From NCBI RefSeq assembly GCF_003391115.1, contig NZ_QTJP01000001.1, forward strand, positions 2,812,501-2,876,500: a stretch of DNA of 64,000 bases, given 5' to 3'. The notes beneath the pieces are model-generated. The model saw nothing but the letters and a program-made list of their open reading frames with translations. It searched no databases and was not told the origin of the DNA. How positions within the stretch are numbered: the first letter of the stretch is position 1; every line of letters begins with the position of its first letter. The position numbers and the translations under genes are program-made. The stretch comes from Sphingomonas crusticola. GTDB taxonomy: Bacteria > Pseudomonadota > Alphaproteobacteria > Sphingomonadales > Sphingomonadaceae. Of the stretch, positions 1-64,000 are shown in pieces.

Positions 1-2
1 TG

Positions 3-218
3 GTCAGCGCCCATGCCCAGCTGGCGGCGGCCAAGGCCGCAGCCGTCGACGCCGCACCTGCCCCGGAGATGCCGGGGGCGAGCGGAGCGCAGGCCGCAGC
101 AGCGCAGGCCGCTGGCAGCGCGCTGGCGCGCGACGGAGCAGAGATCGGGCATGCAGGCGGTCCTGTGGCATTGCCGGTCGCGGCTCAGCCCGGGAGCGAC
201 ATTCCGCTCGCGGCGTGA
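3..218 (+). CDS. C-terminal end of an unidentified protein (partial)
   Basis: This open frame enters from the left edge and ends at TGA 216-218, giving 71 residues. The visible part is an alanine-rich tail without recognisable motifs, so I do not assign a function. It lies upstream of, and on the same strand as, the conjugation genes that follow. A strong terminator 15 bases after the stop supports a real gene end. Ala-rich tails also arise by chance in GC-rich DNA, so confidence is limited. Confidence 0.45.
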   Translation, partial: VSAHAQLAAAKAAAVDAAPAPEMPGASGAQAAAAQAAGSALARDGAEIGHAGGPVALPVAAQPGSDIPLAA

Positions 219-233
219 TCGCGTCCGCACCTG

Positions 234-266
234 GCCCGCGCGGAATGCTCGCGCGGGCTTCTTTTT
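234..266 (+). terminator. Rho-independent terminator
   Basis: A perfect 9-bp stem (234-242 with 250-258), a 7-nt loop and the T-rich run TTCTTTTT follow the partial gene. A second perfect 9-bp hairpin with a 4-nt loop follows directly at 267-288. Confidence 0.8.
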
Positions 267-594
267 GCCCGGCTTTATCAAGCCGGGCGGCGGGCGCGGG
301 AACAGCGGCGCAGGGACAGGCGAAAAGGCCATCCGGCACTACGCGCCACGCCCCGAGGTGAGCCTGCGGATTTCAGGCCGCCGGCCGTCACCGCTAGGGC
401 CCGTTGTCACGCCATACGGGTGCAAATGCGGGCAGGCCTTTTGCCGCGCCCCGCCTCGGCGACATACCATGCGCATTGCCCTGCGCCGAACATGCCGCCG
501 CTTCACCGGCGGCGGCCATCCGTCCAACGGGCGCCGGCCTGTCTTCGGCGATTTCGACCGCTGCTGAACCGGTCCGGCACGCGCGAAACCATCG

Positions 595-664
595 CGCGCG
601 GCTTATTTCCCCGCCCGTGTGCCACGGGCTCCTCGCGGCCGCTACGCTGCAAATAAGCCGCGCG
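595..664 (+). promoter_or_regulatory. Structured leader upstream of the DUF736 gene
   Basis: The gene-free stretch 219-780 holds this element. A perfect 14-bp inverted repeat (595-608 with 651-664) encloses a perfect 7-bp hairpin with loop TGC (613-619, loop 620-622, 623-629). A CTGCGCTGCGG tract follows, then the ribosome binding site of the gene at 781. The same layout recurs at 2669-2788 before another gene of the module, which suggests a cis-acting RNA or protein-binding site. I recognise no named RNA family. Confidence 0.6.
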
Positions 665-780
665 CTCCGGTCCTCCGCTGCGCTGCGGCCCTCGCGGGTG
701 CGCGCGCGCCTGGCGGGACCGGTTCGCCGCGCGGCCATCGTCCGGAAACAGGTCCGGGCGACCATTCAAGGAGACTCGAA

Positions 781-1098
781 ATGCCCGCCATCGGTTATGT
801 CAGCCGCCATCAGGACGGCTTCAAGGGACAGCTCAAGACGCTCTCGATCCGTGCCGATATCGAGATCGTGCCGGCCAGCAAGTCCAGCGACGCGCAGCCC
901 GATTACCGCGTCGCCGCCAACGGTGTCGAGGTCGGTGCCGGCTGGATCCGCCGCGGCGAAACCTCGGGCCGGGATTATGTCTCGCTGAGCTTCGCGGCGC
1001 CCGAGTTCGGCCCGCGCCGGCTCTACGCCAATCTCGGCCGCGCCGCCGGCCGGGACGATGACGACATGTTCGCCATCATCTGGAACCCGGCCGACTGA
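781..1098 (+). CDS. DUF736 family protein
   Basis: The 105-aa product matches the pattern of DUF736 proteins: an N-terminal IGYVSR-like strand, a central segment with GAGW, and the ending YANLGRA...FAIIWNP. These small, probably single-domain proteins are typical of conjugative elements in Alphaproteobacteria. Their biochemical role is not established. The start is set by AAGGAG about 7 bases upstream of the ATG. The gene has a long structured leader and is followed by a hairpin at 1109-1134, so it may be transcribed on its own before the traF-like genes. Confidence 0.85.
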   Translation: MPAIGYVSRHQDGFKGQLKTLSIRADIEIVPASKSSDAQPDYRVAANGVEVGAGWIRRGETSGRDYVSLSFAAPEFGPRRLYANLGRAAGRDDDDMFAIIWNPAD

Positions 1099-1108
1099 AC
1101 GCCCCACC

Positions 1109-1143
1109 ATCCCGCGCCCGCTCGGGCGCGGGATACCCTTTTC
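1109..1143 (+). terminator. Terminator after the DUF736 gene
   Basis: A perfect 12-bp stem (1109-1120 with 1123-1134) with a 2-nt gap, which must open into a slightly larger loop, is followed by ACCCTTTTC. It begins 10 bases after the DUF736 stop codon. Confidence 0.7.
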
Positions 1144-1258
1144 TGGGACGGTCGAATTCGCAAGGTGCCGATTCCGACCCTCCCCACGCCGCGCCGGTTG
1201 GGCGAACCGCTCGATCGCGGCGCAATCCCGCAAAGCCGTATCGCCGGAGCAGGCAGCC

Positions 1259-1489
1259 ATGCTGTCGTTCGAAACCGCCGAGCGCGCCCAAACGGCGCGC
1301 AAGATATGCCCCTTTCTGACCGCCAAGCAGGCGGCGTTTCATCTCGGTCTCAGCGTCGGCACGCTCAAGAAGATGCGCGCCGAGGGACGCGGCCCCTTGT
1401 GCCGGCTGCACGGGCGAACCTGGCGCTATCATGTCGACGACATCGAGGCGTGGTCGGCATCGCGCGCGCGCGGCGGGGGCGATGCCTGA
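1259..1489 (+). CDS. Helix-turn-helix DNA-binding protein (MerR/excisionase-like)
   Basis: The 76-aa protein carries an HTH of the AlpA/excisionase/MerR-like type. FLTAKQAAFHLGLSVGTLKKM (residues 19-39) forms the helices, and the segment to WRYHVDDIEAW is the usual wing and C-terminal helix. Proteins like this sit directly before the TraF peptidase in alphaproteobacterial conjugative elements and probably regulate the module or its excision. The ATG at 1259 follows a GGAGCAGG sequence. The 3' end overlaps the next gene by 8 bases, which suggests translational coupling. Confidence 0.8.
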   Translation: MLSFETAERAQTARKICPFLTAKQAAFHLGLSVGTLKKMRAEGRGPLCRLHGRTWRYHVDDIEAWSASRARGGGDA

Positions 1490-1991
1490 GCGGCGCACGA
1501 GCGGCGCGTGGGCGCTGCTGTCCGGCGCGCTCGCGCTGGCGGCGCTCGCGGCGCCAGCCGCGCGTCCGCTGCTCGTCTGGAACGTCAGCCGGAGTGCGCC
1601 GCTTGGGCTTTACGTCGTCGCCGCGCCGCGCGCGATCGCGCGCGGCGACATGGTGATCGCGCGGCTGCCGGCCCGGTTCGCGCGGCTGGCAGCGGCGCGC
1701 CGCTACCTGCCGCTCGGCGTGCCGCTGGTGAAGCGGATCGCGGCGGTGCCGGGCGACCGGATCTGTACGCGCGGCGAGCGCCTCATTCTGCCAGGCCAGC
1801 CGCCGGTCGCGCGCCTGCGGCGGGACCGTGCCGGCCGGCCGATGCCGCTTTGGCGTGGCTGCGGCCAACTCGCGCGCGACCGCTATCTGCTGGTGATGGC
1901 GGACGTGCCCGGTTCTTTCGACGGGCGCTATTTTGGCCCGAGCGATGTCGGCGACATCCTCGGCGAGGCACAGCTGACATGGCCGCGCTGA
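1482..1991 (+). CDS. traF: TraF-type conjugal transfer signal peptidase (S26 family)
   Basis: This 169-aa protein resembles TraF, an S26 peptidase of conjugation systems that matures the pilin, in related plasmids by cyclising it. An N-terminal membrane segment (about residues 9-28) anchors it with the catalytic part in the periplasm. The serine motif SRSAPLGLY puts the nucleophile at about Ser38, and VKRIAAVPGD holds the general-base lysine at about Lys84. Both are intact. The start overlaps the HTH gene and the end overlaps the transglycosylase gene (ATG at 1979), so the three genes form one tight operon. Confidence 0.88.
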   Translation: MPERRTSGAWALLSGALALAALAAPAARPLLVWNVSRSAPLGLYVVAAPRAIARGDMVIARLPARFARLAAARRYLPLGVPLVKRIAAVPGDRICTRGERLILPGQPPVARLRRDRAGRPMPLWRGCGQLARDRYLLVMADVPGSFDGRYFGPSDVGDILGEAQLTWPR

Positions 1992-2641
1992 GGCATGTCG
2001 TCGTGGTGGTGATATTCGCGGCGGGCGCGGTCGCGGCGCGCGCAGAGGGCCCGCCGAGGTGGCGGGCCTTCATCCAGGAGGCCGCCGCGCGCACGCGGAT
2101 CCCGGCCGACTGGATCGGCCGCGTAATGCGTGTCGAAAGCGCGGGCCGAACCCTAGTCGGCGGACGGCCGATCACCAGCCGGGCAGGCGCGATGGGGCTG
2201 ATGCAGCTGATGCCCGCGACCTGGGTGGAGATGCGCGCGCGGATGCGGCTTGGCCGTGACCCGTATGATCCGCGCGACAATATCCTCGCCGGCGCCGGCT
2301 TCCTCAGGATGATGTATGACCGCTTCGGTTATCCGGGCCTGTTCGGCGCCTATAATGCCGGGCCGGACCGCTATCGCGCGCACCTTTTGGGGGCGCCGCT
2401 GCCGGCAGAGACCAGCGCCTATATTGCCCAGATTGTTGAATCCGGCGCGGCGGGGCGGCCAGCCAATCGACCGTTAGGAACCAGGATCGAGCCGTCGCCG
2501 AGACGGACCCTGTTCGTGGCGCTCGACGGTCATACGCCAGCCGATGGTCCGGTCGAACGCATCCAGCCGGCATTGTTCGCGATTCGCCATGATGTCGCGG
2601 CGGAGCGTGTGCCGGCGGTGCCGGGGCAGGGTGGGGAATAG
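1979..2641 (+). CDS. Lytic transglycosylase (conjugation-associated, SLT domain)
   Basis: The 220-aa secreted protein has a signal peptide (about 1-22) and an SLT-type domain. The catalytic glutamate is in RVESAGR (Glu53), and GLMQLMPATW (73-82) and AYNAGP are the family signatures. It cleaves peptidoglycan glycan strands to let the transfer apparatus cross the wall (VirB1-like role). The C-terminal 60 residues are outside the catalytic domain and proline/arginine rich. Its ATG lies inside the end of the traF-like gene. Confidence 0.88.
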   Translation: MAALRHVVVVVIFAAGAVAARAEGPPRWRAFIQEAAARTRIPADWIGRVMRVESAGRTLVGGRPITSRAGAMGLMQLMPATWVEMRARMRLGRDPYDPRDNILAGAGFLRMMYDRFGYPGLFGAYNAGPDRYRAHLLGAPLPAETSAYIAQIVESGAAGRPANRPLGTRIEPSPRRTLFVALDGHTPADGPVERIQPALFAIRHDVAAERVPAVPGQGGE

Positions 2642-2668
2642 GACTTTCTGCAGGTCCCAGGATGGCCG

Positions 2669-2788
2669 GCACCGGCGCGGCTCTCAAGGCCGGCGGCCCC
2701 TCCAATTTGCTGCGCAAATCGGTTCCTCCGCCGCCGCTGGCGCGGCGCCTGCGCTGCGCTGCGGCGGCCCTGACAGCCGCGCCGGTGC
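2669..2788 (+). promoter_or_regulatory. Structured leader upstream of the 118-aa gene
   Basis: A perfect 14-bp inverted repeat (2669-2682 with 2775-2788) encloses a perfect 6-bp hairpin with loop TGC (2705-2710, loop 2711-2713, 2714-2719) and a TGCGCTGCGG tract. A further GTTCCC/GGGAAC hairpin lies between this and the RBS. The layout copies the element at 595-664. Confidence 0.6.
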
Positions 2789-2847
2789 CCGCCGACGACA
2801 TGCTGTTCCCAAGGTCGGGAACGAAGCTTTCAAAGGAGCATGCCGCT

Positions 2848-3204
2848 ATGGATATCACGACCCTTCAAGCCGCCGCGCACGACCCGCTTCCGGCGCTGAT
2901 CGCCAGTCTTGCCACCGACATGGCATGCGGGATCGACGCCGCGTCCGCCGAGCGGATCGTGGCCGGGGAGGTGGCCGATTTTCACTGGGACGCGCGCATC
3001 GATGCGCGCCTGCTCGGTATCGCCGAGCCGTTGGACGAGGAGGACGGCGAGCACGAAGTCTGGCTCGTACTCGGTTATCTCGCGGGATGTTGGTTTGTCG
3101 CGAGGATCGGACTTGATCGGGAGGGCAAACCGGCATTTCTGAGCGGCAGGCAGCGGCTGGAAAGCGCCTGGGATGCCTATGAGGCGTTCGAGCAGCCGCG
3201 ATAG
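2848..3204 (+). CDS. Conserved hypothetical protein of the conjugative module
   Basis: The 118-aa protein is acidic and has no signal peptide. Its middle holds a short hydrophobic strand-like stretch (EVWLVLGYLAGCWFVARIGL) and its end the aromatic segment SAWDAYEAF. I do not recognise a family. It is placed between the transglycosylase and the relaxase, and AAAGGAG lies about 10 bases before the ATG. The structured leader it shares with DUF736 suggests joint control. The next gene starts only after 320 bases holding a hairpin and short repeats. Confidence 0.65.
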   Translation: MDITTLQAAAHDPLPALIASLATDMACGIDAASAERIVAGEVADFHWDARIDARLLGIAEPLDEEDGEHEVWLVLGYLAGCWFVARIGLDREGKPAFLSGRQRLESAWDAYEAFEQPR

Positions 3205-3524
3205 TGACGGTTTTTCGGGCACGGCGCGGGGCTGGTCTCGCGCCGTGTTGATTTTCGGGATGCGGCGGTTCGCCGTGGGGGAGGGCAGGTCGAGCGACGC
3301 GAAAGGCGAGCAAAGGCGGGCGAAGGCAAGATAAAGCTGCGGCACCGGTGGCGCTGCAAGCCCTTGTCTGCACATCCTTTTTCCAACTGCGGGGAGGCAC
3401 TGGCTCCGCTCCGACAGTGCCGCGGCTGCCGGTTTTTGGCGGACCGTCGTGGGTTTGCCGGCACCGCTTTTGTTGGATCGCAAGTCGGATCATGGTGACG
3501 GCGCAATCGTGTGCGGATCCACCG
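3205..3524 (+). other. Intergenic region before the relaxase: hairpin and 10-bp iterons
   Basis: A perfect 9-bp hairpin (3220-3228 with 3239-3247) followed by TTGATTTT may terminate the upstream transcript. At 3301-3340 a 10-bp period is visible: AAAGGCG at 3302 and 3312, with decaying copies at 3322 and 3332. Short direct repeats directly upstream of a relaxase gene would suit an accessory part of an origin of transfer, but I recognise no known nic site. Confidence 0.4.
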
Positions 3525-5510
3525 ATGACGAGCGAGAACGAATTCGAGCCGCGGCTCGGCCGCATGCGCAAAAACGGCGGCGCGGCGCGCACCCGCCGCT
3601 ATACCGGGCGGGTCCTCGCTGCGGCCAATCTTGCTCGCGGCGGACCACTGCTAGTAAACAGTTCAGCTAACGGTTTTAGCGGCAGCCGGATGGGGCGCGG
3701 CGCCGGTGTCGGCCGGCTACTCGCGCGACGCGGCACGGCGGGTCTGTTGGGAAGCCGCCGCGTCGTCATTAAGGCCAGCATCGTCCGGCTCGCCGGCAAG
3801 GGCGCTGCGGGTGCGGCGGCGCACCTGCGCTACCTCGAGCGCGACGGCACCACGCGCACCAGCGAACGCGGTACCTTGTACGGGGCCGAATCTGATGCGG
3901 CCGATCGCCGGGCATTTCAGGAGCGGACAGAAGGCGATCGTCATCAGTTCCGCTTTATCGTCTCGGCCGAGGACGGTGCTGAATTTGAGGATCTGAAACC
4001 GCTGACGCGGCGGCTGATGGCGCGGGCCGAGGAAGATCTCGGCACCAGGCTCGATTGGGTTGCGGTGGACCATTTCGACACCGGCCATCCCCACACGCAC
4101 ATCATCATGCGCGGCAAGGATGACCGCGGCGCCGACCTCGTCATCGCGCGTGAATATCTCACCACGGGCATGCGAAGGCGCGCGAGCGAGCTGCTCGATC
4201 TCGATCTGGGACCGCGCTCATCGCGGGAAATCGAGGCTAGTCGGCGCGCCGAGATCGAGCAGGAAAGACTAACCTCGCTCGACCGCGCTTTGCTGCACGA
4301 CGCAGACCGCGATTGCATCGTGTCGGCCGCCGCCGGGGACGCCTCCGAGCAGGCCATCCGCACGGGACGGCTCGCCAAGCTCGGACGGCTGGGCCTCGCC
4401 GAGCCGATCAGAGGCGGGCAGTGGCGGCTAGCGGACGGCGTGGAAGACACGCTGCGGCGGATGGGCGAACGCGGCGACATCATTCGTACGATGCAGCGCG
4501 AATTCACACGCCGCGGGATCACACGCGCACAGGCCGACCAGGCGATCTATGATCCGGCGGCGGGTGACACCTGCCCGCTGGTGGGCCGCGTGGTAGGACG
4601 CGGCCTTGCCGACGAACATGGCGATCGCCATTATCTGATCGTCGACGGCATCGACGGCCGCAGCCATTTCGTTGGTATCGGCAGGGGCGCCAGCCTCGAC
4701 ACGATGCTTGAGGGTGCGGTGGTTCGGATCGAGCCGCTTCGCGCCGAGGTGCGGGAGGCCGATCGGACGATCGCGGCGGTCGCTGCGGCCAATGGCGGAC
4801 GTTACGATATCGACGCCCATCTACGCCATGATCCGAGCGCGACGCAGGACTATGCCGAGGCGCACGTCCAGCGGCTCGAAGCGATGCGCCGGCTGAGCGG
4901 GGGCGCGACCCGCGAGCCCTCCGGGCAATGGATCATCTCGACCGATCATCTTGAACGCGCCGCCGCGCATGAGGCCAGAATGGTGCGCGACCGGCCGGTG
5001 GCGATCGCGTTACTATCCTCCCGGCCGCTGGCCCAGCTAATTGACGCCGATGCTGCGACTTGGCTCGATCGTGACCTTCTTTCGACCGAACCGGTGGTCA
5101 CGCGCGATACGGGGTTCGGGACTGAGGTTCGCGATGCGCTTGAGCGTCGTCGGCAATGGCTCGTCACCCACCAATTTGCCGAAGAAGTCGGCGCGCGGAC
5201 CAGCTACCGGCCCGACCTGCTCGCAACCCTCCAGCGCCGCGAACTCTTACGCGTCGCCGGGCAGCTTTCTGGAGAGCTATATCTTTCCTTTGCCGAGGTC
5301 GCACCCGGCGTGCGCATCGATGGCATATTGCGGCGACGTGTTGACTTGGTCAGCGGGCGATTCGCGCTTGTCGAGATGTCGCGCGAATTCACGCTCGTGC
5401 CATGGCGCCCGGCGCTGCAGCCGCAGATCGGTAAGCAGGTAACCGGCACCGTGCGCCGCGATGGTGTGAGCTGGTCGATCCGGGGCCGGCAGGGCCCAAT
5501 CATTTCCTAG
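3525..5510 (+). CDS. VirD2-like relaxase/mobilisation nuclease with DUF3363
   Basis: The 661-aa relaxase would nick the origin of transfer and pilot the strand into the recipient. The N-terminal part contains VIKASIVRL, the strand QFRFIVSAEDG (about 141-151) and the metal-binding cluster HFDTGHPHTHIIMRG with His183, His188, His190 and His192. The remainder corresponds to DUF3363, which accompanies this relaxase class in alphaproteobacterial elements. I chose ATG 3525 because family members begin with an EFEPRLGR-like motif; an in-frame ATG at 3492 is possible. It looks complete, but TraG and the Trb secretion genes normally found next to it are absent, so the element is probably defective here. 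Confidence 0.88.
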   Translation: MTSENEFEPRLGRMRKNGGAARTRRYTGRVLAAANLARGGPLLVNSSANGFSGSRMGRGAGVGRLLARRGTAGLLGSRRVVIKASIVRLAGKGAAGAAAHLRYLERDGTTRTSERGTLYGAESDAADRRAFQERTEGDRHQFRFIVSAEDGAEFEDLKPLTRRLMARAEEDLGTRLDWVAVDHFDTGHPHTHIIMRGKDDRGADLVIAREYLTTGMRRRASELLDLDLGPRSSREIEASRRAEIEQERLTSLDRALLHDADRDCIVSAAAGDASEQAIRTGRLAKLGRLGLAEPIRGGQWRLADGVEDTLRRMGERGDIIRTMQREFTRRGITRAQADQAIYDPAAGDTCPLVGRVVGRGLADEHGDRHYLIVDGIDGRSHFVGIGRGASLDTMLEGAVVRIEPLRAEVREADRTIAAVAAANGGRYDIDAHLRHDPSATQDYAEAHVQRLEAMRRLSGGATREPSGQWIISTDHLERAAAHEARMVRDRPVAIALLSSRPLAQLIDADAATWLDRDLLSTEPVVTRDTGFGTEVRDALERRRQWLVTHQFAEEVGARTSYRPDLLATLQRRELLRVAGQLSGELYLSFAEVAPGVRIDGILRRRVDLVSGRFALVEMSREFTLVPWRPALQPQIGKQVTGTVRRDGVSWSIRGRQGPIIS

Positions 5511-5633
5511 GGCCGGATGCTACCTGGGCGAGTACCCCGCACGATTTTGAAATAGGGCTGTTGTATCGTTCATCGCCTCCCGAGGCATGCTGGGGTGGCG
5601 GCTGCACACGGGCTTCGTGTCCTCAGATGCGAC

Positions 5634-5995
5634 ACAACGGTAACTGGCTGGAAACTGGGCAACCGCGGCTGGGCGGCTCGCTGGGGGACGATCCGGCCCG
5701 CTACATAGACAATTCCCCTTATTATCACGCCGACCGCATCCACACGCCGCTGCTGATCCTCGAGGGTACAAACGACTTTGCCGGATTTATCGAGGGGCCG
5801 AAGATGTTCGCCGCGCTGCGCAGGTTAGACCGAACCGTCGAGCTGGCGCTATACGATGGCGCCGGTCACTCGCCTTCCAATTTCAAGGCATCGCAGGCGC
5901 AGGATCAGGCTATGCGAACGCTGGCCTTCTTAGAGAGGTATATGCCCACCAAAGGTTCGAAGCAGACGGTAACAGATCGCAGAACGCCTCCCTAG
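5634..5995 (+). pseudogene. 5'-truncated S9 peptidase fragment
   Basis: This frame matches the last ~108 residues of the S9 peptidase at 50467-52884 almost residue for residue, for example DDPARYIDNSPYYHADRIHT and FAGFIEGPKMFAALRRLDRT. It starts abruptly at 5634. It keeps the catalytic Asp and His regions (GTNDFAG, GAGHSP) but lacks the nucleophile Ser and the whole propeller. The TAG stop of the paralogue is CAG here, so the frame runs on for about a dozen codons. Many silent differences show an older duplicate, not a fresh copy. It has no start or RBS and is best read as a remnant at a recombination junction. Confidence 0.85.
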
Positions 5996-6243
5996 CGTTG
6001 GCGAGCGGCCTTTCAGGCGGGTGAACCTACGGTATGCTCTAATCGTCACGGCAGCCTGATCAGGCGGACGACCGCTTGGAATCTCTACGTCCACCCAAGG
6101 CTTTTTGGCAAACGGAGCGCGTTCCAGCTAGTAGCCCAGCGGCAGGCGCGGCCGCCGCAGCGACCAAAAAAAGCCGCCAATCGCCACGGGACGACCAATA
6201 TTCTATTTGTCCAGCGGCGAAAAGCCGTGATTAGAGGCGATGA

Positions 6244-7386
6244 CTAGCTGAACGTCTCGAGCGCCACAGTCCATGCTCTTGCCTGCCCGCTCAATGAGCA
6301 TCCTAGTCCTGACCGATCAGGCACGATCATGCGTCCCTCGCGAGTTTCCAATTTTTCGTTGAACAACGGATCGAGCCAGTCGAAATGCTCGACCCAGGCA
6401 TTGTGCGGATAAGCGGCGGCCAGGTGGACGTGGATCTCCATCGCGAAGTGCGGCGCCATCGCAAGATGCGCCTGATCGCCCATTGCCATGATCTTGAGGA
6501 ATTGCGTGATCCCGCCGACGCGCGCGGCATCGGGCTGGATGAAGTCGACCGAACGGTGACGGATCAGCTCCCAATGTTCGGCGACGCTGGTCAGCATCTC
6601 ACCGGTCGCTATTGGGGTGTCGAGTGCCGCGGCGAGCTGCGCATGGCCTTCCGCGTCATAGGCGTCGAGCGGTTCCTCGATCCACACTAAGCCAAAGCTT
6701 TCGAGGCTGCGGCCGACACGGAGCGCGGTCGGGCGATCCCATTGCTGGTTGGCATCAACCATCAGCGGCACGCGGCCATCGATATGCTTGTGGATAGCCC
6801 CGACGCGCCGCAGGTCGATCGCCGGGTCCGGCTGGCCGACCTTGATCTTGATGCCGCCGATACCGGCTGCGATCGCCTTGTCGATATTGTCGAGGATCTG
6901 CTCGACTCGCGCATTGAGGAAGCCGCCCGACGTATTGTAGCAAGGCACGGCATCGCGATGCGCGCCGAGCAGCTTGGCGAGCGGCAGCCCCGCCCGCTTT
7001 GCCTTCATGTCCCACAAGGCGATGTCCATCGCGGCGATCGCCTGCGTGGCGAGCCCGCTCCGCCCGACCGACGCGCCGGCCCAGACCAGCTTGGTCCAGG
7101 CCTTGGCGATGTCGTTGGGATCCTCACCGATCAAAGCCGGCGCGACCTCCCTGGCATGAGCGTAAAGGCCGAGACCGCCAGCGCGCTTCGAATAGCTGAA
7201 GCCAATGCCCTTGTGCCCGTCGCGGCTCTCGATCTCGGCGAATAGGCATGCGACTTCGCTAAGCGGCTTCTGACGGCCGGTAAGAACCTTGGCATCGCTT
7301 ACCGGCACGGCGAGCGGCAGGAATGCCAGCGACAGGGTGACCGCGGTGATGCGGTCCCCGGTCGCGGGCAGTTCAGAGGAGATCAT
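6244..7386 (-). CDS. L-talarate/galactarate dehydratase (enolase superfamily)
   Basis: The 380-aa protein belongs to the mandelate racemase branch of the enolase superfamily and most resembles L-talarate/galactarate dehydratases, which make 5-keto-4-deoxy-glucarate. The catalytic KIKVG motif (Lys180, Lys182), metal ligands Asp211 (VDANQQW), Glu237 (WIEEP) and Glu263 (ATGE), and the His313 region APHFAMEIHVHLAAAYP are all intact. The ending EHFDWLDPLFNE is also typical. It is the last gene of a three-gene unit and its ATG overlaps the preceding stop by 14 bases. With KdgD nearby it accounts for galactarate breakdown. Another acid sugar remains possible as the natural substrate. Confidence 0.85.
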   Translation of the reverse strand: MISSELPATGDRITAVTLSLAFLPLAVPVSDAKVLTGRQKPLSEVACLFAEIESRDGHKGIGFSYSKRAGGLGLYAHAREVAPALIGEDPNDIAKAWTKLVWAGASVGRSGLATQAIAAMDIALWDMKAKRAGLPLAKLLGAHRDAVPCYNTSGGFLNARVEQILDNIDKAIAAGIGGIKIKVGQPDPAIDLRRVGAIHKHIDGRVPLMVDANQQWDRPTALRVGRSLESFGLVWIEEPLDAYDAEGHAQLAAALDTPIATGEMLTSVAEHWELIRHRSVDFIQPDAARVGGITQFLKIMAMGDQAHLAMAPHFAMEIHVHLAAAYPHNAWVEHFDWLDPLFNEKLETREGRMIVPDRSGLGCSLSGQARAWTVALETFS

Positions 7387-9310
7387 GCTGCTCCTGCGCG
7401 CTCAGCCGACGATACTGCTCGCTACCGTCGACGATCGGCGGCGCCCACGGGAAGTCGAGCGTCGGCTGGTTGGCGAAGCGCTGCATTCGCACCGACAGCC
7501 GCGCGCCAGCGCCGGGCGCGAGCCGGACCGTGAAGAAGCGCTGACTGACCGGCTGCGTGCTCTTACCGTCCGACACCGAGACGATCTGGTGCTCGCCATA
7601 AGCGCCGCCCTGGATGACGACGGTGCGGCCTTCGCTCTGGTTGGTATTGACTAAGGTCAAAGTCGAACCGTCGGCGGCGAGGGTCTCGACCAGAGCCGCG
7701 ACGTCCTGCGGGATACCCGCACGCCGCGCGACCGGATCGAAGTAGCGGAAGCGCGTGAACTGCAGCGCGCCGCCGACGCCCGGTGACAGGCGCGACCAGC
7801 CCGGACGGCCGATATGGATGCCGCCCTCCATCAGCTCGATCAAGGCGGTGACGCTGGCCGGATTCTGATCCATCATCGTGTCGGCGAAGCGCGTGTCGGG
7901 CGTGGTCTGATCGGACAGCAAGGCGGCGTGCGCATTACGGATCCGCTCGAGCGCGGAACGCAGCGCGACCTGCGGATATCCCGGGTTCTTGCCCTCGATG
8001 AAGGACAGCCACGGATTGTCCGGCGCGCGCGCACGGTCCGACGGTTTCATGGTGAGATAATAGATGTCCTGGCTGCCGATCAGCCACTTGCCGGGCTTGT
8101 ACGAATACCAGCCGTTGTCCCCATACATGGTCGGCGCCGACAACTTGCCGTCGATCACCTTGGCGTTGGCATTGATGTGATCGGTCATGCGCCGCCAGAC
8201 GTCGAGATATTTGTCATCGCCGGTGATCATATAGGCATTGAGGAAGCCGAGCAGGCAGAAGGGAATACGGTTGCGATCATCGCGCTTGCCGGTCTGCGGC
8301 ACGACCGGGCTGAACGCCCAGCCATAGACACCGCCATACCATTTGCCGCCGGCCTCGCCCCCAATCGTGCCGTCATAGCCGATATTGGTCGGGATCATGT
8401 CGTTGTTGCGGCGCGCGCGATCGACCCAAGCATCGACATATTCGATGATCCAGTCGCGATATTTGGGCTCATGTTCGAGCATATAGGCGTTCAGGGCGAG
8501 CCCGGTCGCTTCGAGGTTGAGCGGATTGTCCCCGGTCGTGTCGTTATAATCTTTGAAGTGGGCGACCATCTGCTCGTAGCTGTGCTCGCCGTGGAGCAGC
8601 GAATTCTGGTCGACGCCGGAGGTGTCGATCGGATCGCCCGCCCAGTCCAGCCCCGTCGCCTTGCGCATTAGCGGCCCGCGGCTGCCATTGAACATGCTGC
8701 GGATGATCTTGTGCTGCTTGTCATAATTGGGCGCGGAGGCATCCTCGCCGATGTAGAAGCCGGCAAAGCGCCGGACGCGATCGCGGTAGCGTTTGTTGTA
8801 AGGGTCGCCGAGCCCCATATTGTTGAAGACGGTCAGCCCCTCACCATTGTGCTGCCAGTCCATCATGACCGGGAATTCGCGGAAATACATGCCATCGCGT
8901 GCGAACGGCACCTCGGTGGTGTGCGCCAGCGTATATTGGCGGACATGGCCCTCATAGGCCTTCTCATACATCTGGCGGACGCGCTCGGACGCTCCGAGCG
9001 CATAGAGCTGGGGCCAGTCGTTGACGTTCTCGATCGCGTCGTCCGGGCCGTCGTCGCCGCCCCAGCGTTCATGTTCGAGCAGGAAGCCGCGCTCGTCGAA
9101 ATAGCGATCGAAGAAGGCTTCGCACGCGGCGGTGTGCGCATCGAGCACGGCACGTTCGAGCAATGCCCATTCGGGCGGTGCCATCGGCACCGCCAGTTCG
9201 AAGATCGGACGATCCGCCGCGGGCAGGGCGGCAAGCGCCTTGGGAGCGGCGAAAGCGCCGGCAGCCAGCGCGGAACCGGCCATCAGGAAGCTTCTGCGGG
9301 ACGTGTTCAT
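7373..9310 (-). CDS. Tat-exported protein of unknown function, candidate glycosidase
   Basis: The 645-aa protein begins with a Tat signal (TSRRSFLMAGSALAAGAFA). The mature part is rich in Trp, Tyr and Asp and has helical motifs spaced as in alpha/alpha-toroid carbohydrate enzymes, for example DWPQLYALG, GEHSYEQMVAHF and GGKWYGGVYGWAF. The last ~100 residues look like a small beta domain. I cannot assign a family with certainty; a glycoside hydrolase acting on uronic-acid oligosaccharides is an inference from the neighbours. It sits between the transporter (27-base gap) and the dehydratase (14-base overlap). GGAGAGGA precedes the ATG. Confidence 0.8.
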   Translation of the reverse strand: MNTSRRSFLMAGSALAAGAFAAPKALAALPAADRPIFELAVPMAPPEWALLERAVLDAHTAACEAFFDRYFDERGFLLEHERWGGDDGPDDAIENVNDWPQLYALGASERVRQMYEKAYEGHVRQYTLAHTTEVPFARDGMYFREFPVMMDWQHNGEGLTVFNNMGLGDPYNKRYRDRVRRFAGFYIGEDASAPNYDKQHKIIRSMFNGSRGPLMRKATGLDWAGDPIDTSGVDQNSLLHGEHSYEQMVAHFKDYNDTTGDNPLNLEATGLALNAYMLEHEPKYRDWIIEYVDAWVDRARRNNDMIPTNIGYDGTIGGEAGGKWYGGVYGWAFSPVVPQTGKRDDRNRIPFCLLGFLNAYMITGDDKYLDVWRRMTDHINANAKVIDGKLSAPTMYGDNGWYSYKPGKWLIGSQDIYYLTMKPSDRARAPDNPWLSFIEGKNPGYPQVALRSALERIRNAHAALLSDQTTPDTRFADTMMDQNPASVTALIELMEGGIHIGRPGWSRLSPGVGGALQFTRFRYFDPVARRAGIPQDVAALVETLAADGSTLTLVNTNQSEGRTVVIQGGAYGEHQIVSVSDGKSTQPVSQRFFTVRLAPGAGARLSVRMQRFANQPTLDFPWAPPIVDGSEQYRRLSAQEQHDLL

Positions 9311-9337
9311 GCAATCCTCTCCGATAGGTGCGACTGT

Positions 9338-10675
9338 TCAGGCCGCGGGCGTTGCCGGCCGCAGTTCCAGTCGCTCGATTTTTTGGGTGATCACGAAATA
9401 AGCGAAGATGGTGAGCAGGCAGTGGGCGCCGACGAAGATCAACGCGCCATCGAACGAGCCGGTCGCCTTGACGATATAACCGACCACAATCGGCATCACG
9501 ATGCCGGCGGTATTGCCAGCCATGTTGAAAATGCCGCCAGTTACGCCGAGCAATTGCTTGGGCGAGGTATCGGCGATCACTGCCCAGCCGAGCGACGCGA
9601 CGCCTTTGCCGAAGAAGGCCGCGGTCATCACCACGATCACCATCACCTGGCTGTCGACATAATTGGCGGCGACGATGACCATCGCCAGCAGCATGCCGAG
9701 CAGCAAAGGTGTCTTGCGCGCGAACGTCAGCGAGCCGGTGCGCCGCAGCAGCAGATCCGAAATGACGCCGCCCAGCACGCCGCCGATGAAGCCGAAGATG
9801 GCCGGGACCGCCGAGACGAAGCCGGCCTGCAGGATCGACATATGACGCTGCTGGACGAGGTAGATCGGAAACCAGGTCGCGAAGAAATAGGTCAGAACGT
9901 TGATGCAATATTGGCCGAGATAGATGCCGAGCAGCATGCGGTTGGCCAGCACCTGGCGGACATTGTGCCAGGTGAACTGGCTTGGCCCCGCGCCCCGCGT
10001 CTCTTCCATGTCGACCAGGCCGCCGCCGGCTTCGATCACGTTCAACTCGGCCGGATTGACGCCCTTGTGGTGGCGCGGGGAGCGCACGACGCTGGCGAAA
10101 ACCGCCGCTGCCAGGAGCCCAAGGCCGCCCATCACGTAGAAGACCGATTCCCAGCCGAAGTCGTGGACCAACCAGCCCATCAGCGGGGCGAAAGCGACCA
10201 GGGAGAAATATTGCGCGGCGTTGAAGATCGCCGACGCAGTGCCGCGCTCGGCCGTTGGAAACCACGCGGCGACGATCCGCGCATTTGCAGGAAAACAGGG
10301 GGCTTCGGCCGCCCCCATCAGGAAGCGCAGCCCGAACAGCATCACTGCTGCCGAGAGGCCGGTCAGAAAACCCGCCGCCCCCTGCAGCAATGTGAATAAC
10401 GACCACAGCAGCAGCGCCGCGATATAGACCAGCTTCGAGCCGTAGCGATCGAGCAGCAAGCCTCCCGGAATCTGCGCCAGCACATAAGCGAAGGCGAAGG
10501 AGGACAAGGCATAGCCCATCGCCACCGGGCTCATCGCAAGCTGTTTGGCTATCGCCGGGCCGGTCATCGCCAGCGTCGCGCGATCAGCGTAGCTGATCGA
10601 TGTGATAACGAACAGGAGCAGCAGGATCAGATAGCGGACGTGGGTCGCCTTCGATCCGGCCCTGGCGGTTGCCAT
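9338..10675 (-). CDS. MFS transporter, glucarate/galactarate (GudP/GarP-like) type
   Basis: This 12-helix major facilitator resembles the anion:cation symporter branch that includes GudP and GarP. SYADRATLAMTGPAI in TM1, GGLLLDRYGSK in the first cytoplasmic loop and RFLMGAAEAPCFPAN in TM4-5 are characteristic. The likely substrate is an aldarate such as galactarate, imported with protons. I chose ATG 10675, 10 bases after AGGAG; an ATG six bases upstream is possible. It is the first gene of the transporter/Tat protein/dehydratase unit, and a conserved operator-promoter block lies about 180-225 bases upstream. Confidence 0.85.
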   Translation of the reverse strand: MATARAGSKATHVRYLILLLLFVITSISYADRATLAMTGPAIAKQLAMSPVAMGYALSSFAFAYVLAQIPGGLLLDRYGSKLVYIAALLLWSLFTLLQGAAGFLTGLSAAVMLFGLRFLMGAAEAPCFPANARIVAAWFPTAERGTASAIFNAAQYFSLVAFAPLMGWLVHDFGWESVFYVMGGLGLLAAAVFASVVRSPRHHKGVNPAELNVIEAGGGLVDMEETRGAGPSQFTWHNVRQVLANRMLLGIYLGQYCINVLTYFFATWFPIYLVQQRHMSILQAGFVSAVPAIFGFIGGVLGGVISDLLLRRTGSLTFARKTPLLLGMLLAMVIVAANYVDSQVMVIVVMTAAFFGKGVASLGWAVIADTSPKQLLGVTGGIFNMAGNTAGIVMPIVVGYIVKATGSFDGALIFVGAHCLLTIFAYFVITQKIERLELRPATPAA

Positions 10676-10828
10676 CTGCATCCCTCTCCTTCCCCGGGGC
10701 CCCGCTCTTGCGGTTGCCTCATTCAGTCCGGGTATCGATTGGCCATGATGACCACGCAATTCCCGCCGGACGTTCGCCCGGTATTCGTTGTCGTGGCGAC
10801 GGACGATGCAGTCAGCGCCACTTGCTCG

Positions 10829-10902
10829 AGTGGATAAGCGGCGCGCCGTCGGAGGTCTAAGTCTATTGCTCTATCGATCGATCCAGTCTGGATATCGATC
10901 AA
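10829..10902 (-). promoter_or_regulatory. Regulon operator-promoter block A (transporter operon)
   Basis: Reading toward the transporter, a 49-bp block ends at 10854. It contains ATCGATCGATAG, then TTAGAC (10860-10855) as candidate -35 and, after 18 bases, TATCCA (10836-10831) as candidate -10. It aligns without gaps to blocks B, C, D and F in this window. A related sequence GGTATCGATTGGCC lies at 10731-10744 in the leader. Confidence 0.7.
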
Positions 10903-10908
10903 GGCCAC

Positions 10909-11814
10909 TCAGGCCCGTCCAAGCTCATTCTCCAACATCGCGACAAGCGGCCGCAATGCGGGATTATCATTGTCGGTTCGCCACACTGCGAACAGTTCGA
11001 CGGGGTTCGCCGGTGTGGTGCCGAGCGGCCGGAAGGCGACGTCCTCCAGATGAAGACTGGTCGCCGCCTCGGGGACGACGGCCGCACCGATGCCGGCGCG
11101 GACCAGGCCGAGCATCGAGTGGATCTGACTGAGGTTCTGCACGACAGTCGGCACAACCTGGGCCGACTCGAACATCAGGTTCAGCATATCGAAGAAATAT
11201 TTGGCGCCCTCATGCGCATACATGATGAACGGCTGCTGGTGGAAATCGTCCAGCGCCAGAACCGCCTTGGCGACCCGTGCATCGCCCGACGGCAATGCCG
11301 CCACCAGCGGTTCGACCAGCACGCGCAGGGTTGCGAATTCGACGCGGTCGATCGGCGGGCGCAGCAGACCCATGTCGATGCGGCCCGATAAAAGCGCCTC
11401 GATCTGGTCGCCGCTGACCATCTCTTTCAACTGGATGGTGATGTTGGGCAACCGCGCGCGGCACAAAGTGATCAGGCGCGGCAGATAGGAATAGCCGGAG
11501 GCGGCGGTGAAGCCGATCGTGATGGTCCCCGCTTCGCCCGACGCAACGCGGCGCGTGGCCAGCGCGGCGCTTTCCGACAAACGCAGAATGCGGCGTGCCT
11601 CGAGCAGGAAGACGCGGCCGGCCGAGGTCAGCGCCACATTGCGGCTGCTGCGTTCGAACAGGCGTACGCCGAGCGCATGTTCCAGCAATTGGATCTGCCG
11701 GCTCAGCGGGGGCTGCGTCATGTTGAGCCGCCGCGCAGCGCGGCCGAAATGAAGTTCGTCCGCCGCCGCCACGAAGCAGCGCAGCTGCCTCAGCTCGAAC
11801 AAGAAACCCGCCAT
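10909..11814 (-). CDS. LysR-type transcriptional regulator
   Basis: The 301-aa protein has the classical N-terminal winged HTH (about residues 7-66): LRCFVAAADELHFGRAARRLNMTQPPLSRQI and LGVRLFERSSRNVALTSAG. A LysR substrate-binding domain follows. It sits between kdgD and the transporter operon on the same strand, 55 bases after the start of the leader to kdgD's stop. It is the only specific regulator inside the pectin/galactarate cluster. I infer that it activates the promoters carrying the shared block, since the conserved operator lies just upstream of the -35 box as expected for LysR activators. The inducer would be an aldarate or a pathway intermediate. Confidence 0.87.
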   Translation of the reverse strand: MAGFLFELRQLRCFVAAADELHFGRAARRLNMTQPPLSRQIQLLEHALGVRLFERSSRNVALTSAGRVFLLEARRILRLSESAALATRRVASGEAGTITIGFTAASGYSYLPRLITLCRARLPNITIQLKEMVSGDQIEALLSGRIDMGLLRPPIDRVEFATLRVLVEPLVAALPSGDARVAKAVLALDDFHQQPFIMYAHEGAKYFFDMLNLMFESAQVVPTVVQNLSQIHSMLGLVRAGIGAAVVPEAATSLHLEDVAFRPLGTTPANPVELFAVWRTDNDNPALRPLVAMLENELGRA

Positions 11815-11869
11815 TGCACGGAGCTACATCCTTCCCGCAGAGAAGGGTAGCTGTGTTGCGCAGGCAGTG

Positions 11870-12826
11870 TCAGGCGGATGCTCGCGCGGACTGCCGGGCC
11901 GGCTGGTCGACCGAGGCGATCAGGCTCGCCAGGGCCTCGAAATGCTCGGGACTCAGATCGGTCAACGGCGGCCGCACCGGCCCCGCCGAACGTCCGATCA
12001 CCGTCATGCCCGCTTTCACGATCGACACCGCATAGCCGCGGGTCGTGTTGCGCAGCGCGATATAAGGCAGCACGAATTCGGTTAGACCCTTCATCACCGT
12101 GGCTCGATCGCCCGCGCGGATGGCATCGTAGAAAGCGAGCGCCCAGTCCGGCAGAAAATTGAAGATGGCGGACGAATAGGTCGTAACGCCGATATGATCG
12201 TAGGCGAGCGCGAACGTCTCCGCAGTCGGCAGACCGCCGACATAGATCAGACGATCGCCCATCCGTGCATGGATGCGCATCATCAGCTCAAGGTCGCCTA
12301 CACCGTCTTTGAAACCGACCAGATTGGGGTTGCGATCACACAGCCGCGCGAGCGAATCCTCGTTTAGTACGGCGTTGTCGCGGTTATAGACGATCACCCC
12401 GAGCGAGGTCGCCTTGCAGACCGCCTCCACGTGCGCGATCAATCCTTCCTGGCTCGGCACCATCAGGTATGGCGGCAGCAGCAGTACGCCGTTGGCGCCC
12501 GCGGCTTCTGCATCCCGCGCGATCTCGGTGGCGATCGCGGTGCCGTAGCCGCAGCCCGCAATTACCGGGATTCTGCCAGCCGTCTCCGCGACGGCGGCAC
12601 GCACGACGATGCTGACTTCCGAAGGCGTCAGCGAGAAGAATTCGCCGGTACCGCCGGCTGCAAACAGCCCTGCAAGCGGCCGTTCGAGCAACCATGCGCA
12701 ATGGTCGCGGTACGGTCCTTCCGCAAACGCGAGGTCGGCTTCGAAATGCGTGACCGGGAAGGACAGCAGGCCCTTCGCGAGCCGTTGGGCCATCTCGTTC
12801 GGCGTCATCTTGGTCATGCCTGTCAT
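11870..12826 (-). CDS. kdgD: 5-dehydro-4-deoxyglucarate dehydratase (KdgD)
   Basis: The 318-aa protein belongs to the DHDPS/NAL class I aldolase family. It converts 5-dehydro-4-deoxyglucarate to 2-oxoglutarate semialdehyde with loss of water and CO2. Family-specific segments are visible: [14 protein letters not shown] (19-32), [17 protein letters not shown] (54-70), the tyrosine in [11 protein letters not shown] (Tyr147) and the Schiff-base lysine in [14 protein letters not shown] (Lys173). This is the step after galactarate dehydratase. The semialdehyde dehydrogenase that would finish the route is not in the window. Operator block B lies about 160 bases upstream. Confidence 0.9.
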
Positions 12827-12945
12827 GATCCCCCGCTCAACCTCTTTTCTTGCCGCGCCCGCCCGGCCAGCAAGCCCAAGCGTAGCATGTAATCATCCGG
12901 CGCGTGGCCGAGGACGGCACCAAAGGCGCCGCCGCTGTCCGATCG

Positions 12946-13017
12946 AGCTAACCCAGCCTTCGGCCAATGGTCCAAGCCAAAGATGCTATCGATCGATACG
13001 ATATCTGGCTTGATCTT
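12946..13017 (-). promoter_or_regulatory. Regulon operator-promoter block B (kdgD)
   Basis: Reading toward kdgD, ATCGATCGATAG is followed at the family spacing by TTGGAC (candidate -35, 12975-12970) and, 18 bases on, TTAGCT (candidate -10). The start codon of kdgD is about 125 bases further. The 49-bp block aligns without gaps with A, C, D and F. Confidence 0.65.
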
Positions 13018-13239
13018 GCTGAAGGATAACTAGCGCCTCAAGTCTTCAGTCTAATGCGGAGGTCGGAATAGATTGGCGCATGCCCCGCACGTGGGCGGAT
13101 TTATAGGTGAAATGTCAGATATTTAGGGCACGGCCGGACGGCTCTGGCCTGCGGGCGGGGTGAGCGTGAGCGACATTCAGAAGGATGCTGCGGGGTTTGC
13201 GTGAGTTCCTGCCTCCCTGCGATATGTGGACGATAGCCT

Positions 13240-13311
13240 GCGTCTGATATCAGAGTTGGATCGATCGATAGTCGATTTGATTTAGACCGACGCGACCCGG
13301 GGCTGTAACTT
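13240..13311 (+). promoter_or_regulatory. Regulon operator-promoter block C (first TonB receptor)
   Basis: A CTGATATCAG palindrome and ATCGATCGATAG are followed by TTAGAC at 13282-13287 (candidate -35) and TAACTT at 13306-13311 (candidate -10, 18-base spacer). It lies about 130 bases upstream of the receptor start and has the opposite orientation to block B, as expected for the opposite strand. Confidence 0.7.
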
Positions 13312-13438
13312 TCCTCAACAATGCACCTTCGTCCGCCCGCCTGCTGGCGAGCGCAAGCGGAAGTGCGGAAAGATAAGGCCGCGATGCGGCATATGCTCGG
13401 CGAGCACCCGTCTCGAGAGCGAAGGAAGGGGAGAGGAT

Positions 13439-16420
13439 ATGACCAACCCGTCTCGTTTCAAGCTCGGCGCTTCGGCGTTTGCGTTGACCGCCGGTGTCGC
13501 GCTCGCCGCATCCGCCAACGCCCAGACGCCGCCCTCCACCGGCGCGACCGAGCCGGCGATGACCAACGCCACCGGCCCTGACACGCCTGCGACCCAGGCT
13601 CCGCCAGCCAACGCGGCACCCTCGCTCACCGCCGCCTCCCAGCCCAACGTCATCGAAGACGAGATCGTTGTAACCGGCACCAGCATCCGCGGCGTTCAGC
13701 CGGTCGGCGCCAATCTCATCTCGGTTGGTCCCAAGGAGATCGCCGCGACCGGCGCGCAGACGTTGACGCAGATCTTGGCGACCGTCCCCGCGCTCTCCAG
13801 CATGGGCAATGCCGGCCAGGGTGAGGTCAAAGGCTCTTATTATCAGCCGCAGATCCACCAGCTCGGCGGCAGCGCCAGCTCCTCCACCTTGGTGCTGATC
13901 GATGGCCATCGGACCTCGCCCGGCGGCACCAACCATACCAATACCGATCCTGGTATCGTGCCGATCAACATGATCGAACGGGTCGAGGTGTTGCCGGAAG
14001 GCGCATCGTCGACCTATGGCTCAGATGCGGTCGCCGGTGTTGTCAATTTCATTACCCGGACCAAGTTCGATGGTGTCCAGGTCGGCGGGCAATATACTTA
14101 TGCCGACGGGACGCGCGGATGGCAGGCGTCGGCCCTGGCGGGCAAGACGTGGGACGCCGCGTCGGTTATCCTGGCTTATTCGCACACCAGCCAGAGCTCG
14201 TTGGATGCGACCCAGCGGCCCTACACCAACCCCAACCAGACCAGCCGCGGCGGAACTAATTTCAACAATTTCAACTGCGGGCCGGCGACGCTGCAGCCGG
14301 GCGGATCGGGACCGATCTTCCTGAGCGCGACTTCCGGGACAAGCGTCGCCAATTCGGCCGCCAACTCGCCCTGCAGTTCCTGGGCCTATACGACATTGCT
14401 GCCCCGGGAGCAGCGCGACAACGTCATGGCCAAAGGCAGGATCGAGCTGAGCGACAAGCTCACCCTGAGCGGCGACGTCGTCTACGGCGTGCGCCGCACG
14501 ACCAGCGCCATTTCGCGCGGCACGTTGACCGCAACCGCCTTCGCCACCGGCACGCAGGCCAATCCATTCTATATCACGCCGGCCGGCTATACCGGCACCG
14601 CGACGCGGGAGACGGTGCGCTACGATTTCGACGACCTGCTCGGACGCGGCGCCAAGGAGCGTACCGGTTCGGACAGCTTCTACGCCGACGGCAACCTCAA
14701 TTATAAGGTCGGCAGCAATTTCGAGGTCAATCTGCTGGTCTTAGCGGCACATGACGACAGCTATGATCGCACCAACGGTGTCGCCAACCAGAGCGTCGCC
14801 ACCCTCGCACTCAACGGCACCACCAATACCGCTGGCAGCCTGACCCAGCCATCCATCCCCAACACCACCGGCATCATCACGCAGCTTCCGCTGACGACGG
14901 CGAACGCGCTCGACGTCTGGAACGGCGGCTCGACCAACCGGACGTCGAGCGCGGTCCGCTCTCTACTGCTCGATAACGCCACCCTGCTGCGCCAAGTGTT
15001 CGCGGTCCGTCAGGCGCGACTGAGCACCGACGGCAAATTGTTCGCGCTGCCCGCCGGCGACGTAGGCGTCGCAATCGGCGCGGAATATCTGCGCACACAT
15101 CTCGACGAGCTGCAGGTCCAGAGCAACAATACCGGGCCAGCGAGCGCGGGATCGAACAACATCCAGCTCGGCTTCACCCGCGTCGTCAAATCGGCGTTCG
15201 GCGAGATCCGCATCCCGATCATCAGCGCCGACATGGACATACCGTTCGTGGAGACGGTCAACCTCAACCTGTCCGGGCGCTACGATCATTATAACGATTT
15301 CGGCACGACCACGAATCCCAAGGTGGCGGTCGACTGGACGATTGGGCACGGCTTCAAGCTGCGCGGCAATTGGTCGACCTCATTCGTGGCGCCGCCGCTC
15401 GACATCGTCGGCGATCAGTATGGCACCTACGTCAATTCGCGCTACACCACCTTCACCAACAATGTCGCGGTGCCGGTGTCACTCTACCCGACCTTGCCGC
15501 AGATGGGCATTGCCGGCTGCACCGCGACCTCGGTGACCTGCAACATCTCCTCGCTGCAGGGCCTGCGGGTGAATACCGGCGATCACAATGCCGGGCCGCA
15601 GAAGGGACGCGGCTATTCGTTCGGCCTGGATTTCCATCCGGATTTCTTCAGCGGATTGAGTGGCCAGGTCACTTTCTGGCATGAGCGGCTGCGCGGCGCG
15701 GTCACCGGCCCCCAGATCGGCTTCGTGGTCAACACCGCATCGCTCGCGCATCTGCTGACCTTCTATCCGGGCGGCGCCACGACCGCCCAGATCAACGCCG
15801 CGACCGCGCACGTTCCCGCCGGCGGCGCGCTCCCTTCGCGCACCGATTATATTCTGGAAGTGATCAACTCCAATTATCTGAACCTCAACGTGTCGGGCAT
15901 CGACGCGTCGGTCACCTACACATTGCACACGGGTGGGGCGGGCACCTTCGTGATTGGAGACGCGATCACCTATTTCACCAAGTTCGACCAGTCCTATGGC
16001 ACTGACGGCGTATCTTACAGCGTGCTCAATACGACCGGCGCAAACGGCGTATTTCCTTCGGTGAAGCTGCAAATGCGTGCCAATCTCGGCTGGCAGCTGG
16101 GCGGCTTCAATGCCAATCTGTTTATGAATTATACCGGCCATTACAAGAATTGGTCGTCGAGTGCGGTAACGCCCGTCACGCTAAACGCGCAGAACAATCC
16201 CGACGGCGGTGGCGATCCTGTGCGCGCCAATACGACCTTCGATGCAAACCTCGCTTATACGTTTTCGGGCGGCTTCCTCGACGGGCAAGTGATCTCGCTC
16301 AACGTGCGAAACATGTTCAACCGCAAGGCACCCTTCTACAACGCCAGCAATGGCTATGACGGCTATGTCGCCAACGTGCTCGGCCGCCAGATTTCGGTCG
16401 GGGCGCAGATCAAATTTTAG
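13439..16420 (+). CDS. TonB-dependent receptor (pectin/galactarate cluster, first)
   Basis: The 993-aa outer-membrane receptor has a signal peptide (about 1-28, ending ANAQ), a Pro/Ala/Thr-rich linker, and the TonB-box region EDEIVVTG (73-80). The plug domain (GTSIRGVQPVGANLI onward, with VLIDGHRT, YGSDAVAGVVNFIT) and a 22-strand type barrel ending in GRQISVGAQIKF follow. It lacks an STN domain, so it is not a transducer. In this cluster it most likely imports pectin-derived oligosaccharides with TonB energy. Substrate choice is inferred from the neighbours and the shared promoter block. AGGGGAGAGG precedes the ATG. Confidence 0.88.
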   Translation: MTNPSRFKLGASAFALTAGVALAASANAQTPPSTGATEPAMTNATGPDTPATQAPPANAAPSLTAASQPNVIEDEIVVTGTSIRGVQPVGANLISVGPKEIAATGAQTLTQILATVPALSSMGNAGQGEVKGSYYQPQIHQLGGSASSSTLVLIDGHRTSPGGTNHTNTDPGIVPINMIERVEVLPEGASSTYGSDAVAGVVNFITRTKFDGVQVGGQYTYADGTRGWQASALAGKTWDAASVILAYSHTSQSSLDATQRPYTNPNQTSRGGTNFNNFNCGPATLQPGGSGPIFLSATSGTSVANSAANSPCSSWAYTTLLPREQRDNVMAKGRIELSDKLTLSGDVVYGVRRTTSAISRGTLTATAFATGTQANPFYITPAGYTGTATRETVRYDFDDLLGRGAKERTGSDSFYADGNLNYKVGSNFEVNLLVLAAHDDSYDRTNGVANQSVATLALNGTTNTAGSLTQPSIPNTTGIITQLPLTTANALDVWNGGSTNRTSSAVRSLLLDNATLLRQVFAVRQARLSTDGKLFALPAGDVGVAIGAEYLRTHLDELQVQSNNTGPASAGSNNIQLGFTRVVKSAFGEIRIPIISADMDIPFVETVNLNLSGRYDHYNDFGTTTNPKVAVDWTIGHGFKLRGNWSTSFVAPPLDIVGDQYGTYVNSRYTTFTNNVAVPVSLYPTLPQMGIAGCTATSVTCNISSLQGLRVNTGDHNAGPQKGRGYSFGLDFHPDFFSGLSGQVTFWHERLRGAVTGPQIGFVVNTASLAHLLTFYPGGATTAQINAATAHVPAGGALPSRTDYILEVINSNYLNLNVSGIDASVTYTLHTGGAGTFVIGDAITYFTKFDQSYGTDGVSYSVLNTTGANGVFPSVKLQMRANLGWQLGGFNANLFMNYTGHYKNWSSSAVTPVTLNAQNNPDGGGDPVRANTTFDANLAYTFSGGFLDGQVISLNVRNMFNRKAPFYNASNGYDGYVANVLGRQISVGAQIKF

Positions 16421-16529
16421 TATGATGCCGGTGCTCGACCTTGGCCTGACCAAGCGCCGGCTTGTCTGGATTGGTGCAGGGAAGACGGCGACAAGCTTGC
16501 CGCTGCTCCCCGCTTCCCCACCAAGTGGT

Positions 16530-17645
16530 TCAGGTGGAAGCAGGCCGAGCATGCCACCCATCGAAAATCGCCTTTTCGGTGAATTTGGCTGCCTGCTGGG
16601 GCGTCAGCATGCGGCGGCGCGGTGATGCAGGCCCCGCTCCTGGACCGAAGCTGCGATATTCGAAGAAGCGGGCCGCCTCGGGTTCGATGAACGCCATCCC
16701 GCCTCCCTTCGGATAATAGTGCATGCGATACCACCCTTCGGGGACGATGTGGTCGTCCATCCAGCAGCGGATATAGACCGCCTGGCCGACCGCGTCCGGA
16801 TCGGCATATTGGCCGTCAGGAAAGGTTCGTTGACGCTTCCAGGCGCGGCCGAGCGCCACCGTATGCGGCGCCACACCGGGCTCCTTCGTCAACCGGCAGC
16901 CGATGAAGACCAGCCCGAACGGCTGGTGGACGTTCGTATTGGGCGCCGCGATGAAGCCATTGAAGTCCTTGTTCGGCCGCAATCGCGACACGATCGTGCA
17001 TCGGTCGAACAGCGCGCGCGCGCCGCCATAGATGAAGTCGACGTTCCCGCTGATCAGGCATGCGCGGAACAGCACGCGGCCCACTTCGGCCCACAACGTG
17101 TCCTGAAATCCCGTGATGTCCACACGGTGGAAGATCGCGCGGTCCGATCCGATGTCGAGCATGATGGCTTGGGCCTGCGCGCCACTCGCGCCTGTACGGT
17201 CGAAGTCGACCTCGGCCGGCATATTCGCATTGTAGTCGAAATCGTTCGCGATCGTCATGCGCGCGGCCTGAAACCCAGGTGCGCGCACGAGAACGGTCGC
17301 GGTGGCCGCTTCGCCCGGGCGCCGGTCCTTGCGCAAGCTGTTGCTCACCAACCGGCTTGCCGATCGATCTTCGCCGATCAGGCAGATGTTCGGCTTCGTC
17401 ACGACGATCCGCTCACGCCACTCGCCTCGCGGAACCAGGATACGGAACAGGCCAGCGTCGCGCTGGGGCGCGGCCGCCATCGCATCGGCAATCGTGCGAT
17501 AGCCGGGAATCTGCCCACGCTGCTTGCCATCTCGCGACAGTACCGCATCGAACGGGCCGGGCGCCGCCCAGGCGGGAGCGGACGCGGCTGCTGCCAGCGC
17601 CACGGTTCCCGCGAGCACCGCGCGCCGATCGATCTCGGATGTCAT
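16530..17645 (-). CDS. Tat-exported pectinesterase (CE8)
   Basis: The 371-aa enzyme removes methyl esters from polygalacturonate. It carries a Tat-type signal (DRRAVLAGTVALAAAASAPAWA) and a right-handed beta-helix. CE8 active-site positions can be seen: the oxyanion Gln in QAIML (Gln159), GFQDTLWA with Gln181/Asp182, GNVDFIYGGA with Asp203, and the substrate Arg in ALGRAW (Arg267). A C-terminal extension of about 60 residues follows. It is the second gene of a two-gene unit with the amidohydrolase and converges on the first TonB receptor. It begins pectin breakdown; no polygalacturonase or pectate lyase is visible here. Confidence 0.9.
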   Translation of the reverse strand: MTSEIDRRAVLAGTVALAAAASAPAWAAPGPFDAVLSRDGKQRGQIPGYRTIADAMAAAPQRDAGLFRILVPRGEWRERIVVTKPNICLIGEDRSASRLVSNSLRKDRRPGEAATATVLVRAPGFQAARMTIANDFDYNANMPAEVDFDRTGASGAQAQAIMLDIGSDRAIFHRVDITGFQDTLWAEVGRVLFRACLISGNVDFIYGGARALFDRCTIVSRLRPNKDFNGFIAAPNTNVHQPFGLVFIGCRLTKEPGVAPHTVALGRAWKRQRTFPDGQYADPDAVGQAVYIRCWMDDHIVPEGWYRMHYYPKGGGMAFIEPEAARFFEYRSFGPGAGPASPRRRMLTPQQAAKFTEKAIFDGWHARPAST

Positions 17646-17698
17646 ATGCGATCTCCGTCAGTAGGTGAGGGGAGGAAAATTCCTGCCGTCCGCCGCTT

Positions 17699-18643
17699 TC
17701 AGGCTTCGTCGCGGATCTTCGAAGCCCGGGACTTGAGTGCCGCTGGACGCCGCTTGGGATCGAACCCGTACAAGGCTTCCGGATTCTCCACGAGGACTTG
17801 GTGAAGCCGTTTGGGCGACCCCGCGGCCACGGCCAGGGCATTGAGAAGGTCGAACTGGTTCGACTTCGTGACGGGCCAGTTGGTGCCCCAGACGACACGA
17901 TCTGGATTTGCGCGAATATAGGCTCCCGTCACCGCGGCCGTATCGCTGTAGAGGGGCGGGCCGACCTTTGAGTCCATCTCCATGCCGGAGACCTTGATCC
18001 AGCCGCGGCCGGTATCGAGGAGCTTCCGGACGGTCGCATATTGCGGCTGATCGACCGACGAGGCGTGCCCCATATGGTCGATAACGACGGCGGTCGGCAG
18101 GGACAGAAGGACGGGCTCGAGCTGCGCCAGGAGCGGGCCCGGCACGTGAAACTGGATATGCCAACCCAGCGGCGCAATGCGCTTTGCGACGGGCACGATC
18201 TCTTCCGGCCTGATCAGACCACGGGCGGGGTCATCAAAATACTGGATGCGGACGCCCCGCACGCCGATGGCATGAAGATCCTTCAACTGCGCATCGCCGA
18301 CGTCAGCATGCAAAACCGCGATGGAACGCGTGTCCGCTTGTCCCATCAGGCCTTCGAAGAAAAGCAGCGGATCGTTGTTCGTGCCATAGGCAGAAGGCAG
18401 CACGATCACGTCCCGCGAAAGGCCGAGCGGACGACGGAAGTCCTGGTAATCGGGCACGGTTGCGTCCGGCGTCGCGTGCTGGTTCGGCACATACGGAAAT
18501 CGGGGATCGTAGATATGGTGATGCGCGTCGCAGGCTCCGTCCGGCATCGCGAAGCTCCGCCGGTCATCGGCTCCCCATACCGGCGCTGCCACCGCCAAGC
18601 CCGCGAGCAAGGCCTCCCGGCGGCTCCATGGAAGAAGAGCCAT
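17699..18643 (-). CDS. Exported amidohydrolase, candidate aldarolactone hydrolase/isomerase
   Basis: The 314-aa protein is an amidohydrolase-superfamily TIM barrel of the group containing 2-pyrone-4,6-dicarboxylate lactonase and galactaro-delta-lactone isomerase. It shows the N-terminal CDAHHHIYD metal/substrate motif, VRGVRIQ, VIDHMGHA, WIKVSGMEM and RVVWGTNWPV. Uronate oxidation yields galactarolactone, so a lactone hydrolase or isomerase fits the galactarate route. Unusually for this group it begins with a Tat-like signal (WSRREALLAGLAVAAPVWG), placing it in the periplasm. It is the first gene of the unit with the pectinesterase and is preceded by operator block D. Confidence 0.78.
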   Translation of the reverse strand: MALLPWSRREALLAGLAVAAPVWGADDRRSFAMPDGACDAHHHIYDPRFPYVPNQHATPDATVPDYQDFRRPLGLSRDVIVLPSAYGTNNDPLLFFEGLMGQADTRSIAVLHADVGDAQLKDLHAIGVRGVRIQYFDDPARGLIRPEEIVPVAKRIAPLGWHIQFHVPGPLLAQLEPVLLSLPTAVVIDHMGHASSVDQPQYATVRKLLDTGRGWIKVSGMEMDSKVGPPLYSDTAAVTGAYIRANPDRVVWGTNWPVTKSNQFDLLNALAVAAGSPKRLHQVLVENPEALYGFDPKRRPAALKSRASKIRDEA

Positions 18644-18762
18644 CTCTAAAGCTCCGGCCGGAGGGCGCGCGGATAGGTCACGATCCTGCAGCCATTCGCA
18701 CTCTCCTCTGTTCGGCCTGCCGCCTGTCAGCGATCGGCCCGGCTCTCCGGCGCCGGCTCCAC

Positions 18763-18838
18763 CAAGGCTAGGTCCGCACGCCCGGCATGTCTAAGTCCAA
18801 TACTCTATCAATCAATTCATGCCTGATATCGATGCCGC
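18763..18838 (-). promoter_or_regulatory. Regulon operator-promoter block D (amidohydrolase-pectinesterase)
   Basis: Reading leftward, ATCGATATCA, ATTGATTGATAG and TTAGAC (candidate -35) occur at the same spacing as in block A. TAGCCT follows after 18 bases as candidate -10. Identity with block A also extends into the spacer (AGTCYAWTRCTCTATCRATC on the + strand). Confidence 0.7.
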
Positions 18839-19023
18839 CAGGTCTTGCTCCGGAATGGATATAAGCGGCCCGCATCGCGGGGTTATCGCTCCTGGCGTCC
18901 CCATAACGTGGAACCCGACCCGCCCCACGCGACCGTTGGCAAATCCCGTGATATCCGTTTTTCGCGATGCGAGCCGCTCACGACCTGCGGCGTGTTCTTC
19001 TTGTCGAAATCGTGCGGGCGGCG

Positions 19024-19096
19024 TTGATCGATACCGATCCTGGATCGGCCCATAGACTAATTGACTTGGACCTCCCGCCCGCCTTGCGCCAGTTTC
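19024..19096 (+). promoter_or_regulatory. Regulon operator-promoter block F (second TonB receptor)
   Basis: TTGATCGATA at the left end, a central TGGATCG and ACTTGGACC at the right end match block A at the same positions over 49 bases. The candidate -35 is TTGGAC (19066-19071); the -10 (CAGTTT after 18 bases) is poor. The receptor start is about 145 bases downstream. Confidence 0.65.
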
Positions 19097-19215
19097 GCCG
19101 CAAGCAGCCAGCGGACTTGCGGCGGGGACGACGAAGCCCACGCCGCGTGGCGCGATGTGGGGAATAGTCGTCTGACCGGCCATCACGAGCCGGCGGGCAC
19201 AGGGAAGAGGAAGAC

Positions 19216-22200
19216 ATGATCGATCGCGCTCGAATTCGCCTGGAGGTTTCTCTGACCGCGCTGGCGCTCGCCTCTATGCTGGGCACTGCTGCCGCAGCGC
19301 AGAGCGTCGGGGGCACTCAGACCGCGCCAGTGGCCAATCCGGGGCTCGGCGCGCAACCCGCCATTGGCGCTGTTCCCGGCGACGCTGCGGATGCTCCCAA
19401 TAATTCCCAGGAGATCATCGTAACCGGTTCGCGAATATCGATTGGGGGCTATACCGCGCCGACTCCGGTTACCGCCATTAGCGAGGCGGATCTTCAACGC
19501 GACGCAAACCTCAACATCGCGGATTCGATAAACGCGCTGCCGTCCGTCGGCATATCTGCAACGCCGAGCAACGGCATTAGCGCTGGCAACGTGACCCAGG
19601 GCGACGCCGCGCTCAGCACGATCAACCTGCGCAACCTCGGTATCGCCAGAACGCTCATCTTGTTTGACGGGCAGCGGGTCGTATCGTCCAACATCCTGAG
19701 CGGCGGTGTCGATCTCACCACCATCCCTTCCCAATTGGTAAAGCGCGTCGACGTCGTCACGGGCGGCGCGTCCGCGGCTTATGGCTCTGATGCGGTGTCC
19801 GGCGTCGTCAACCTGATCTTAGATAGGAAATTCACTGGCCTGAAGGCTGACGTCGCGTACGGAAACAGTACGACTGTTTCGTATCCGCAAACGAAGGTCG
19901 CGGTTACCGCAGGCCACGATTTCGCGTCCGGCAGAGGGCATGTCATCGTCAGCGGCGAATACAGTCGGAGCCCCAAGGCGGTCTTTATTCGCGACGCCGA
20001 TTGGTACGACAATACTCAGATTGTTCAGAATCCGGCGGCAACCGCGACGAACGGCTTACCTTTCTACATTCACGTTCCGAATGCCGGCACGGCACAGTTT
20101 ACGCAGGGTGGCCTAATCCGCGGCAATACCGCCGGCGGCGCTGGAAGCAGCCTGACCGCCAACTCCCTCGCGGGTATGCAATTCGTGGGCAACGGTTCGA
20201 TTGTTCCGTTCAATTTCGGAACCGTGAACAAAGCCAATCCCAACATCTGCTATGCGGGCTGCTCCGGCAACGCGCAGAACTATGTGCCCTCGCTGGTAAT
20301 GCTTGGCGTTCCTTATCATACGACGACGTTATTCGGTTATGCCAGCTACGATCTCACGTCGAACGTCACGGCGTCGCTCCAGCTAAACTATGGTCGTTTT
20401 TCGGGGCGCACGACAGGGCAGCCGCGAACCTCCACGCTCACGATTGCCGCAGACAATGCATTCCTGCCGGCAAGCGTCGCGGCGCAATTCGGAACACTGT
20501 CGAACGGCTATAATGCCGCGACCGGACGGGGTGGAACCGCCGCCGTCCCGACCCAGTCGATCACGCTCGGGACCGTGAACACCAATAACATCGATGATAC
20601 CTCGCCGCTCAACCTCAAGGACGTTTGCAACACCGTCGGCGAGCCATGTCTGAGCTTGACCAGGCGGTTGATCCGCGGTGTCGCCACGCTTGAGGGCAAG
20701 CTCGGCGATACGTGGTCGTGGACCGTCTATGGCCAACATAGCGAAGTGCGAGAGCGGCAGATCGCGGCCCAGGACAATTACGGCCCCTATTACAATTTCG
20801 CGGTCGACGCGGTGAAGGTGACGGCGGAAAATCGGGGCGCTTCGAACCTTCCGATCGGAAGCATTCAATGCCGGGCGCTGCTGGTGGGCAATCCGTCGGC
20901 CGCCGGGTGCGTCCCGCTCAATATCTTCGGCAATGGCGTGGCCTCCCAGGATGCCATTACCTACGTCAACCCAGGTCAGAACCCCAATTCCGGTATCCTC
21001 AACCGGGAGCTCGTGCTCCTCAAGCAGGACGTGGTCTCCGCCTCGATGCAGGGAGAATTGCCGTGGGGCCTGCCCGCAGGAAAGATAGCGGTGGCTTTTG
21101 GCGGGGAATATCGGCGTGAAAAGGCGAGCCAGGGCGACATCGATCCGGTCAACGCGACCAATCCGTGGCCGGCTGGAAACTTCAAGGCCTATTCCGGCCG
21201 GTACGACGTCAAGGAGGGCTTCCTTGAGGTAAACGCCCCCATCCTCGAAAACACGATCGTCAAAAGGCTGGATTTCAACGCCGCCGGACGCATCACGGAT
21301 TATTCGACCAGCGGCCTTGTCAAAACCTGGAAACTGGGCCTGACCACCCAGATTGACGACAATATCCGGCTGCGCGGGACGCGCTCGCTCGACATTCGCG
21401 CGCCCTTGATTTCCGACCTCTTTTCTCCTGGCAACATCGGTATCGGTACCGCCCAATATCCCACCGGCGGAGACAGCTATCAGGTCAAGACTTCGGCGGG
21501 CGGAAATCCCGCGCTCAAGCCGGAGAAAGCGGTCACGAAATCGGTCGGCGTCGTATTCACGCCGCAGTTCATCAAGCGGCTATGGATGTCGCTCGATTGG
21601 TATTCGATCAACATCCATGGCGGGATCTACTCGACCGGCTTCCAGACAATCATCAACCGCTGCCTGCTCGGTGAAACGGTCTATTGCCAGTTTCTGGTAT
21701 TCAGCCCCACCGAATTTGGCGGGACCAAGCCCAGTCTCATCAATCAGATCCCGGCCAATGCGGCATCGCTGAAGACGTCGGGACTGGACTTCCAGGCCAA
21801 TTATCGGATGCGCGTGTTCGATGGCTCGCTCTCATGGGCGCTGCTCGGCAACTATACCCACGAGCTTACCCAAACCGCCATCGGCGTGACCTACGACAGC
21901 GCCGGTGCACTGGGCGGCCCGCTCGCCTATGCCAGTAGTGGCGTTCCCAAGCTGCGCGGCACGCTGTCGGCAACCTATGCGAAGGGCCCGTGGTCGGGAA
22001 CGATCCAGGGACGGTTCATTGGCGCCGCCAATCTCACGAACGGCGTCGAGAATCTGCCTGCCAATATCGTGCGGGCGTCGCTCTCGCCGACCGGCGTCCT
22101 GACGCAGGGGGTCGGCAACGGCGACCTGATCGACGACAATCGCGTCAACGCGGTCGGCTACCTCGACTTGCGCCTTTCCTACCAGCTGAACAAGAAACTC

Positions 22201-22320
22201 CAGCTCTACGGTGCGATCGACAACGTGACGAATGTCCACCGCCCGCAAGATGGTAGCTCGGCCGTGTACGATGTGCTTGGCAGCCAATGGCGCGTGGGTG
22301 TGCGCATGGCATTGCAGTGA
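19216..22320 (+). CDS. TonB-dependent receptor (pectin/galactarate cluster, second)
   Basis: The 1034-aa receptor has a signal peptide (about 1-29), the TonB-box region SQEIIVTGSRIS (64-75), a plug with LILFDGQRVV and YGSDAVSGVVNLIL, and a large barrel. It lacks an STN domain. The C-terminus is GVRMALQ, without the terminal aromatic residue usual for outer-membrane barrels; whether this matters for insertion is unknown. GGGAAGAGGAAG precedes the ATG. It is followed after 22 bases by an exported alpha/beta hydrolase, so the two probably work on the same imported glycan. Its own block F suggests the pectin regulon. Confidence 0.88.
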   Translation: MIDRARIRLEVSLTALALASMLGTAAAAQSVGGTQTAPVANPGLGAQPAIGAVPGDAADAPNNSQEIIVTGSRISIGGYTAPTPVTAISEADLQRDANLNIADSINALPSVGISATPSNGISAGNVTQGDAALSTINLRNLGIARTLILFDGQRVVSSNILSGGVDLTTIPSQLVKRVDVVTGGASAAYGSDAVSGVVNLILDRKFTGLKADVAYGNSTTVSYPQTKVAVTAGHDFASGRGHVIVSGEYSRSPKAVFIRDADWYDNTQIVQNPAATATNGLPFYIHVPNAGTAQFTQGGLIRGNTAGGAGSSLTANSLAGMQFVGNGSIVPFNFGTVNKANPNICYAGCSGNAQNYVPSLVMLGVPYHTTTLFGYASYDLTSNVTASLQLNYGRFSGRTTGQPRTSTLTIAADNAFLPASVAAQFGTLSNGYNAATGRGGTAAVPTQSITLGTVNTNNIDDTSPLNLKDVCNTVGEPCLSLTRRLIRGVATLEGKLGDTWSWTVYGQHSEVRERQIAAQDNYGPYYNFAVDAVKVTAENRGASNLPIGSIQCRALLVGNPSAAGCVPLNIFGNGVASQDAITYVNPGQNPNSGILNRELVLLKQDVVSASMQGELPWGLPAGKIAVAFGGEYRREKASQGDIDPVNATNPWPAGNFKAYSGRYDVKEGFLEVNAPILENTIVKRLDFNAAGRITDYSTSGLVKTWKLGLTTQIDDNIRLRGTRSLDIRAPLISDLFSPGNIGIGTAQYPTGGDSYQVKTSAGGNPALKPEKAVTKSVGVVFTPQFIKRLWMSLDWYSINIHGGIYSTGFQTIINRCLLGETVYCQFLVFSPTEFGGTKPSLINQIPANAASLKTSGLDFQANYRMRVFDGSLSWALLGNYTHELTQTAIGVTYDSAGALGGPLAYASSGVPKLRGTLSATYAKGPWSGTIQGRFIGAANLTNGVENLPANIVRASLSPTGVLTQGVGNGDLIDDNRVNAVGYLDLRLSYQLNKKLQLYGAIDNVTNVHRPQDGSSAVYDVLGSQWRVGVRMALQ

Positions 22321-22342
22321 AGGCGGGCCGGGAGGGCGCAGG

Positions 22343-23650
22343 ATGAGCGCCGGCGCACGAAGGCTCATCGGGCTCGTCGCCCTGATCGGGGTATGCGGGC
22401 CTGGTGCGGCGCAGCAACCAGCGCCGGCCGTCGCTGCTTCGAACGAAGCGTTAGCCACGGCCGCGCGCCGCGATTATGAGACGACGGGCGTCACTCCGGA
22501 CAATCTTCCGGTCTTTTATGGGAAGCTGAAGAGCAGGACTCCCCACAGCCTGGCCTTCGCTAACGCGCATATGCCGTTTCCAAAGTGGCGGCGCGCGGCA
22601 CGGGCGCAGCTGCGGGCGTTGCTGCTCCAGCCGGAGGAGCAAACCCCGTTCGCGCCGCAGGTCGTCGCGGAGGAGGATCGCGGCAGCTATACGGCGCGGC
22701 TGGTGGTTTTCAACGTCACCGGCGCGAGCCGTACCGCCGCATTGATGCTCGTGCCGAAGGGTGAGGGTCCCTTCCCCGCCGTCCTGGCGCTGCATGATCA
22801 CGGCGCCAAATTCGACATCGGGAAGGAGAAGCTGATCGCTCCGCTCGGGCCGACGCCGCGGGCGGAGTCCGGGAAGGCCTGGGTCCAGAAATATTATGGC
22901 GGCCGCTATATCGGCGACGAGCTGGCGAAGCGCGGCTTTGCAGTACTTGCGACCGACGCCCTTGGTTGGGGCGATCGCATGCTCAATAACTATGAGTCGC
23001 AACAGGCGCTCGCGTCAAACCTCTTCAATCTCGGCTCATCCTGGGCCGGGTTGATCGCTGTCGAGGACGTGCGGGCGGCGGAGTTCCTCGCCGCTCAGCC
23101 CTTCGTCGATCGCCATCGCGTCGCAGCCCTGGGCTTTTCGATGGGGGCATTCCGCGCCTGGCAGGTCGCAGCTCTGACCGATACTGTAGCGGCGGCCGTA
23201 GCGATCAACTGGATGGGGACGGTGGACGGCCTGATGGTCCCGGGCAACAACCAGCTGCGCGGCCAATCGGCCTTCAGCATGCTACATCCCGGCTTCGCCC
23301 GCTATTTCGATTATCCCGACGCCGCCGCCATTGCGGCACCTAAGCCCATGCTCTTTTACGCCGGCGAGGTCGACCGACTGTTTCCCCTAGCCTCGGTCCA
23401 GCATGCTTTCACCACGATGCGGGTAGTCTGGGCCGCCGCAGGTGCTCCACAGAATCTCGAAACGCGTGTCTGGCCAGTGCCGCACATCTTCATTGCTGAG
23501 GAGCAGGAGGCGGCCTTCGCGTGGCTCCAGAAGACGCTCGCTCCTCACAATGGGTCTGGCAACAAAGAAGCGGCCTTCCGGCGCCGGCCTCGCGCCACGA
23601 TCGCCCCTAGGCCCAGCGGCCACCTGCAGCCCCAAACCCGCCGTCGTTAA
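22343..23650 (+). CDS. Exported alpha/beta hydrolase, candidate carbohydrate esterase
   Basis: The 435-aa protein has a signal peptide (about 1-24) and an alpha/beta-hydrolase fold of the dienelactone-hydrolase/acetyl-xylan-esterase type. LALHDHGAKF carries the oxyanion loop, VLATDALGWGDR follows strand 5, and GFSMGAF holds the nucleophile Ser266. AGEVDRLFPL and VPHIFI supply the likely Asp and His. It could remove acetyl or other ester groups from pectin fragments; the substrate is an inference. The ATG at 22343 has GGAGG 7 bases upstream. The last ~30 residues are basic and Pro/Arg rich, probably an extension outside the fold. Confidence 0.82.
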   Translation: MSAGARRLIGLVALIGVCGPGAAQQPAPAVAASNEALATAARRDYETTGVTPDNLPVFYGKLKSRTPHSLAFANAHMPFPKWRRAARAQLRALLLQPEEQTPFAPQVVAEEDRGSYTARLVVFNVTGASRTAALMLVPKGEGPFPAVLALHDHGAKFDIGKEKLIAPLGPTPRAESGKAWVQKYYGGRYIGDELAKRGFAVLATDALGWGDRMLNNYESQQALASNLFNLGSSWAGLIAVEDVRAAEFLAAQPFVDRHRVAALGFSMGAFRAWQVAALTDTVAAAVAINWMGTVDGLMVPGNNQLRGQSAFSMLHPGFARYFDYPDAAAIAAPKPMLFYAGEVDRLFPLASVQHAFTTMRVVWAAAGAPQNLETRVWPVPHIFIAEEQEAAFAWLQKTLAPHNGSGNKEAAFRRRPRATIAPRPSGHLQPQTRRR

Positions 23651-23783
23651 GGCGCGTATCCCTGCCGTTCATCTCAACCTGACGGCCGGTCCCGGCAGAC
23701 TAGCTTACGTCCTACGCAGCGTCATAGTATGCCGGCGGTGGTGCCTTGGCGTAATTTCCCGCCCGCCTTATAGCGCTTCTTCT

Positions 23784-24275
23784 TCATGGACCGACGGCGT
23801 TCGACGGCAAGCTGATGTCGTTTTCGACGACGTCCTCGCTGCGCAAAGTCTTTAGGATTTCTATGGCTTGGGCGATCACCGCTCGCTCGGTGGCCGAAGT
23901 TTTGGTGAGCGAATTTGCCACCCAATCCGTGCGCCGCTTGCGGACCCGCGCAAGCGCGCGAATGCCAGCGGACGTAAGATAAAGACCGAAGCGGCGCCGA
24001 TCGAGTGGCGAATCCTGATGGCGCTCGACAAAGCCCTGATGCTGCAGCCGATTGATGTGACCCGTCATGGTCGGCGTGCGCATATGCTCGCGCTGAGCAA
24101 GCTCCGTGACGCCGATGCCCGGCGCGAGCCGGATCGTCTCCATGATGATCGGATCCTGCGCGGCCATCCCCAGACCCTGGGTCTGCCACCGAAGCTGACG
24201 GTACAAGGTCAATACGACCTGACGCAGCTCAGCCGCGAGCGCGTGCACGTTCTCCGGCGGGGCGCTGTCGGTCAT
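23784..24275 (-). CDS. MarR-family transcriptional regulator
   Basis: The 163-aa protein is a winged-helix MarR regulator. The recognition region is IGVTELAQREHMRTPTMTGHINRLQHQGFVER, followed by the wing DRRRFGLYLTSAG and a C-terminal dimerisation helix. I start it at ATG 24275, which has AAGAGG at good distance. It is divergent from the sulfur-uptake operon, and two short dyads in the shared gap are candidate operators. I infer repression of that operon, released by an organosulfur ligand. Confidence 0.85.
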   Translation of the reverse strand: MTDSAPPENVHALAAELRQVVLTLYRQLRWQTQGLGMAAQDPIIMETIRLAPGIGVTELAQREHMRTPTMTGHINRLQHQGFVERHQDSPLDRRRFGLYLTSAGIRALARVRKRRTDWVANSLTKTSATERAVIAQAIEILKTLRSEDVVENDISLPSNAVGP

Positions 24276-24422
24276 GGCATCCTCTTTATGGTCTAGTCCT
24301 GCCGCCTTCGCGGCGTCCGCGCGCGTCGTCAATTGGCCGGCCCGCCATCGTAAAGCCGCGGCCGCGGCGTAGAATTGCCTGTGCCGCGGCTACTCCGCCT
24401 GATGCGTGAATTTCAAACAAGA

Positions 24423-24466
24423 TAGGAAACCTAACTACCAAAACAAATTTTCTACCTTCCAGGTAG
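24423..24466. promoter_or_regulatory. Two candidate MarR operators and a promoter
   Basis: TAGG-AAA-CCTA (24423-24433) and CTACC-TTCCA-GGTAG (24452-24466) are perfect dyads with related half-sites. A consensus-like TATAAT lies at 24472-24477, directly to the right. A repressor bound at the second dyad would cover the promoter of the operon that starts downstream. Confidence 0.55.
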
Positions 24467-24541
24467 GGAATTATAATGGGAACCGTCCGGGTGCCAACCG
24501 CAACGTCGCGGGAAAGCGATCCAGGCCGAAAGGCGGCTGAC

Positions 24542-25600
24542 GTGCATTCGAACAAGGTCGGACGAAATATTGACCGCAAGTTCCAGCGGGCACTGCTGGC
24601 GGCGTTCACGCTGTTCTGCGGGCTGGCAGCCTCGGGCTGTCACCGAAAGCCGTCGGCCAATGGCCTCGTCGAGTTCCGCATCGGCGGCGTTGCGGTCGTC
24701 AATCCCGATCAACCTACCGCCAGCGAGCCGGAGCCAAGCGGTGCGCTCGGCTATGCGATCCACACCGGTGGTTTCCAGCGCGAGTTGCGCAAGGCGGGCT
24801 TCGCCTACGAGGGACTGGTCGGCTACCCACGCACCGCTGCTTCCCTGCTCGGGCTCGGCTCGGGCCAAGTTCAGGTCGCCAGCACGGGAGACTCGCCAGC
24901 AGTGCTGTCGCGTGCCCGTGGCGACAAACAGCGCGCGATCTGGATCGGCCTGCCGACCGGAGACATTTGGGTGGTGGGCCGCAAGGACGGCCCGCAATCG
25001 ATCCGCGAGCTGTCGGGCCGAAAGGTGGGCGTGCTGTTCGGATCGACCGCCCACTATATCATGCGCCGCGCCGCAGAGGTCGAGGGCGTTCCCGGCATCA
25101 GCTACGCGCAGCTGGAGCCGGCCGTCGCGCTCCATGCGCTCAAGCGGGGCGATATCGACGCTTACGCCGCCAGCCAGGCGGTCACCGCCGAAACCTGGCG
25201 CGCCCGTTTCGGCCTGCCGATCATCGCCAAGATCGGCACAGAGCATCCCGAGCTGCAGGGCGTAAGCGTCATGACGGCGCGGAGCGACTTTCTTACCGCG
25301 CATCCGACCTTCGCCGGTGCCTTCTGGCGTGGCCTGAAGACGGGCATCGACGCCATCCGCAAGGATCCGGACGCTTATTATCGCTGGGTGTCCGACAAGA
25401 CCGGCGTTCCCATCGCCACCGTCCGCGCGACGGCCGCCGAACGCTATGCCGACACGCCGTTTCCGAAAGAAGGCGTGGATGCGCTCCAGCGCCTGCTCGC
25501 CTTCCAAATCAGGACCGGCCTGGCGAACTCGTCCTTTTCCGTAGCCGACTGGGCCACCGGGCCTACCCTCTCAGCAGGAGCCGACAATGTCCGTAAATGA
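24542..25600 (+). CDS. ABC transporter substrate-binding lipoprotein (sulfonate/SsuA-like)
   Basis: The protein (352 aa from the start used here) resembles aliphatic-sulfonate/nitrate/taurine binding proteins. A lipoprotein signal runs to LAASGC, and the two-lobed domain has VASTGDSPAVLSRARG, SIRELSGRKVGVLFGSTAHY and ALKRGDIDAYAAS. It would capture an organosulfur compound in the periplasm. ATG 24476 is in frame but overlaps the TATAAT box, so I prefer GTG 24542, which gives a normal-length signal peptide. The next gene's ATG overlaps its end by 14 bases. Confidence 0.8.
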   Translation: MHSNKVGRNIDRKFQRALLAAFTLFCGLAASGCHRKPSANGLVEFRIGGVAVVNPDQPTASEPEPSGALGYAIHTGGFQRELRKAGFAYEGLVGYPRTAASLLGLGSGQVQVASTGDSPAVLSRARGDKQRAIWIGLPTGDIWVVGRKDGPQSIRELSGRKVGVLFGSTAHYIMRRAAEVEGVPGISYAQLEPAVALHALKRGDIDAYAASQAVTAETWRARFGLPIIAKIGTEHPELQGVSVMTARSDFLTAHPTFAGAFWRGLKTGIDAIRKDPDAYYRWVSDKTGVPIATVRATAAERYADTPFPKEGVDALQRLLAFQIRTGLANSSFSVADWATGPTLSAGADNVRK

Positions 25601-26627
25601 CGATGACAAGATCTTGTGGATCACACGCTGTCCGGTGCCGACCACGACCGGCCTCGCTTTCGGCGAAGGATGGTTCGAGCCCGCGCTCGCGTCGCTGGGG
25701 TGGACGGTCGAGACGCTTCAAGAAGAACGGAATTCGGGGCTTCGTCTCGCCCATTTCCGGCACGATCTGGTCGGCTTGGTACGCGAAGGCGGTAATATTC
25801 CCCCGCTGTGGGCGCGGGCGGATGGAGCCGATACGGTTGTCGTGGCGCTGACCTGGGTCGATGAGCGGCAGGCGATCCTCGCCCGGCCGGACGCGGCCAT
25901 CGTCTCTCCTGGCGATCTTCGCGGCAAGCGCTTCGGCCTCGTCCGCACGGACGATCCGGCAACCGACTTCCAGCGCGCCATGGCGCTTCATGGTCTCGCC
26001 ACCGCATTGTCGATCGGCGGCGTGACGCGCGATGAGGTCGAGATCGTCGAATATCCTGCCGCTCCGCTGGCAGGCTGGAACGATCGTTCGCGGCCCAACG
26101 GCGCGCTCGACGCGTTGTTGCGGGGCGAAGTCGATGCGATTTACGCCAAGGGTGCGCAGGGCGCGCTGATCGAGCGCGAGCACAAGCTGGATGTCGTGAC
26201 CGACATCAATGCGCAAACCGATCCCAAGCTGCGGATCAACAATGGCACGCCGCGGCCGGTGACCTTCCACCGCGAATTCCTGAAGCGGCACCGACACGTG
26301 GTGGTGACCTATCTGGCGGTGCTTCTGCAGGCGGCCGAGTGGGCCTTGTCGCATCCAGAGCAGACGCGTGCCACGCTCGCCCGCGAGACCGGATCGGACG
26401 AAGCTAGCGTACTCGCCGCTTACGGCCCCGACCTGCATCTCAACCTGTCGCTCAACCTGGATGTGGATCGGATCGAGGCGCTGCGCCTGCAAAAGGACTT
26501 CCTGCGCGACTGGAGCCTGATCGACGCCGACATCGACATCGACGCCTGGATCGACGGCGGGCCGCTGGCGGAGGCGCGCGAGCTGGCACGGCGCGGCGAC
26601 CTGCGGCGCCTGCTGGCAGCCGCCTGA
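25587..26627 (+). CDS. DszB-like sulfinate desulfinase
   Basis: The 346-aa protein has the periplasmic-binding-protein fold but no signal peptide, so it should be cytoplasmic. It aligns with DszB, the 2'-hydroxybiphenyl-2-sulfinate desulfinase of Rhodococcus. The catalytic cysteine lies in TRCPVPT (Cys15, like SNCPVPN), and HF-N8-R-N2-G-NIPPL gives His56, Arg66 and Gly69 at the same spacing as DszB His60, Arg70 and Gly73. DszB cleaves the C-S bond and releases sulfite. Neither DszA nor DszC is present, so the substrate is probably an imported or differently made sulfinate. AGGAG lies 7 bases before the ATG. A non-enzymatic binding role is the main alternative. Confidence 0.75.
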   Translation: MSVNDDDKILWITRCPVPTTTGLAFGEGWFEPALASLGWTVETLQEERNSGLRLAHFRHDLVGLVREGGNIPPLWARADGADTVVVALTWVDERQAILARPDAAIVSPGDLRGKRFGLVRTDDPATDFQRAMALHGLATALSIGGVTRDEVEIVEYPAAPLAGWNDRSRPNGALDALLRGEVDAIYAKGAQGALIEREHKLDVVTDINAQTDPKLRINNGTPRPVTFHREFLKRHRHVVVTYLAVLLQAAEWALSHPEQTRATLARETGSDEASVLAAYGPDLHLNLSLNLDVDRIEALRLQKDFLRDWSLIDADIDIDAWIDGGPLAEARELARRGDLRRLLAAA

Positions 26628-27476
26628 ATGTCGACCCAGCCGTTCCATGATGTGCTGGTAGGGCAGACGCCCGGCGATCTCGCGCCGCCGCGTCTGCTCT
26701 ACCGGCGGCCGCGGCCGTGGGCGCTGAGCGTCGCCACAAGCCTGTCCGTGCCGGCCCTGCTCGGACTGTTCTGGTATGTTGCCACCAACAGCGGCTTCAT
26801 CACCCCGGATGTGTTCGCAGCGCCCCAGGACGTGCTGCGCGACGCGGTACGGCTGTGGGGATCCGGCGTGCTGCAGATGCATCTCGCCGTATCGCTGACG
26901 CGCGCTCTTGTCGGTCTTGTCCTGGGCGGCAGCGTCGGGATCGTCCTTGGCCTTTCCGCAGGCTTGAGCCGCGTGGCGGAAGAACTCATCGACCCGAGCG
27001 TACAGATGATCCGGGCGCTCCCTTTTCTGGCGCTCGTTCCGCTGTTCATCGTCTGGTTCGGGATCGGCGAGAGCGCAAAGATCCTTTTGATCGCGACCGC
27101 GGCGGCAAAACCCCTCTACCTCTCCGCTTATGGCGGTGTCCGCAATGTGGATCCAAAACTGGTGGAAGCCGGGCGGATATTTGGCCTTTCTCCCCTTCGC
27201 GAAATCCTGGAAATCTATCTCCCCGCCGCATTGCCGTCGCTGATGGTCGGCTTGCGGCTGGCAATGACCTTGTCGCTGATCGCGCTGATCGCGGTGGAAG
27301 CGATCAATTCTTCGCGCGGCCTGGGCTTCCTGATGTTGCAGGCGCAGGAATTTTTCAAAACCGATACGATCGTCGTCTGCATCGTGATTTACGCGATCTT
27401 CGGGGTAGCCACCGATTTGATCGTGCGGAGCCTGGAAGCCGTTCTGATGCCGTGGCGGCGCGTGCGGGCCGCATGA
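26628..27476 (+). CDS. ABC transporter permease (SsuC/TauC-like)
   Basis: The 282-aa inner-membrane protein has about six transmembrane helices. It carries the permease EAA-loop region (VEAGRIFGLSPLREILEIYLPAALPSLMVGLRLAM), with the family ending AINSSRGLGFLML. It pairs with the ATPase encoded next to import the sulfur compound. Its ATG directly follows the previous stop, and its end overlaps the ATPase start by 4 bases (ATGA), so the genes are translationally coupled. Confidence 0.88.
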   Translation: MSTQPFHDVLVGQTPGDLAPPRLLYRRPRPWALSVATSLSVPALLGLFWYVATNSGFITPDVFAAPQDVLRDAVRLWGSGVLQMHLAVSLTRALVGLVLGGSVGIVLGLSAGLSRVAEELIDPSVQMIRALPFLALVPLFIVWFGIGESAKILLIATAAAKPLYLSAYGGVRNVDPKLVEAGRIFGLSPLREILEIYLPAALPSLMVGLRLAMTLSLIALIAVEAINSSRGLGFLMLQAQEFFKTDTIVVCIVIYAIFGVATDLIVRSLEAVLMPWRRVRAA

Positions 27477-28219
27477 ACGCCTTGGCCTCCTTTGATCCTC
27501 CGAACGAGCGCGATGCACTGCGCGGCCGCCTCCGCGACGCGGGCAAGCGGTTCGGGCAGCATGTTGTGCTCGACCATTTCAACCTCGATCTGCACGCCGG
27601 CGACTTCGTCGCGCTGCTCGGCACGAGCGGCAGCGGCAAGACGACGTTGCTGCGCATCCTAGCCGGGCTCGAGCCGCTCGATGAGGGCGAGGTTCTGGTC
27701 CCGGCCGCCAAGAGCGTGGTCTTCCAAGAGCCGCGCCTGATCCCCTCCAAACGCGTGATAGACAATGTCCTGATCGGCCTGCCGAAGACTAGAGAAAATC
27801 GCGCGCGCGGGGTCGCTGCGCTGGCGGAAGTTGGCCTGGAGCGCCATGCCGACGGTTGGACCGGAACCCTTTCCGGCGGCGAGGCGCAGCGGGTTGCGCT
27901 CGCGCGCGCGTTGCTGCGCGAACCGAGACTCTTGCTGCTCGACGAGCCGTTCGCCGCGCTCGACGCGGTGACCAGATTGAAGATGCAGGCGCTCGTCGCC
28001 GACTTGTGCGCCCGCCACCGCCCGACCGTCCTTCTCGTCACGCACGACGTCGAGGAGGCGATCCTCCTGGCTGATCGCATCGTCCTGCTCGAGCAGGGGC
28101 GCATATCGTTGGATCTGCCGGTGACGATAGCGCGGCCGCGCCGGCGCGCCGGCGCCCAGTTCGACGAGCTGCGGGCAGGGCTGTTGGTCGCGCTGGGCGT
28201 GCCCGAACTGACCGGCTGA
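27473..28219 (+). CDS. ABC transporter ATP-binding protein (SsuB/TauB-like)
   Basis: The 248-aa ATPase shows Walker A GTSGSGKTT, Q-loop FQEPRLIP, signature LSGGEAQR, Walker B LLLLDEPFAALD and the switch histidine in VTHDVEE, all intact. The Q-loop and D-loop type are those of nitrate/sulfonate/taurine importers. It energises the permease encoded directly upstream. A TonB receptor follows 62 bases later on the same strand. Confidence 0.9.
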   Translation: MNALASFDPPNERDALRGRLRDAGKRFGQHVVLDHFNLDLHAGDFVALLGTSGSGKTTLLRILAGLEPLDEGEVLVPAAKSVVFQEPRLIPSKRVIDNVLIGLPKTRENRARGVAALAEVGLERHADGWTGTLSGGEAQRVALARALLREPRLLLLDEPFAALDAVTRLKMQALVADLCARHRPTVLLVTHDVEEAILLADRIVLLEQGRISLDLPVTIARPRRRAGAQFDELRAGLLVALGVPELTG

Positions 28220-28281
28220 CCGGCTCACAACAATCCGGCCTCAATGTGCCGAGCAATTCATGGAATCAACGGGGAACCCAC

Positions 28282-30564
28282 ATGAAGAAGTCCTTTACGC
28301 GTCGTTCTGCGCCCTCCCGCCGCTTACGCCATTCGGCTAGGTTCGTTGTGCTATTCACCGCGGCGGCCACCGGAGCAGCGCCTTCATGGGCACAAAGCGA
28401 CGCACCTGGCCTGTCCGCGGCGTCGGAAGATCAGCAGGGGCTTGGCGACATCGTGGTCACGGCCCAGAAGCGGCCCGAGCGCAATCAGGATGTTCCGATC
28501 GCGATCAAGGCACTGTCAGGTGCCACGCTGGCTAACGCCCAGGTCCATCTTGCCGGGGATATCATCCGCTTCGTGCCCAATCTGGGCGCCGACACGATCG
28601 ACGCTCACGTGAAGCCCAAATGGTTTTTACGGAGCGTCGGGGCGTCCAGCGCCGCAAATTACATCGTCAGCCCGGTCGCCCTGTATATCGACGACGTCTA
28701 CATCAACAGCACCGACGCCGCGGGCGGCCCGCTCTTCGACCTGGAGGCGGTCGACGTCCTCTACGGCCCGCAGGGGACGTTGTGGGGCAAGAATTCGACG
28801 GGCGGGGCAGTCTCGTTCGTGACGCGCAAGCCAAGTTTCTCGGCTCAAGGCAATCTCGCCGCTACCGTTGGTGACCATGGGCAATATGTGCTGGATGGCG
28901 CCTATGGCGGCCCCCTGATCGGCGACAAGCTCGCGTTTCGCGCCGCGGGGCATGTGGAGGGGGGTCACGGCTTCACGCGCAACAGTGTGACCGGCAAGCG
29001 GGTCGACGATTATGACGATAACGCCATACGCCTGCAGCTGTTCGGCCGCTTGAGCGACAATTGGACGGCCTTGCTGTCGGGCGGATGGCGTAAGTTCAAT
29101 GGACCGGCGCTTTCCAGCCACATCGTCAGCACCCTCCCGAGTGGCGCCAACAGCTTCGGCTATGTGGTTCCGACCGACCGCGATACCGTCGGCATTAATG
29201 CTCCTTATGACGAATGGGCCAAAAACCGTAACGCGACGCTGACCCTGAACGGGTCGGTCGGCAGCCTGCAGCTCACGTCGGTCAGCGCATGGAACGGCTT
29301 CGATTATCGCAGCACGGCCGATAGCGACGGATCACCGCTGGAACTCGGCGTCAGCGCGACGTCGGGTGCACGATCGTTCAACCGCCACAGTGCCGACCAG
29401 ATATCGCAGGAGATCCGTTTGGCCTCGCCCCGCTCCGATCGCTTCAACTGGATTGTGGGCGCGCATTATTTCCGCGAGGTGCTCAAGGTGAACCTGACGA
29501 GCGCGACCCTGCCGAATACGCTTACCGCGACCAGCTTCTCGAACACGGACTACCGGCTCACGTCGAGAAGCTACGCCGCCTTCGCCAGTGCGACCTACAA
29601 TCTCACGGATGCCCTGAGCCTCACTGCCGGGGTGCGCGAGACGATTGAGCGCAAATCGCTGGACGACACCACCGTCACGGGCACGGGCAAGGTTGCGTTC
29701 GGCAACGAGACCTTGTGGTGGCTACGCAGTTCGGTGAGCTCGACGCTGGCGACGCGGGCAGATGTCGACCTTGCGAAGACCTGGCGCTCGCCCACCTACG
29801 ATGCGACCTTGAAATACGAACTGTCCAAAAAGGCGCAGATTTATGCCCGCTACGCCAAGGGCTTCCGCTCGGGCAATTACAACGCTGAGGCAACCACGAC
29901 AGCGGCGATCTCGGTCGTGAAGCCGGAATATCTGGTGGACTATGAAATCGGCGCGAAGACCGAGTGGCTGGACAACCGGCTGCGCGTGAACGCCAGCCTG
30001 TTCCATTACGACTATAAGGACATGCAGGTAAACTCGGTCGTCGCGGGCCAGTCGAACCTGCTGACCAATGCTGCGACGGGCAAGGTCGATGGCGGGGAGC
30101 TTCAGATCGACGCGCTCCCGCTGCGCCAGTGGGAAGTCAGCGCTAATTTCGGCTATTCGAATAATCGCTTCTCGTCATTCCCGTACTCAGCGACGGTCGA
30201 TCTGACGGGATATCATTTCCAGCGCTCGCCGGAATTCTCGACGACCCTCAGCACGCAGTACACCGCCAAGCTGCCCGCATCCGACAACGCGATCGTCTTC
30301 GCCACCGACTGGAGCTATCGCAGCCGTGAATATTTCAACCTGACAAATCAGACGGATCCGCGGCTCATTCAGAACGGTTATTGGCTGGGTAACGCGGAGA
30401 TCGCGCTGACGTTGGCGCGACCGCAACTGCGCCTGTCGGTCTACGTCAGGAACATTGCGAACACGCGCTTCCGCTCGAGTGGCCTGCCGGGCAATTACGG
30501 GGTCGCGACAGCTTATCTCGGCGATCCCAGGACAGTGGGGTTATCGCTTCGAAAAGAATTCTAA
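28282..30564 (+). CDS. TonB-dependent receptor (organosulfur locus)
   Basis: The 760-aa receptor has a signal peptide (about 1-37, ending SWA), the TonB-box region LGDIVVTAQKRPER (54-67), a plug with LYIDDVYINST and LYGPQGTLWGKNSTGGAVSFVT, and a barrel ending GLSLRKEF. The AQKRxE...QDVP signature marks the sphingomonad receptor subgroup often used for aromatic or hydrophobic compounds. In this operon it most likely brings the organosulfur substrate across the outer membrane to the SsuA-like protein. GGGGAA precedes ATG 28282. Confidence 0.87.
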   Translation: MKKSFTRRSAPSRRLRHSARFVVLFTAAATGAAPSWAQSDAPGLSAASEDQQGLGDIVVTAQKRPERNQDVPIAIKALSGATLANAQVHLAGDIIRFVPNLGADTIDAHVKPKWFLRSVGASSAANYIVSPVALYIDDVYINSTDAAGGPLFDLEAVDVLYGPQGTLWGKNSTGGAVSFVTRKPSFSAQGNLAATVGDHGQYVLDGAYGGPLIGDKLAFRAAGHVEGGHGFTRNSVTGKRVDDYDDNAIRLQLFGRLSDNWTALLSGGWRKFNGPALSSHIVSTLPSGANSFGYVVPTDRDTVGINAPYDEWAKNRNATLTLNGSVGSLQLTSVSAWNGFDYRSTADSDGSPLELGVSATSGARSFNRHSADQISQEIRLASPRSDRFNWIVGAHYFREVLKVNLTSATLPNTLTATSFSNTDYRLTSRSYAAFASATYNLTDALSLTAGVRETIERKSLDDTTVTGTGKVAFGNETLWWLRSSVSSTLATRADVDLAKTWRSPTYDATLKYELSKKAQIYARYAKGFRSGNYNAEATTTAAISVVKPEYLVDYEIGAKTEWLDNRLRVNASLFHYDYKDMQVNSVVAGQSNLLTNAATGKVDGGELQIDALPLRQWEVSANFGYSNNRFSSFPYSATVDLTGYHFQRSPEFSTTLSTQYTAKLPASDNAIVFATDWSYRSREYFNLTNQTDPRLIQNGYWLGNAEIALTLARPQLRLSVYVRNIANTRFRSSGLPGNYGVATAYLGDPRTVGLSLRKEF

Positions 30565-30918
30565 GTGCTACCAGCGGTGCGGAGCTCTTGGGCTGGTTCG
30601 TGAGATATGTTGGCCCGGCACAGACGGGTGCGGCGGGTGTACAAGAAACCAAGAGATAGCGGGCCGTGAAGATGCCAACGCGAAGACCAATTCGGGTTAC
30701 CGCCGCTACGCTGTTTGATGCGGATCCGTCCAACGCAACCATTTTGCTATTGCGACGGATGCCGCTCACGAGGCGAAGCCAGCGGAGGCCGAAAGATCCA
30801 CAAGCAGACACCGAGCGGTCCCAACGCTTGGTCGAAACAGCAGGCTTTAATGAGCGCTGTTCATCGGCATCGTCGGCGCTCGGGTGATTTGTCCAGTCCT
30901 CGCGTAGTCCGGCGGGGC
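30565..30918. other. Intergenic gap without recognisable gene
   Basis: This convergent gap separates the organosulfur locus from module 1. Part of it (about 30780-30860) weakly resembles the dispersed repeat found further right. I see no clear terminator. Confidence 0.4.
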
Positions 30919-33042
30919 CTAGCCCGTGGGGTCTCGCATCATACGCCAACGCGCATATTGTGCCCGTTTCGCCGTACTCACATCCTCACGTCCCTGAAGC
31001 CAGAAGCTGAACCAGTCGACGTCGCGGGAATAGACCGCCAGCCTGTGCGCCGGCTGCCACTTTCCGTGATGCTCGTCCGGATAGACGTACAGTTCCGTTG
31101 GCTGGCCATTTTCACGTAAGGCTTCGAACGCCTCGAGAGCGAGAAGATATTCGTCATCGGCAAGTTGCATGAGCAACGGGGTGTGGATCCGCGCTGCATT
31201 TTGAGTGAGCGACATTTCAGCCCAAAACGCCGGGTCGGGCCGCTCCACGCCAGGAAACCCCATCCTACTGAAGAAGTCTGACATCGCGATACCACCATAG
31301 GTCTTCGCGGTGTGTGGCTCGATACAGCAGGTGCTGATCGCGGCCGCGGCGAACCGGTGACTGTTGATGAGTGCGAACCGCGTGAGCGTTGCACCGTCGC
31401 TGAGGCCGGTCAGGCCGATCCGGGCAGGATCGACGGCTCCGGTCGCGATTGCCGCGTCAACACCGGTGAGGAGAGAGGAGAGCAGACTCTTGTGCTCGGC
31501 CCAATGGGCATAGTTAGCTGCGAGCATCGCATCGCCTGTTGTGGCCTTGGGATCGAGCCCGGCCACGACGGTCGGGCGCTCGAGGCTCAGCACGGCAATC
31601 CCGGCGGCAGCGAATAGATAGACGGGATATTCGTCATTGGTGCCGCCGCGCAGGAAACCCTCGCTGTGATATTGGACGACGACCAGCGGAAGTTTTTCGC
31701 CGCGACGATAGCCTGGTGGAAGCACCAGATCGCCCCATGCCTCAAAGCCATGATCGTTGCGCCATTTCAGGCGACGCACTGACCCAAGCGCGATATCGTG
31801 GAACTCCGGGTTGGGATCGAAGATCGTGACCGAGGTGCCGTTGGCCGGATCAAGCAGCACGACATGGCGGGGCAGGGCCGCACTTTCGCGCGTGCAGACC
31901 AGCCCGTTTTCGGCAGGCACGCAGCCTTGGACGGCATCCTCCGTAGCAAGCACGCGACGCGGCTGCCCGTGTCCGGGCCGCCACATGTAGAAGGCGGTAA
32001 CGCTATTCTTCCAGCCTTCCCGGCGCGAGATGATCAGCGTGCGTCCATCCTCCTGCCACCAAAGTCCGTCCAAACGTCCACGACACGCGAGGGCTGTGCA
32101 CGCGACCGCACGACCGCTTGCAGGGGCGGTGCGCAACACCCGATCGCTCAACGGTGAGGGGCTGATGGCCTCGGTCCAGGCGCGGGCCCCGGCAGCACTC
32201 ACCGCGAGACTGCCTTCGGATATCTGCTGCGCGCCCGCATAGGAGATCTTCTGCGCGGCGTCGGCCTCGGCGACGATCCCGCTGACCGGATCGATCGAAT
32301 ACAGGTGGATCGGTATGTCGGTCATGCGCAGCCGCGGCCTCGCGGAGGCATTCGGCGTGATGCGCGCGTCGTACAGCCACCCGGAACGGCCTTCCGTGTC
32401 GATCGCGCGTTCCCGCGCCAGTCGATCCGGGCGGGCGGTATAGAGCAGTTTCCCGTCCGCCGGCCAAAGCAGGGATTCGATGTCGACCGGGGAATGGGTC
32501 ACCTGGCTCGCGCCGCCGCCATCGGCACGCACACGCCAGATCTGAGTCACGCCGTGCTCTCGCTTCAAATATGCGATCCATTGCCCGTCAGGCGACCATA
32601 CCGGCGTGATCGTCCTTGGCGGCCCGAGCGTCGCCAGCAGCCCGCGTACCGGCCCGTCCATCATGATGTAATCGCCGCCGCGATCGACCAGTCGCGGTGC
32701 GGCGTTTGGCTGGAGCGGGACGACCAACAGGGCACGGCAATAGTCGTTGGCCACCGGGTCCGCCCTCATCAGGATGAACGCGGCCGACTTCCCGTCCGGA
32801 GAGACCGCCAGCGGGCTGGGCCGGTCCGGATTGGTGGCGTCCGGGAATCCGATGTCTCTCAGACGAACGAGATCCGTTGCCGTGACCGGGCGGGGCACCG
32901 AGGGCGTCGCGCCGCGACGCGTATCGGGGATTAGATCTTCGCAACGCGCGTGGGCGAGCGTGGAGATCGAGATCGCCCCGCAAACTGTAGCGAGCCGCAA
33001 CGTGCGGCCGAGGGCCGAGCGCCCCCTTTTCACGCGTCTCAC
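30919..33042 (-). CDS. Atxe2-like lasso-peptide isopeptidase, S9 family (module 1)
   Basis: The 707-aa protein has a signal peptide (about 1-31), a beta-propeller of WSPDGQWIAY-type repeats and a C-terminal alpha/beta-hydrolase domain. The opening TATDLVRLRDIG...SPLAVSPDGKSAAFILMRADPVANDYC is the hallmark of Atxe2-type enzymes, which open the isopeptide ring of lasso peptides after import. The triad is intact: Ser548 (GLSDGA), Asp629/630 (LADDEYL) and His658/659 (DEHHGKW). A GTG start overlaps the receptor stop (GTGA), so translation is coupled; GTG 33033 is an alternative. No lasso precursor, cyclase or protease genes are visible, so it may act on foreign peptides. Confidence 0.83.
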   Translation of the reverse strand: MRRVKRGRSALGRTLRLATVCGAISISTLAHARCEDLIPDTRRGATPSVPRPVTATDLVRLRDIGFPDATNPDRPSPLAVSPDGKSAAFILMRADPVANDYCRALLVVPLQPNAAPRLVDRGGDYIMMDGPVRGLLATLGPPRTITPVWSPDGQWIAYLKREHGVTQIWRVRADGGGASQVTHSPVDIESLLWPADGKLLYTARPDRLARERAIDTEGRSGWLYDARITPNASARPRLRMTDIPIHLYSIDPVSGIVAEADAAQKISYAGAQQISEGSLAVSAAGARAWTEAISPSPLSDRVLRTAPASGRAVACTALACRGRLDGLWWQEDGRTLIISRREGWKNSVTAFYMWRPGHGQPRRVLATEDAVQGCVPAENGLVCTRESAALPRHVVLLDPANGTSVTIFDPNPEFHDIALGSVRRLKWRNDHGFEAWGDLVLPPGYRRGEKLPLVVVQYHSEGFLRGGTNDEYPVYLFAAAGIAVLSLERPTVVAGLDPKATTGDAMLAANYAHWAEHKSLLSSLLTGVDAAIATGAVDPARIGLTGLSDGATLTRFALINSHRFAAAAISTCCIEPHTAKTYGGIAMSDFFSRMGFPGVERPDPAFWAEMSLTQNAARIHTPLLMQLADDEYLLALEAFEALRENGQPTELYVYPDEHHGKWQPAHRLAVYSRDVDWFSFWLQGREDVSTAKRAQYARWRMMRDPTG

Positions 33043-35645
33043 CACTGCTTGCTGATCGAGACGCTGACGACCCGCCCGAGCGGCGAATAGTTTGTCGAAT
33101 CGTAGGGGGTGTCGGAGAACTGAGTCGTCGCGATCTGCATCGGCTTGTCGTTCAGGACGTTGAAGACCGAGAAACCGATATCGAGGCGTCCGAGCAGCCC
33201 GCCGGCCCGGGTGCGGTAATGCGTCGCCAGATCGAGCGTGGTCATCGATCCGACGTGGACGACCTGCGTCGCACGCGGATCGTCCACGCCGCCGATATAG
33301 CTGAGCGTTGCGGTGAGGTTGAAGGGGCCGCGATCCCAACTCGCGCCGCCTCTGGCCCGAAAATGCGCCGGACTGAACAACTGCCCGGCGAGGAGCGTGA
33401 CCGGCTGCGAGCTGGTGATCTGCTGCTCGCTTTCGAGATAGCTGGCGTTGAAGCTGGCGGTCAGGCTGTTTGCTTTGCCGGGAAAAACCGCGCGATACCG
33501 AAAATAGGCGTCTACCCCGTGGATCGTCTGACGGCCGGCATTGACGTTACTGTCGTCGATCAGGAAGGCGACATTGGCTGGATCATAAGTAAGGCCACTG
33601 ATGTTCGCGAAGTTGAAGGCACCCGCTATGACGGCGGCGAGCAGCGCTGCCGACGGATTGGGCGTCAGCCGATCGCTATAAATCGGGTTGCTGAGCGACT
33701 GGCCGATGAATGCGATCGGGGTCACCACCCGATCACGGTAATCGATGTGGAAATAGGTCAGATCGAGATGGGCCCCCTCAATCACGCGCGGATGAATCGC
33801 AAGCGTGGCTGACCAAGTCGTCGCGCGCTCCGGCTTCAGGTTGGGATTGCCCCCTTGGACGAAGAGGTCCGTGCTGTTCGGGGGGAAACCGGTGCCGCCA
33901 AACGCCGCCGGTCCGCCCAGGACAAGCGTCCGCGCCTGGTACTTTTCAAGCAGGGTCGGCGCGCGGAACGATTTCCCCCAACTGCCCTTGATGTCGAAAT
34001 CGGGCGTCGGCGCGTAGATGATACCAAGCTTGGGCGTGACGATGTCACCGATGCCGCGGTAATCCTCGTATCGCAGAGCACTGCTGAGTTCGATCCTGCT
34101 GATGAGCGGGATCTCCTCAGCAGGAGATATGATCGGGATGCTCAGCTCGCCATAGCCATAATAGCTGTCTTGGCGCTGGTCGATGTTCTGGGCGTTGCCG
34201 GGGCCGAGGCTCCTGAACAGCGCATTGCGGCGATATCCTGCACCCAGCGCCAGTTTCACAGGGCCGGCCGGCAGGGCGAAGATCGTTCCGTCTCCGCCGA
34301 TTTCTGCCGACGCCGCAGTGTTGCAATAACAAAAGATCGTCGGTGCGGGGGCTGTTCCATTCGCATAGTTCGTGACGGTGTAGTGCGTCAGGTCGCGGCC
34401 ATAGGATCCCGTCGCGAACATCGACCAGCCATGTCCGAGCGTCAGGCGCAATGTCGGCGCGAGCGCATAGGACTCCACGGAGTAAGCGGTGACATTGCCG
34501 CTGAGCATAACATTCCCCGCGATGTTATTCGCGACGGACTTGGTGCTCCAGCGACGGTTATAGAGCCCGTCAAACTCCAGCGTCAGATCGGGTGCGAGAT
34601 CCTGATGCGCGCTCAATACCGCGTCATGATCCTTGATCGGCGGCAGCAATGACAGCGCGGGGCTCTTGTCGGCGGCATAGCTTCGATCCCGTCCGAAAAT
34701 GCCGGTCGTGCGCGCAAACTCATAGCTCGCGATGAACCCGCCCGAATTCCAACGCCAACCGCCAGAAGCGCCATAGCGTTGCTCGAAAGCCCCGCCGTCG
34801 GTCGACGTGCCGATCCGCGCACTGGTTTCAAGGCCTTCGGTGTCGCGACGCAGGACGATGTTCGCGACGCCCGCAACCGCGTCCGAACCATAAAGTGCCG
34901 AGGCCCCGTCGGGGACGATCTCGATCCGGCTGACGGCGGCGAGTGGGATGGCCGAGACATCGATACTCTGCCGTGATCCGCTGTACGACAGCCGGTGACC
35001 GTTAAGCAGGGTGAGCGTCGCAGCGCTGCCGATGCCGCGAAGGTTGATCGAAGAGCCGCTGCCAAGATTGAACCCGCTGTTAGCTGGCACGTTTGACCCG
35101 ACGCCAGGATTTTGCCCGCCGCCGAAGCTTTGCGGAATGGAGCGTACCACATCGCCGAGATTAGACTGACCGGCGTTGCGTATATCCTCCTGGTCGATGC
35201 GGATGACCGGGGACGCGATCGGCGCCCCGCGGATCCTGGAACCGGTGACGACGATATCCGCACCTGCAGCGTTCTCGGCCGAATCGCCCGCGTTGCCTGG
35301 CTCGCCAGGTGCGCTAGCGAGGGCGACGCCGAAAGGGACGATCGTCCACGTTTGGGTCCCGGTCTTCTGGGCCTGCAGTCCGGTGTCCTTGAGCAGCATC
35401 TGGAGTGCTTGGTCGATCGTCATCACGCCGTGGATCGCATTCGTCCGCTTGCCGCGCGCGTCCCGGGTAGAGATGAGAAGTTGGATGTCCGCCTGGCGGG
35501 CGAGGGTGCTCACGCCGAGAGCGGCGGGCTGGACTGGTATATCGAACGACTTGGTCTGTGCCGCGGCAGCTACCGGAACCGCGATCAAGACCGTCGCGGC
35601 CGTGAACACCGCGTGTCGCAGCCTGTTTTCCCGAACCATCGTCAT
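33039..35645 (-). CDS. TonB-dependent transducer with STN domain (module 1)
   Basis: The 868-aa receptor has a signal peptide (about 1-30) and an STN/secretin-like signalling domain (about 33-104: FDIPVQPAALGVSTLARQAD...TIDQALQMLLKDTGLQAQ). The TonB-box region ADIVVTGSRIRG (129-140), a plug with SINLRGIGSAATLTLLNGHRL and a barrel ending VVSVSISKQW follow. The STN domain contacts FecR across the periplasm when ligand is bound. AAGGGGG precedes three clustered ATGs; 35645 has the best spacing. An ECF-type promoter at 35688-35713 gives it its own transcript. The coupled isopeptidase suggests a lasso or similarly knotted peptide as ligand. Confidence 0.88.
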   Translation of the reverse strand: MTMVRENRLRHAVFTAATVLIAVPVAAAAQTKSFDIPVQPAALGVSTLARQADIQLLISTRDARGKRTNAIHGVMTIDQALQMLLKDTGLQAQKTGTQTWTIVPFGVALASAPGEPGNAGDSAENAAGADIVVTGSRIRGAPIASPVIRIDQEDIRNAGQSNLGDVVRSIPQSFGGGQNPGVGSNVPANSGFNLGSGSSINLRGIGSAATLTLLNGHRLSYSGSRQSIDVSAIPLAAVSRIEIVPDGASALYGSDAVAGVANIVLRRDTEGLETSARIGTSTDGGAFEQRYGASGGWRWNSGGFIASYEFARTTGIFGRDRSYAADKSPALSLLPPIKDHDAVLSAHQDLAPDLTLEFDGLYNRRWSTKSVANNIAGNVMLSGNVTAYSVESYALAPTLRLTLGHGWSMFATGSYGRDLTHYTVTNYANGTAPAPTIFCYCNTAASAEIGGDGTIFALPAGPVKLALGAGYRRNALFRSLGPGNAQNIDQRQDSYYGYGELSIPIISPAEEIPLISRIELSSALRYEDYRGIGDIVTPKLGIIYAPTPDFDIKGSWGKSFRAPTLLEKYQARTLVLGGPAAFGGTGFPPNSTDLFVQGGNPNLKPERATTWSATLAIHPRVIEGAHLDLTYFHIDYRDRVVTPIAFIGQSLSNPIYSDRLTPNPSAALLAAVIAGAFNFANISGLTYDPANVAFLIDDSNVNAGRQTIHGVDAYFRYRAVFPGKANSLTASFNASYLESEQQITSSQPVTLLAGQLFSPAHFRARGGASWDRGPFNLTATLSYIGGVDDPRATQVVHVGSMTTLDLATHYRTRAGGLLGRLDIGFSVFNVLNDKPMQIATTQFSDTPYDSTNYSPLGRVVSVSISKQW

Positions 35646-35687
35646 CATTTCCCCCTTCATCGCAGGCCATCGCGGCCTTGGGATTTA

Positions 35688-35713
35688 GACAGGCGGGGCG
35701 TGAATTTCCGTTT
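35688..35713 (-). promoter_or_regulatory. ECF promoter before receptor 1 (AAACGG-N16-TGTC)
   Basis: On the minus strand AAACGG and TGTCT are separated as in the promoter before sigma factor 1, and the flanking bases TCC (left) and WA (right) also agree. It lies about 43 bases upstream of the receptor start. Confidence 0.65.
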
Positions 35714-35724
35714 GGAATTTTCCG

Positions 35725-36690
35725 TTAGCCGGCTGCGTGGCCAATCCGGATCAGCCCCGGATCGTCCAGCAGGACAGGCGTGTTGAAACTGCGCTGGACT
35801 GCGGTCGCGAACCCGACCGGATCGTCCACGCGGAAAATTCCATAAAAACCTTCCTGTGACAGCGCCGGATCGTCGATCACGATCTTGCGCTGATTATACC
35901 GGTTGAACTCGCTTGCCGCCGCCCTGAGCGATTCACCGGCCAAGTCGATCTTTCCCCCGCGCCACGCCAGCGCGCGATCGACTTCGGATGGAGCCTGCTG
36001 TTTCTCCGTTATAGAGGCATTATCGGCGACGAAAGCGCGCTGTCCGGCGGTCAATCGCACCCGATGCCCCTCGGCGCCGTTCACCCACGCTTCGACCGCG
36101 CCCTCGGTCACGAGAACGTCTGCGCCGTTGTCGCGCCGGCGCACGGAGAAGGCCGTGCCGACCGCGCGGACCCGGATTGGACCAGCCTCGACCAGAAAGG
36201 GCCGGTCGCGGTCCTTGGCGACCTGGAACCATGCTTCTCCCCTGACGAGCCGAACCCGTCTGGTCACCTTTTCGAGAGCAACATCGATGTCACTGCCGGT
36301 ATTGATCGTTGCGACCGAGCCATCATCGAGCGGCACATGTCGTATCTCGCCCAGGCGGGTGCGATAGCGGTCCCCCCGCCTCGGCAGGAGAAACCCGCCA
36401 GCAAGCGAAGCGGCGAGCGCGGCACTTCCGGCCCCAAGCAGCCAGCGCCGCGATGGCCGAGCCGCGATGCCGGCCGTGGGGTTTGGCGCCACCAGTTCAG
36501 GCGCCGACAAATCCGGATCGAGCCGCGCCCAGGCGGCTTCGGCTTGAAGGAACGCGCCGCGGCGTCGGCTATCAGCGGCGAGCCACGCCTCGACCTCTTG
36601 CTCGAGTTCGGGTGTCCGGCCCGAGCGATCGAGCCGCATGACCCAGCGGGCGGCCTCCGCCTCAATATCCGTGGCGCGTTCGCGGGTCAT
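35725..36690 (-). CDS. FecR-type anti-sigma factor (module 1)
   Basis: The 321-aa protein has an N-terminal cytoplasmic anti-sigma region (AARWVMRLDRSG...EAWLAADSRRRGAFLQAEAAW), one membrane helix (about 83-101) and the periplasmic FecR domain (GEIRHVPLDDGSVATINTGSDI, VRLVRGEAWFQVAKDRDRPF, VGTAFSVR). A C-terminal part typical for contact with the receptor STN domain follows. It holds or activates the sigma factor depending on the receptor signal. Its ATG overlaps the sigma gene stop by 4 bases. Confidence 0.9.
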   Translation of the reverse strand: MTRERATDIEAEAARWVMRLDRSGRTPELEQEVEAWLAADSRRRGAFLQAEAAWARLDPDLSAPELVAPNPTAGIAARPSRRWLLGAGSAALAASLAGGFLLPRRGDRYRTRLGEIRHVPLDDGSVATINTGSDIDVALEKVTRRVRLVRGEAWFQVAKDRDRPFLVEAGPIRVRAVGTAFSVRRRDNGADVLVTEGAVEAWVNGAEGHRVRLTAGQRAFVADNASITEKQQAPSEVDRALAWRGGKIDLAGESLRAAASEFNRYNQRKIVIDDPALSQEGFYGIFRVDDPVGFATAVQRSFNTPVLLDDPGLIRIGHAAG

Positions 36691-37268
36691 GGGTGATGAA
36701 CCCGGCGCGCGCGGCGCGCCTGATATTCGCCCGCAACCTGCTCACCTTCCTGTCGAAGCGCGTCTAAAAGCATTCGCAATCCATTCGAGCTCTCATTCTC
36801 GACAACGTTTTCGGAAACGCCGAGCGCGGCAGCGATCTCGCGCTGCGATCGACCTTCGAGCTTCCGCATTTCGAAGATTTGCTGGCAGCGACCCGGCAGC
36901 CGATCGAGCAGCCGTCGCACACGTGTCCATTCGCGCCGGTCTCCGGCAAGCTGCTCCGGCGAGGGTGCGTCGTCATGAAGTTCGTGAAATTCTACCTCGG
37001 TCACCGCATCGATCCGCACGACACGCGCATGTCTAATTTGGTTGATCAACAGGTTGCGTACGATCTGGAAGAAAAAGGCGTCGGGCCGCTCGACATGTGT
37101 CACGCTGTCCAGCGCGGCGATGCGGCAATAGGCCTCTTGGATAAGATCATCGATATCCTCGCGCGCGACCATAGATCGCGCCAGCCACGCGCGCACCGCA
37201 GGCTCGTGAGGCATGACCTTCTGGGCCACCCACACGACGAGCTTCCGGCGTCTGTCGTCCTCCTTCAT
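36687..37268 (-). CDS. ECF sigma factor, FecI type (module 1)
   Basis: The 193-aa sigma-70 family protein has region 2 (DIDDLIQEAYCRIA, FFFQIVRNLLINQIRHARVV) and region 4 (LPGRCQQIFEMRKLEGRSQREIAAALGVSENVVEN). It lacks further regions, as expected for ECF factors. It should direct RNA polymerase to AAACGG-N16-TGTC promoters before itself and before receptor 1. The first two genes of module 1 (sigma, fecR) overlap by 4 bases. Confidence 0.9.
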   Translation of the reverse strand: MKEDDRRRKLVVWVAQKVMPHEPAVRAWLARSMVAREDIDDLIQEAYCRIAALDSVTHVERPDAFFFQIVRNLLINQIRHARVVRIDAVTEVEFHELHDDAPSPEQLAGDRREWTRVRRLLDRLPGRCQQIFEMRKLEGRSQREIAAALGVSENVVENESSNGLRMLLDALRQEGEQVAGEYQARRARRVHHP

Positions 37269-37308
37269 CCGCGTTCCAAGCCGCTGGGCGCGCCAGCATA
37301 TGACCTAA

Positions 37309-37334
37309 GACAGCCGGGGAAAGCTTTTCCGTTT
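37309..37334 (-). promoter_or_regulatory. ECF promoter before sigma factor 1 (AAACGG-N16-TGTC)
   Basis: On the minus strand AAACGG is followed after 16 bases by TGTCTTA, about 40 bases upstream of the sigma start. It matches the promoter at 35688-35713 in motif and spacing, which suggests autoregulation. Confidence 0.65.
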
Positions 37335-37736
37335 GGAGCGTAATGCGGTTGCGCACACCGGAGGTCGACGTTGGCGAGGGACTATGGCGGGCCAAAAATC
37401 GCGCACACGTAATGGAGCAGCAGGAACACTTTTGCGTTCGGCCTCCGCCATTTTTACGGCGTATCGGGCGCGAAGCTGCCCGCGAGCAACTCTCAGCTGG
37501 ATGTCCCTTGTGTCTACAAGCTGACCCAGCAGCTGCCATCCGGGCCGGTCGCTGCTCAACTCCAGACAATTATTCATGTGCCTATGCTCGGCTCTGTCTG
37601 GCCGAATGTGGCCGGTTGCTTTGGAGCACATCGCAAAAGCGGTCTATCCCGGCCGCCGGTTGGTCCTTCTGAGCCACAGGTCACGGCAGATCGACGAGGC
37701 GCAACTTCAACCGAATTCCCAAACTTTCTCACATTG
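37335..37736. other. Divergent gap between modules 1 and 2
   Basis: This stretch separates the promoters of sigma factors 1 and 2. Open frames run through it, but none has a start, RBS or protein signature that I can support. Confidence 0.45.
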
Positions 37737-37762
37737 TTTCGCAGTTGCTGAAGAAGCGCGTC
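37737..37762 (+). promoter_or_regulatory. ECF promoter before sigma factor 2 (TTTCGC-N16-CGTC)
   Basis: TTTCGCA (37737-37743) and GCGTCTTA (from 37758) have the same spacing as before receptor 2 at 39342. The predicted transcript start falls about 25 bases before GTG 37795, supporting that start. Confidence 0.65.
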
Positions 37763-37794
37763 TTATTCATCGTAAGGATGAGAACCATGGTGGT

Positions 37795-38304
37795 GTGATC
37801 GAGCCTGCGCATAAGGATTTGGAAGCCCTGAATCGCCGGATGCGTTCGGCGTTGACATCTTTTTTTGCGCGCCGCGTCGGCAACGCTTGTGAAGCGGAAG
37901 ATTTGACCCAGGAGGTCTTCATTCGCCTTGCGCGGAGCGCTGGCGATCAGATCATCGCGCCCGATGCCTACGTATTTCAGATCGCGGCGAACCTGTTGCG
38001 CGACCGGGCGCGCAGGGAAAAAGTGCGCGCCGATTACCGCGAAGCGAAGCGGCTGGAGGATTATGTCGATCTGGACCCGCTCGATCCGTTCCGGATCGCA
38101 GCCGGGCGACAGGGCTTGAACGTAATGGCGCGCGAGCTTGCCGAGTTGCCTGAAAAAACAAGAAGGATATTCACGCTGTATCGTATCGAAAGCATCGACA
38201 AGCACGTGATCGCCGCGACCTTCGGATTGTCGGTGCGCATGGTTGAGATGCATGTGCAGCGTGCGATGCTGAGGTTGTTCGAGAAGATGGGCGGCGATCT
38301 ATGA
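37795..38304 (+). CDS. ECF sigma factor, FecI type (module 2)
   Basis: The 169-aa protein shows sigma region 2 (FFARRVGNACEAEDLTQEVFIRLA, FQIAANLLRDRARRE) and region 4 (ELPEKTRRIFTLYRIESIDKHVIAATFGLSVRMVEMHVQRA). I choose GTG 37795, because the upstream part of the frame lacks similarity and crosses the predicted promoter. AAGGA lies upstream. It overlaps the fecR gene by 4 bases (ATGA). Its targets are inferred to be the TTTCGC-N16-CGTC promoters. Confidence 0.85.
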   Translation: MIEPAHKDLEALNRRMRSALTSFFARRVGNACEAEDLTQEVFIRLARSAGDQIIAPDAYVFQIAANLLRDRARREKVRADYREAKRLEDYVDLDPLDPFRIAAGRQGLNVMARELAELPEKTRRIFTLYRIESIDKHVIAATFGLSVRMVEMHVQRAMLRLFEKMGGDL

Positions 38305-39341
38305 GAGAAGCAGCCCCCGAACTCGAACAGGCCCGCGAGTGTGCGATCGGTTGGTGTATGCGATTGGCGGAGGGGTCAATCAGCCTGGAAGATCAGATCG
38401 CCTTCGAAACTTGGCGCGACGCCGACCCGCGCCATCGCGAGGCGTTTGCCCAGATGGCGCATCTGTGGAGCGCGGCCGGACATGTGGGGGACGAGCCGGA
38501 ATTGATCGCGGTGCGGGCGGATGCGCTCGAAGCAATGAGAGCGGCCAACAACCGGCGCTGGCCCAGTCGACTTGCCGGTCGCTGGCGCCCCCTTGTGGCA
38601 GCGGCTGCATGTCTGCTTTTGACGGTAACCGCCATCCTCCATCTCATGCAAGTGCGTCCTGACACCTATGTAACGGCCATTGGCGAACGCCGTGTCGTGA
38701 AATTGGGGGACGGTTCGAAGATTTCCCTCGATGCCGATACGAGGGTCCAGGTCGCATATAATGACGAGCGCCGCGCCCTCAGACTGCTTTCAGGTCGTGC
38801 AAAGTTCGATGTCGCGAAGGACCCGCGACGTCCCTTCACGGTCACGGCTGGAAATCGAATGGTCGTCGCGACAGGCACGGCCTTCAGTGTCGAACTGGTA
38901 AGCCGGCAGATGCGCGTCGTGCTTTACGAGGGCAATGTCGCCGTCCTTGAAAACGGCCCGTCCAACGAGCCGCCCAAGCATGTCCAGCTGATAGCCAGGA
39001 AGGTCGCGGCCGATCAGGACCTGAAACCCGGCAGGATCATGATTGCTTCGCTCGATCGGCCAGTCGCGGCGATCGAGGCTATCGACTTGCCGAGATCGCT
39101 TTTGTGGGAGGGCGGCCAACTCAATTTCTCGGATGAATTCCTGGCGACCGCGATCGAGCGCGTAAATCGATATTCCGATACGAAGATCGTCCTGCGCGGA
39201 AATGCCGATGGCATGCTGGTTAGCGGCGCCTTTAACGCGGGCGACAGCAGCGGTTTTGTCGACGGCGTGTCGGCAATTTACCCGTTGAATGTCCAACAGA
39301 AGGGCAATGTGATCGCGCTGACGGTCAAGCGACCGTCATAA
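38301..39341 (+). CDS. FecR-type anti-sigma factor (module 2)
   Basis: The 346-aa protein has the N-terminal anti-sigma region (CAIGWCMRLAEGSISLEDQIAFETWRDADPRHREAFAQMAHLW), a single membrane helix (about 96-113) and the FecR domain (GERRVVKLGDGSKISLDADT, LRLLSGRAKFDVAKDPRRPF, TGTAFSVE). A C-terminal STN-contact region with LLWEGGQLNFSDEFLATAIERVNRYS follows. The last domain is the part that senses the receptor in the periplasm. The start overlaps the sigma stop. Confidence 0.9.
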   Translation: MREAAPELEQARECAIGWCMRLAEGSISLEDQIAFETWRDADPRHREAFAQMAHLWSAAGHVGDEPELIAVRADALEAMRAANNRRWPSRLAGRWRPLVAAAACLLLTVTAILHLMQVRPDTYVTAIGERRVVKLGDGSKISLDADTRVQVAYNDERRALRLLSGRAKFDVAKDPRRPFTVTAGNRMVVATGTAFSVELVSRQMRVVLYEGNVAVLENGPSNEPPKHVQLIARKVAADQDLKPGRIMIASLDRPVAAIEAIDLPRSLLWEGGQLNFSDEFLATAIERVNRYSDTKIVLRGNADGMLVSGAFNAGDSSGFVDGVSAIYPLNVQQKGNVIALTVKRPS

Positions 39342-39367
39342 TTTCGCAATATCGGTCTTTCCGCGTC
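39342..39367 (+). promoter_or_regulatory. ECF promoter before receptor 2 (TTTCGC-N16-CGTC)
   Basis: TTTCGCA (39342-39348) and GCGTCTTA (39363-39370) lie directly after the fecR stop and about 50 bases before the receptor ATG. They match the sigma 2 promoter in motif and spacing. Confidence 0.65.
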
Positions 39368-39415
39368 TTACCTTATGGGCCGCGCGAGATCGAGGCGGCC
39401 CTCAAGGGGGGTCCG

Positions 39416-42031
39416 ATGCTCTTTCGCTTTCGTACGATGAACCGCTTAATCTATGGGGCGGCCGCCAGCGTCGCGCTGGCGACTCCGATCGCGGTGTGCG
39501 CGCAACAAAGCAGTTTCCAGCTCGACATACCGGCGCAAGATCTTGGCAGCGCACTCAAAGCATTGGCGAGCGCAGCCGGTCAGCAAGTAGTTTTCAAGGG
39601 CGCGTCTGTCCGCGGAAGGCGCAGCAACGCGTTGAAGGGCAATTATAGCATCGACGATGCGATAGGCTTCCTGATCCACGGTCAAGGGCTCCAGGCAGGG
39701 CGCAGCCCACGCGGCATTATCGTCATTAAGCCCGCCGCCGCGCCGGTAAACGGCCGGACCGAAGCTCAGGAACCCTCCCTCAATGCGGGCGCGCCGGGCC
39801 GAGCGGGGAGCGGCTTTTCTGACGAGTCCACGGCCGATACGAGCCAGGAAATCACGGTAACAGGCAGCCGATTGCTCTCAATCAATGAGCAATCCTCGCC
39901 ATCCACCACCGTGAACAGAACAGATTTTCGACTGTCGGGCGCTCAAACCGTACAGGCGGCTTTGGCAACGCTCTCGCAGACCTTCGCCGGTGACATCAAT
40001 CCCGAGACGGCCGGCGGCAAGCAATCCAACGGGTTTCGCTCGGACCGCGGCAGCAATGGCAGCAAAGGCTATTCGCCGAATTTGCGCGGCCTCGGCTCGG
40101 CTGCCACGCTTGCTCTAATCGACGGCAGCCGATTTCCGATCGGCTCGGAAGGCGCCGCGCCCGACGTCTCGATGATGCCGCTCGTTGCCTTGGATCGGAT
40201 CGAAGTGCTCAGGGACGGCGCCTCGCCGGTCTATGGAGCGGACGCGGTCGCGGGTGTCGTCAATCTCATTACCAAGACCCACCAGGATCAGCCGATGACA
40301 TCTGTCGGCTACGGGGGTGCGGACGGTGGCTACGCTACGTACCAGGCGAGTCATATCCAGGGCCTGGACTGGAACGGCGGATCGGGTGTCCTGGCGGCGC
40401 AATATGATAAAAGCGATAGGCTCAGCACCTTGGACCGTGCGCCAACGTCGCGCATCACGCCGGCATCGATCCTACCCGATCAACATCAATACTCGATCTT
40501 CGGCAGCCTCTCCCAAGATGTGGGCGGTTCGAACGAGCTAAGGCTAAAAGCCCTCGGCGCGCAGCGAAAATTCTCCAGCCCTTCTTCCGTACTCGATTTT
40601 TCACGTGGAAATACGAAGCTTGGATATGTGTCGGCATCCGGCATCTTCCGCCTGCCGGATAGCTGGGTCGTAAGCGTCAATGCGGATTTCTCGGCGAACC
40701 ATCTGATCAATCAGGCGCAATCACTAACCGGGGTTTACTCGAGAACCGACTATCGCGGGCATGAGGTCGGCGCCGGCGCGACGATTACCGGAACGCCATT
40801 CTCGCTGCCGGCCGGCCCCGTACGAACGGCGCTTGGCATCGATTACCGCTACAGCAAGCGCGAGTTCGTGACCCAAGGTGCTGCGGGGGCGTCGCTCGAT
40901 CGGACGGTCGCCGCGACCTTTGGCGAAATCGCGGTGCCCCTCCTTCGCGATGCGCCGCTTGCCAAGAGTGTTACCCTCGAAGCCGCAGTCCGATACGATC
41001 ATTACAGCGATTTCGGAGGCACGACCAATTCGCGCGTCGGGCTCGTTTGGCGCGTCAACTCTTCCATCCGGCTGCGCGCGACGCGGTCGACCTCGTTCCG
41101 CGCCCCAACGCTCTTTGACGAAAACGCGGCCGGCCTGCTTGCCGCTACGGTGAAAGCCAATGACCCGCAGCAAGGCGGATTGGTGACGGCACTACTCGTC
41201 ACCAATGGGGCCTATCCGGATCTGAAACCGGAAACCGCACGCAACCTGACGCTTGGATTTGACTTCACGTCCCAGGCATTGCCGGGAATGGGCCTGTCCG
41301 TCGACTATTACGACGTGGCATTCCGCAACCGGATCGCAGCGCCCGATACGGCCGTCACCACCTTGTTCAACCTCGCCGATCCCCTCGTGCAGCCTTTCCT
41401 CACCCGTTCGCCCGCTCTATCCAGCGTGACGTCGTTCTTCGCGCTGCCCGGCTTCCTCAGTACCACCGGTCCGACCACGACGCCGTCAGACGTTCGTGTG
41501 ATCATCGACGACCGCTCGGTCAATCTCGCCTCGACGACCGCAAAAGGGATCGATTTCCTCTTCCACGCAAATCTGCCGACATCCACCGGTGCGTTGACAT
41601 TCACCGCCGATGCCACGTTGAATTTGAGCTTCAAAGTACGAGCGCAGCCCGCGGCCCCCGAGCAGGAGTTCACTGGCCAGGCTTTCTTTGCGCCGCGCTA
41701 CAGGGTGAGAAGCGGTCTCGCTTATGTCGGGCAACGCTTCGAAGCGGCCGCATTTCTGAGATACACACCGTCGATGGACGACAAGCGGGTCGTCGCCGGC
41801 CGTCCTGCAGGCACTTACCACATCGATGACTATACGACGGCGGATTTGCATCTTGGGATGCTGCTGGGAAATGCCCGAACAGGTTTGAAGATCAGCCTGG
41901 ACGTCACGAATGCCTTCAACAAAGCGCCTCCTTATGTGCAGCCCATCAGCGCAACATATGCGAGCTACGATCCGTCCAATGCCTCGGTGATCGGCCGCGT
42001 TTCCCGTTTAACACTTACAAAGATGTGGTGA
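39416..42031 (+). CDS. TonB-dependent transducer with STN domain (module 2)
   Basis: The 871-aa receptor has a signal peptide (about 1-29, ending VCAQ) and an STN domain (about 33-105: FQLDIPAQDLGSALKALASAAG, NYSIDDAIGFLIHGQGL). The TonB-box region SQEITVTGSRLL (143-154), a plug with NLRGLGSAATLALIDGSRF and YGADAVAGVVNLIT, and a barrel ending SRLTLTKMW follow. AAGGGGGGT precedes the ATG. It would sense and import the ligand of module 2 and signal to FecR 2. Its coupled peptidase suggests a peptide ligand, but the identity is unknown. Confidence 0.88.
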   Translation: MLFRFRTMNRLIYGAAASVALATPIAVCAQQSSFQLDIPAQDLGSALKALASAAGQQVVFKGASVRGRRSNALKGNYSIDDAIGFLIHGQGLQAGRSPRGIIVIKPAAAPVNGRTEAQEPSLNAGAPGRAGSGFSDESTADTSQEITVTGSRLLSINEQSSPSTTVNRTDFRLSGAQTVQAALATLSQTFAGDINPETAGGKQSNGFRSDRGSNGSKGYSPNLRGLGSAATLALIDGSRFPIGSEGAAPDVSMMPLVALDRIEVLRDGASPVYGADAVAGVVNLITKTHQDQPMTSVGYGGADGGYATYQASHIQGLDWNGGSGVLAAQYDKSDRLSTLDRAPTSRITPASILPDQHQYSIFGSLSQDVGGSNELRLKALGAQRKFSSPSSVLDFSRGNTKLGYVSASGIFRLPDSWVVSVNADFSANHLINQAQSLTGVYSRTDYRGHEVGAGATITGTPFSLPAGPVRTALGIDYRYSKREFVTQGAAGASLDRTVAATFGEIAVPLLRDAPLAKSVTLEAAVRYDHYSDFGGTTNSRVGLVWRVNSSIRLRATRSTSFRAPTLFDENAAGLLAATVKANDPQQGGLVTALLVTNGAYPDLKPETARNLTLGFDFTSQALPGMGLSVDYYDVAFRNRIAAPDTAVTTLFNLADPLVQPFLTRSPALSSVTSFFALPGFLSTTGPTTTPSDVRVIIDDRSVNLASTTAKGIDFLFHANLPTSTGALTFTADATLNLSFKVRAQPAAPEQEFTGQAFFAPRYRVRSGLAYVGQRFEAAAFLRYTPSMDDKRVVAGRPAGTYHIDDYTTADLHLGMLLGNARTGLKISLDVTNAFNKAPPYVQPISATYASYDPSNASVIGRVSRLTLTKMW

Positions 42032-44619
42032 CCGTCGCGATGCGGCCGCTCATCTGGCTGGCTCTCATCTTCGCCTGTGGGATCGGCGAGGCGGGTTGGT
42101 CCCGCAGCCCGACCGACACCGCGGCGCGGCCATTCACCTTCGATGAAATGGCCAAGCTCGAAGACATTGGGCCGGGGGCTTTCACGCCCGATGGCAGCTC
42201 TCTGATTTTTGTTCGAAGGCCGCGGTTTAGCGACCTTCCCGATTATAGCCTCGCGCCGTTCGGCCCATTCTTTGGCGAGCTGATGACAGCAAACGCCCGA
42301 AGCGGCGACGCGAAGCCTCTGTTCCGGAAGAGCAAAGGGGCATTATATGCTCTCATCAGTCGGTCGCCGGATGGGCGCTACGTCGCTTATTTTCGAGCTT
42401 GCCGCGGCGAGCTACGGCTCGGCGTTTTTGACCGACGGACCGGGCGAGAGCGGATTTTAAACGATGCTCCGGCCCAGGATTACTACCATGAGCTGACGCC
42501 CATCTGGCTTGGGACCCACGAGCTTGCATTCAGTGCTCAGGAACCGGGCCAGTTGGCCGCTTACATGCCGTACTTCCGCCGCGCGACGGGGGAAGCTTTG
42601 CACAAGGCCTGGCAGGCGACCTGGGTGGGAAGAACAGCGTCCTACGGCCTCTATCGCAGCCGACCATCCAACGAGAATGCGCCCTTTCGAGGCATCCTGC
42701 TGCGAATCGATGTGTCGACGGGAAAATCGCACAAAATAGCCGACGGTCTCTATTCGGATTTGCGGGTCTCCCGCGATGGGAAATATCTCTCCGGCCTTCG
42801 CCAATATGAAAAGGACCAGCTTGGGACGGACGTGACCTCCACGGCGTGGACCTATGGTCGCGCGCACCTCGCGCTCTTCAATCTCCATTCCGGCAAGTCC
42901 GTTCAGGCAGTCCCGTCGCTCGACATAGTGCCGGGAACGATGGAATGGTCGCCCCATGACGACCGGATCGGTTTCTTCGCTTGGCCCAATGGCGGCGCGG
43001 CGGGGCAGGGACGCTTCTATTCCTTCGACCTTGCCCTCCATCAGCTTCGCGAATTCTCTCACCGCGGGCTCGACCTCGTCAACGAACGGGAGTTTGGCCC
43101 ACCGGGCCGGCCAATGCGCTTCCTGTGGCTTGGTCGAGATATCGCCGTGGCGGCTCGTCAAAATCCGGGAGGCGACCAGACGCCACGGTTTACCCAGCGC
43201 GGCGTTACTGGCCGCGACCTTAACGCGGACCCCGGCCGTTTCGACTGGTATCTGCTGGGAGACGGGGGGAGCATCCGCAACCTGACTTCCACGTACAAAA
43301 CGGTGTCGCCCTGGGTCGCCGGGGAGACGAGGTCGGGCGCTTATCTCATACTCGATCGCGAAGTGATGCGAATGGCAGCGGACGGGACCGCCTCGCGTAT
43401 CGCACCTGGTCGAAGGGTGGCAGCCTATCCGGAAGCCAGCGGGCCGGCCGTGCAAGGGCGCCAGCCCTTTGGCTCCACCGCGATTTTCCGTTCCGCGGAT
43501 GCAAACCAGCATCAATTGCTTGCCTTCGATCTCGCGCGCGGTGCGGAACGGGATTTGTCCTTCCCACCGGGCCTTGTAACCCTGATGGCGTTCGGGCCTG
43601 CATCCGGCAGCGTGGCTTTTAAGAAAATCCTTCCGAACGGGACGGACGTCGCCATCCAAGCCGGCGAACAAGCAGCAAGAGTGGTCTTCCGGATCAACAA
43701 GTTTCTGGCGGGTGTCGGCAAACCTTTGTCGTGGGCGATTAGCTATGCGGGGCGCAGCGGAGAAGCGCTGACAAGTTGTTTAACCCTGCCGGCAAACTAT
43801 CAGGCGGGCCATCGCTACCCGACAATCGTGTATGTCTATCCTGAGAGCACGCCATCCTGTTCGGCTGAACCTCTTCTTCAGCAGCCGATAGGATATGAAA
43901 ATCACAATATCCTCCTGGCGCACGGCTACGCTTTCCTTAGTGTGGCAAATCCCGGGATCGCCACCCGTGAGGGTGGACCGCTGGGCGGGATTGTTGAGGC
44001 CACCGATCGGGCGATCGATGCCGCGGTCGCGGAAGGATTGGTCGATCCGGAGCGGCTAGGGCTGATTGGCGCCAGTGGGGCTGGATATAGCGGCCTTTGG
44101 CTGGCGGGGCACAGCAACCGCTTCAAGGCGATTGTGTCGATAAACGGAATCGCCGACGCTCACACGCACTACTATTCTCATGGAATCGATCAGCTTTTCT
44201 ACTCTGAACTGGTGCCATGGAACGGACAGGCGCAGCGATATGAGGGGCGCGACCAATTCACGCTTCAGGCGTCCCCTTGGGAGAGCCCGGAGATTTATTG
44301 GAAGGCTAGTCCCGTCGCTTACGCGGATAAGATCGATGCAGCTGTTCTGCTGGTAAGCACCGATATGGATAGTGGCGGAATTTCCGAGCAATATGACGAA
44401 ATGTTCGTCGCGCTCCACCGCCTACGAAAAACCGTGGACTATGTGAAATATTGGGGGGAGTGGCACGGCCCCTCAAGCTTCGCCAATGTACGCGACCTTA
44501 CGCAGCGGACCGTGGCCTGGTTCGACAAATATGTTGCTCCAGCTAGGGCTGGCGGGCCGCTTGGCCGCGGGCGAGCATCGGGTTCGGAATGGGCTCCCTC
44601 GACTGCTACGCGGCCATGA
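42028..44619 (+). CDS. Exported S9-family peptidase (module 2)
   Basis: The 863-aa protein has a signal peptide, a long propeller with SRSPDGRYVAYFR-type repeats, and a C-terminal prolyl-oligopeptidase-like hydrolase domain. The nucleophile elbow is IGASGAGYSG (Ser683), slightly unlike the usual GxSxGG. Asp779/781 lies in STDMDSGG and His813 in WGEWHGP. It lacks the DLVRLRDIG opening of the module 1 enzyme, starting instead with FTFDEMAKLEDIGPGAFTPDG. GTG 42028 overlaps the receptor stop (GTGA); ATG 42040 is an alternative. It probably hydrolyses the peptide imported by receptor 2. The last ~25 residues are low complexity. Confidence 0.83.
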   Translation: MTVAMRPLIWLALIFACGIGEAGWSRSPTDTAARPFTFDEMAKLEDIGPGAFTPDGSSLIFVRRPRFSDLPDYSLAPFGPFFGELMTANARSGDAKPLFRKSKGALYALISRSPDGRYVAYFRACRGELRLGVFDRRTGRERILNDAPAQDYYHELTPIWLGTHELAFSAQEPGQLAAYMPYFRRATGEALHKAWQATWVGRTASYGLYRSRPSNENAPFRGILLRIDVSTGKSHKIADGLYSDLRVSRDGKYLSGLRQYEKDQLGTDVTSTAWTYGRAHLALFNLHSGKSVQAVPSLDIVPGTMEWSPHDDRIGFFAWPNGGAAGQGRFYSFDLALHQLREFSHRGLDLVNEREFGPPGRPMRFLWLGRDIAVAARQNPGGDQTPRFTQRGVTGRDLNADPGRFDWYLLGDGGSIRNLTSTYKTVSPWVAGETRSGAYLILDREVMRMAADGTASRIAPGRRVAAYPEASGPAVQGRQPFGSTAIFRSADANQHQLLAFDLARGAERDLSFPPGLVTLMAFGPASGSVAFKKILPNGTDVAIQAGEQAARVVFRINKFLAGVGKPLSWAISYAGRSGEALTSCLTLPANYQAGHRYPTIVYVYPESTPSCSAEPLLQQPIGYENHNILLAHGYAFLSVANPGIATREGGPLGGIVEATDRAIDAAVAEGLVDPERLGLIGASGAGYSGLWLAGHSNRFKAIVSINGIADAHTHYYSHGIDQLFYSELVPWNGQAQRYEGRDQFTLQASPWESPEIYWKASPVAYADKIDAAVLLVSTDMDSGGISEQYDEMFVALHRLRKTVDYVKYWGEWHGPSSFANVRDLTQRTVAWFDKYVAPARAGGPLGRGRASGSEWAPSTATRP

Positions 44620-44975
44620 CCATCGCACCTCCGGCAGCTAGGCGAAAGACCGCTTTGGACCACGCTTCGACGGCACGATCGGCAAAGATGCGGGGCAAAG
44701 ACCCCTCGGCCGTGTTCTAGTCGTCGACAGCCGCTTTTCAGGTAAGGTACAGCTGAGGCGGCCATGCGCCTGAGGGCCAGAAGCTCACGTTCGCGACGAA
44801 GCTTCTTAGGGACCAGAGGTATGCGTGCGTGCGATAGCGAAGACCCAATTGGAGACATTCACCCCGTCCGTGCGGCTTCCCGAAACCGGACGTTCGTTCA
44901 GCCGCCGCTCCACGCCTAATGCCGATGTCAATTCGTGATCTATAAATCTCGCAGTTCTTCTCCTAATTTCTCTCC
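44620..44975. other. Intergenic gap with a dispersed-repeat copy
   Basis: The gap after peptidase 2 holds no gene that I can support; the repeat copy lies at 44833-44901. Confidence 0.5.
44833..44901. repeat. Dispersed degenerate repeat, copy 1
   Basis: The copy runs from GATAGCGAAGACCCAATTG through GAGACATTC to CCGGACGTTCGTTCAG. Copies 2-5 keep the ordered blocks GACCCA, GCAGACATTCAGCG and CGGACGTTCGTTCA. Confidence 0.5.
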
Positions 44976-45656
44976 ATGGCACGCTATCAAGCCGATCCCG
45001 AACGTCGTCGCGTGGCTGCCTTAATCGACGAAGAAGTGGCGCGCGCACGTGCTGCCGAGGCTGAAGGAGGGTGGATTACATACTTGATCCGCGACCCTAG
45101 ATTCCCTGACAAGCTCGGCAATCCTAAGGGGACACCAATCTACGTAGGACAAAGCAAAGAGTTTGGCACGCGCGTCCGGTCACGTTTCGATAAATGCGAG
45201 AAAGCGGCGACGGCCAAAGATAGTGTTGAGCGCAGGGTGACGGACCTACTGCATGAGGGCTGGGTTGCCCCTTACGAAGTGCTGGAGCGTACCCCGACGC
45301 GACTGACATCCCTTATCTCAGAGACGAACTGGGCGCGGCGTTGCGTCAGGCGCGGGTATGACATTGCAAATCTTTTGCCGGAGCAGCGAGCACATGCGCC
45401 AGATATTGCCCGCGAGGGCATCCCAGCCAGTTGGATTTGGCCCTTCTTGGTCTCCGAAGCTATCGAAGACCAACTTACGCTGCAGTTGGACTGCGCTCAG
45501 TGCGGCTTATCGCTAACTCTGGATCTCAAGCGCTTCCTTGGCCTAGCCGCTCCGCCAAAGTCGCTGTGCGAGATACGAGACGACCCTATGTGGCGGGCAG
45601 AGCCTTGCACCGGATGCGGTAAACGCCACACGAGGTATGTCGCTCTCAAAATCTGA
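44976..45656 (+). CDS. GIY-YIG-like nuclease with C-terminal zinc ribbon
   Basis: The 226-aa protein has a GIY-YIG-like core near its N-terminus: WITYLIRD (33-40) and, after an insert, PIYVGQSKEFGTRVRSRF (54-71) with the arginine helix. A glutamate in ISETNWARR (about Glu116) is a possible metal ligand. Two CxxC pairs (Cys173/176, Cys211/214) form a probable zinc ribbon. No partner methylase or toxin-antitoxin gene is adjacent, and the flanking gaps carry repeats. It could be a homing, repair or restriction-type endonuclease. Divergence from the canonical GIY leaves activity uncertain. Confidence 0.65.
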   Translation: MARYQADPERRRVAALIDEEVARARAAEAEGGWITYLIRDPRFPDKLGNPKGTPIYVGQSKEFGTRVRSRFDKCEKAATAKDSVERRVTDLLHEGWVAPYEVLERTPTRLTSLISETNWARRCVRRGYDIANLLPEQRAHAPDIAREGIPASWIWPFLVSEAIEDQLTLQLDCAQCGLSLTLDLKRFLGLAAPPKSLCEIRDDPMWRAEPCTGCGKRHTRYVALKI

Positions 45657-45924
45657 AACCGGCTGGGCGCAAGCCTGAGGAAGCAGCTGTGTTCAGGCAG
45701 CTGCCGGATCCGAGAGAGCCAGAAGCAGACGTTGAAACCTAGCCACCGGCTACCAACTCCCGACGTTCGTTCAGCCCACCACTGCGGCAGCTAGGGGGCG
45801 CCCATTCCCAACGTCTGACGATGGCATAGGTTGGCAAACGCCTACATCGCTTGGTGGCGCTCGATTAGCATCAATTCGCCGTCACGCCCGGCATGCGAGG
45901 GCGAATTGCCCGCTCGTCCTATTT
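45657..45924. other. Intergenic gap with a dispersed-repeat copy
   Basis: Between the GIY-YIG-like gene and the sigma 3 promoter I see only the repeat copy at 45707-45774. Confidence 0.45.
45707..45774. repeat. Dispersed degenerate repeat, copy 2
   Basis: This copy keeps GAAGCAGACGTT and CCCGACGTTCGTTCAG, in the same order and distance as copy 1. Confidence 0.45.
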
Positions 45925-45951
45925 TTTGCGCCTTGTCCAATCTCAACCGTC
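45925..45951 (+). promoter_or_regulatory. ECF promoter before sigma factor 3 (TTTGCG-N17-CGTC)
   Basis: TTTGCG (45925-45930) and CGTC (45948-45951) have a 17-base spacer, as before receptor 3 at 47607. The predicted transcript start is near 45958. Confidence 0.6.
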
Positions 45952-45975
45952 ATAGATGTGCAAGGAGGACTGGGC

Positions 45976-46518
45976 TTGGGCCGCGTGGAGCCGGAACATC
46001 AGGGACGTATCAGCGACGAAAGCTGGTCAGTCGATCAGCTTTCGCGCCGCTATCAGGCTGTGCTCGTGCGCTATTTCTGTCGCCGCGGGATCGACTTGGC
46101 CGACACGCGGGACCTGGCGCAGGAGGTGTTCGAGCGCTTGTCCCGGCCTGAGGTGCGCGAACGGATCGGCCGCGTCGAAGGTTATCTGTTCAGCATCGCC
46201 GCCAATCTGGCGGTCGAATATTTCCGCTATCGCCAAGTCCGCCGCGCGCACCCGGTCGCCGACATCGTCACCTCCGTCCAGCGCGGCGAAGAATTTCCCC
46301 CCGATCGCCTTTTCGAAGGCCGCCAGGAGCTCGATATGGTCGTTGCCGCGCTGAATGAACTGCCCGAGCGCATGCGCCACATCTTCCTTTTGGCGCGGGT
46401 CGAGAATCTCACCCATGCAGAGATTGCCGCGCGACTGGGCGTCTCCAAACGCCTCGTTCAATATGAGGTGACTACGGCGACCGCCTGTCTGGCCGATCAC
46501 AGGAGGCGCGTAACGTGA
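45976..46518 (+). CDS. ECF sigma factor, FecI type (module 3)
   Basis: The 180-aa protein shows region 2 (YFCRRGIDLADTRDLAQEVFERLS, YLFSIAANLAVEYFRYRQVRR) and region 4 (LNELPERMRHIFLLARVENLTHAEIAARLGVSKRLVQYEVTTA). I choose TTG 45976 because AAGGAGG (45962-45968) is 7 bases upstream. GTG 45958 would be leaderless from the predicted promoter, and GTG 45985 is a further option. The fecR gene overlaps its stop by 4 bases. Confidence 0.85.
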   Translation: MGRVEPEHQGRISDESWSVDQLSRRYQAVLVRYFCRRGIDLADTRDLAQEVFERLSRPEVRERIGRVEGYLFSIAANLAVEYFRYRQVRRAHPVADIVTSVQRGEEFPPDRLFEGRQELDMVVAALNELPERMRHIFLLARVENLTHAEIAARLGVSKRLVQYEVTTATACLADHRRRVT

Positions 46519-47564
46519 GTATCGTATCGATCCGGCGAACCGGCAGCGCGAGCGCCACCGCCGAGACAGCCGCCTTCTGGGTTTTACGTCAGGAACGTGC
46601 CCCCCTGTCGGAGTTGGAGGAGGAGCGCTTCGCCGCGTGGCTCGCGGAAGACCTCGCCCATGTGGAAGCTTATGAAAATGCCATCTGGGCACTCGACGCG
46701 GCGGCGCATCATGCGGGGGAGGCGCCCATCCGCCAGATGCGCGACGCGGCGCTCGCCGCACGCGACGCGCGCAGGCCGCGCCGCTGGTTGAGCGCCGCCG
46801 GTGGTGCGCTGGCGGCGTCCCTGGCGGCCTTGTGGTTGTTCCTCGGGCTGCCGGGTGCCCAAAGGCCGCACAACGCCTCCAGCTACATCGCCGCGAGCGA
46901 TCCGAACAACGCCACTTATCGTACGCAGATCGGCGAACGGCTGACGGTGACCTTGCCGGACCAATCGCTCGCGACGATCGATACCAACAGCGAGCTTCGC
47001 GTGGCCTATTCCGCGACCGAGCGCCGCTTGACCCTGACGCGTGGCCAGGCTCTGTTCGAGGTCGCGCACGGCCGGCCGACGCCGTTCCGCGTAGCTGCGG
47101 GTGGCCGCGAAATCGTCGCGGTCGGCACCGTCTTCAACGTGCGTATCAAGGGGTCGGACGTGCGCGTCGCGCTGCTGGACGGCACGGTGCGGGTGCGCCC
47201 GGCAACGGACCGATCCGGCGAAACCGCGGCCGAGGTGACGATGCACGCCGGGGAGACGCTGCAGGCCTCGGCCACCGGCCGCGTCGCTGTCCAACCGGCG
47301 GATGTCGGGCAGGTGGCGAGCTGGCGCGGGGGCGACCTCGTCTTCAACGATGCCAAGCTTGCCGATGCCGTAGCCGAGATCAACCGTTACACGCGCCGGC
47401 CTATCCGGATCGAAAGCAACGCGATTATTGGCCTACGGATCAGTGGCGTGTTTCGGACCAACGATCCTGAGCGCTTCTCGCAAGCGATTACGGAGGTGCT
47501 ACCGGTTGATCTCGTCCGGCACGGCGACGGCGTGCTTTCGCTCCGCGCCCGGCAAGCGCCCTGA
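46515..47564 (+). CDS. FecR-type anti-sigma factor (module 3)
   Basis: The 349-aa protein starts at GTG (GTGA overlap with the sigma stop, AGGAGG upstream). It has the anti-sigma region (AAFWVLRQERAPLSELEEERFAAWLAEDLAHVEAYENAIW), a membrane helix (about 95-112), the FecR domain (GERLTVTLPDQSLATIDTNSEL, LTLTRGQALFEVAHGRPTPF, GTVFNVR) and the C-terminal receptor-contact domain (DLVFNDAKLADAVAEINRYTRRPI). It should transmit the signal of receptor 3 to sigma factor 3. Confidence 0.9.
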   Translation: MSIVSIRRTGSASATAETAAFWVLRQERAPLSELEEERFAAWLAEDLAHVEAYENAIWALDAAAHHAGEAPIRQMRDAALAARDARRPRRWLSAAGGALAASLAALWLFLGLPGAQRPHNASSYIAASDPNNATYRTQIGERLTVTLPDQSLATIDTNSELRVAYSATERRLTLTRGQALFEVAHGRPTPFRVAAGGREIVAVGTVFNVRIKGSDVRVALLDGTVRVRPATDRSGETAAEVTMHAGETLQASATGRVAVQPADVGQVASWRGGDLVFNDAKLADAVAEINRYTRRPIRIESNAIIGLRISGVFRTNDPERFSQAITEVLPVDLVRHGDGVLSLRARQAP

Positions 47565-47606
47565 TTGGGCCTAATCCGGATTGTGATACTACAATTTTGT
47601 GAAAAA

Positions 47607-47633
47607 TTTGCGGTGATCGCTCGGTTACCCGTC
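47607..47633 (+). promoter_or_regulatory. ECF promoter before receptor 3 (TTTGCG-N17-CGTC)
   Basis: TTTGCG (47607-47612) and CGTC (47630-47633) are separated by 17 bases, as in the sigma 3 promoter. The receptor ATG lies about 50 bases downstream. Confidence 0.6.
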
Positions 47634-47686
47634 CCTGGCATGGAAGTCACCGCGTTTGCGGCTGGCCCGTTGGGGATCGGGGGGAC

Positions 47687-50353
47687 ATGATGAAAAGACG
47701 ATTTGGAATGAGCTGCCGCACGCTGTTGCTCGCGGCCTGTGCGGCGGGGGCCGCCATGCCCAGCGCCGCGCTGGCGACGAGTCCGACGTTCGACGTGCCG
47801 GCACGCGACCTGGGCGGCGCGCTGATGGCGCTCGCGCGCCAGGCGAATCGGGAGATTCATTTCTCCGCCGACCTCACCCGCCCCTTTACCGCGCCCGCGC
47901 TGCAGGGCGAATTGACGGTCGACGAGGCCTTGACCCGGCTGCTCGCGGGCACCGGCCTCGCCTACCATATCAACGGCAGCGGCGCGATCGTGATCGAACA
48001 CCCGTCGGGGGGAGCCGACGCCGGGGGCGCCGCGGCGGAAAACGAGAGCGCTGAGGTTGTCGTCACGGGCACCAATATCCGCGGCATCGTCCCGCGATCC
48101 TCACCGCTCACTATAGTGGATCGGCGCGAGCTCGATGCGCGTGGCGCAACCACCGCCGAACAGGCGGTCAACACTTTCACCCAGAATTTCAATTCGGTGA
48201 GCGGCAACACTACGTCGGCGGACCGCGCCGGCTTCTTCAATCAGACGGGCACTAATGGCGTCGACTTGCGCGGCCTCGGGCCCGGGACGACCCTTGTTCT
48301 GCTCAACGGCCGCCGGCTGTCGGGGTCGGCAAACGGGCGCGCGGTCGACATCTCGCAGATTCCGCTGACGGCGGTGTCGCGCGTCGAGTTGCTGACTGAC
48401 AGCGCGTCTTCGGTCTACGGCTCGGACGCGGTCGGCGGCGTCGTCAATTTCATCCTGCTCGACCATTTCGACGGGCTGGAAGCGCGCGCCGGCTATGGCA
48501 CGACCGATGATGGCGCGCAGGGTGAATATCGTGGATCGCTCACCGGTGGCCTTAATTGGTCGACGGGCAATGCGGTGATCAGCGCAAGCTATCTCGACCG
48601 CTCGGCCCTGACAGCCGACGAGCGGTCTTTCTCGCGAGACGTCGAAGGCGCCTACACCCTCGTCCAGCCGCAGAAGCGCACCGGCCTGTTCCTCACCGCC
48701 CGACAGGAGGCAGGCGACGATCTGACCTTCAATGTCGACGGCCTCTACAATCGGCGCACCGGATTCTTCTCCCTCTTCCGCGACCTTGGCCTTTCGGGTG
48801 GCGTTCCTCGGCTATTGCTGACCGAATACCATCAGGTGAGCAATTCCTGGTTTGGCTCGCTCGGCGCGACCTGGCGGGTCAGCGACGCGCTGACGATCGA
48901 CACGATCGGTTCTTACTCGCGAATCAAGGAAGGCGCGCTTTCCGACGACGTGATGTCGACCGTCACCTCTCCGGTAACGCAGCATAACGGTTCCTTGTCG
49001 CAGGCATGGGATGCCACGACGCGGGCGAGCGGGCGGCTCTTTGCGCTTCCAGGTGGCAACTTAGCCTATTCGTTCGGTGTCGGCGTGACTCGCGAGACGC
49101 TATCGACAAGCAGGATCGCCTCTAACACGGACGGCTATGAGTCGTCGGTTTTGGACGACCACAAGCGGACCACGCGTTATGCCTTCGGCGAGCTGAATCT
49201 GCCGTTCATCGGGCCGGCCACAGGCCTGCCCGGCATCAATCAGCTTGAGGCGAATATTTCCGCGCGCTATTCCGACTATTCCGACTTCGGCAAGAATTTC
49301 AGTCCGAAGATCGGCGTGCTTTGGTCGATAACGCCCGGGTTCAACCTGCGCAGCAGCTACGGCCGCACGTTCCGCGCGCCTTACCTCGACGATATCGGTC
49401 GACCGGGCGTTTATTCGATACTCGATCTCGCTGGATTCGGCCTGCACACGCCTGATCCCGCCGGCGATCCGATAGGTCTCTATATCGACGACGGTGTTGA
49501 CCCCAAGCTGGGGCCGGAGACATCCAATCTCCTAACATTCGGCATGGACTTGCGGCCACCCAGCGTTCCACGTCTGAACTTCAGCTTCACCTACGTCTCG
49601 ATCGATTATAAAAATCGCATCGCGCGCGGCGATCCGGGCCGGGGAACCTATTATTTTCAGCCGCAGCTTTTCCGAGAATTGTTCAATTTCTCGCCGACTA
49701 AGGCGGATATCGCGTCGATCCTGGGCAATGCGACCCTTGGCATCGGCAACAATGTCACCAGTTTCGATCTCACCAATCTCGACGCGCTGGCCGCCAATGT
49801 TGGTTACATCCTGGACAACCGGCTGCGGAACATCTCCAAATCCAGCCAGAAGGCGGTCGATATCAACGCAAGCTACGCCTTCAAGCGCGGGACGATCGAT
49901 TATTCGATCGGTGCCAATGCTACCTACATCCTCGCATCCGAGACACGTACGACCCCAAGTTCGCAGGTCATCGCTCAGTCCAATATTCTTGGTCGTCCGG
50001 TGGATTTCCGCGGCAATGCCTTCGTCGGGTTGGCGACCGGTGGCTACTCCGCACGGCTCACCGGCAATTATGTCGGTGCTTATCTGAATCCCTACGTGCC
50101 GGCCTATCCGAAGATAAGCGACCAGCTAACCTTCGATCTGACCGCATCCTATGACTTTGGCGAGCGGCCCGGACCGTTGCATGGCCTTGCCATCTACCTG
50201 ACCGTGCAAAATCTGCTCAACCGCGATCCGCCCTTCGCGGCCGACTTGGGGGCGGGCGTTACTGACGGGCTCAGCGAGCCGATTGGCTACGATCCATCCA
50301 ACGCCAATCCGCTTCGCCGCTACCTCTCGATCGAACTGCGTAAACGTTTCTAG
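47687..50353 (+). CDS. TonB-dependent transducer with STN domain (module 3)
   Basis: The 888-aa receptor has a signal peptide (about 1-31), an STN domain (about 33-105: FDVPARDLGGALMALARQANREIHFSADL, LTVDEALTRLLAGTGLAY) and the TonB-box region AEVVVTGTNIRG (122-133). A plug with GVDLRGLGPGTTLVLLNGRRL and YGSDAVGGVVNFIL and a barrel ending LSIELRKRF follow. GGGGGAC precedes a double ATG at 47687/47690. It would import and sense the ligand of module 3. A strong hairpin separates it from the peptidase gene. Confidence 0.88.
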   Translation: MMKRRFGMSCRTLLLAACAAGAAMPSAALATSPTFDVPARDLGGALMALARQANREIHFSADLTRPFTAPALQGELTVDEALTRLLAGTGLAYHINGSGAIVIEHPSGGADAGGAAAENESAEVVVTGTNIRGIVPRSSPLTIVDRRELDARGATTAEQAVNTFTQNFNSVSGNTTSADRAGFFNQTGTNGVDLRGLGPGTTLVLLNGRRLSGSANGRAVDISQIPLTAVSRVELLTDSASSVYGSDAVGGVVNFILLDHFDGLEARAGYGTTDDGAQGEYRGSLTGGLNWSTGNAVISASYLDRSALTADERSFSRDVEGAYTLVQPQKRTGLFLTARQEAGDDLTFNVDGLYNRRTGFFSLFRDLGLSGGVPRLLLTEYHQVSNSWFGSLGATWRVSDALTIDTIGSYSRIKEGALSDDVMSTVTSPVTQHNGSLSQAWDATTRASGRLFALPGGNLAYSFGVGVTRETLSTSRIASNTDGYESSVLDDHKRTTRYAFGELNLPFIGPATGLPGINQLEANISARYSDYSDFGKNFSPKIGVLWSITPGFNLRSSYGRTFRAPYLDDIGRPGVYSILDLAGFGLHTPDPAGDPIGLYIDDGVDPKLGPETSNLLTFGMDLRPPSVPRLNFSFTYVSIDYKNRIARGDPGRGTYYFQPQLFRELFNFSPTKADIASILGNATLGIGNNVTSFDLTNLDALAANVGYILDNRLRNISKSSQKAVDINASYAFKRGTIDYSIGANATYILASETRTTPSSQVIAQSNILGRPVDFRGNAFVGLATGGYSARLTGNYVGAYLNPYVPAYPKISDQLTFDLTASYDFGERPGPLHGLAIYLTVQNLLNRDPPFAADLGAGVTDGLSEPIGYDPSNANPLRRYLSIELRKRF

Positions 50354-50384
50354 CGATTGGCGGCGCTTCGGCTCCGCCAATCGC
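50353..50384 (+). promoter_or_regulatory. Hairpin between receptor 3 and peptidase 3
   Basis: A perfect 11-bp inverted repeat (50353-50363 with 50374-50384) with a 10-nt loop begins at the receptor stop codon. It lacks a T-run, so it is more likely an mRNA stabiliser or attenuator than a terminator. Confidence 0.5.
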
Positions 50385-50466
50385 AACGCGCGGCCGCACA
50401 GCAGCACGATCTGAAAGCGCCGGTCAGCGCAGATGTGCCGCCCTCAGCACTCAGGGAGGTTGTTCC

Positions 50467-52884
50467 ATGAAGCCATTTTTTAAGGCGATCATCGCCGCCA
50501 CGATTGCCAGCTGCCTCGCCGTCAACGGAGCGTGGGCGGCTGGCCCCGCCGTCCCTCCCGACATAGCGGTCGCCTACGATCATCCGCGCATCGCCGAAGA
50601 CTGGGAAGGCCGCCCTATCGTCGCGTCGCCTGACGCCCGCAACGCCGTCTATGAGGTCAAGGTCACCAGCAATCCCGAGGAGAGTGAGCGCGGCTATTTT
50701 CTGGCAAACGGGAGCCCGCTTACCAGCGACGGAAGCCGGCTCTGGATTCTCGACCTCTCGAGCAAAGCATCGCATGCGCTGTGCCCGGCCGGTGGGAACG
50801 ATTGGGATCCCTCGTTCTCGCCGGATGGACGAACGCTTGCTTTCTATTCGGACCGGACGGGGCAGGCACGTTTGTGGCTCTATGATGTTATGTCGGACCG
50901 CTGCCGTCAGGCGACCGACGCGCCAATCAAATCCACCTATTTTCCATTCGACCACCCGCGGTGGTCGCCAGATGGAAAGACAATTTACGTCACTTTCTGG
51001 CCGGCAACCGGGCCGGGCGTCCAGTCGATCGCAACCAAGCCCACAATGATGGGCCATGCGCCCGAAGCCGATGCAAGCGGCGTTACGGTTTTTAGGCATG
51101 ATCCGGCGGATAAAGACGCGATGGCGACGCCCAACCAATCGTTCGACGAGCTATGTTCGTACGGAACCTATCTGGCCGCGTCCCTGGGAGCCGTCCAGCC
51201 GGCGACAGGCGCCACGAAGATTCTAGTCACCGATGAAGCTGCCAGCGACGTCGGTCGGGGCGCTGTCCGCCACCATCCAACCGCTTATTTCAATGTGTCG
51301 CCGTCCGGACGATGGCTCAGTTATTACAGCACCGGCTGCACGGTCTCCGGGGAACGTTTCAAGGCCAGCGTCGACCTCTACATTGTGCCGACGGAGGGCG
51401 GCATGCCGACTCGCGTCGCGGCCGGACTGCGCCCAGCTGGAGGCGGCGCGGAGTTTGATTATGGCTATCGCTGGCATCCGCGCGATGACACGCTGGTCTA
51501 TCTCAAGGGCGGCAAGCTGTGGCGTGTCCAGATCGGTACGGACGGACCACGGACGACCACGGAAGTCGGCAAAGGTCTCGGCCCGATCGTACCGTCGCTC
51601 CTTCGATTCACGGATGACGGGAGAAACGTTATCGTGGGCATTGGAGCTACGGATGCGGACAGGGCGAAGCCGATCGCTATCGCGCGCGTACCGCTGGACG
51701 GCGCAGCCGCAACCCAGATCGCCATCGGCGACGGCGATCTGACGGTGCGGTCGTTGCCGGCCGCAATTGACGGAACCGCATGGCGGACGCGCAAGGGCGC
51801 GATCGTCGCGAGCGGGCTCGACGAACGCACCGGCGATAGCATCCTGCTCGGCTTCGATTTCGCTGCGGGCCGGGCAACGACTTTATGGCATCGCACGGCA
51901 GGTTTGAGCGCGCTCGTTCCGGTCCCGAACGGCGCGCTGGCCGTCTACGAGGATTTTGCGACGCCACCCGATCTCTACACAATTTCAAGCGAGTGGCGCC
52001 TCGGCGAGAGACTGACGAACGTCGCCCCGGGGCTCGGCATTTTGCATCCAGGCACGATCGAGAACTTTACGTCGACGATTGGGCAGGGCGACGGGACGTT
52101 GCGGGAGGTTCACAGCAGCGTGATCCTGCCGCCGGGCGCCAAGCGAGGCGACAAGCTTCCGGCGATCGTGTGGTTCTATCCCTCCAGCAACTTCAATCGG
52201 GTCGTCACGCACTATGGCGCCCCGACGCCCGCTGCCGACGACCTTGCCCACATCTTCACTGCGCGGGGCTATGCGGTCCTGTTAGTCGATATGCCGCTCG
52301 GTGCCGGTGATAAAAAAGGCAACGTGATCGACGAGATTATGGACGATCTTATGCCACAGATCCGTAAGGCAATCGATCTTGGTTATGTCGATCCCTACCG
52401 TCTGGCCTTACGCGGCCAGTCCTTCGGCGGTTTTGCAACCGCTGCCATCATAACGCGCACCAATCTGTTCCGCGCTGCGATCGCCAGCGGCGGATTGTTC
52501 GATCTGGGAGGCTATTATGGGCAGACATCCTTTGTGCGCGGGCAGCTCATCGACAACGGTGACTGGCTGGAATCTGGGCAACCGCGGCTGGGCGGCCCGC
52601 TCTGGGATGATCCGGCGCGCTACATAGACAATTCCCCATATTATCACGCCGACCGTATCCACACGCCGCTGTTGATCCTCGAGGGTACAAATGACTTTGC
52701 AGGATTTATTGAGGGGCCCAAGATGTTCGCTGCGCTGCGCCGATTGGATCGTACTGTCGATCTGGCGCTGTACGATGGCGCTGGCCATTCGCCCTCCAAC
52801 TTTAAAGCGTCGCAGGCGCAGGATCAGGCCATGCGCATGCTCGCTTTCCTAGATAGATATTTGGCAGCGAAAGGTTCGAAGTAG
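50467..52884 (+). CDS. Exported S9-family peptidase (module 3)
   Basis: The 805-aa protein has a signal peptide (about 1-24), a propeller with WDPSFSPDGRTLAFYSDRTGQARLW-type repeats, and a prolyl-oligopeptidase-like domain. The triad is canonical: Ser652 (RGQSFGGFA), Asp743 (EGTNDFAG) and His774 (GAGHSP). GGGAGG lies before the ATG, 113 bases after the receptor. It probably degrades peptides imported by receptor 3. A truncated paralogue of its last ~108 residues lies at 5634-5995. Isopeptidase activity like that of module 1 cannot be excluded, but the Atxe2 opening motif is absent. Confidence 0.86.
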   Translation: MKPFFKAIIAATIASCLAVNGAWAAGPAVPPDIAVAYDHPRIAEDWEGRPIVASPDARNAVYEVKVTSNPEESERGYFLANGSPLTSDGSRLWILDLSSKASHALCPAGGNDWDPSFSPDGRTLAFYSDRTGQARLWLYDVMSDRCRQATDAPIKSTYFPFDHPRWSPDGKTIYVTFWPATGPGVQSIATKPTMMGHAPEADASGVTVFRHDPADKDAMATPNQSFDELCSYGTYLAASLGAVQPATGATKILVTDEAASDVGRGAVRHHPTAYFNVSPSGRWLSYYSTGCTVSGERFKASVDLYIVPTEGGMPTRVAAGLRPAGGGAEFDYGYRWHPRDDTLVYLKGGKLWRVQIGTDGPRTTTEVGKGLGPIVPSLLRFTDDGRNVIVGIGATDADRAKPIAIARVPLDGAAATQIAIGDGDLTVRSLPAAIDGTAWRTRKGAIVASGLDERTGDSILLGFDFAAGRATTLWHRTAGLSALVPVPNGALAVYEDFATPPDLYTISSEWRLGERLTNVAPGLGILHPGTIENFTSTIGQGDGTLREVHSSVILPPGAKRGDKLPAIVWFYPSSNFNRVVTHYGAPTPAADDLAHIFTARGYAVLLVDMPLGAGDKKGNVIDEIMDDLMPQIRKAIDLGYVDPYRLALRGQSFGGFATAAIITRTNLFRAAIASGGLFDLGGYYGQTSFVRGQLIDNGDWLESGQPRLGGPLWDDPARYIDNSPYYHADRIHTPLLILEGTNDFAGFIEGPKMFAALRRLDRTVDLALYDGAGHSPSNFKASQAQDQAMRMLAFLDRYLAAKGSK

Positions 52885-53079
52885 ATAGGCAGGGCCATAG
52901 CACGGATCCGAGCTGTTGGCGATCCTGCGCCTTACCGCCACGAGCCGACGTACGCGCGAAGCTTCTATGGACTAGAAGCTGTCGTCACCGGCACGGCAGT
53001 GACGCTCCAATTGTGGTCACTCGGGCTGCGCTATCTGCTTCCCAGCTTTAGATGTTCACCAAGGTGAGCAGCGCGACAG

Positions 53080-53967
53080 TTATCCATTAAGGTAAGCTGC
53101 TAGCTCCTCGGGCGCAGCTTTTGGAAAGGCTCGCTTCAGCAGATCTAGGAACGCGGAGACCCGGGCGCTCAGAAGTCTGCGGGACGGATAGAGTGCCCAT
53201 AGGGCGATCTCTGATCCCGCTACGTCGCCCCAATGCGCAAGCCGGCCTGCCGCCAGGTCATGGCTGACCAGCGACACGGGCAGGCGCGCCGCACCACCGC
53301 CGGCCAGCACCGCATCGCGGATCATAACCAGCGATGACAGCCTGAGCACCGGATCGACCGCGACGTTCGATTGTCCCGCAGCTGTGTTAACCGTCCAGCT
53401 TCCCGTTCGATCGTTTCCGCGCACCACTGCGGGCACGGCCGCGTCAGCCAGTCGTGGCAGATCCGGGCTTGCCACGACCACCAGCCGATCGTGGAGAAAC
53501 GGACGGCCGACCAACGTCTCGTCAGGATCGGGATCGACCCGGATCACGAGGTCGTAGCCTTCCTCGATCATGTCGACGGGCCGGTCCTCGGTCGTCACCT
53601 CGAGCCTGACCTCGGGATATAGAAGCGAGAACTTAGCGGCCAGCCGGCCCATCGCGGTCTGCGAGAACAGCAAAGGCGCGCTGATCCGCAGCCGCCCGCG
53701 CGGCCGGTCTCCACCGGACGCAATTGAAGCGGCTGTTTCTTCAAGCTCGGTGAGCAGCGCGCCGGCGCGTTCGAACAAAGCCCGGCCCTCCTCCGTCAGC
53801 TTCAGGTCGCGTACGCCGCGCTCGAAAAGGCGCAGGTCGAGGCTCGCCTCCAGCTCAGCGACACGTCGGGACAGGGTCGCCTTGGGCCGACCGGCGGCAC
53901 GAGCGGCCTTACCGAACCCGCCATGCCGGGCGACCAGCGTAAAATCTGTTAGAGCTAGCAGGTCCAT
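53080..53967 (-). CDS. LysR-type transcriptional regulator
   Basis: The 295-aa protein has the LysR HTH at the N-terminus (LTDFTLVARHGGFGKAARAAGRPKATLSRRVAELEASLDLRLFER) and a type-2 effector domain with LRISAPLLFSQTAMGRL and GYDLVIRV, as in the CrgA/AaeR-like branch. I start it at ATG 53967 with AGGTGG upstream. It is divergent from the NmrA-like reductase gene, a common pairing in which the regulator represses or activates that gene. Confidence 0.87.
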   Translation of the reverse strand: MDLLALTDFTLVARHGGFGKAARAAGRPKATLSRRVAELEASLDLRLFERGVRDLKLTEEGRALFERAGALLTELEETAASIASGGDRPRGRLRISAPLLFSQTAMGRLAAKFSLLYPEVRLEVTTEDRPVDMIEEGYDLVIRVDPDPDETLVGRPFLHDRLVVVASPDLPRLADAAVPAVVRGNDRTGSWTVNTAAGQSNVAVDPVLRLSSLVMIRDAVLAGGGAARLPVSLVSHDLAAGRLAHWGDVAGSEIALWALYPSRRLLSARVSAFLDLLKRAFPKAAPEELAAYLNG

Positions 53968-54072
53968 CTGTTCCACCTGTGAGACAGCGCGTCCAGATAT
54001 AGCATCTATTTGGATGGACATGGATCACTCAACTTAGTCCTGCCAATCAGGCACAGCTAAGGAGTGACTCCC

Positions 54073-54939
54073 ATGACCATTCTCGTAACCGGCGCCACCG
54101 GACGTGTCGGCCGCCACGTCGTCGACCAGCTCGTGCGTCGCGGCGCCGACGTTCGTGTGCTGACCCGTGATCCGGCGAAGGCCGACTTCCCCGCTGGCGT
54201 CGACGTCATGCAAGGTGACCTGCTCGACATCGACGTGCTGCGCGCGGCGTTCTCTGGCGTCAGCACGCTGTTCCTGCTCAATGCGGTGACCGGTGACGAG
54301 TTCACCCAGGCGATCATCACCCTGAATGTCGCGCGCGAAGCAGGCGTTGAGCGTGTCGTCTACCTGTCGGTCTTCCAAGCTGATCGTGCCGTAAACGTGC
54401 CGCATTTCGCGGTGAAGTCCGGCGCCGAGCGAATGCTGGAGCAGATGGGTTTCGGCGCCACGATCCTGCGCCCGACCTACTTCATCGACAATGAGGTGAT
54501 GGTGAAGGACGTCATCCTTCAGCACGGCGTCTATCCGATGCCGATCGGTAGCAAGGGTGTCGCCATGGTCGACACCCGCGACATCGCCGAGGTCGCGGCG
54601 ATCGAACTGATCCGCCGCGAGGCCGCGCCGAGCAAGCTGCCATCTGAGACGATCAACGTCGTCGGTCCCGACACGCTGACCGGTCCGCAGGTCGCCGCGA
54701 TCTGGTCCGACGTGCTCGGCCGTCCGATCGCGTATGGCGGCGACGATCCCAGCGGCTTTGAGCAGAACATGGCGAGCTTCATGCCGAAGTGGATGGCATA
54801 CGAGATGCGTCTCATGGCCGAGCGCTACGTCAGCGACGGCATGATCCCCGACGAGGGGGACCGCGAACGCCTGACTGCCATTCTCGGCCGCCCTCTGCAC
54901 GATTACCGCGATTTCGCGGGCAGCATCGCCGGCGCGTAA
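54073..54939 (+). CDS. NmrA-like NAD(P)-binding SDR protein
   Basis: The 288-aa protein has an N-terminal Rossmann motif (ILVTGATGRVGRHVVDQLVRRGADVRVLTRDP) with no typical SDR YxxxK active site. This fits the atypical NmrA/QorB-type group that binds NAD(P)H as redox sensor or reductase. AAGGAG lies 8 bases before ATG 54073. It is divergent from the LysR gene and probably its target. The physiological substrate is unknown. Confidence 0.87.
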   Translation: MTILVTGATGRVGRHVVDQLVRRGADVRVLTRDPAKADFPAGVDVMQGDLLDIDVLRAAFSGVSTLFLLNAVTGDEFTQAIITLNVAREAGVERVVYLSVFQADRAVNVPHFAVKSGAERMLEQMGFGATILRPTYFIDNEVMVKDVILQHGVYPMPIGSKGVAMVDTRDIAEVAAIELIRREAAPSKLPSETINVVGPDTLTGPQVAAIWSDVLGRPIAYGGDDPSGFEQNMASFMPKWMAYEMRLMAERYVSDGMIPDEGDRERLTAILGRPLHDYRDFAGSIAGA

Positions 54940-55228
54940 GGCTTGGGCGGAGGGCCGGAGGCCGGCGGGCGATCTGCCCGTCAGCCTCGTGCCCCTGTCC
55001 GCCGCTTCGCGATAGCGAGGACCCAGTTGCAGACCCTCAGCGCCCGCGTTGCGCTATCCAACTTCGGACACTCATTCATGCTCTGACTTTTGGCCGAAAG
55101 CGGCGTACTGGCTTAATCGACTCAACCGCGATCGTGTCGCATAGTCGTCACCGTTCTTCCTCGCGCGACCTAACATGTCGAGTACGGTAGGGTAGTCGTC
55201 CAATTGCGCAGCGGCAGCGTGCCTTCGG
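54940..55228. other. Intergenic gap with a dispersed-repeat copy
   Basis: No gene is supported here; the repeat copy lies at 55011-55080. Confidence 0.45.
55011..55080. repeat. Dispersed degenerate repeat, copy 3
   Basis: GATAGCGAGGACCCAGTTGC, AGACCCTCAGCGC and TTCGGACACTCATTCATG follow the order seen in the other copies. Confidence 0.5.
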
Positions 55229-55426
55229 TCATTGCCGATCCTGGCTTCGCTGTTTCGCTCGCTCGAAATGCGCGTCACCCAACCACTCACCGATGAGCGC
55301 GGCGTAGCTGTCAGCCAATTGGGTATGCAACTGCCTCGGCACATCGGTCGCACTGGCGGCCTGCGTGCGCTCGTCGGCTTCACGACGCAGCCAATACGAT
55401 AATTCTGAAGTTTCTTGCAATTGCAT
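55229..55426 (-). CDS. Small conserved alphaproteobacterial protein
   Basis: The 65-aa protein is helical and charged (YWLRREADERTQAASATD...HTQLADSYAALIGEWL). It resembles the short sphingomonad proteins with a YxxRxxEExxAAxxA...HxxLAxxY pattern, whose role is unknown. AAGGAG is 7 bases before ATG 55426, the best support for its reality. Confidence 0.6.
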   Translation of the reverse strand: MQLQETSELSYWLRREADERTQAASATDVPRQLHTQLADSYAALIGEWLGDAHFERAKQRSQDRQ

Positions 55427-55591
55427 GTCCAACTCCTTCGCGGGAGCTTTCCAGTGCTCTCGGTCGCCGGCGCCGAATGTCCGGCTAGCGATAAGCTACG
55501 CTAGCATTAACGATTCATCATATGGATGATCTAGGTCAACCCTGAATGAAAATTGACATCAATCGCTAAAAATCATCTTAATCTTAATTAG

Positions 55592-55927
55592 TTAGGGGAA
55601 CAGGCGCTCATCACCTCCGTTGCGGTCATAACCAGGTGGCTTGAACCTCTGCCTGGCGGTCCGGGTGCAAGTCCCGCCGGCGCCGGGTTGGGCTCGGCGG
55701 GGCTTCATCAGAACGGTTGTTCCATATAACCGGCGCGAGCGCCCCATGACACGATGATTGTGCAGACGTGCCGCATCGCCAATCATAGCCGTGGCCTGCG
55801 GAGGGTTCGCTTCGGCGTCATAAAACGCTGCAGTGCGATTATCGTCTCCATTGAGCCCGACTGCCTCACGCTGCAGCAGAGCTTGCAAGTCACGGCAATC
55901 AATCCATATTCCTCGATAATCAAACAT
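55592..55927 (-). CDS. Doubtful hypothetical protein
   Basis: An open frame of 111 codons starts MFDYRGIWIDCRDLQALL and becomes Pro/Arg rich at its end. I recognise no family and see no convincing RBS. It may be noncoding, or a fragment of a lost gene. Confidence 0.25.
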   Translation of the reverse strand: MFDYRGIWIDCRDLQALLQREAVGLNGDDNRTAAFYDAEANPPQATAMIGDAARLHNHRVMGRSRRLYGTTVLMKPRRAQPGAGGTCTRTARQRFKPPGYDRNGGDERLFP

Positions 55928-55962
55928 GGCATATGCCGTTTCCGATTGATCATTGGGCTACG

Positions 55963-56205
55963 TCAGATCCCGGCAAGGTGAACCGCTTGGCGAAATGGCA
56001 CCTGCAGGAGCACATCGCGGTTTTCGCCTCTGACGACGATATGGCAGCCGAGGCACAGCCGGCCCTCCACAACCTCCGCCGCCATAATCGATCGCGCGAA
56101 CTTGACTGTCATGTCCCGCGCCGCATCTGTGCCAGGCAGCTCGTGACCCTCGTCGTCTTCTAAGACTGTGCCGCACTCATGCAGGTCAAAATAGTATTGG
56201 GGCAT
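55963..56205 (-). CDS. DUF6894 family protein (copy 1)
   Basis: The 80-aa protein matches the DUF6894 pattern: MPQYYFDLHECG, DDEGHELPGTDAARD, AAEVVEGRLCLGCHIVV and LLQVPFRQAVHL. Function is unknown; these proteins are frequent and multicopy in Alphaproteobacteria. ATG 56205 is chosen because the family starts MPxYYFD. A second member is encoded divergently at 56504. Confidence 0.8.
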   Translation of the reverse strand: MPQYYFDLHECGTVLEDDEGHELPGTDAARDMTVKFARSIMAAEVVEGRLCLGCHIVVRGENRDVLLQVPFRQAVHLAGI

Positions 56206-56503
56206 GTGTAAATAGAGCACGTCTACCGGGCCCTTTCCATAGCAATAGATCAGGCGGTCAGTCGCAACTATCCCCTCTCCACTGCTGCTCCCGCGCCTGT
56301 GCTTGGCTCACTCCTCGGGTGGCGTAAACAGGCTGAGAATGTTTGGTCGGGCAATTATCGCACCGCCTTGGCCGAGACCGACGATGCTCCATGTAGTTCG
56401 GCGACAGAAGCGCCTCCATGACCGGCCTGTGGACCTGCCTCGACTAGGTTGCGGGCTAGGCCCCGTGTTAGCAACCGGATGTGACGCCAGACATTTACGT
56501 ACC

Positions 56504-56740
56504 GTGCCGCGCTTCTTTTTACACATCTTCGACAACAAGGAGTTGAGCGACCTGGAAGGTCACGAATGCGCGACCGTCGCTGCCGCACGTAACCGGGCGA
56601 TCGCCGAAGCTCGCGAGCTCGCCGCCGCCGACGTCAAAAGCGGCCACCTAAACCTCGGGCACCGGATCGTGGTGAAGGACGAATATGGCGATGTGCTTTT
56701 CGTCGTTACGTTCCGCGACGCGGTCTCGATTAGCTATTGA
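56504..56740 (+). CDS. DUF6894 family protein (copy 2)
   Basis: The 78-aa protein starts at GTG (family start MPRFFLHIFDN) and continues LEGHECATVAAARNRAIAEARELAAADVKSGHLNLGHRIVV and VVTFRDAVSI. A longer frame upstream lacks family similarity. The paralogue at 55963-56205 is divergent. Confidence 0.75.
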   Translation: MPRFFLHIFDNKELSDLEGHECATVAAARNRAIAEARELAAADVKSGHLNLGHRIVVKDEYGDVLFVVTFRDAVSISY

Positions 56741-56786
56741 GGCTGTGCCTGACGCCGCATAATGCGCGGCGCGTTCCACCGCCGTT

Positions 56787-57074
56787 CTAATTTCGAGATA
56801 AATCCAGGCTGAGGCTCGCGCGGACCGCACCGAGGATATGAAGTGACTTCTCCAGCGTGGCCTGCGTATCGCCAAGCTCAGCGCCCGTGGCCTCCTTCGC
56901 GTCGATCGCCACGCTAACAATCTCCACCGCATCCTCCACGCTGATCGAGGAGCGGGCGACCAAGCCATGGATCAGGCTTTCCACTAGCAGCATGGCAGAC
57001 TGACCATGGGCGTCTGGCTCGCGCTGCGCCTCGCTCGGGACTCGCGAGGCATTATCATTGGAAACGTCGGTCAT
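56787..57074 (-). CDS. Conserved hypothetical protein (sphingomonad type)
   Basis: The 95-aa cytoplasmic protein contains AMLLVESLIHGLVARSSISVEDAVEIVSVAIDAKE, a pattern I have seen in small sphingomonad proteins of unknown role. ATG 57074 has GGAG 8 bases upstream. It is divergent from the Crp/Fnr gene. Confidence 0.65.
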   Translation of the reverse strand: MTDVSNDNASRVPSEAQREPDAHGQSAMLLVESLIHGLVARSSISVEDAVEIVSVAIDAKEATGAELGDTQATLEKSLHILGAVRASLSLDLSRN

Positions 57075-57224
57075 GGCGAAAACTCCAGTCAGGCGAGAGC
57101 GCAATGTCTCTCAGCCGCCGGAGCCTGAAGATCCGCCGACGATGTGTTTGAGTAGGACGGCTTTCCCGCGAAACCATCAACCATATCAACTTTCAACTAT
57201 AACTTTGGACAATATGTTAAAATA

Positions 57225-57238
57225 GTAACCTGTGTTAC
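57225..57238. promoter_or_regulatory. Dyad GTAAC-CTGT-GTTAC before the Crp/Fnr gene
   Basis: A perfect 5-bp inverted repeat lies 9 bases before the ATG of the regulator at 57248, in a locally AT-rich stretch. It could be a site for autoregulation. Confidence 0.35.
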
Positions 57239-57247
57239 GCGTCGAGA

Positions 57248-57970
57248 ATGGAAAATCGATTCATCGACAAGCTGGGCGCGCTGGCCAACCTCAGCGGGAA
57301 AGATGTTGCTGTACTGACTGCGGCGACTTCGGCGCCGCGCAGAGTGGCGGCGAGGCAGGATCTAATCCGGGAGGGCGATCGGCCGGGCCCGGTCTTCGTG
57401 ATGCTCGAAGGGTGGGCATGCCGCTACAAGATTCTGCCCAGCGGTACCCGCCAGGTGTTGGCCTACCTCATGCCCGGAGACGCGTGCGATCTCCATGTCG
57501 GCCTGCTCGCGGAAATGGATCACAGCATACAGACCGTCACGCCCGCGCTGGTGGCCACGGTCGGGCGCGAGGACATGGACAGGATCATGGATGATCACCC
57601 CGCGGTAGCGAGGGCGATGTATCGGGGGCAGCTTATCGACGAGGGTACAATGCGGGCCTGGATCACCAGCATGGGCCGGCGCAGCAGCATCGAACGCGCT
57701 GCCCACCTGATGTGCGAACTGTATCTCCGCGCCCGGAACATCGGTCTCGCGGACGAGGTCAGCCTCAAGTTGCCGCTTTCGCAGCTGCTGCTGGCCGACT
57801 CTCTCGGCATGACGCCGGTCCATCTAAACCGGGTCCTGAAAGAGCTTCGCATGCACGGTGCCATGACCCTGCAGCGTGGCAGCCTCCTCATCACAGACAC
57901 CGGCAAGCTCGTTCAGATCGCGGGGTTCGACGAGAACTACCTTCATCGTCGGCTGCGAAGCGCAGCCTAG
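57248..57970 (+). CDS. Crp/Fnr-family transcriptional regulator (first)
   Basis: The 240-aa protein has a cyclic-nucleotide-binding-like beta-barrel (LIREGDRPGPVFVMLEGWACRYKILPSGTRQVLAYLMPGDACDLH), a dimerisation helix, and a C-terminal HTH (LPLSQLLLADSLGMTPVHLNRVLKELRMHGAM). It lacks the N-terminal cysteine cluster of oxygen-sensing FNR and the cAMP residues of CRP. It therefore belongs to the ligand-unknown group common in sphingomonads. A related gene follows 186 bases downstream. Confidence 0.87.
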   Translation: MENRFIDKLGALANLSGKDVAVLTAATSAPRRVAARQDLIREGDRPGPVFVMLEGWACRYKILPSGTRQVLAYLMPGDACDLHVGLLAEMDHSIQTVTPALVATVGREDMDRIMDDHPAVARAMYRGQLIDEGTMRAWITSMGRRSSIERAAHLMCELYLRARNIGLADEVSLKLPLSQLLLADSLGMTPVHLNRVLKELRMHGAMTLQRGSLLITDTGKLVQIAGFDENYLHRRLRSAA

Positions 57971-58156
57971 ACGGTCGCACTGGCCCGCTGCTCCTGAGAT
58001 TTCGGACGCATATTCCGTTACTTATCGCGCCTGAGTGCGAAAACAGTGATCCATGTTGCACATCCCGCCATATTACTCCCCTACAGAGCCAACGTCTCAG
58101 CGCTGTAGTTGCGGCGGCAAAGGGACGCCTGCTCCCTCAAAAAATGGGTGAGCTTA

Positions 58157-58885
58157 ATGCTTCAATCCCGGCCTTTTAGCCTAGCGCCGCTACTTGCCAA
58201 GCTGTCTCTCTGTTCGACATTTACTCAGGAAGAGGGTGCCGCGGTGCTTGCTCTGCCTGTACGCGCGGAGACCGTGCCGGCCGGCGCCTACCTCATACAG
58301 GAAGGGGAACCGCCCGAGAATGCCTGCTTGCTGCTATCCGGGGCCGGATGTCGCGAGAAGACTGCGAACCTGGGATCGCGGCAGATCCTGGCCGTGCATT
58401 TCCAAGGCGACCTTCTCGGCTTCGATTGCGTATTGCTCCAAACGGTCGATTATAGCGTCCGGAGCCTCTCGCTATCGGACGTCGCGTTCGTGTCCAATCA
58501 GGCCCTGCTCGACCTTGCGTTTCAGTATCCGAACGTCGGTCGAGCGCTTTGGCGCGAGACGCTGGTCGAAGCTTCGATCGCACGCGAGTGGATAGCCAAC
58601 GTCGGACAGCGGGATGCTCGCCAGCGCATTTCACATCTGATTTGCGAAGTGGCGTTACGCCAAGCACGCGTGGAGCAACGGGAGAAGCTGACGATCCAAT
58701 GGCCGTTTAGCCAAGAGCAGGTCGGCGACGCGACCGGGCTGACGCCCGTCCACGTCAATCGGACGATCCACGGTTTGATGTCTTCCGGTTTGATCGAAAC
58801 AGACTTGAGTTCGATCACCATTCTCAATTGGCAGGCCTTGCAGGATGCCGGTCATTTCAGCCCGACCTATCTGAACCTTCAGTAA
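58157..58885 (+). CDS. Crp/Fnr-family transcriptional regulator (second)
   Basis: The 242-aa protein has the same layout as its neighbour: a sensor barrel (LIQEGEPPENACLLLSGAGCREKTANLGSRQILAVHFQGDLLGFD) and an HTH (WPFSQEQVGDATGLTPVHVNRTIHGLMSSGLIE). It lacks the FNR cysteine cluster. ATG 58157 starts the conserved part; the upstream sequence is not conserved-looking. The two regulators probably arose by tandem duplication and have diverged widely. Confidence 0.85.
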   Translation: MLQSRPFSLAPLLAKLSLCSTFTQEEGAAVLALPVRAETVPAGAYLIQEGEPPENACLLLSGAGCREKTANLGSRQILAVHFQGDLLGFDCVLLQTVDYSVRSLSLSDVAFVSNQALLDLAFQYPNVGRALWRETLVEASIAREWIANVGQRDARQRISHLICEVALRQARVEQREKLTIQWPFSQEQVGDATGLTPVHVNRTIHGLMSSGLIETDLSSITILNWQALQDAGHFSPTYLNLQ

Positions 58886-59143
58886 AAACCCAGGTCGCCA
58901 GGGATCTCTATCACGATTGATATCACGTATATTGGCAACTCTTCTTTGGACCGCTGACGAAGTGGTATTTACCCGTGGCGTGCTTGACGATGCTGGTGGT
59001 TAGGCATTTCGTGGAGCGTGCTTTTGCGGCACGGCGACGAGCAGGCGCGGTATGCAAAGCGGTAGCGGTCAGGGGCAACGATTCGCCTCGCGGCATCCCC
59101 CCGATACGACGGCGACAGCGTGCAGCCTACCGGGGCGCCAATT

Positions 59144-59350
59144 TCAGGGCGCCTTACGCATTGGGGAAGGCGGCGGATCGCGGTCACGCGAATTCTCTGT
59201 AACCGGCCCCTGCGACCCTCGCCGTGTGGGCACTGTATTCCACGCCAAATAGCCAAAAAGCGCTAGGCCAACTAAACTAAGAAACGCTATCGCTGCGTAT
59301 ATGCATGTGCCGGCGAAACCCGGGCGCTCAGTTTGTGGTCCATCCGACAT
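59144..59350 (-). CDS. Small single-pass membrane protein
   Basis: The 68-aa protein has one hydrophobic helix (about residues 14-36, IYAAIAFLSLVGLALFGYLAW) and a polar Pro/Arg/Asp-rich tail. TTAAGG lies about 9 bases before the ATG. I recognise no family; a real gene is plausible but not certain. Confidence 0.4.
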   Translation of the reverse strand: MSDGPQTERPGFAGTCIYAAIAFLSLVGLALFGYLAWNTVPTRRGSQGPVTENSRDRDPPPSPMRKAP

Positions 59351-59786
59351 TGACGCGCCTTAATTGAGTTTCATTAGGCAACGCCTAGGCAGCTAAATGT
59401 CTACCGCCTCTATTTAGCTGCGCTCACTCGGTGAACCGGTCGTACTGCCACTTCACTTCTCCGCGCGTTCAATCTGACACGTTCAGGAGTTTACCATCGG
59501 TGACGAGAACCAACCGGCTAAGCCAGGTGACGAGAAAAGCGGACTAGCTCATCAGTCGAGATGGCAAACGATGAGAGCGCCGATCCATCCCCGATATTCA
59601 ACGGCGGAACCAGCGCGAAAAGAGGCCCGGAGGCACCCCAGCCCGCGGCAATGTCCATAGCGAGAAAGGCGACGGGCCTGAGTAGCCGGCACCAGAAGCA
59701 CATCCGAGCTAGGGCGGGTATTTGCCGGAAAGCGGCCCGTCGTTATCGAGGCGAAGGCTTGTCGCTAAGGCATCTCACCGCGGGGT
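59351..59786. other. Intergenic gap without a supported gene
   Basis: Two overlapping opposite frames (59561-59836 and 59518-59703) are open here, but neither has an RBS or recognisable protein pattern. Confidence 0.4.
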
Positions 59787-60152
59787 TTACGATAGCTTAT
59801 GTCGATCGCGCTTGGGAGGCGGCCCGCTTCGGCTGAGGCTCTCCACCGGGCAGCGTTGACGAGCAACCAGCACATACGCAAAGCGATCGAACGTGTCGGT
59901 CGGACCGCCCGCAAAGCCGACCCGCGTTGCGAAATTTAGGCCTAGGCAAGGGCCGAGGAGGTCGGCACGATACCATTGCCGCCGACGGTCCTGAACATAG
60001 ATCGTATCGCGATCGACTGCCTCCCAGTTGTAAATCCCACCGTGGTTCACGAACGGGATGCTGGCTTGCTGAGGCGGCGGTTCGTGGGGCGCGGCAATCG
60101 CAGCAACGGAAGCAGAAAGGGCAACGGCGGAGGCGAGAATGAATATTTTCAT
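59787..60152 (-). CDS. DUF6491 family exported protein
   Basis: The 121-aa protein has a signal peptide (about 1-20) and the DUF6491 pattern: IPFVNHGGIYNWEAVDRDTIYVQDRRRQWYRADLLGPCLGLNFA, then GPTDTFDRFAYVLV and RCPVESL. Two conserved cysteines could form a disulfide. Its function is unknown. No partner gene is adjacent. Confidence 0.8.
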   Translation of the reverse strand: MKIFILASAVALSASVAAIAAPHEPPPQQASIPFVNHGGIYNWEAVDRDTIYVQDRRRQWYRADLLGPCLGLNFATRVGFAGGPTDTFDRFAYVLVARQRCPVESLSRSGPPPKRDRHKLS

Positions 60153-60714
60153 ATGAATGACTTAGGCGCGGTTTGCTGAACACCAGCTTGCCGACTAATC
60201 ATGGGAAGGATTGAGACGTTTAAGCTTTTCGGAGACGCATCGATTCACCTAGTCGGCGGAGGTTGTGGTGCCTCGCTACGCAATCCTCAGCAAGTTCGCG
60301 GAACCATAATTCTGCTCCCCAGCAAGTCAGTTCGCTGCAGCCTCCGCTGACCCTCCGTCGTGCAGGAATAGTTGGGATACTCACCGCCCTGGTGCCGGGG
60401 ACATCAGCGCACGCGAACAAGCGGCCGCTTCGGGATCGGCGCAAACGCTACTGAACGGCTTAGAGTGGGCGCTTGGTTGCCGACCAGCGATCCCCCGGAC
60501 CGTCTCTCTGTGGTTGCTGGCTCGACCCAGTTGCAGACATTCAGCGCGGTTCTTCGAGTTCCCAATTGCGGACGTTCAGCACTGCTGGTCCGTATCCGGA
60601 ACCGGACGCCCGTTCATGTGAGAATATCGCCCGCTCCTGTGCCCAAATCCGCCCTGCGCTTAGGCACGCGTCCATGTGGAGACGCCAGTCCGTCAATGCC
60701 CAGGCAAACGGCTG
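60153..60714. other. Intergenic gap with a dispersed-repeat copy
   Basis: The convergent-type gap left of the kinase gene holds the repeat copy at 60522-60618; I see no gene. Confidence 0.45.
60522..60618. repeat. Dispersed degenerate repeat, copy 4 (double)
   Basis: GACCCAGTTGCAGACATTCA is followed by CCCAATTGCGGACGTTCAGC and ACCGGACGCCCGTTCATG, so the copy appears to contain one and a half repeat units. Confidence 0.5.
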
Positions 60715-62046
60715 TTACGTGGAGATCTCTTCGTGCGGAAGCTTAAGCTCGAAAAGGGCGCCATGGGGGTGGAGGGACGTGTGGGAGATGCTCGCACGGT
60801 TTCTGGCGGCAAGTGTGCTGGCTATGAAAAGACCCAGACCCGAACCTGGCTGGCCGTAGCGTGGAGCGGTACCCCTGCCCAAGCGCCTTTGGAAGAGGAA
60901 GGGCCGGAACTCCTCCGCCACGCCGGGACCATTGTCAGTTATGGTGACCGACACCGCGCCATCCGAGCAGACGCATCGCGCCGTCACCTGGCCATTAGCG
61001 GGGCTGAACTTGATGGCGTTTGCGATGAGATTATCGCAAATCTGGCCTATCGCTATCGGATCGAAGATCGCCCACGCCGGTGTGGCTTCAAGAACGAGCG
61101 CCAGCGACACGCAAGCGCTCTCGGCACTTGGACTCGCACGCTCAACCGCCGCCGCCACGTGCAGACGCATGTCTTCAAGCAAGGAAGGCGTGCTAGAATC
61201 TTGCTCCGCATTGTGCGCCAGCAATAATCGACGCACCAGTTCCAGCATCGATCGGATGCTGGGCTGGCTATCCCGCAATACCCGGACCGGTAGAGTTGGA
61301 TTCGAGGCGGATTTCTCGATGGTAAGCTCGAAGAGGTTGTAAAGGCCGAGCAACGGGCTTTGCAGATCGTGCGCGGTGATGGCCATTAACTCATCGAGTT
61401 GCTGTTTGCGCGATTCGAGCTGACGGGCCTGCGCATGGATTAGCTGGCGCTGCAGATAATCGCGTTCTCGCGCGCTGTGAATCAGCCATCCGCCGGCGAT
61501 CCCGACCACGGTCGCGAGCGACGCATTGGTCGCCGCCACCAGCTTCTCATATTCCGAAACCGGGGCGCCTTGGATCGCGATGATGTACAGTAGCGTGGCC
61601 GATCCCAGGATGATGAGTAACGTCCGCAGCGGAAAGACGAATAGGATCGCCAAGGCTAGCACCATCAAGGAATAACCGCTCACCAGCCGGCCGTGCATCG
61701 CAAGGGATGCGGTTGCCGCGATGGCCATTCCCAAGCCAAATAGGACCGAAAAGATCGCAAGGGCATTTTGATGGAGCGGGCGACTTAGCCAGGAGGGCCG
61801 TCTGGCCGCGACGAGCAGCAACGCTGCCTCAACCGGCACGCTGGCCAGGCAGATGGTCGTATCCGTTTCCCACGGCCCGACCAGACCAAGGTAAATCTCG
61901 AACGTCAGCTGGAGCAGGCCCAGCGATGCGGCGAGCGCCAATCGGCGAAGGTTGATGTGCGCCGCGACCTGGCTGAATGGCACGGCAGCCTCAGCGTCGG
62001 GATCATAGTCGAAGACGCGCCCCAGAGCGGCACCGATCGCCCCCAT
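60715..62046 (-). CDS. Membrane sensor histidine kinase
   Basis: The 443-aa kinase has an N-terminal membrane domain of about six helices (residues 35-190), a linker helix, the H-box MAITAHDLQSPLLG with phospho-acceptor His226, and an ATPase domain with N-box DNLIANAIKFSP, G1 DNGPG and G2 GSGLGLFI. No periplasmic sensor domain is visible, so it may sense a membrane-linked cue. Its ATG shares a base with the stop of the response-regulator gene, so the pair is co-translated. Confidence 0.9.
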   Translation of the reverse strand: MGAIGAALGRVFDYDPDAEAAVPFSQVAAHINLRRLALAASLGLLQLTFEIYLGLVGPWETDTTICLASVPVEAALLLVAARRPSWLSRPLHQNALAIFSVLFGLGMAIAATASLAMHGRLVSGYSLMVLALAILFVFPLRTLLIILGSATLLYIIAIQGAPVSEYEKLVAATNASLATVVGIAGGWLIHSARERDYLQRQLIHAQARQLESRKQQLDELMAITAHDLQSPLLGLYNLFELTIEKSASNPTLPVRVLRDSQPSIRSMLELVRRLLLAHNAEQDSSTPSLLEDMRLHVAAAVERASPSAESACVSLALVLEATPAWAIFDPIAIGQICDNLIANAIKFSPANGQVTARCVCSDGAVSVTITDNGPGVAEEFRPFLFQRRLGRGTAPRYGQPGSGLGLFIASTLAARNRASISHTSLHPHGALFELKLPHEEIST

Positions 62047-62705
62047 CAGGAGGGCTGCCGGAGACGGTCGGCAGAAACATTGTCGGCAAAGCGTTCCAGC
62101 GCGCGCAGACTGTCGAGGCCGAGCTTGATCTTAAGGCGGTCGCGGTAGGTGCCCACGGTCTTCGGGCTGAGTGAGAGGGTGCGCGAAATCGCGGCGAGAT
62201 CCAGCCCGTCGGCTATCAAAGCGAGAACCTGCCGCTCCCGCATCGAAAGCGCGGCTACGCCCTCTGCGCGAGGCATTCCACCGCCGATTTCGCGCATGAG
62301 TTGCGCCTGCACTTTCGGGGCGACCGCTATGTCTCCTCCCGCGATCAGATGAAGTGCCTGTTCGACGTTGCTCAGTGGTTCGTTCTTGGAGATATAACCT
62401 TTGGCGCCCGCGCGTATCGACAGCTGGGCATAGGTGAGTTCGTCGTGACTGGAGTAGACCAGGATGCGAGCGCGAGAGACTGTCGTCAAATCTTCGATCA
62501 TGGAAATTCCGTCGCGCCCGCCCATGACGAGATCAGCGATGATGAAGTCCGGCTGGTGGGCTTCGGCCTGAGCAAGCGCGTCCGCCGCCGTCGTTGCCTC
62601 GGCACAGATTGCGAAGCAGGCACTGCCGTCAAGCAGCAGCCTCAACCCGTAGAGCAGTACGGGGTGATCATCGATGATCAGCAGGCGAAACGGAGTGGTC
62701 GTCAT
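62046..62705 (-). CDS. LuxR/NarL-family response regulator
   Basis: The 219-aa regulator has a receiver domain (LLIIDDHPVLLYG, phospho-acceptor Asp58 in IIADLVMGG, the lysine in GAKGYISKNEP) and a C-terminal LuxR-type HTH (LSMRERQVLALIADGLDLAAISRTLSLSPKTVGTYRDRLKIKLG). ATG 62705 begins the conserved receiver. It precedes and overlaps the kinase gene by one base, defining a two-component pair. Confidence 0.9.
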   Translation of the reverse strand: MTTTPFRLLIIDDHPVLLYGLRLLLDGSACFAICAEATTAADALAQAEAHQPDFIIADLVMGGRDGISMIEDLTTVSRARILVYSSHDELTYAQLSIRAGAKGYISKNEPLSNVEQALHLIAGGDIAVAPKVQAQLMREIGGGMPRAEGVAALSMRERQVLALIADGLDLAAISRTLSLSPKTVGTYRDRLKIKLGLDSLRALERFADNVSADRLRQPS

Positions 62706-62982
62706 GAGCTGTCCAGGATGAGCGATAGCATATTGAACGAGGAAAATGATTTGCTTGTAGGGCACTGCCCTACGTCCGTTCGTCGCGGCCCCTCTATTCG
62801 ATGCTGAAGCTGTTCGAGGTGCAATCGGGCAGCTTGTCCATTGCAGCCGTCAGCAGGCGGTCTTGGGGGTTCGGGCAATTAGGCGGGGTAGACGACGGGG
62901 TCGGTCAAGCACGAACGATTATACCGCGTCCATCCACGTCGGGGTGCCCGGACCCGCGGTCCTGTTCAAAGGGGAGAATCTC

Positions 62983-63759
62983 ATGGTTAAATCTTATGCG
63001 ATCGCACTTGCGTTTGTCTTCGCATCACCGGCTTTAGCCGCGTCGATAGACGGCACCTGGAAGGTGGACGTCAAATCCGCCCAATTGCCGTCGAAGCCGA
63101 CCTCCTACCTCGTCAAGGATGGCACCTATCATTGCAGTTGCGTGCCGCCGACCACGATCCCGAGCGACGGCAAGTTCCACAAACTCACCGACCGGCCTTA
63201 TTACGATGAGATGGCGGTCACCATAGTCGATGCGCGCTCGCTCAAGTCGGTGATGCGCAAAAACGGCAAGGTCGTCAGCGAACTGACCCGCACCGTATCT
63301 GCGGACGGCAAGACCGCGACGACCAGCTTCGTCGATCGCACGGCCACCAATGGCACAGCCGTCACCGGCCGGAGCGTGATGCGACGCGTGGGGGCGGCGC
63401 CGAAGGGAGCACATGCTTTTTCCGGTGCGTGGGTCGAGACCAACGACGCGGATGTGTCCGACAGTGGCCTGACTGTCACTTTCGGCACCAAGGGTGACAT
63501 GGTGACGTTCAAATCCCTCCAGGGCGCAGCCTATACAGCCAAGCTGAATGGTCCCCAGGCGCCGGTCACAGGCGACCCGGGGTGGACCGGCGTGAGGCTC
63601 AAGGGCACGCCGACTTCGTTCGTGGAGACCGATTTGCTTGGCACCGAAGTGATGAGCGTCATGACGCTCGTTCTTGCCCCCAACGGGAAGAGCTTGAGGA
63701 TCAAGACCGAGGATAAGAAGCGCGGCACGACCACAAGCTATACCGCGTACAAGATGTGA
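62983..63759 (+). CDS. Exported protein of unknown function
   Basis: The 258-aa protein has a signal peptide (about 1-20, SPALAAS) and two similar beta-rich halves that both begin with a G-T-W/G-A-W motif (DGTWKVDVK and SGAWVETND). This suggests a lipocalin-like fold. AAAGGGGAG lies before ATG 62983. I do not recognise a characterised relative. It is divergent from the two-component genes and might be a target of them. Confidence 0.75.
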   Translation: MVKSYAIALAFVFASPALAASIDGTWKVDVKSAQLPSKPTSYLVKDGTYHCSCVPPTTIPSDGKFHKLTDRPYYDEMAVTIVDARSLKSVMRKNGKVVSELTRTVSADGKTATTSFVDRTATNGTAVTGRSVMRRVGAAPKGAHAFSGAWVETNDADVSDSGLTVTFGTKGDMVTFKSLQGAAYTAKLNGPQAPVTGDPGWTGVRLKGTPTSFVETDLLGTEVMSVMTLVLAPNGKSLRIKTEDKKRGTTTSYTAYKM

Positions 63760-63822
63760 CAGCGGGCCGAGGAGGGGATTTGCTGCTCCTCGGCCAGTCC
63801 CTGCGCAGGCTGGCCCAAGGGC

Positions 63823-63888
63823 GTATCGGACCCACAAGCAGACGTTCAGCGGCAACTTAGCGCTTCCCGAAAGCGGCCATTTGTTCAT
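63823..63888. repeat. Dispersed degenerate repeat, copy 5
   Basis: TCGGACCCACAAGCAGACGT, TTCAGCGGC and TTCCCGAAAGCGGCCATTTG follow the family order. The rest of 63760-64000 shows no gene. Confidence 0.45.
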
Positions 63889-64000
63889 CTCGGCTAAATA
63901 GCCGCCATCGGGGCCTACGACGCGTAGGCTTAACGGCGCAGAGTGATGGTGAGCGGACACTGCAGCGGCCATGCGACGGTGACACTATAGCCCCAGGCGG

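Follow-up and report, generated by a model that had tools for sequence, protein, structure and literature searches.

Paired predicted ECF promoters before the sigma and receptor genes of three adjacent FecI-type uptake modules in Sphingomonas crusticola

Three uptake modules lie side by side in a stretch of 64,000 nucleotides of the Sphingomonas crusticola genome (contig NZ_QTJP01000001.1, positions 2,812,501 to 2,876,500; hereafter, the window), and a profile scan of the 12 module genes recovers in each of them a FecI-type sigma factor, a FecR protein, a TonB-dependent receptor with an STN domain, and an S9-family peptidase. The question raised by this arrangement is whether each sigma factor reads a promoter of its own, placed before both its own gene and the receptor gene, or whether the three modules are wired in some other way. 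The module genes, by window position, are as follows.

36687 to 37268, minus strand: sigma 1, FecI-type ECF sigma factor, 193 aa (profile searches)
35725 to 36690, minus strand: FecR 1, anti-sigma/transducer (PF04773, DUF4880; hydrophobic 19-mer at residue 84)
33039 to 35660, minus strand: TonB-dependent receptor 1, N-terminal STN signalling domain (PF07660, PF07715, PF00593)
30919 to 33039, minus strand: module 1 peptidase, AtxE2-type lasso peptide isopeptidase (start provisional; the mechanical ORF reaches 33339)
37795 to 38304, plus strand: sigma 2, FecI-type ECF sigma factor (predicted GTG start at 37795; sigma4 recognition helix at 38230 to 38268)
38301 to 39341, plus strand: FecR 2 (PF04773, PF16220; hydrophobic 19-mer at residue 98)
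39416 to 42031, plus strand: TonB-dependent receptor 2 with STN domain (profile match)
42025 to 44619, plus strand: module 2 S9-family peptidase (PF00326)
45976 to 46518, plus strand: sigma 3, FecI-type ECF sigma factor (TTG start at 45976 predicted from AAGGAGGA)
46515 to 47564, plus strand: FecR 3 (PF04773; hydrophobic 19-mer at residue 94)
47687 to 50353, plus strand: TonB-dependent receptor 3 with STN domain (profile match)
50467 to 52884, plus strand: module 3 S9-family peptidase (PF00326)

The domain content is uniform, with PF04542 and PF08281 (sigma regions 2 and 4) in all three sigma proteins, PF04773 and a hydrophobic membrane-type segment (best 19-mer) in all three FecR proteins, and PF07660 (STN) in all three receptors. 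The adjoining peptidases suggest that the ligands are peptides rather than iron carriers. The peptidase of module 1 scores 794.6 bits against NF033523 (curated cut-off 400) and 475.9 bits against the solved AtxE2 (5txc), and its GLSDG motif, which we take to be the serine nucleophile motif, lines up with AtxE2 in the 5txc alignment. Isopeptidase-type lasso clusters, such as those of AtxE2 in Asticcacaulis and of sphingopyxin, carry an isopeptidase, a TonB receptor, and a sigma/anti-sigma pair, and the role of lasso-peptide modules is called enigmatic, both in passages of PMC9266682. Module 1 shares these components, but differs from such clusters in that no match to a lasso biosynthesis B or C gene is found within the window, and the peptidases of modules 2 and 3 fall below the family cut-off (48.5 and 101.5 bits, respectively, against the 400 of NF033523). 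The genome's sole PF13471 match lies outside the window at C1:2786060, approximately 57 kb from module 1 and beside a second isopeptidase, so that module 1 is an isopeptidase module which is incomplete as a lasso cluster.

The original prediction placed six promoters close upstream of the sigma and receptor genes, and all six were recovered where expected: AAACGG-N16-TGTC at 37334 to 37309 and 35713 to 35688 on the minus strand, TTTCGC-N16-CGTC at 37737 and 39342, and TTTGCG-N17-CGTC at 45925 and 47607. The final motif base lies 24 to 53 nt before the predicted start codons, and all six sites follow the ECF-type grammar of two boxes, constant spacing, and a GTC-type -10. The sequence of module 1 is better read with a -35 core of ACGGAAA, in the family form GGAA-N16-TC, than with AAACGG, and the sites may be listed in their extended form.

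37306 to 37336, minus strand: predicted sigma promoter of module 1, CCAAACGGAAA-N13-TGTCTTA (family GGAA-N16-TC position peak)
35685 to 35715, minus strand: predicted receptor promoter of module 1, CCAAACGGAAA-N13-TGTCTAA (pattern match)
37737 to 37765, plus strand: predicted sigma promoter of module 2, TTTCGCA-N15-CGTCTTA (orthologs L212 and L213)
39342 to 39370, plus strand: predicted receptor promoter of module 2, TTTCGCA-N15-CGTCTTA (orthologs L212 and L213)
45925 to 45951, plus strand: predicted sigma promoter of module 3, TTTGCG-N17-CGTC, the weakest of the six
47607 to 47633, plus strand: predicted receptor promoter of module 3, TTTGCG-N17-CGTC(CCTG) (ortholog L224, same box and spacing)

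The sigma site of module 2 sits within the mechanical ORF 37576 to 38304, and the region upstream of receptor 1 contains a second AACGGAAA 14 nt farther upstream.

Each motif had been described as present exactly twice, which does not hold for the short patterns. Within the window, only that of module 3 has just two matches, with a further match for module 1 at 62688 (plus strand) and two for module 2, at 30967 (plus) and 40928 (minus). The genome scan for additional copies (3.37 Mb) returned 7, 13, and 9 matches for modules 1, 2, and 3, near the 5, 12, and 7 obtained with reversed control patterns. The claim does stand once the motifs of modules 1 and 2 are lengthened, on the basis of the two sites of each module, and searched in the genome with up to two mismatches. 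The two sites of module 1 are the sole 0-mismatch genome matches of AAACGGAAA-N13-TGTCTNA, which has one 1-mismatch site (control, 2), and TTTCGCA-N15-CGTCTTA matches the two sites of module 2 alone at 0 mismatches, none at one, and seven at two (control, 13). The 1-mismatch copy of the module 1 motif covers an apparent ribosome-binding site and the start of a small ORF.

The paired upstream regions were also compared directly. The best ungapped identity over 33 nt between sigma and receptor upstream regions is 25 in module 1, reached by none of 5000 shuffles, 21 in module 2 (24 of 5000), and 18 in module 3 (1982 of 5000), and a graded 7+7 score is matched in 41, 0, and 220 of 3000 shuffles, respectively. 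The region upstream of sigma 3, moreover, scores 12 of 14 against receptor 1, equal to the 12 against its own receptor. Given these shuffle tests and this tie, the promoter pairs of modules 1 and 2 are convincing on the window data alone, and that of module 3 is marginal, leaning on one ortholog (L224) in which the receptor box recurs with identical spacing.

The relatives of modules 1 and 2 strengthen the case for a private promoter common to sigma and receptor beyond what the window alone provides. In the clade of sigma 2 (15 modules), the -35 elements are alike in the sigma and receptor promoters of the same module and unlike between modules, with an own-pair score of 109.0 against a random maximum of 96.5, reached in none of 20000 permutations; these consist of random re-pairing of modules, with shared ancestry corrected for only in the partial Mantel test below. 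The identity of own pairs peaks 21 to 23 nt before CGTC (5.7 of 7, against 2.9 in cross pairs) and equals the background at 8 to 15 and 30 to 33 nt, in a profile of 12 of the 15 modules, three being unusable at the -35 distance. The two nearest orthologs (63% and 60% identity) carry the TTTCG box of the window before both genes. The 20 more distant sigma-2-like modules (33 to 45% identity, two of them from the sigma-3 search) show no overall pairing (5795 of 20000), only L302 being convincing.

The family of sigma 1 requires a different anchor, adopted after inspection of its upstream sequences, as a pairing test anchored on CGTC/TGTC failed in 33 modules (3234 of 20000). The first GGAA comparison left out the 13 of these 33 modules that lack GGAA on one or both sides; 20 loci were added later as a held-out set, 19 of them usable and one lacking a FecR end. 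Throughout the comparisons of relatives, modules without a recognised receptor were represented by the 200 nt that follow FecR. Of the 52 modules, 33 carry GGAA-N16-TC before the receptor and 17 carry it before the sigma gene, compared with at most 8 and 6 for any of 18 other spacings, and the box-to-box offset peaks at 20. Both genes have the site in 15 modules, the receptor only in 18, the sigma gene only in 2, and neither in 17. In 14 of the 15 two-site modules, both sites have the same base before TC, as against a mean of 5.4 and a maximum of 13 in 20000 random pairings.

The relatives of sigma 3 fail the pairing test (7 modules, 7479 of 20000), and a genome-wide scan for more of them returned only two distant Sphingobacterium loci. 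Lasso-cluster modules with other sigmas show no promoter pairing, and the unanchored test, which the position-anchored tests replaced, separated own from cross pairs only weakly (means of 11.80 and 11.49, respectively; 54 modules, 36 from lasso-cluster loci). A conserved stretch lies upstream of the lasso-cluster sigma genes in L088, L110, and L118, in none of which Rfam assigns a family at gathering score.

How the sigma factors might tell these promoters apart is suggested by the same families. GTC is present in all three -10 elements, so discrimination would operate mainly through the -35, and the recognition helices of the three sigmas are unlike each other (SENVVENESSNGL, SVRMVEMHVQRAM, and SKRLVQYEVTTAT). 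In the sigma-2 clade, the distance between -35 elements tracks that between recognition helices when the rest of the sigma is held constant (partial Mantel r 0.45, p 0.0036; 11 of the 15 modules, excluding L219, L220, L226, and L227), and it also tracks the rest of the protein (r 0.60; partial 0.38 given the helix). An ECF specificity code has reportedly been described in a PNAS paper of 2020. In the sigma-1 family, the column most strongly tied to the base before TC, out of 182, lies in region 2.4 (z 8.9, largest null 5.7; 34 modules, 200 permutations), one T-class module of 35 having been left out, together with one of the two candidate sites of L235. The held-out modules took part in the selection of this column. 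Of these 13 modules, 9 are covered by its rule, which gives the correct base in every one of them, and 4 have no rule; nearest-neighbour sigma similarity alone predicts 8 of the 13. With the 21 modules of the first set alone, the column is second of 183, with a z of 4.2, below the null 95% point of 5.0. The link between this base and one sigma residue is thus suggestive only, and the code may perhaps be Asp-G, Glu-A, and Arg-C. Two observations weigh against it: sigma 1 has Asn at this position, and sigma 3, by eye, has Glu where its CGTC would suggest Asp.

37043 to 37041, minus strand: codon of N76 in region 2.4 of sigma 1, candidate specificity residue

We assign a probability of roughly 0.73 to the reading in which every module has two ECF promoters among the six sites, both read by its own sigma, in a positive-feedback uptake circuit. 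That the likeness is no more than chance among short, GC-biased patterns chosen by eye is highly improbable: the short patterns do occur at near control frequency, and 2 to 5% of shuffles share some exact 6-N(15-18)-4 block (157, 76, and 70 of 3000 for modules 1, 2, and 3), but the longer motifs of modules 1 and 2 have no other exact copy in the genome, and paired sites recur in both families. The sequences are also very unlikely to be operators of a module-specific transcription factor. The likeness in module 1 does extend past the two boxes, over 25 of 33 nt, and the second AACGGAAA before receptor 1 would suit such a factor, but the spacing of the boxes is fixed, the -10 is of the GTC type, the sites lie 24 to 53 nt before the starts, and another regulator is encoded by none of the 12 module genes scanned.

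Two further alternatives accept that at least some of the sites are promoters. Under the wiring known from FecI, only the receptor promoters would depend on the sigma, the sigma-fecR genes would be under other control, such as an iron regulator, and any likeness upstream of the sigma genes would be accidental. This is in line with fecIR of E. coli and hasI, which a passage of PMC9249621 describes as not autoregulated, and with hemI, of which an excerpt of PMC12772443 says the same, calling it atypical; the 18 receptor-only modules and the marginal pair of module 3 point in this direction too. It is nevertheless unlikely, given that no permutation in 20000 reproduces the pairing in either family, that the identity peak of the sigma-2 clade falls at the -35 position, and that the module 1 pair is unmatched in 5000 shuffles. 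It is doubtful that the circuits cross-talk, as ECF sigmas of Bacillus subtilis do according to PMC3817407, and so form one shared regulon. The common GTC, the likeness of the -35 boxes TTTCGC (module 2) and TTTGCG (module 3), and the tie of the sigma 3 region between receptors 1 and 3 would allow it, but an exact 6-N-4 block is shared by none of the six sigma/receptor cross pairs, the recognition helices differ, and the -35 boxes stay module-specific in relatives.

Autoregulation by the module's own sigma is therefore well supported at the sequence level for modules 1 and 2, on the basis of the sigma-2-clade permutations and the base agreement in the sigma-1 family, and moderately for module 3. 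As a universal property it fails, since 18 of the 52 sigma-1-family modules are receptor-only and the 20 distant sigma-2 relatives are negative as a set. In the proposed circuit, a peptide ligand, probably a lasso peptide in module 1, would bind the STN-bearing TonB receptor, and the signal would pass through FecR to release the sigma of the module. The released sigma would then transcribe the two operons of its module, sigma-fecR and receptor-peptidase, with domain 4 reading the module-specific -35 in the sigma-2 clade and region 2.4 the base before the -10 TC in the sigma-1 family, resulting in substrate-induced uptake with positive feedback. We infer the transcription, induction, and ligand of this circuit, as well as the insulation between the three.

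The ECF sigma, the FecR, the STN-bearing receptor, and the sigma-type receptor promoter are shared with the FecI-FecR-FecA system (ferric citrate) of E. coli, the receptor promoter being indicated here by sequence in the families of modules 1 and 2, and through one ortholog in module 3. Unlike that system, these modules have a matched predicted promoter before the sigma gene too, and an S9 peptidase closes each of them. The autoregulated ECF groups and the orthogonal promoter set of Rhodius et al. (2013) have the same promoter grammar, their own promoter before the sigma gene, and sigmas insulated by different boxes, as is predicted here. That large survey omitted the six FecI-like groups on the ground that they do not autoregulate (PMC3817407); the matched sites upstream of the sigma genes in these modules would suggest the opposite. 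Among the top-ranked titles of the open literature listed, no paper on FecI-like promoter pairs was noticed.

On balance, we lean toward a broader reading, in which the FecI-FecR-TonB-receptor modules of at least two FecI-type sigma lineages of this order form closed positive-feedback circuits with private promoter pairs, whose alphabet diversifies either in the -35, as in the sigma-2 clade, or at the base preceding the -10 TC, as in the sigma-1 family. The matched pairs supply two anchors per module, which makes FecI-like promoters findable from sequence alone, and the approach extends to the promoters of lasso-peptide modules; the proposed link between residue and base is a direct, testable hypothesis of specificity. 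If this reading is true, many parallel peptide-uptake modules would stay insulated within one cell, and sequence would reveal how they are wired, within a group of sigmas passed over by earlier promoter mining.

Three adjoining modules lie in the window, each with its genes in the order sigma factor, FecR, TonB receptor, and S9 peptidase:

37268 to 30919, leftwards: module 1
37795 to 44619, rightwards: module 2
45976 to 52884, rightwards: module 3

The three sigma proteins are ECF factors, and regions 2 and 4 are present in each. A FecR domain is found in each FecR protein, the strongest hydrophobic segments of FecR 1, 2, and 3 beginning at residues 84, 98, and 94, and all three receptors have an STN signalling domain. 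The peptidase of module 1, at 794.6 bits where the cut-off is 400, is a lasso isopeptidase of the AtxE2 type, with AtxE2 as its best solved match and GLSDG conserved, while the S9 peptidases of modules 2 and 3 fall under this cut-off. Receptor genes 2 and 3 have 69% DNA identity over 191 columns (window 40082-40269 and 48266-48453). A stretch of 333 bp at window 5634-5966 is a detached partial copy of the module 3 peptidase gene, matching its 3' end (52553-52885) at 86% DNA identity.

Each module was predicted to have a private promoter type before its sigma and receptor genes, and all six sites are present where the original prediction placed them. They do lie close upstream of the starts, the last motif base being 24-53 nt before the inferred start codons. 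The mechanical ORF of sigma 2 begins at 37576 and would enclose the promoter site; the start is more probably GTG 37795, which has AAGGATGAG upstream, and the closest relative (L212) has an ATG at the aligned position. For sigma 3, TTG 45976, behind AAGGAGGA, is a likelier start than 45958. Upstream of receptor 1, a second AACGGAAA (window 35719-35726, minus strand) is found 14 nt upstream of that in the -35 box, as a tandem half-site.

The prediction that each motif occurs exactly twice fails for the short patterns, both in the window and in the genome, where the patterns of modules 1, 2, and 3 have 7, 13, and 9 matches (5, 12, and 7 for reversed controls). For modules 1 and 2 it holds when exact matches of the extended motifs are counted, although these motifs were derived from the very two sites that they match. 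The 33-nt identity of the site pair was matched by none of 5000 shuffles in module 1, rarely in module 2 (24), and often in module 3 (1982), and a graded two-box score was matched in 41, 0, and 220 of 3000 shuffles, respectively. The exact 6-N-4 block shared within module 3 arose in 70 of 3000 shuffles, and such a block was common to none of the six sigma/receptor cross pairs. By the graded score, however, receptors 1 and 3 are equally good partners for the sigma 3 upstream region.

Relatives of sigma 2 were sought in 396 genomes of the order, 33 of which have one at E <= 1e-20 (top identity 63%). Fifteen modules of this clade, including that of the window, were compared with the -10 core (CGTC or TGTC) as the anchor, and 11 of them have a convincing promoter pair, with -35 agreement in 6 to 8 of 8 bases and a -35 box that varies from module to module.

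The -35 boxes of the paired sites in the sigma-2 clade (L-numbers are modules of relatives)
TTTCG(C): window module 2, L212 (TTTCGT before sigma), L213
TGTCCCT: L214, L215, L222 (TGTCTCC before the L222 receptor)
GGGCGCA: L216
TTCCTGT: L218
TACTAGTT: L223
TGTGA: L217
GGCGG: L221

The pairing score was equalled by none of 20000 partner permutations, and own-pair identity is highest 21-23 nt before CGTC, falling to the cross-pair level well away from it. Outside the recognition helix, the sigma of L222 has only 48% identity to those of L214 and L215, but the three have the same -35 box and a common helix type, SxSAVK[KQ]HVA. With the rest of the sigma held constant, the -35 box tracks the recognition helix (partial r 0.45), and it also tracks the rest of the protein (r 0.60). 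Four of the 15 modules were dropped from this comparison of box with helix: L220, L226, and L227, in which no promoter pair was found, and L219, which, judged by eye, has GGGCG boxes and an L216-like helix (RTV[ED]KHISRAL). One ortholog of module 3 (56% identity) carries TTTGCG-N17-CGTCCCTG before its receptor, with the box and spacing of the receptor 3 site, and its sigma-side site is degenerate (-35 agreement in 5 of 8 bases).

The relatives of sigma 1 reach about 51% identity, and were sampled as 52 modules, 33 in a first set and 19 of 20 held out. The motif GGAA-N16-TC precedes the receptor in 21 first-set and 12 held-out modules, the sigma in 13 and 4, and both genes in 12 and 3; it is found before the receptor only in 18, before the sigma only in 2, and before neither in 17. 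Eighteen alternative spacings gave at most 8 (receptor) and 6 (sigma) of the 52. Judged by these sites, autoregulation is a minority feature of the family. The base preceding TC is the same in 14 of the 15 two-site modules (maximum of 13 in 20000 permutations), and its best predictor across all 34 labelled modules is one alignment column in region 2.4, where Asp pairs with G, Glu with A, and Arg with C. A rule built on 21 modules was correct in all nine held-out modules for which it exists (four of the 13 had none). This link between residue and base is only suggestive, given that the choice of column took in the held-out set, that in the first set alone the column ranked second of 183 and was not significant, and that whole-sigma nearest neighbours predict the held-out base in 8 of 13. 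Sigma 1 itself has Asn at this position.

Elsewhere in the genome of the window, two further FecI-type loci lack the module arrangement: in L038 no receptor was recognised downstream of FecR, and in L039 an STN-like receptor ORF, identified by eye, overlaps the FecR end. To the left of the window (C1:2773500-2793300), the lasso cluster L088 has its own isopeptidase, receptor, and the sole PF13471 protein of the genome, and its sigma and receptor upstream regions yielded no convincing promoter pair. A small ORF upstream of its B gene ends in VETK-GPGGKPGDVQLGRFELGLVED, and is likely a lasso precursor. No lasso B or C homologs were found in the window, and module 1 is therefore an isopeptidase module without nearby biosynthesis genes, the substrate of which may possibly be a foreign or a second lasso peptide.

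In relatives, lasso clusters mostly have sigma-fecR-receptor-isopeptidase facing the C and B genes. Promoter pairing was found in three isopeptidase modules of relatives (L213, L217, and L247), and none in lasso clusters with other sigma types. By eye, a GTTCTCAACACCCGGCTTTTGCCGGC-TCGCCTCG-like stretch precedes the lasso-cluster sigma genes of L088, L096, L110, L114, L118, and L124, with no Rfam family match in L088, L110, or L118. AGGGT[AT], similarly seen about 15 nt before CGTC upstream of the lasso-cluster receptors of L096, L098, L112, and L116, is perhaps part of a further promoter type.

A lack of autoregulation is reported for fecIR and hasI (PMC9249621) and for hemI (PMC12772443), and the hemI paper terms this atypical for such systems. 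A large survey of ECF promoters left out FecI-like groups as non-autoregulating (PMC3817407), and for FecI of S. meliloti it was reportedly impossible to identify a promoter motif. Isopeptidase clusters are known to include TonB receptor and sigma/anti-sigma genes (PMC9266682), and module 1 resembles them in this. Against this literature, the three modules are a variant of a known circuit. A matched promoter is also present before the sigma gene, and it is this feature, together with the diversification module by module, that is unusual here.
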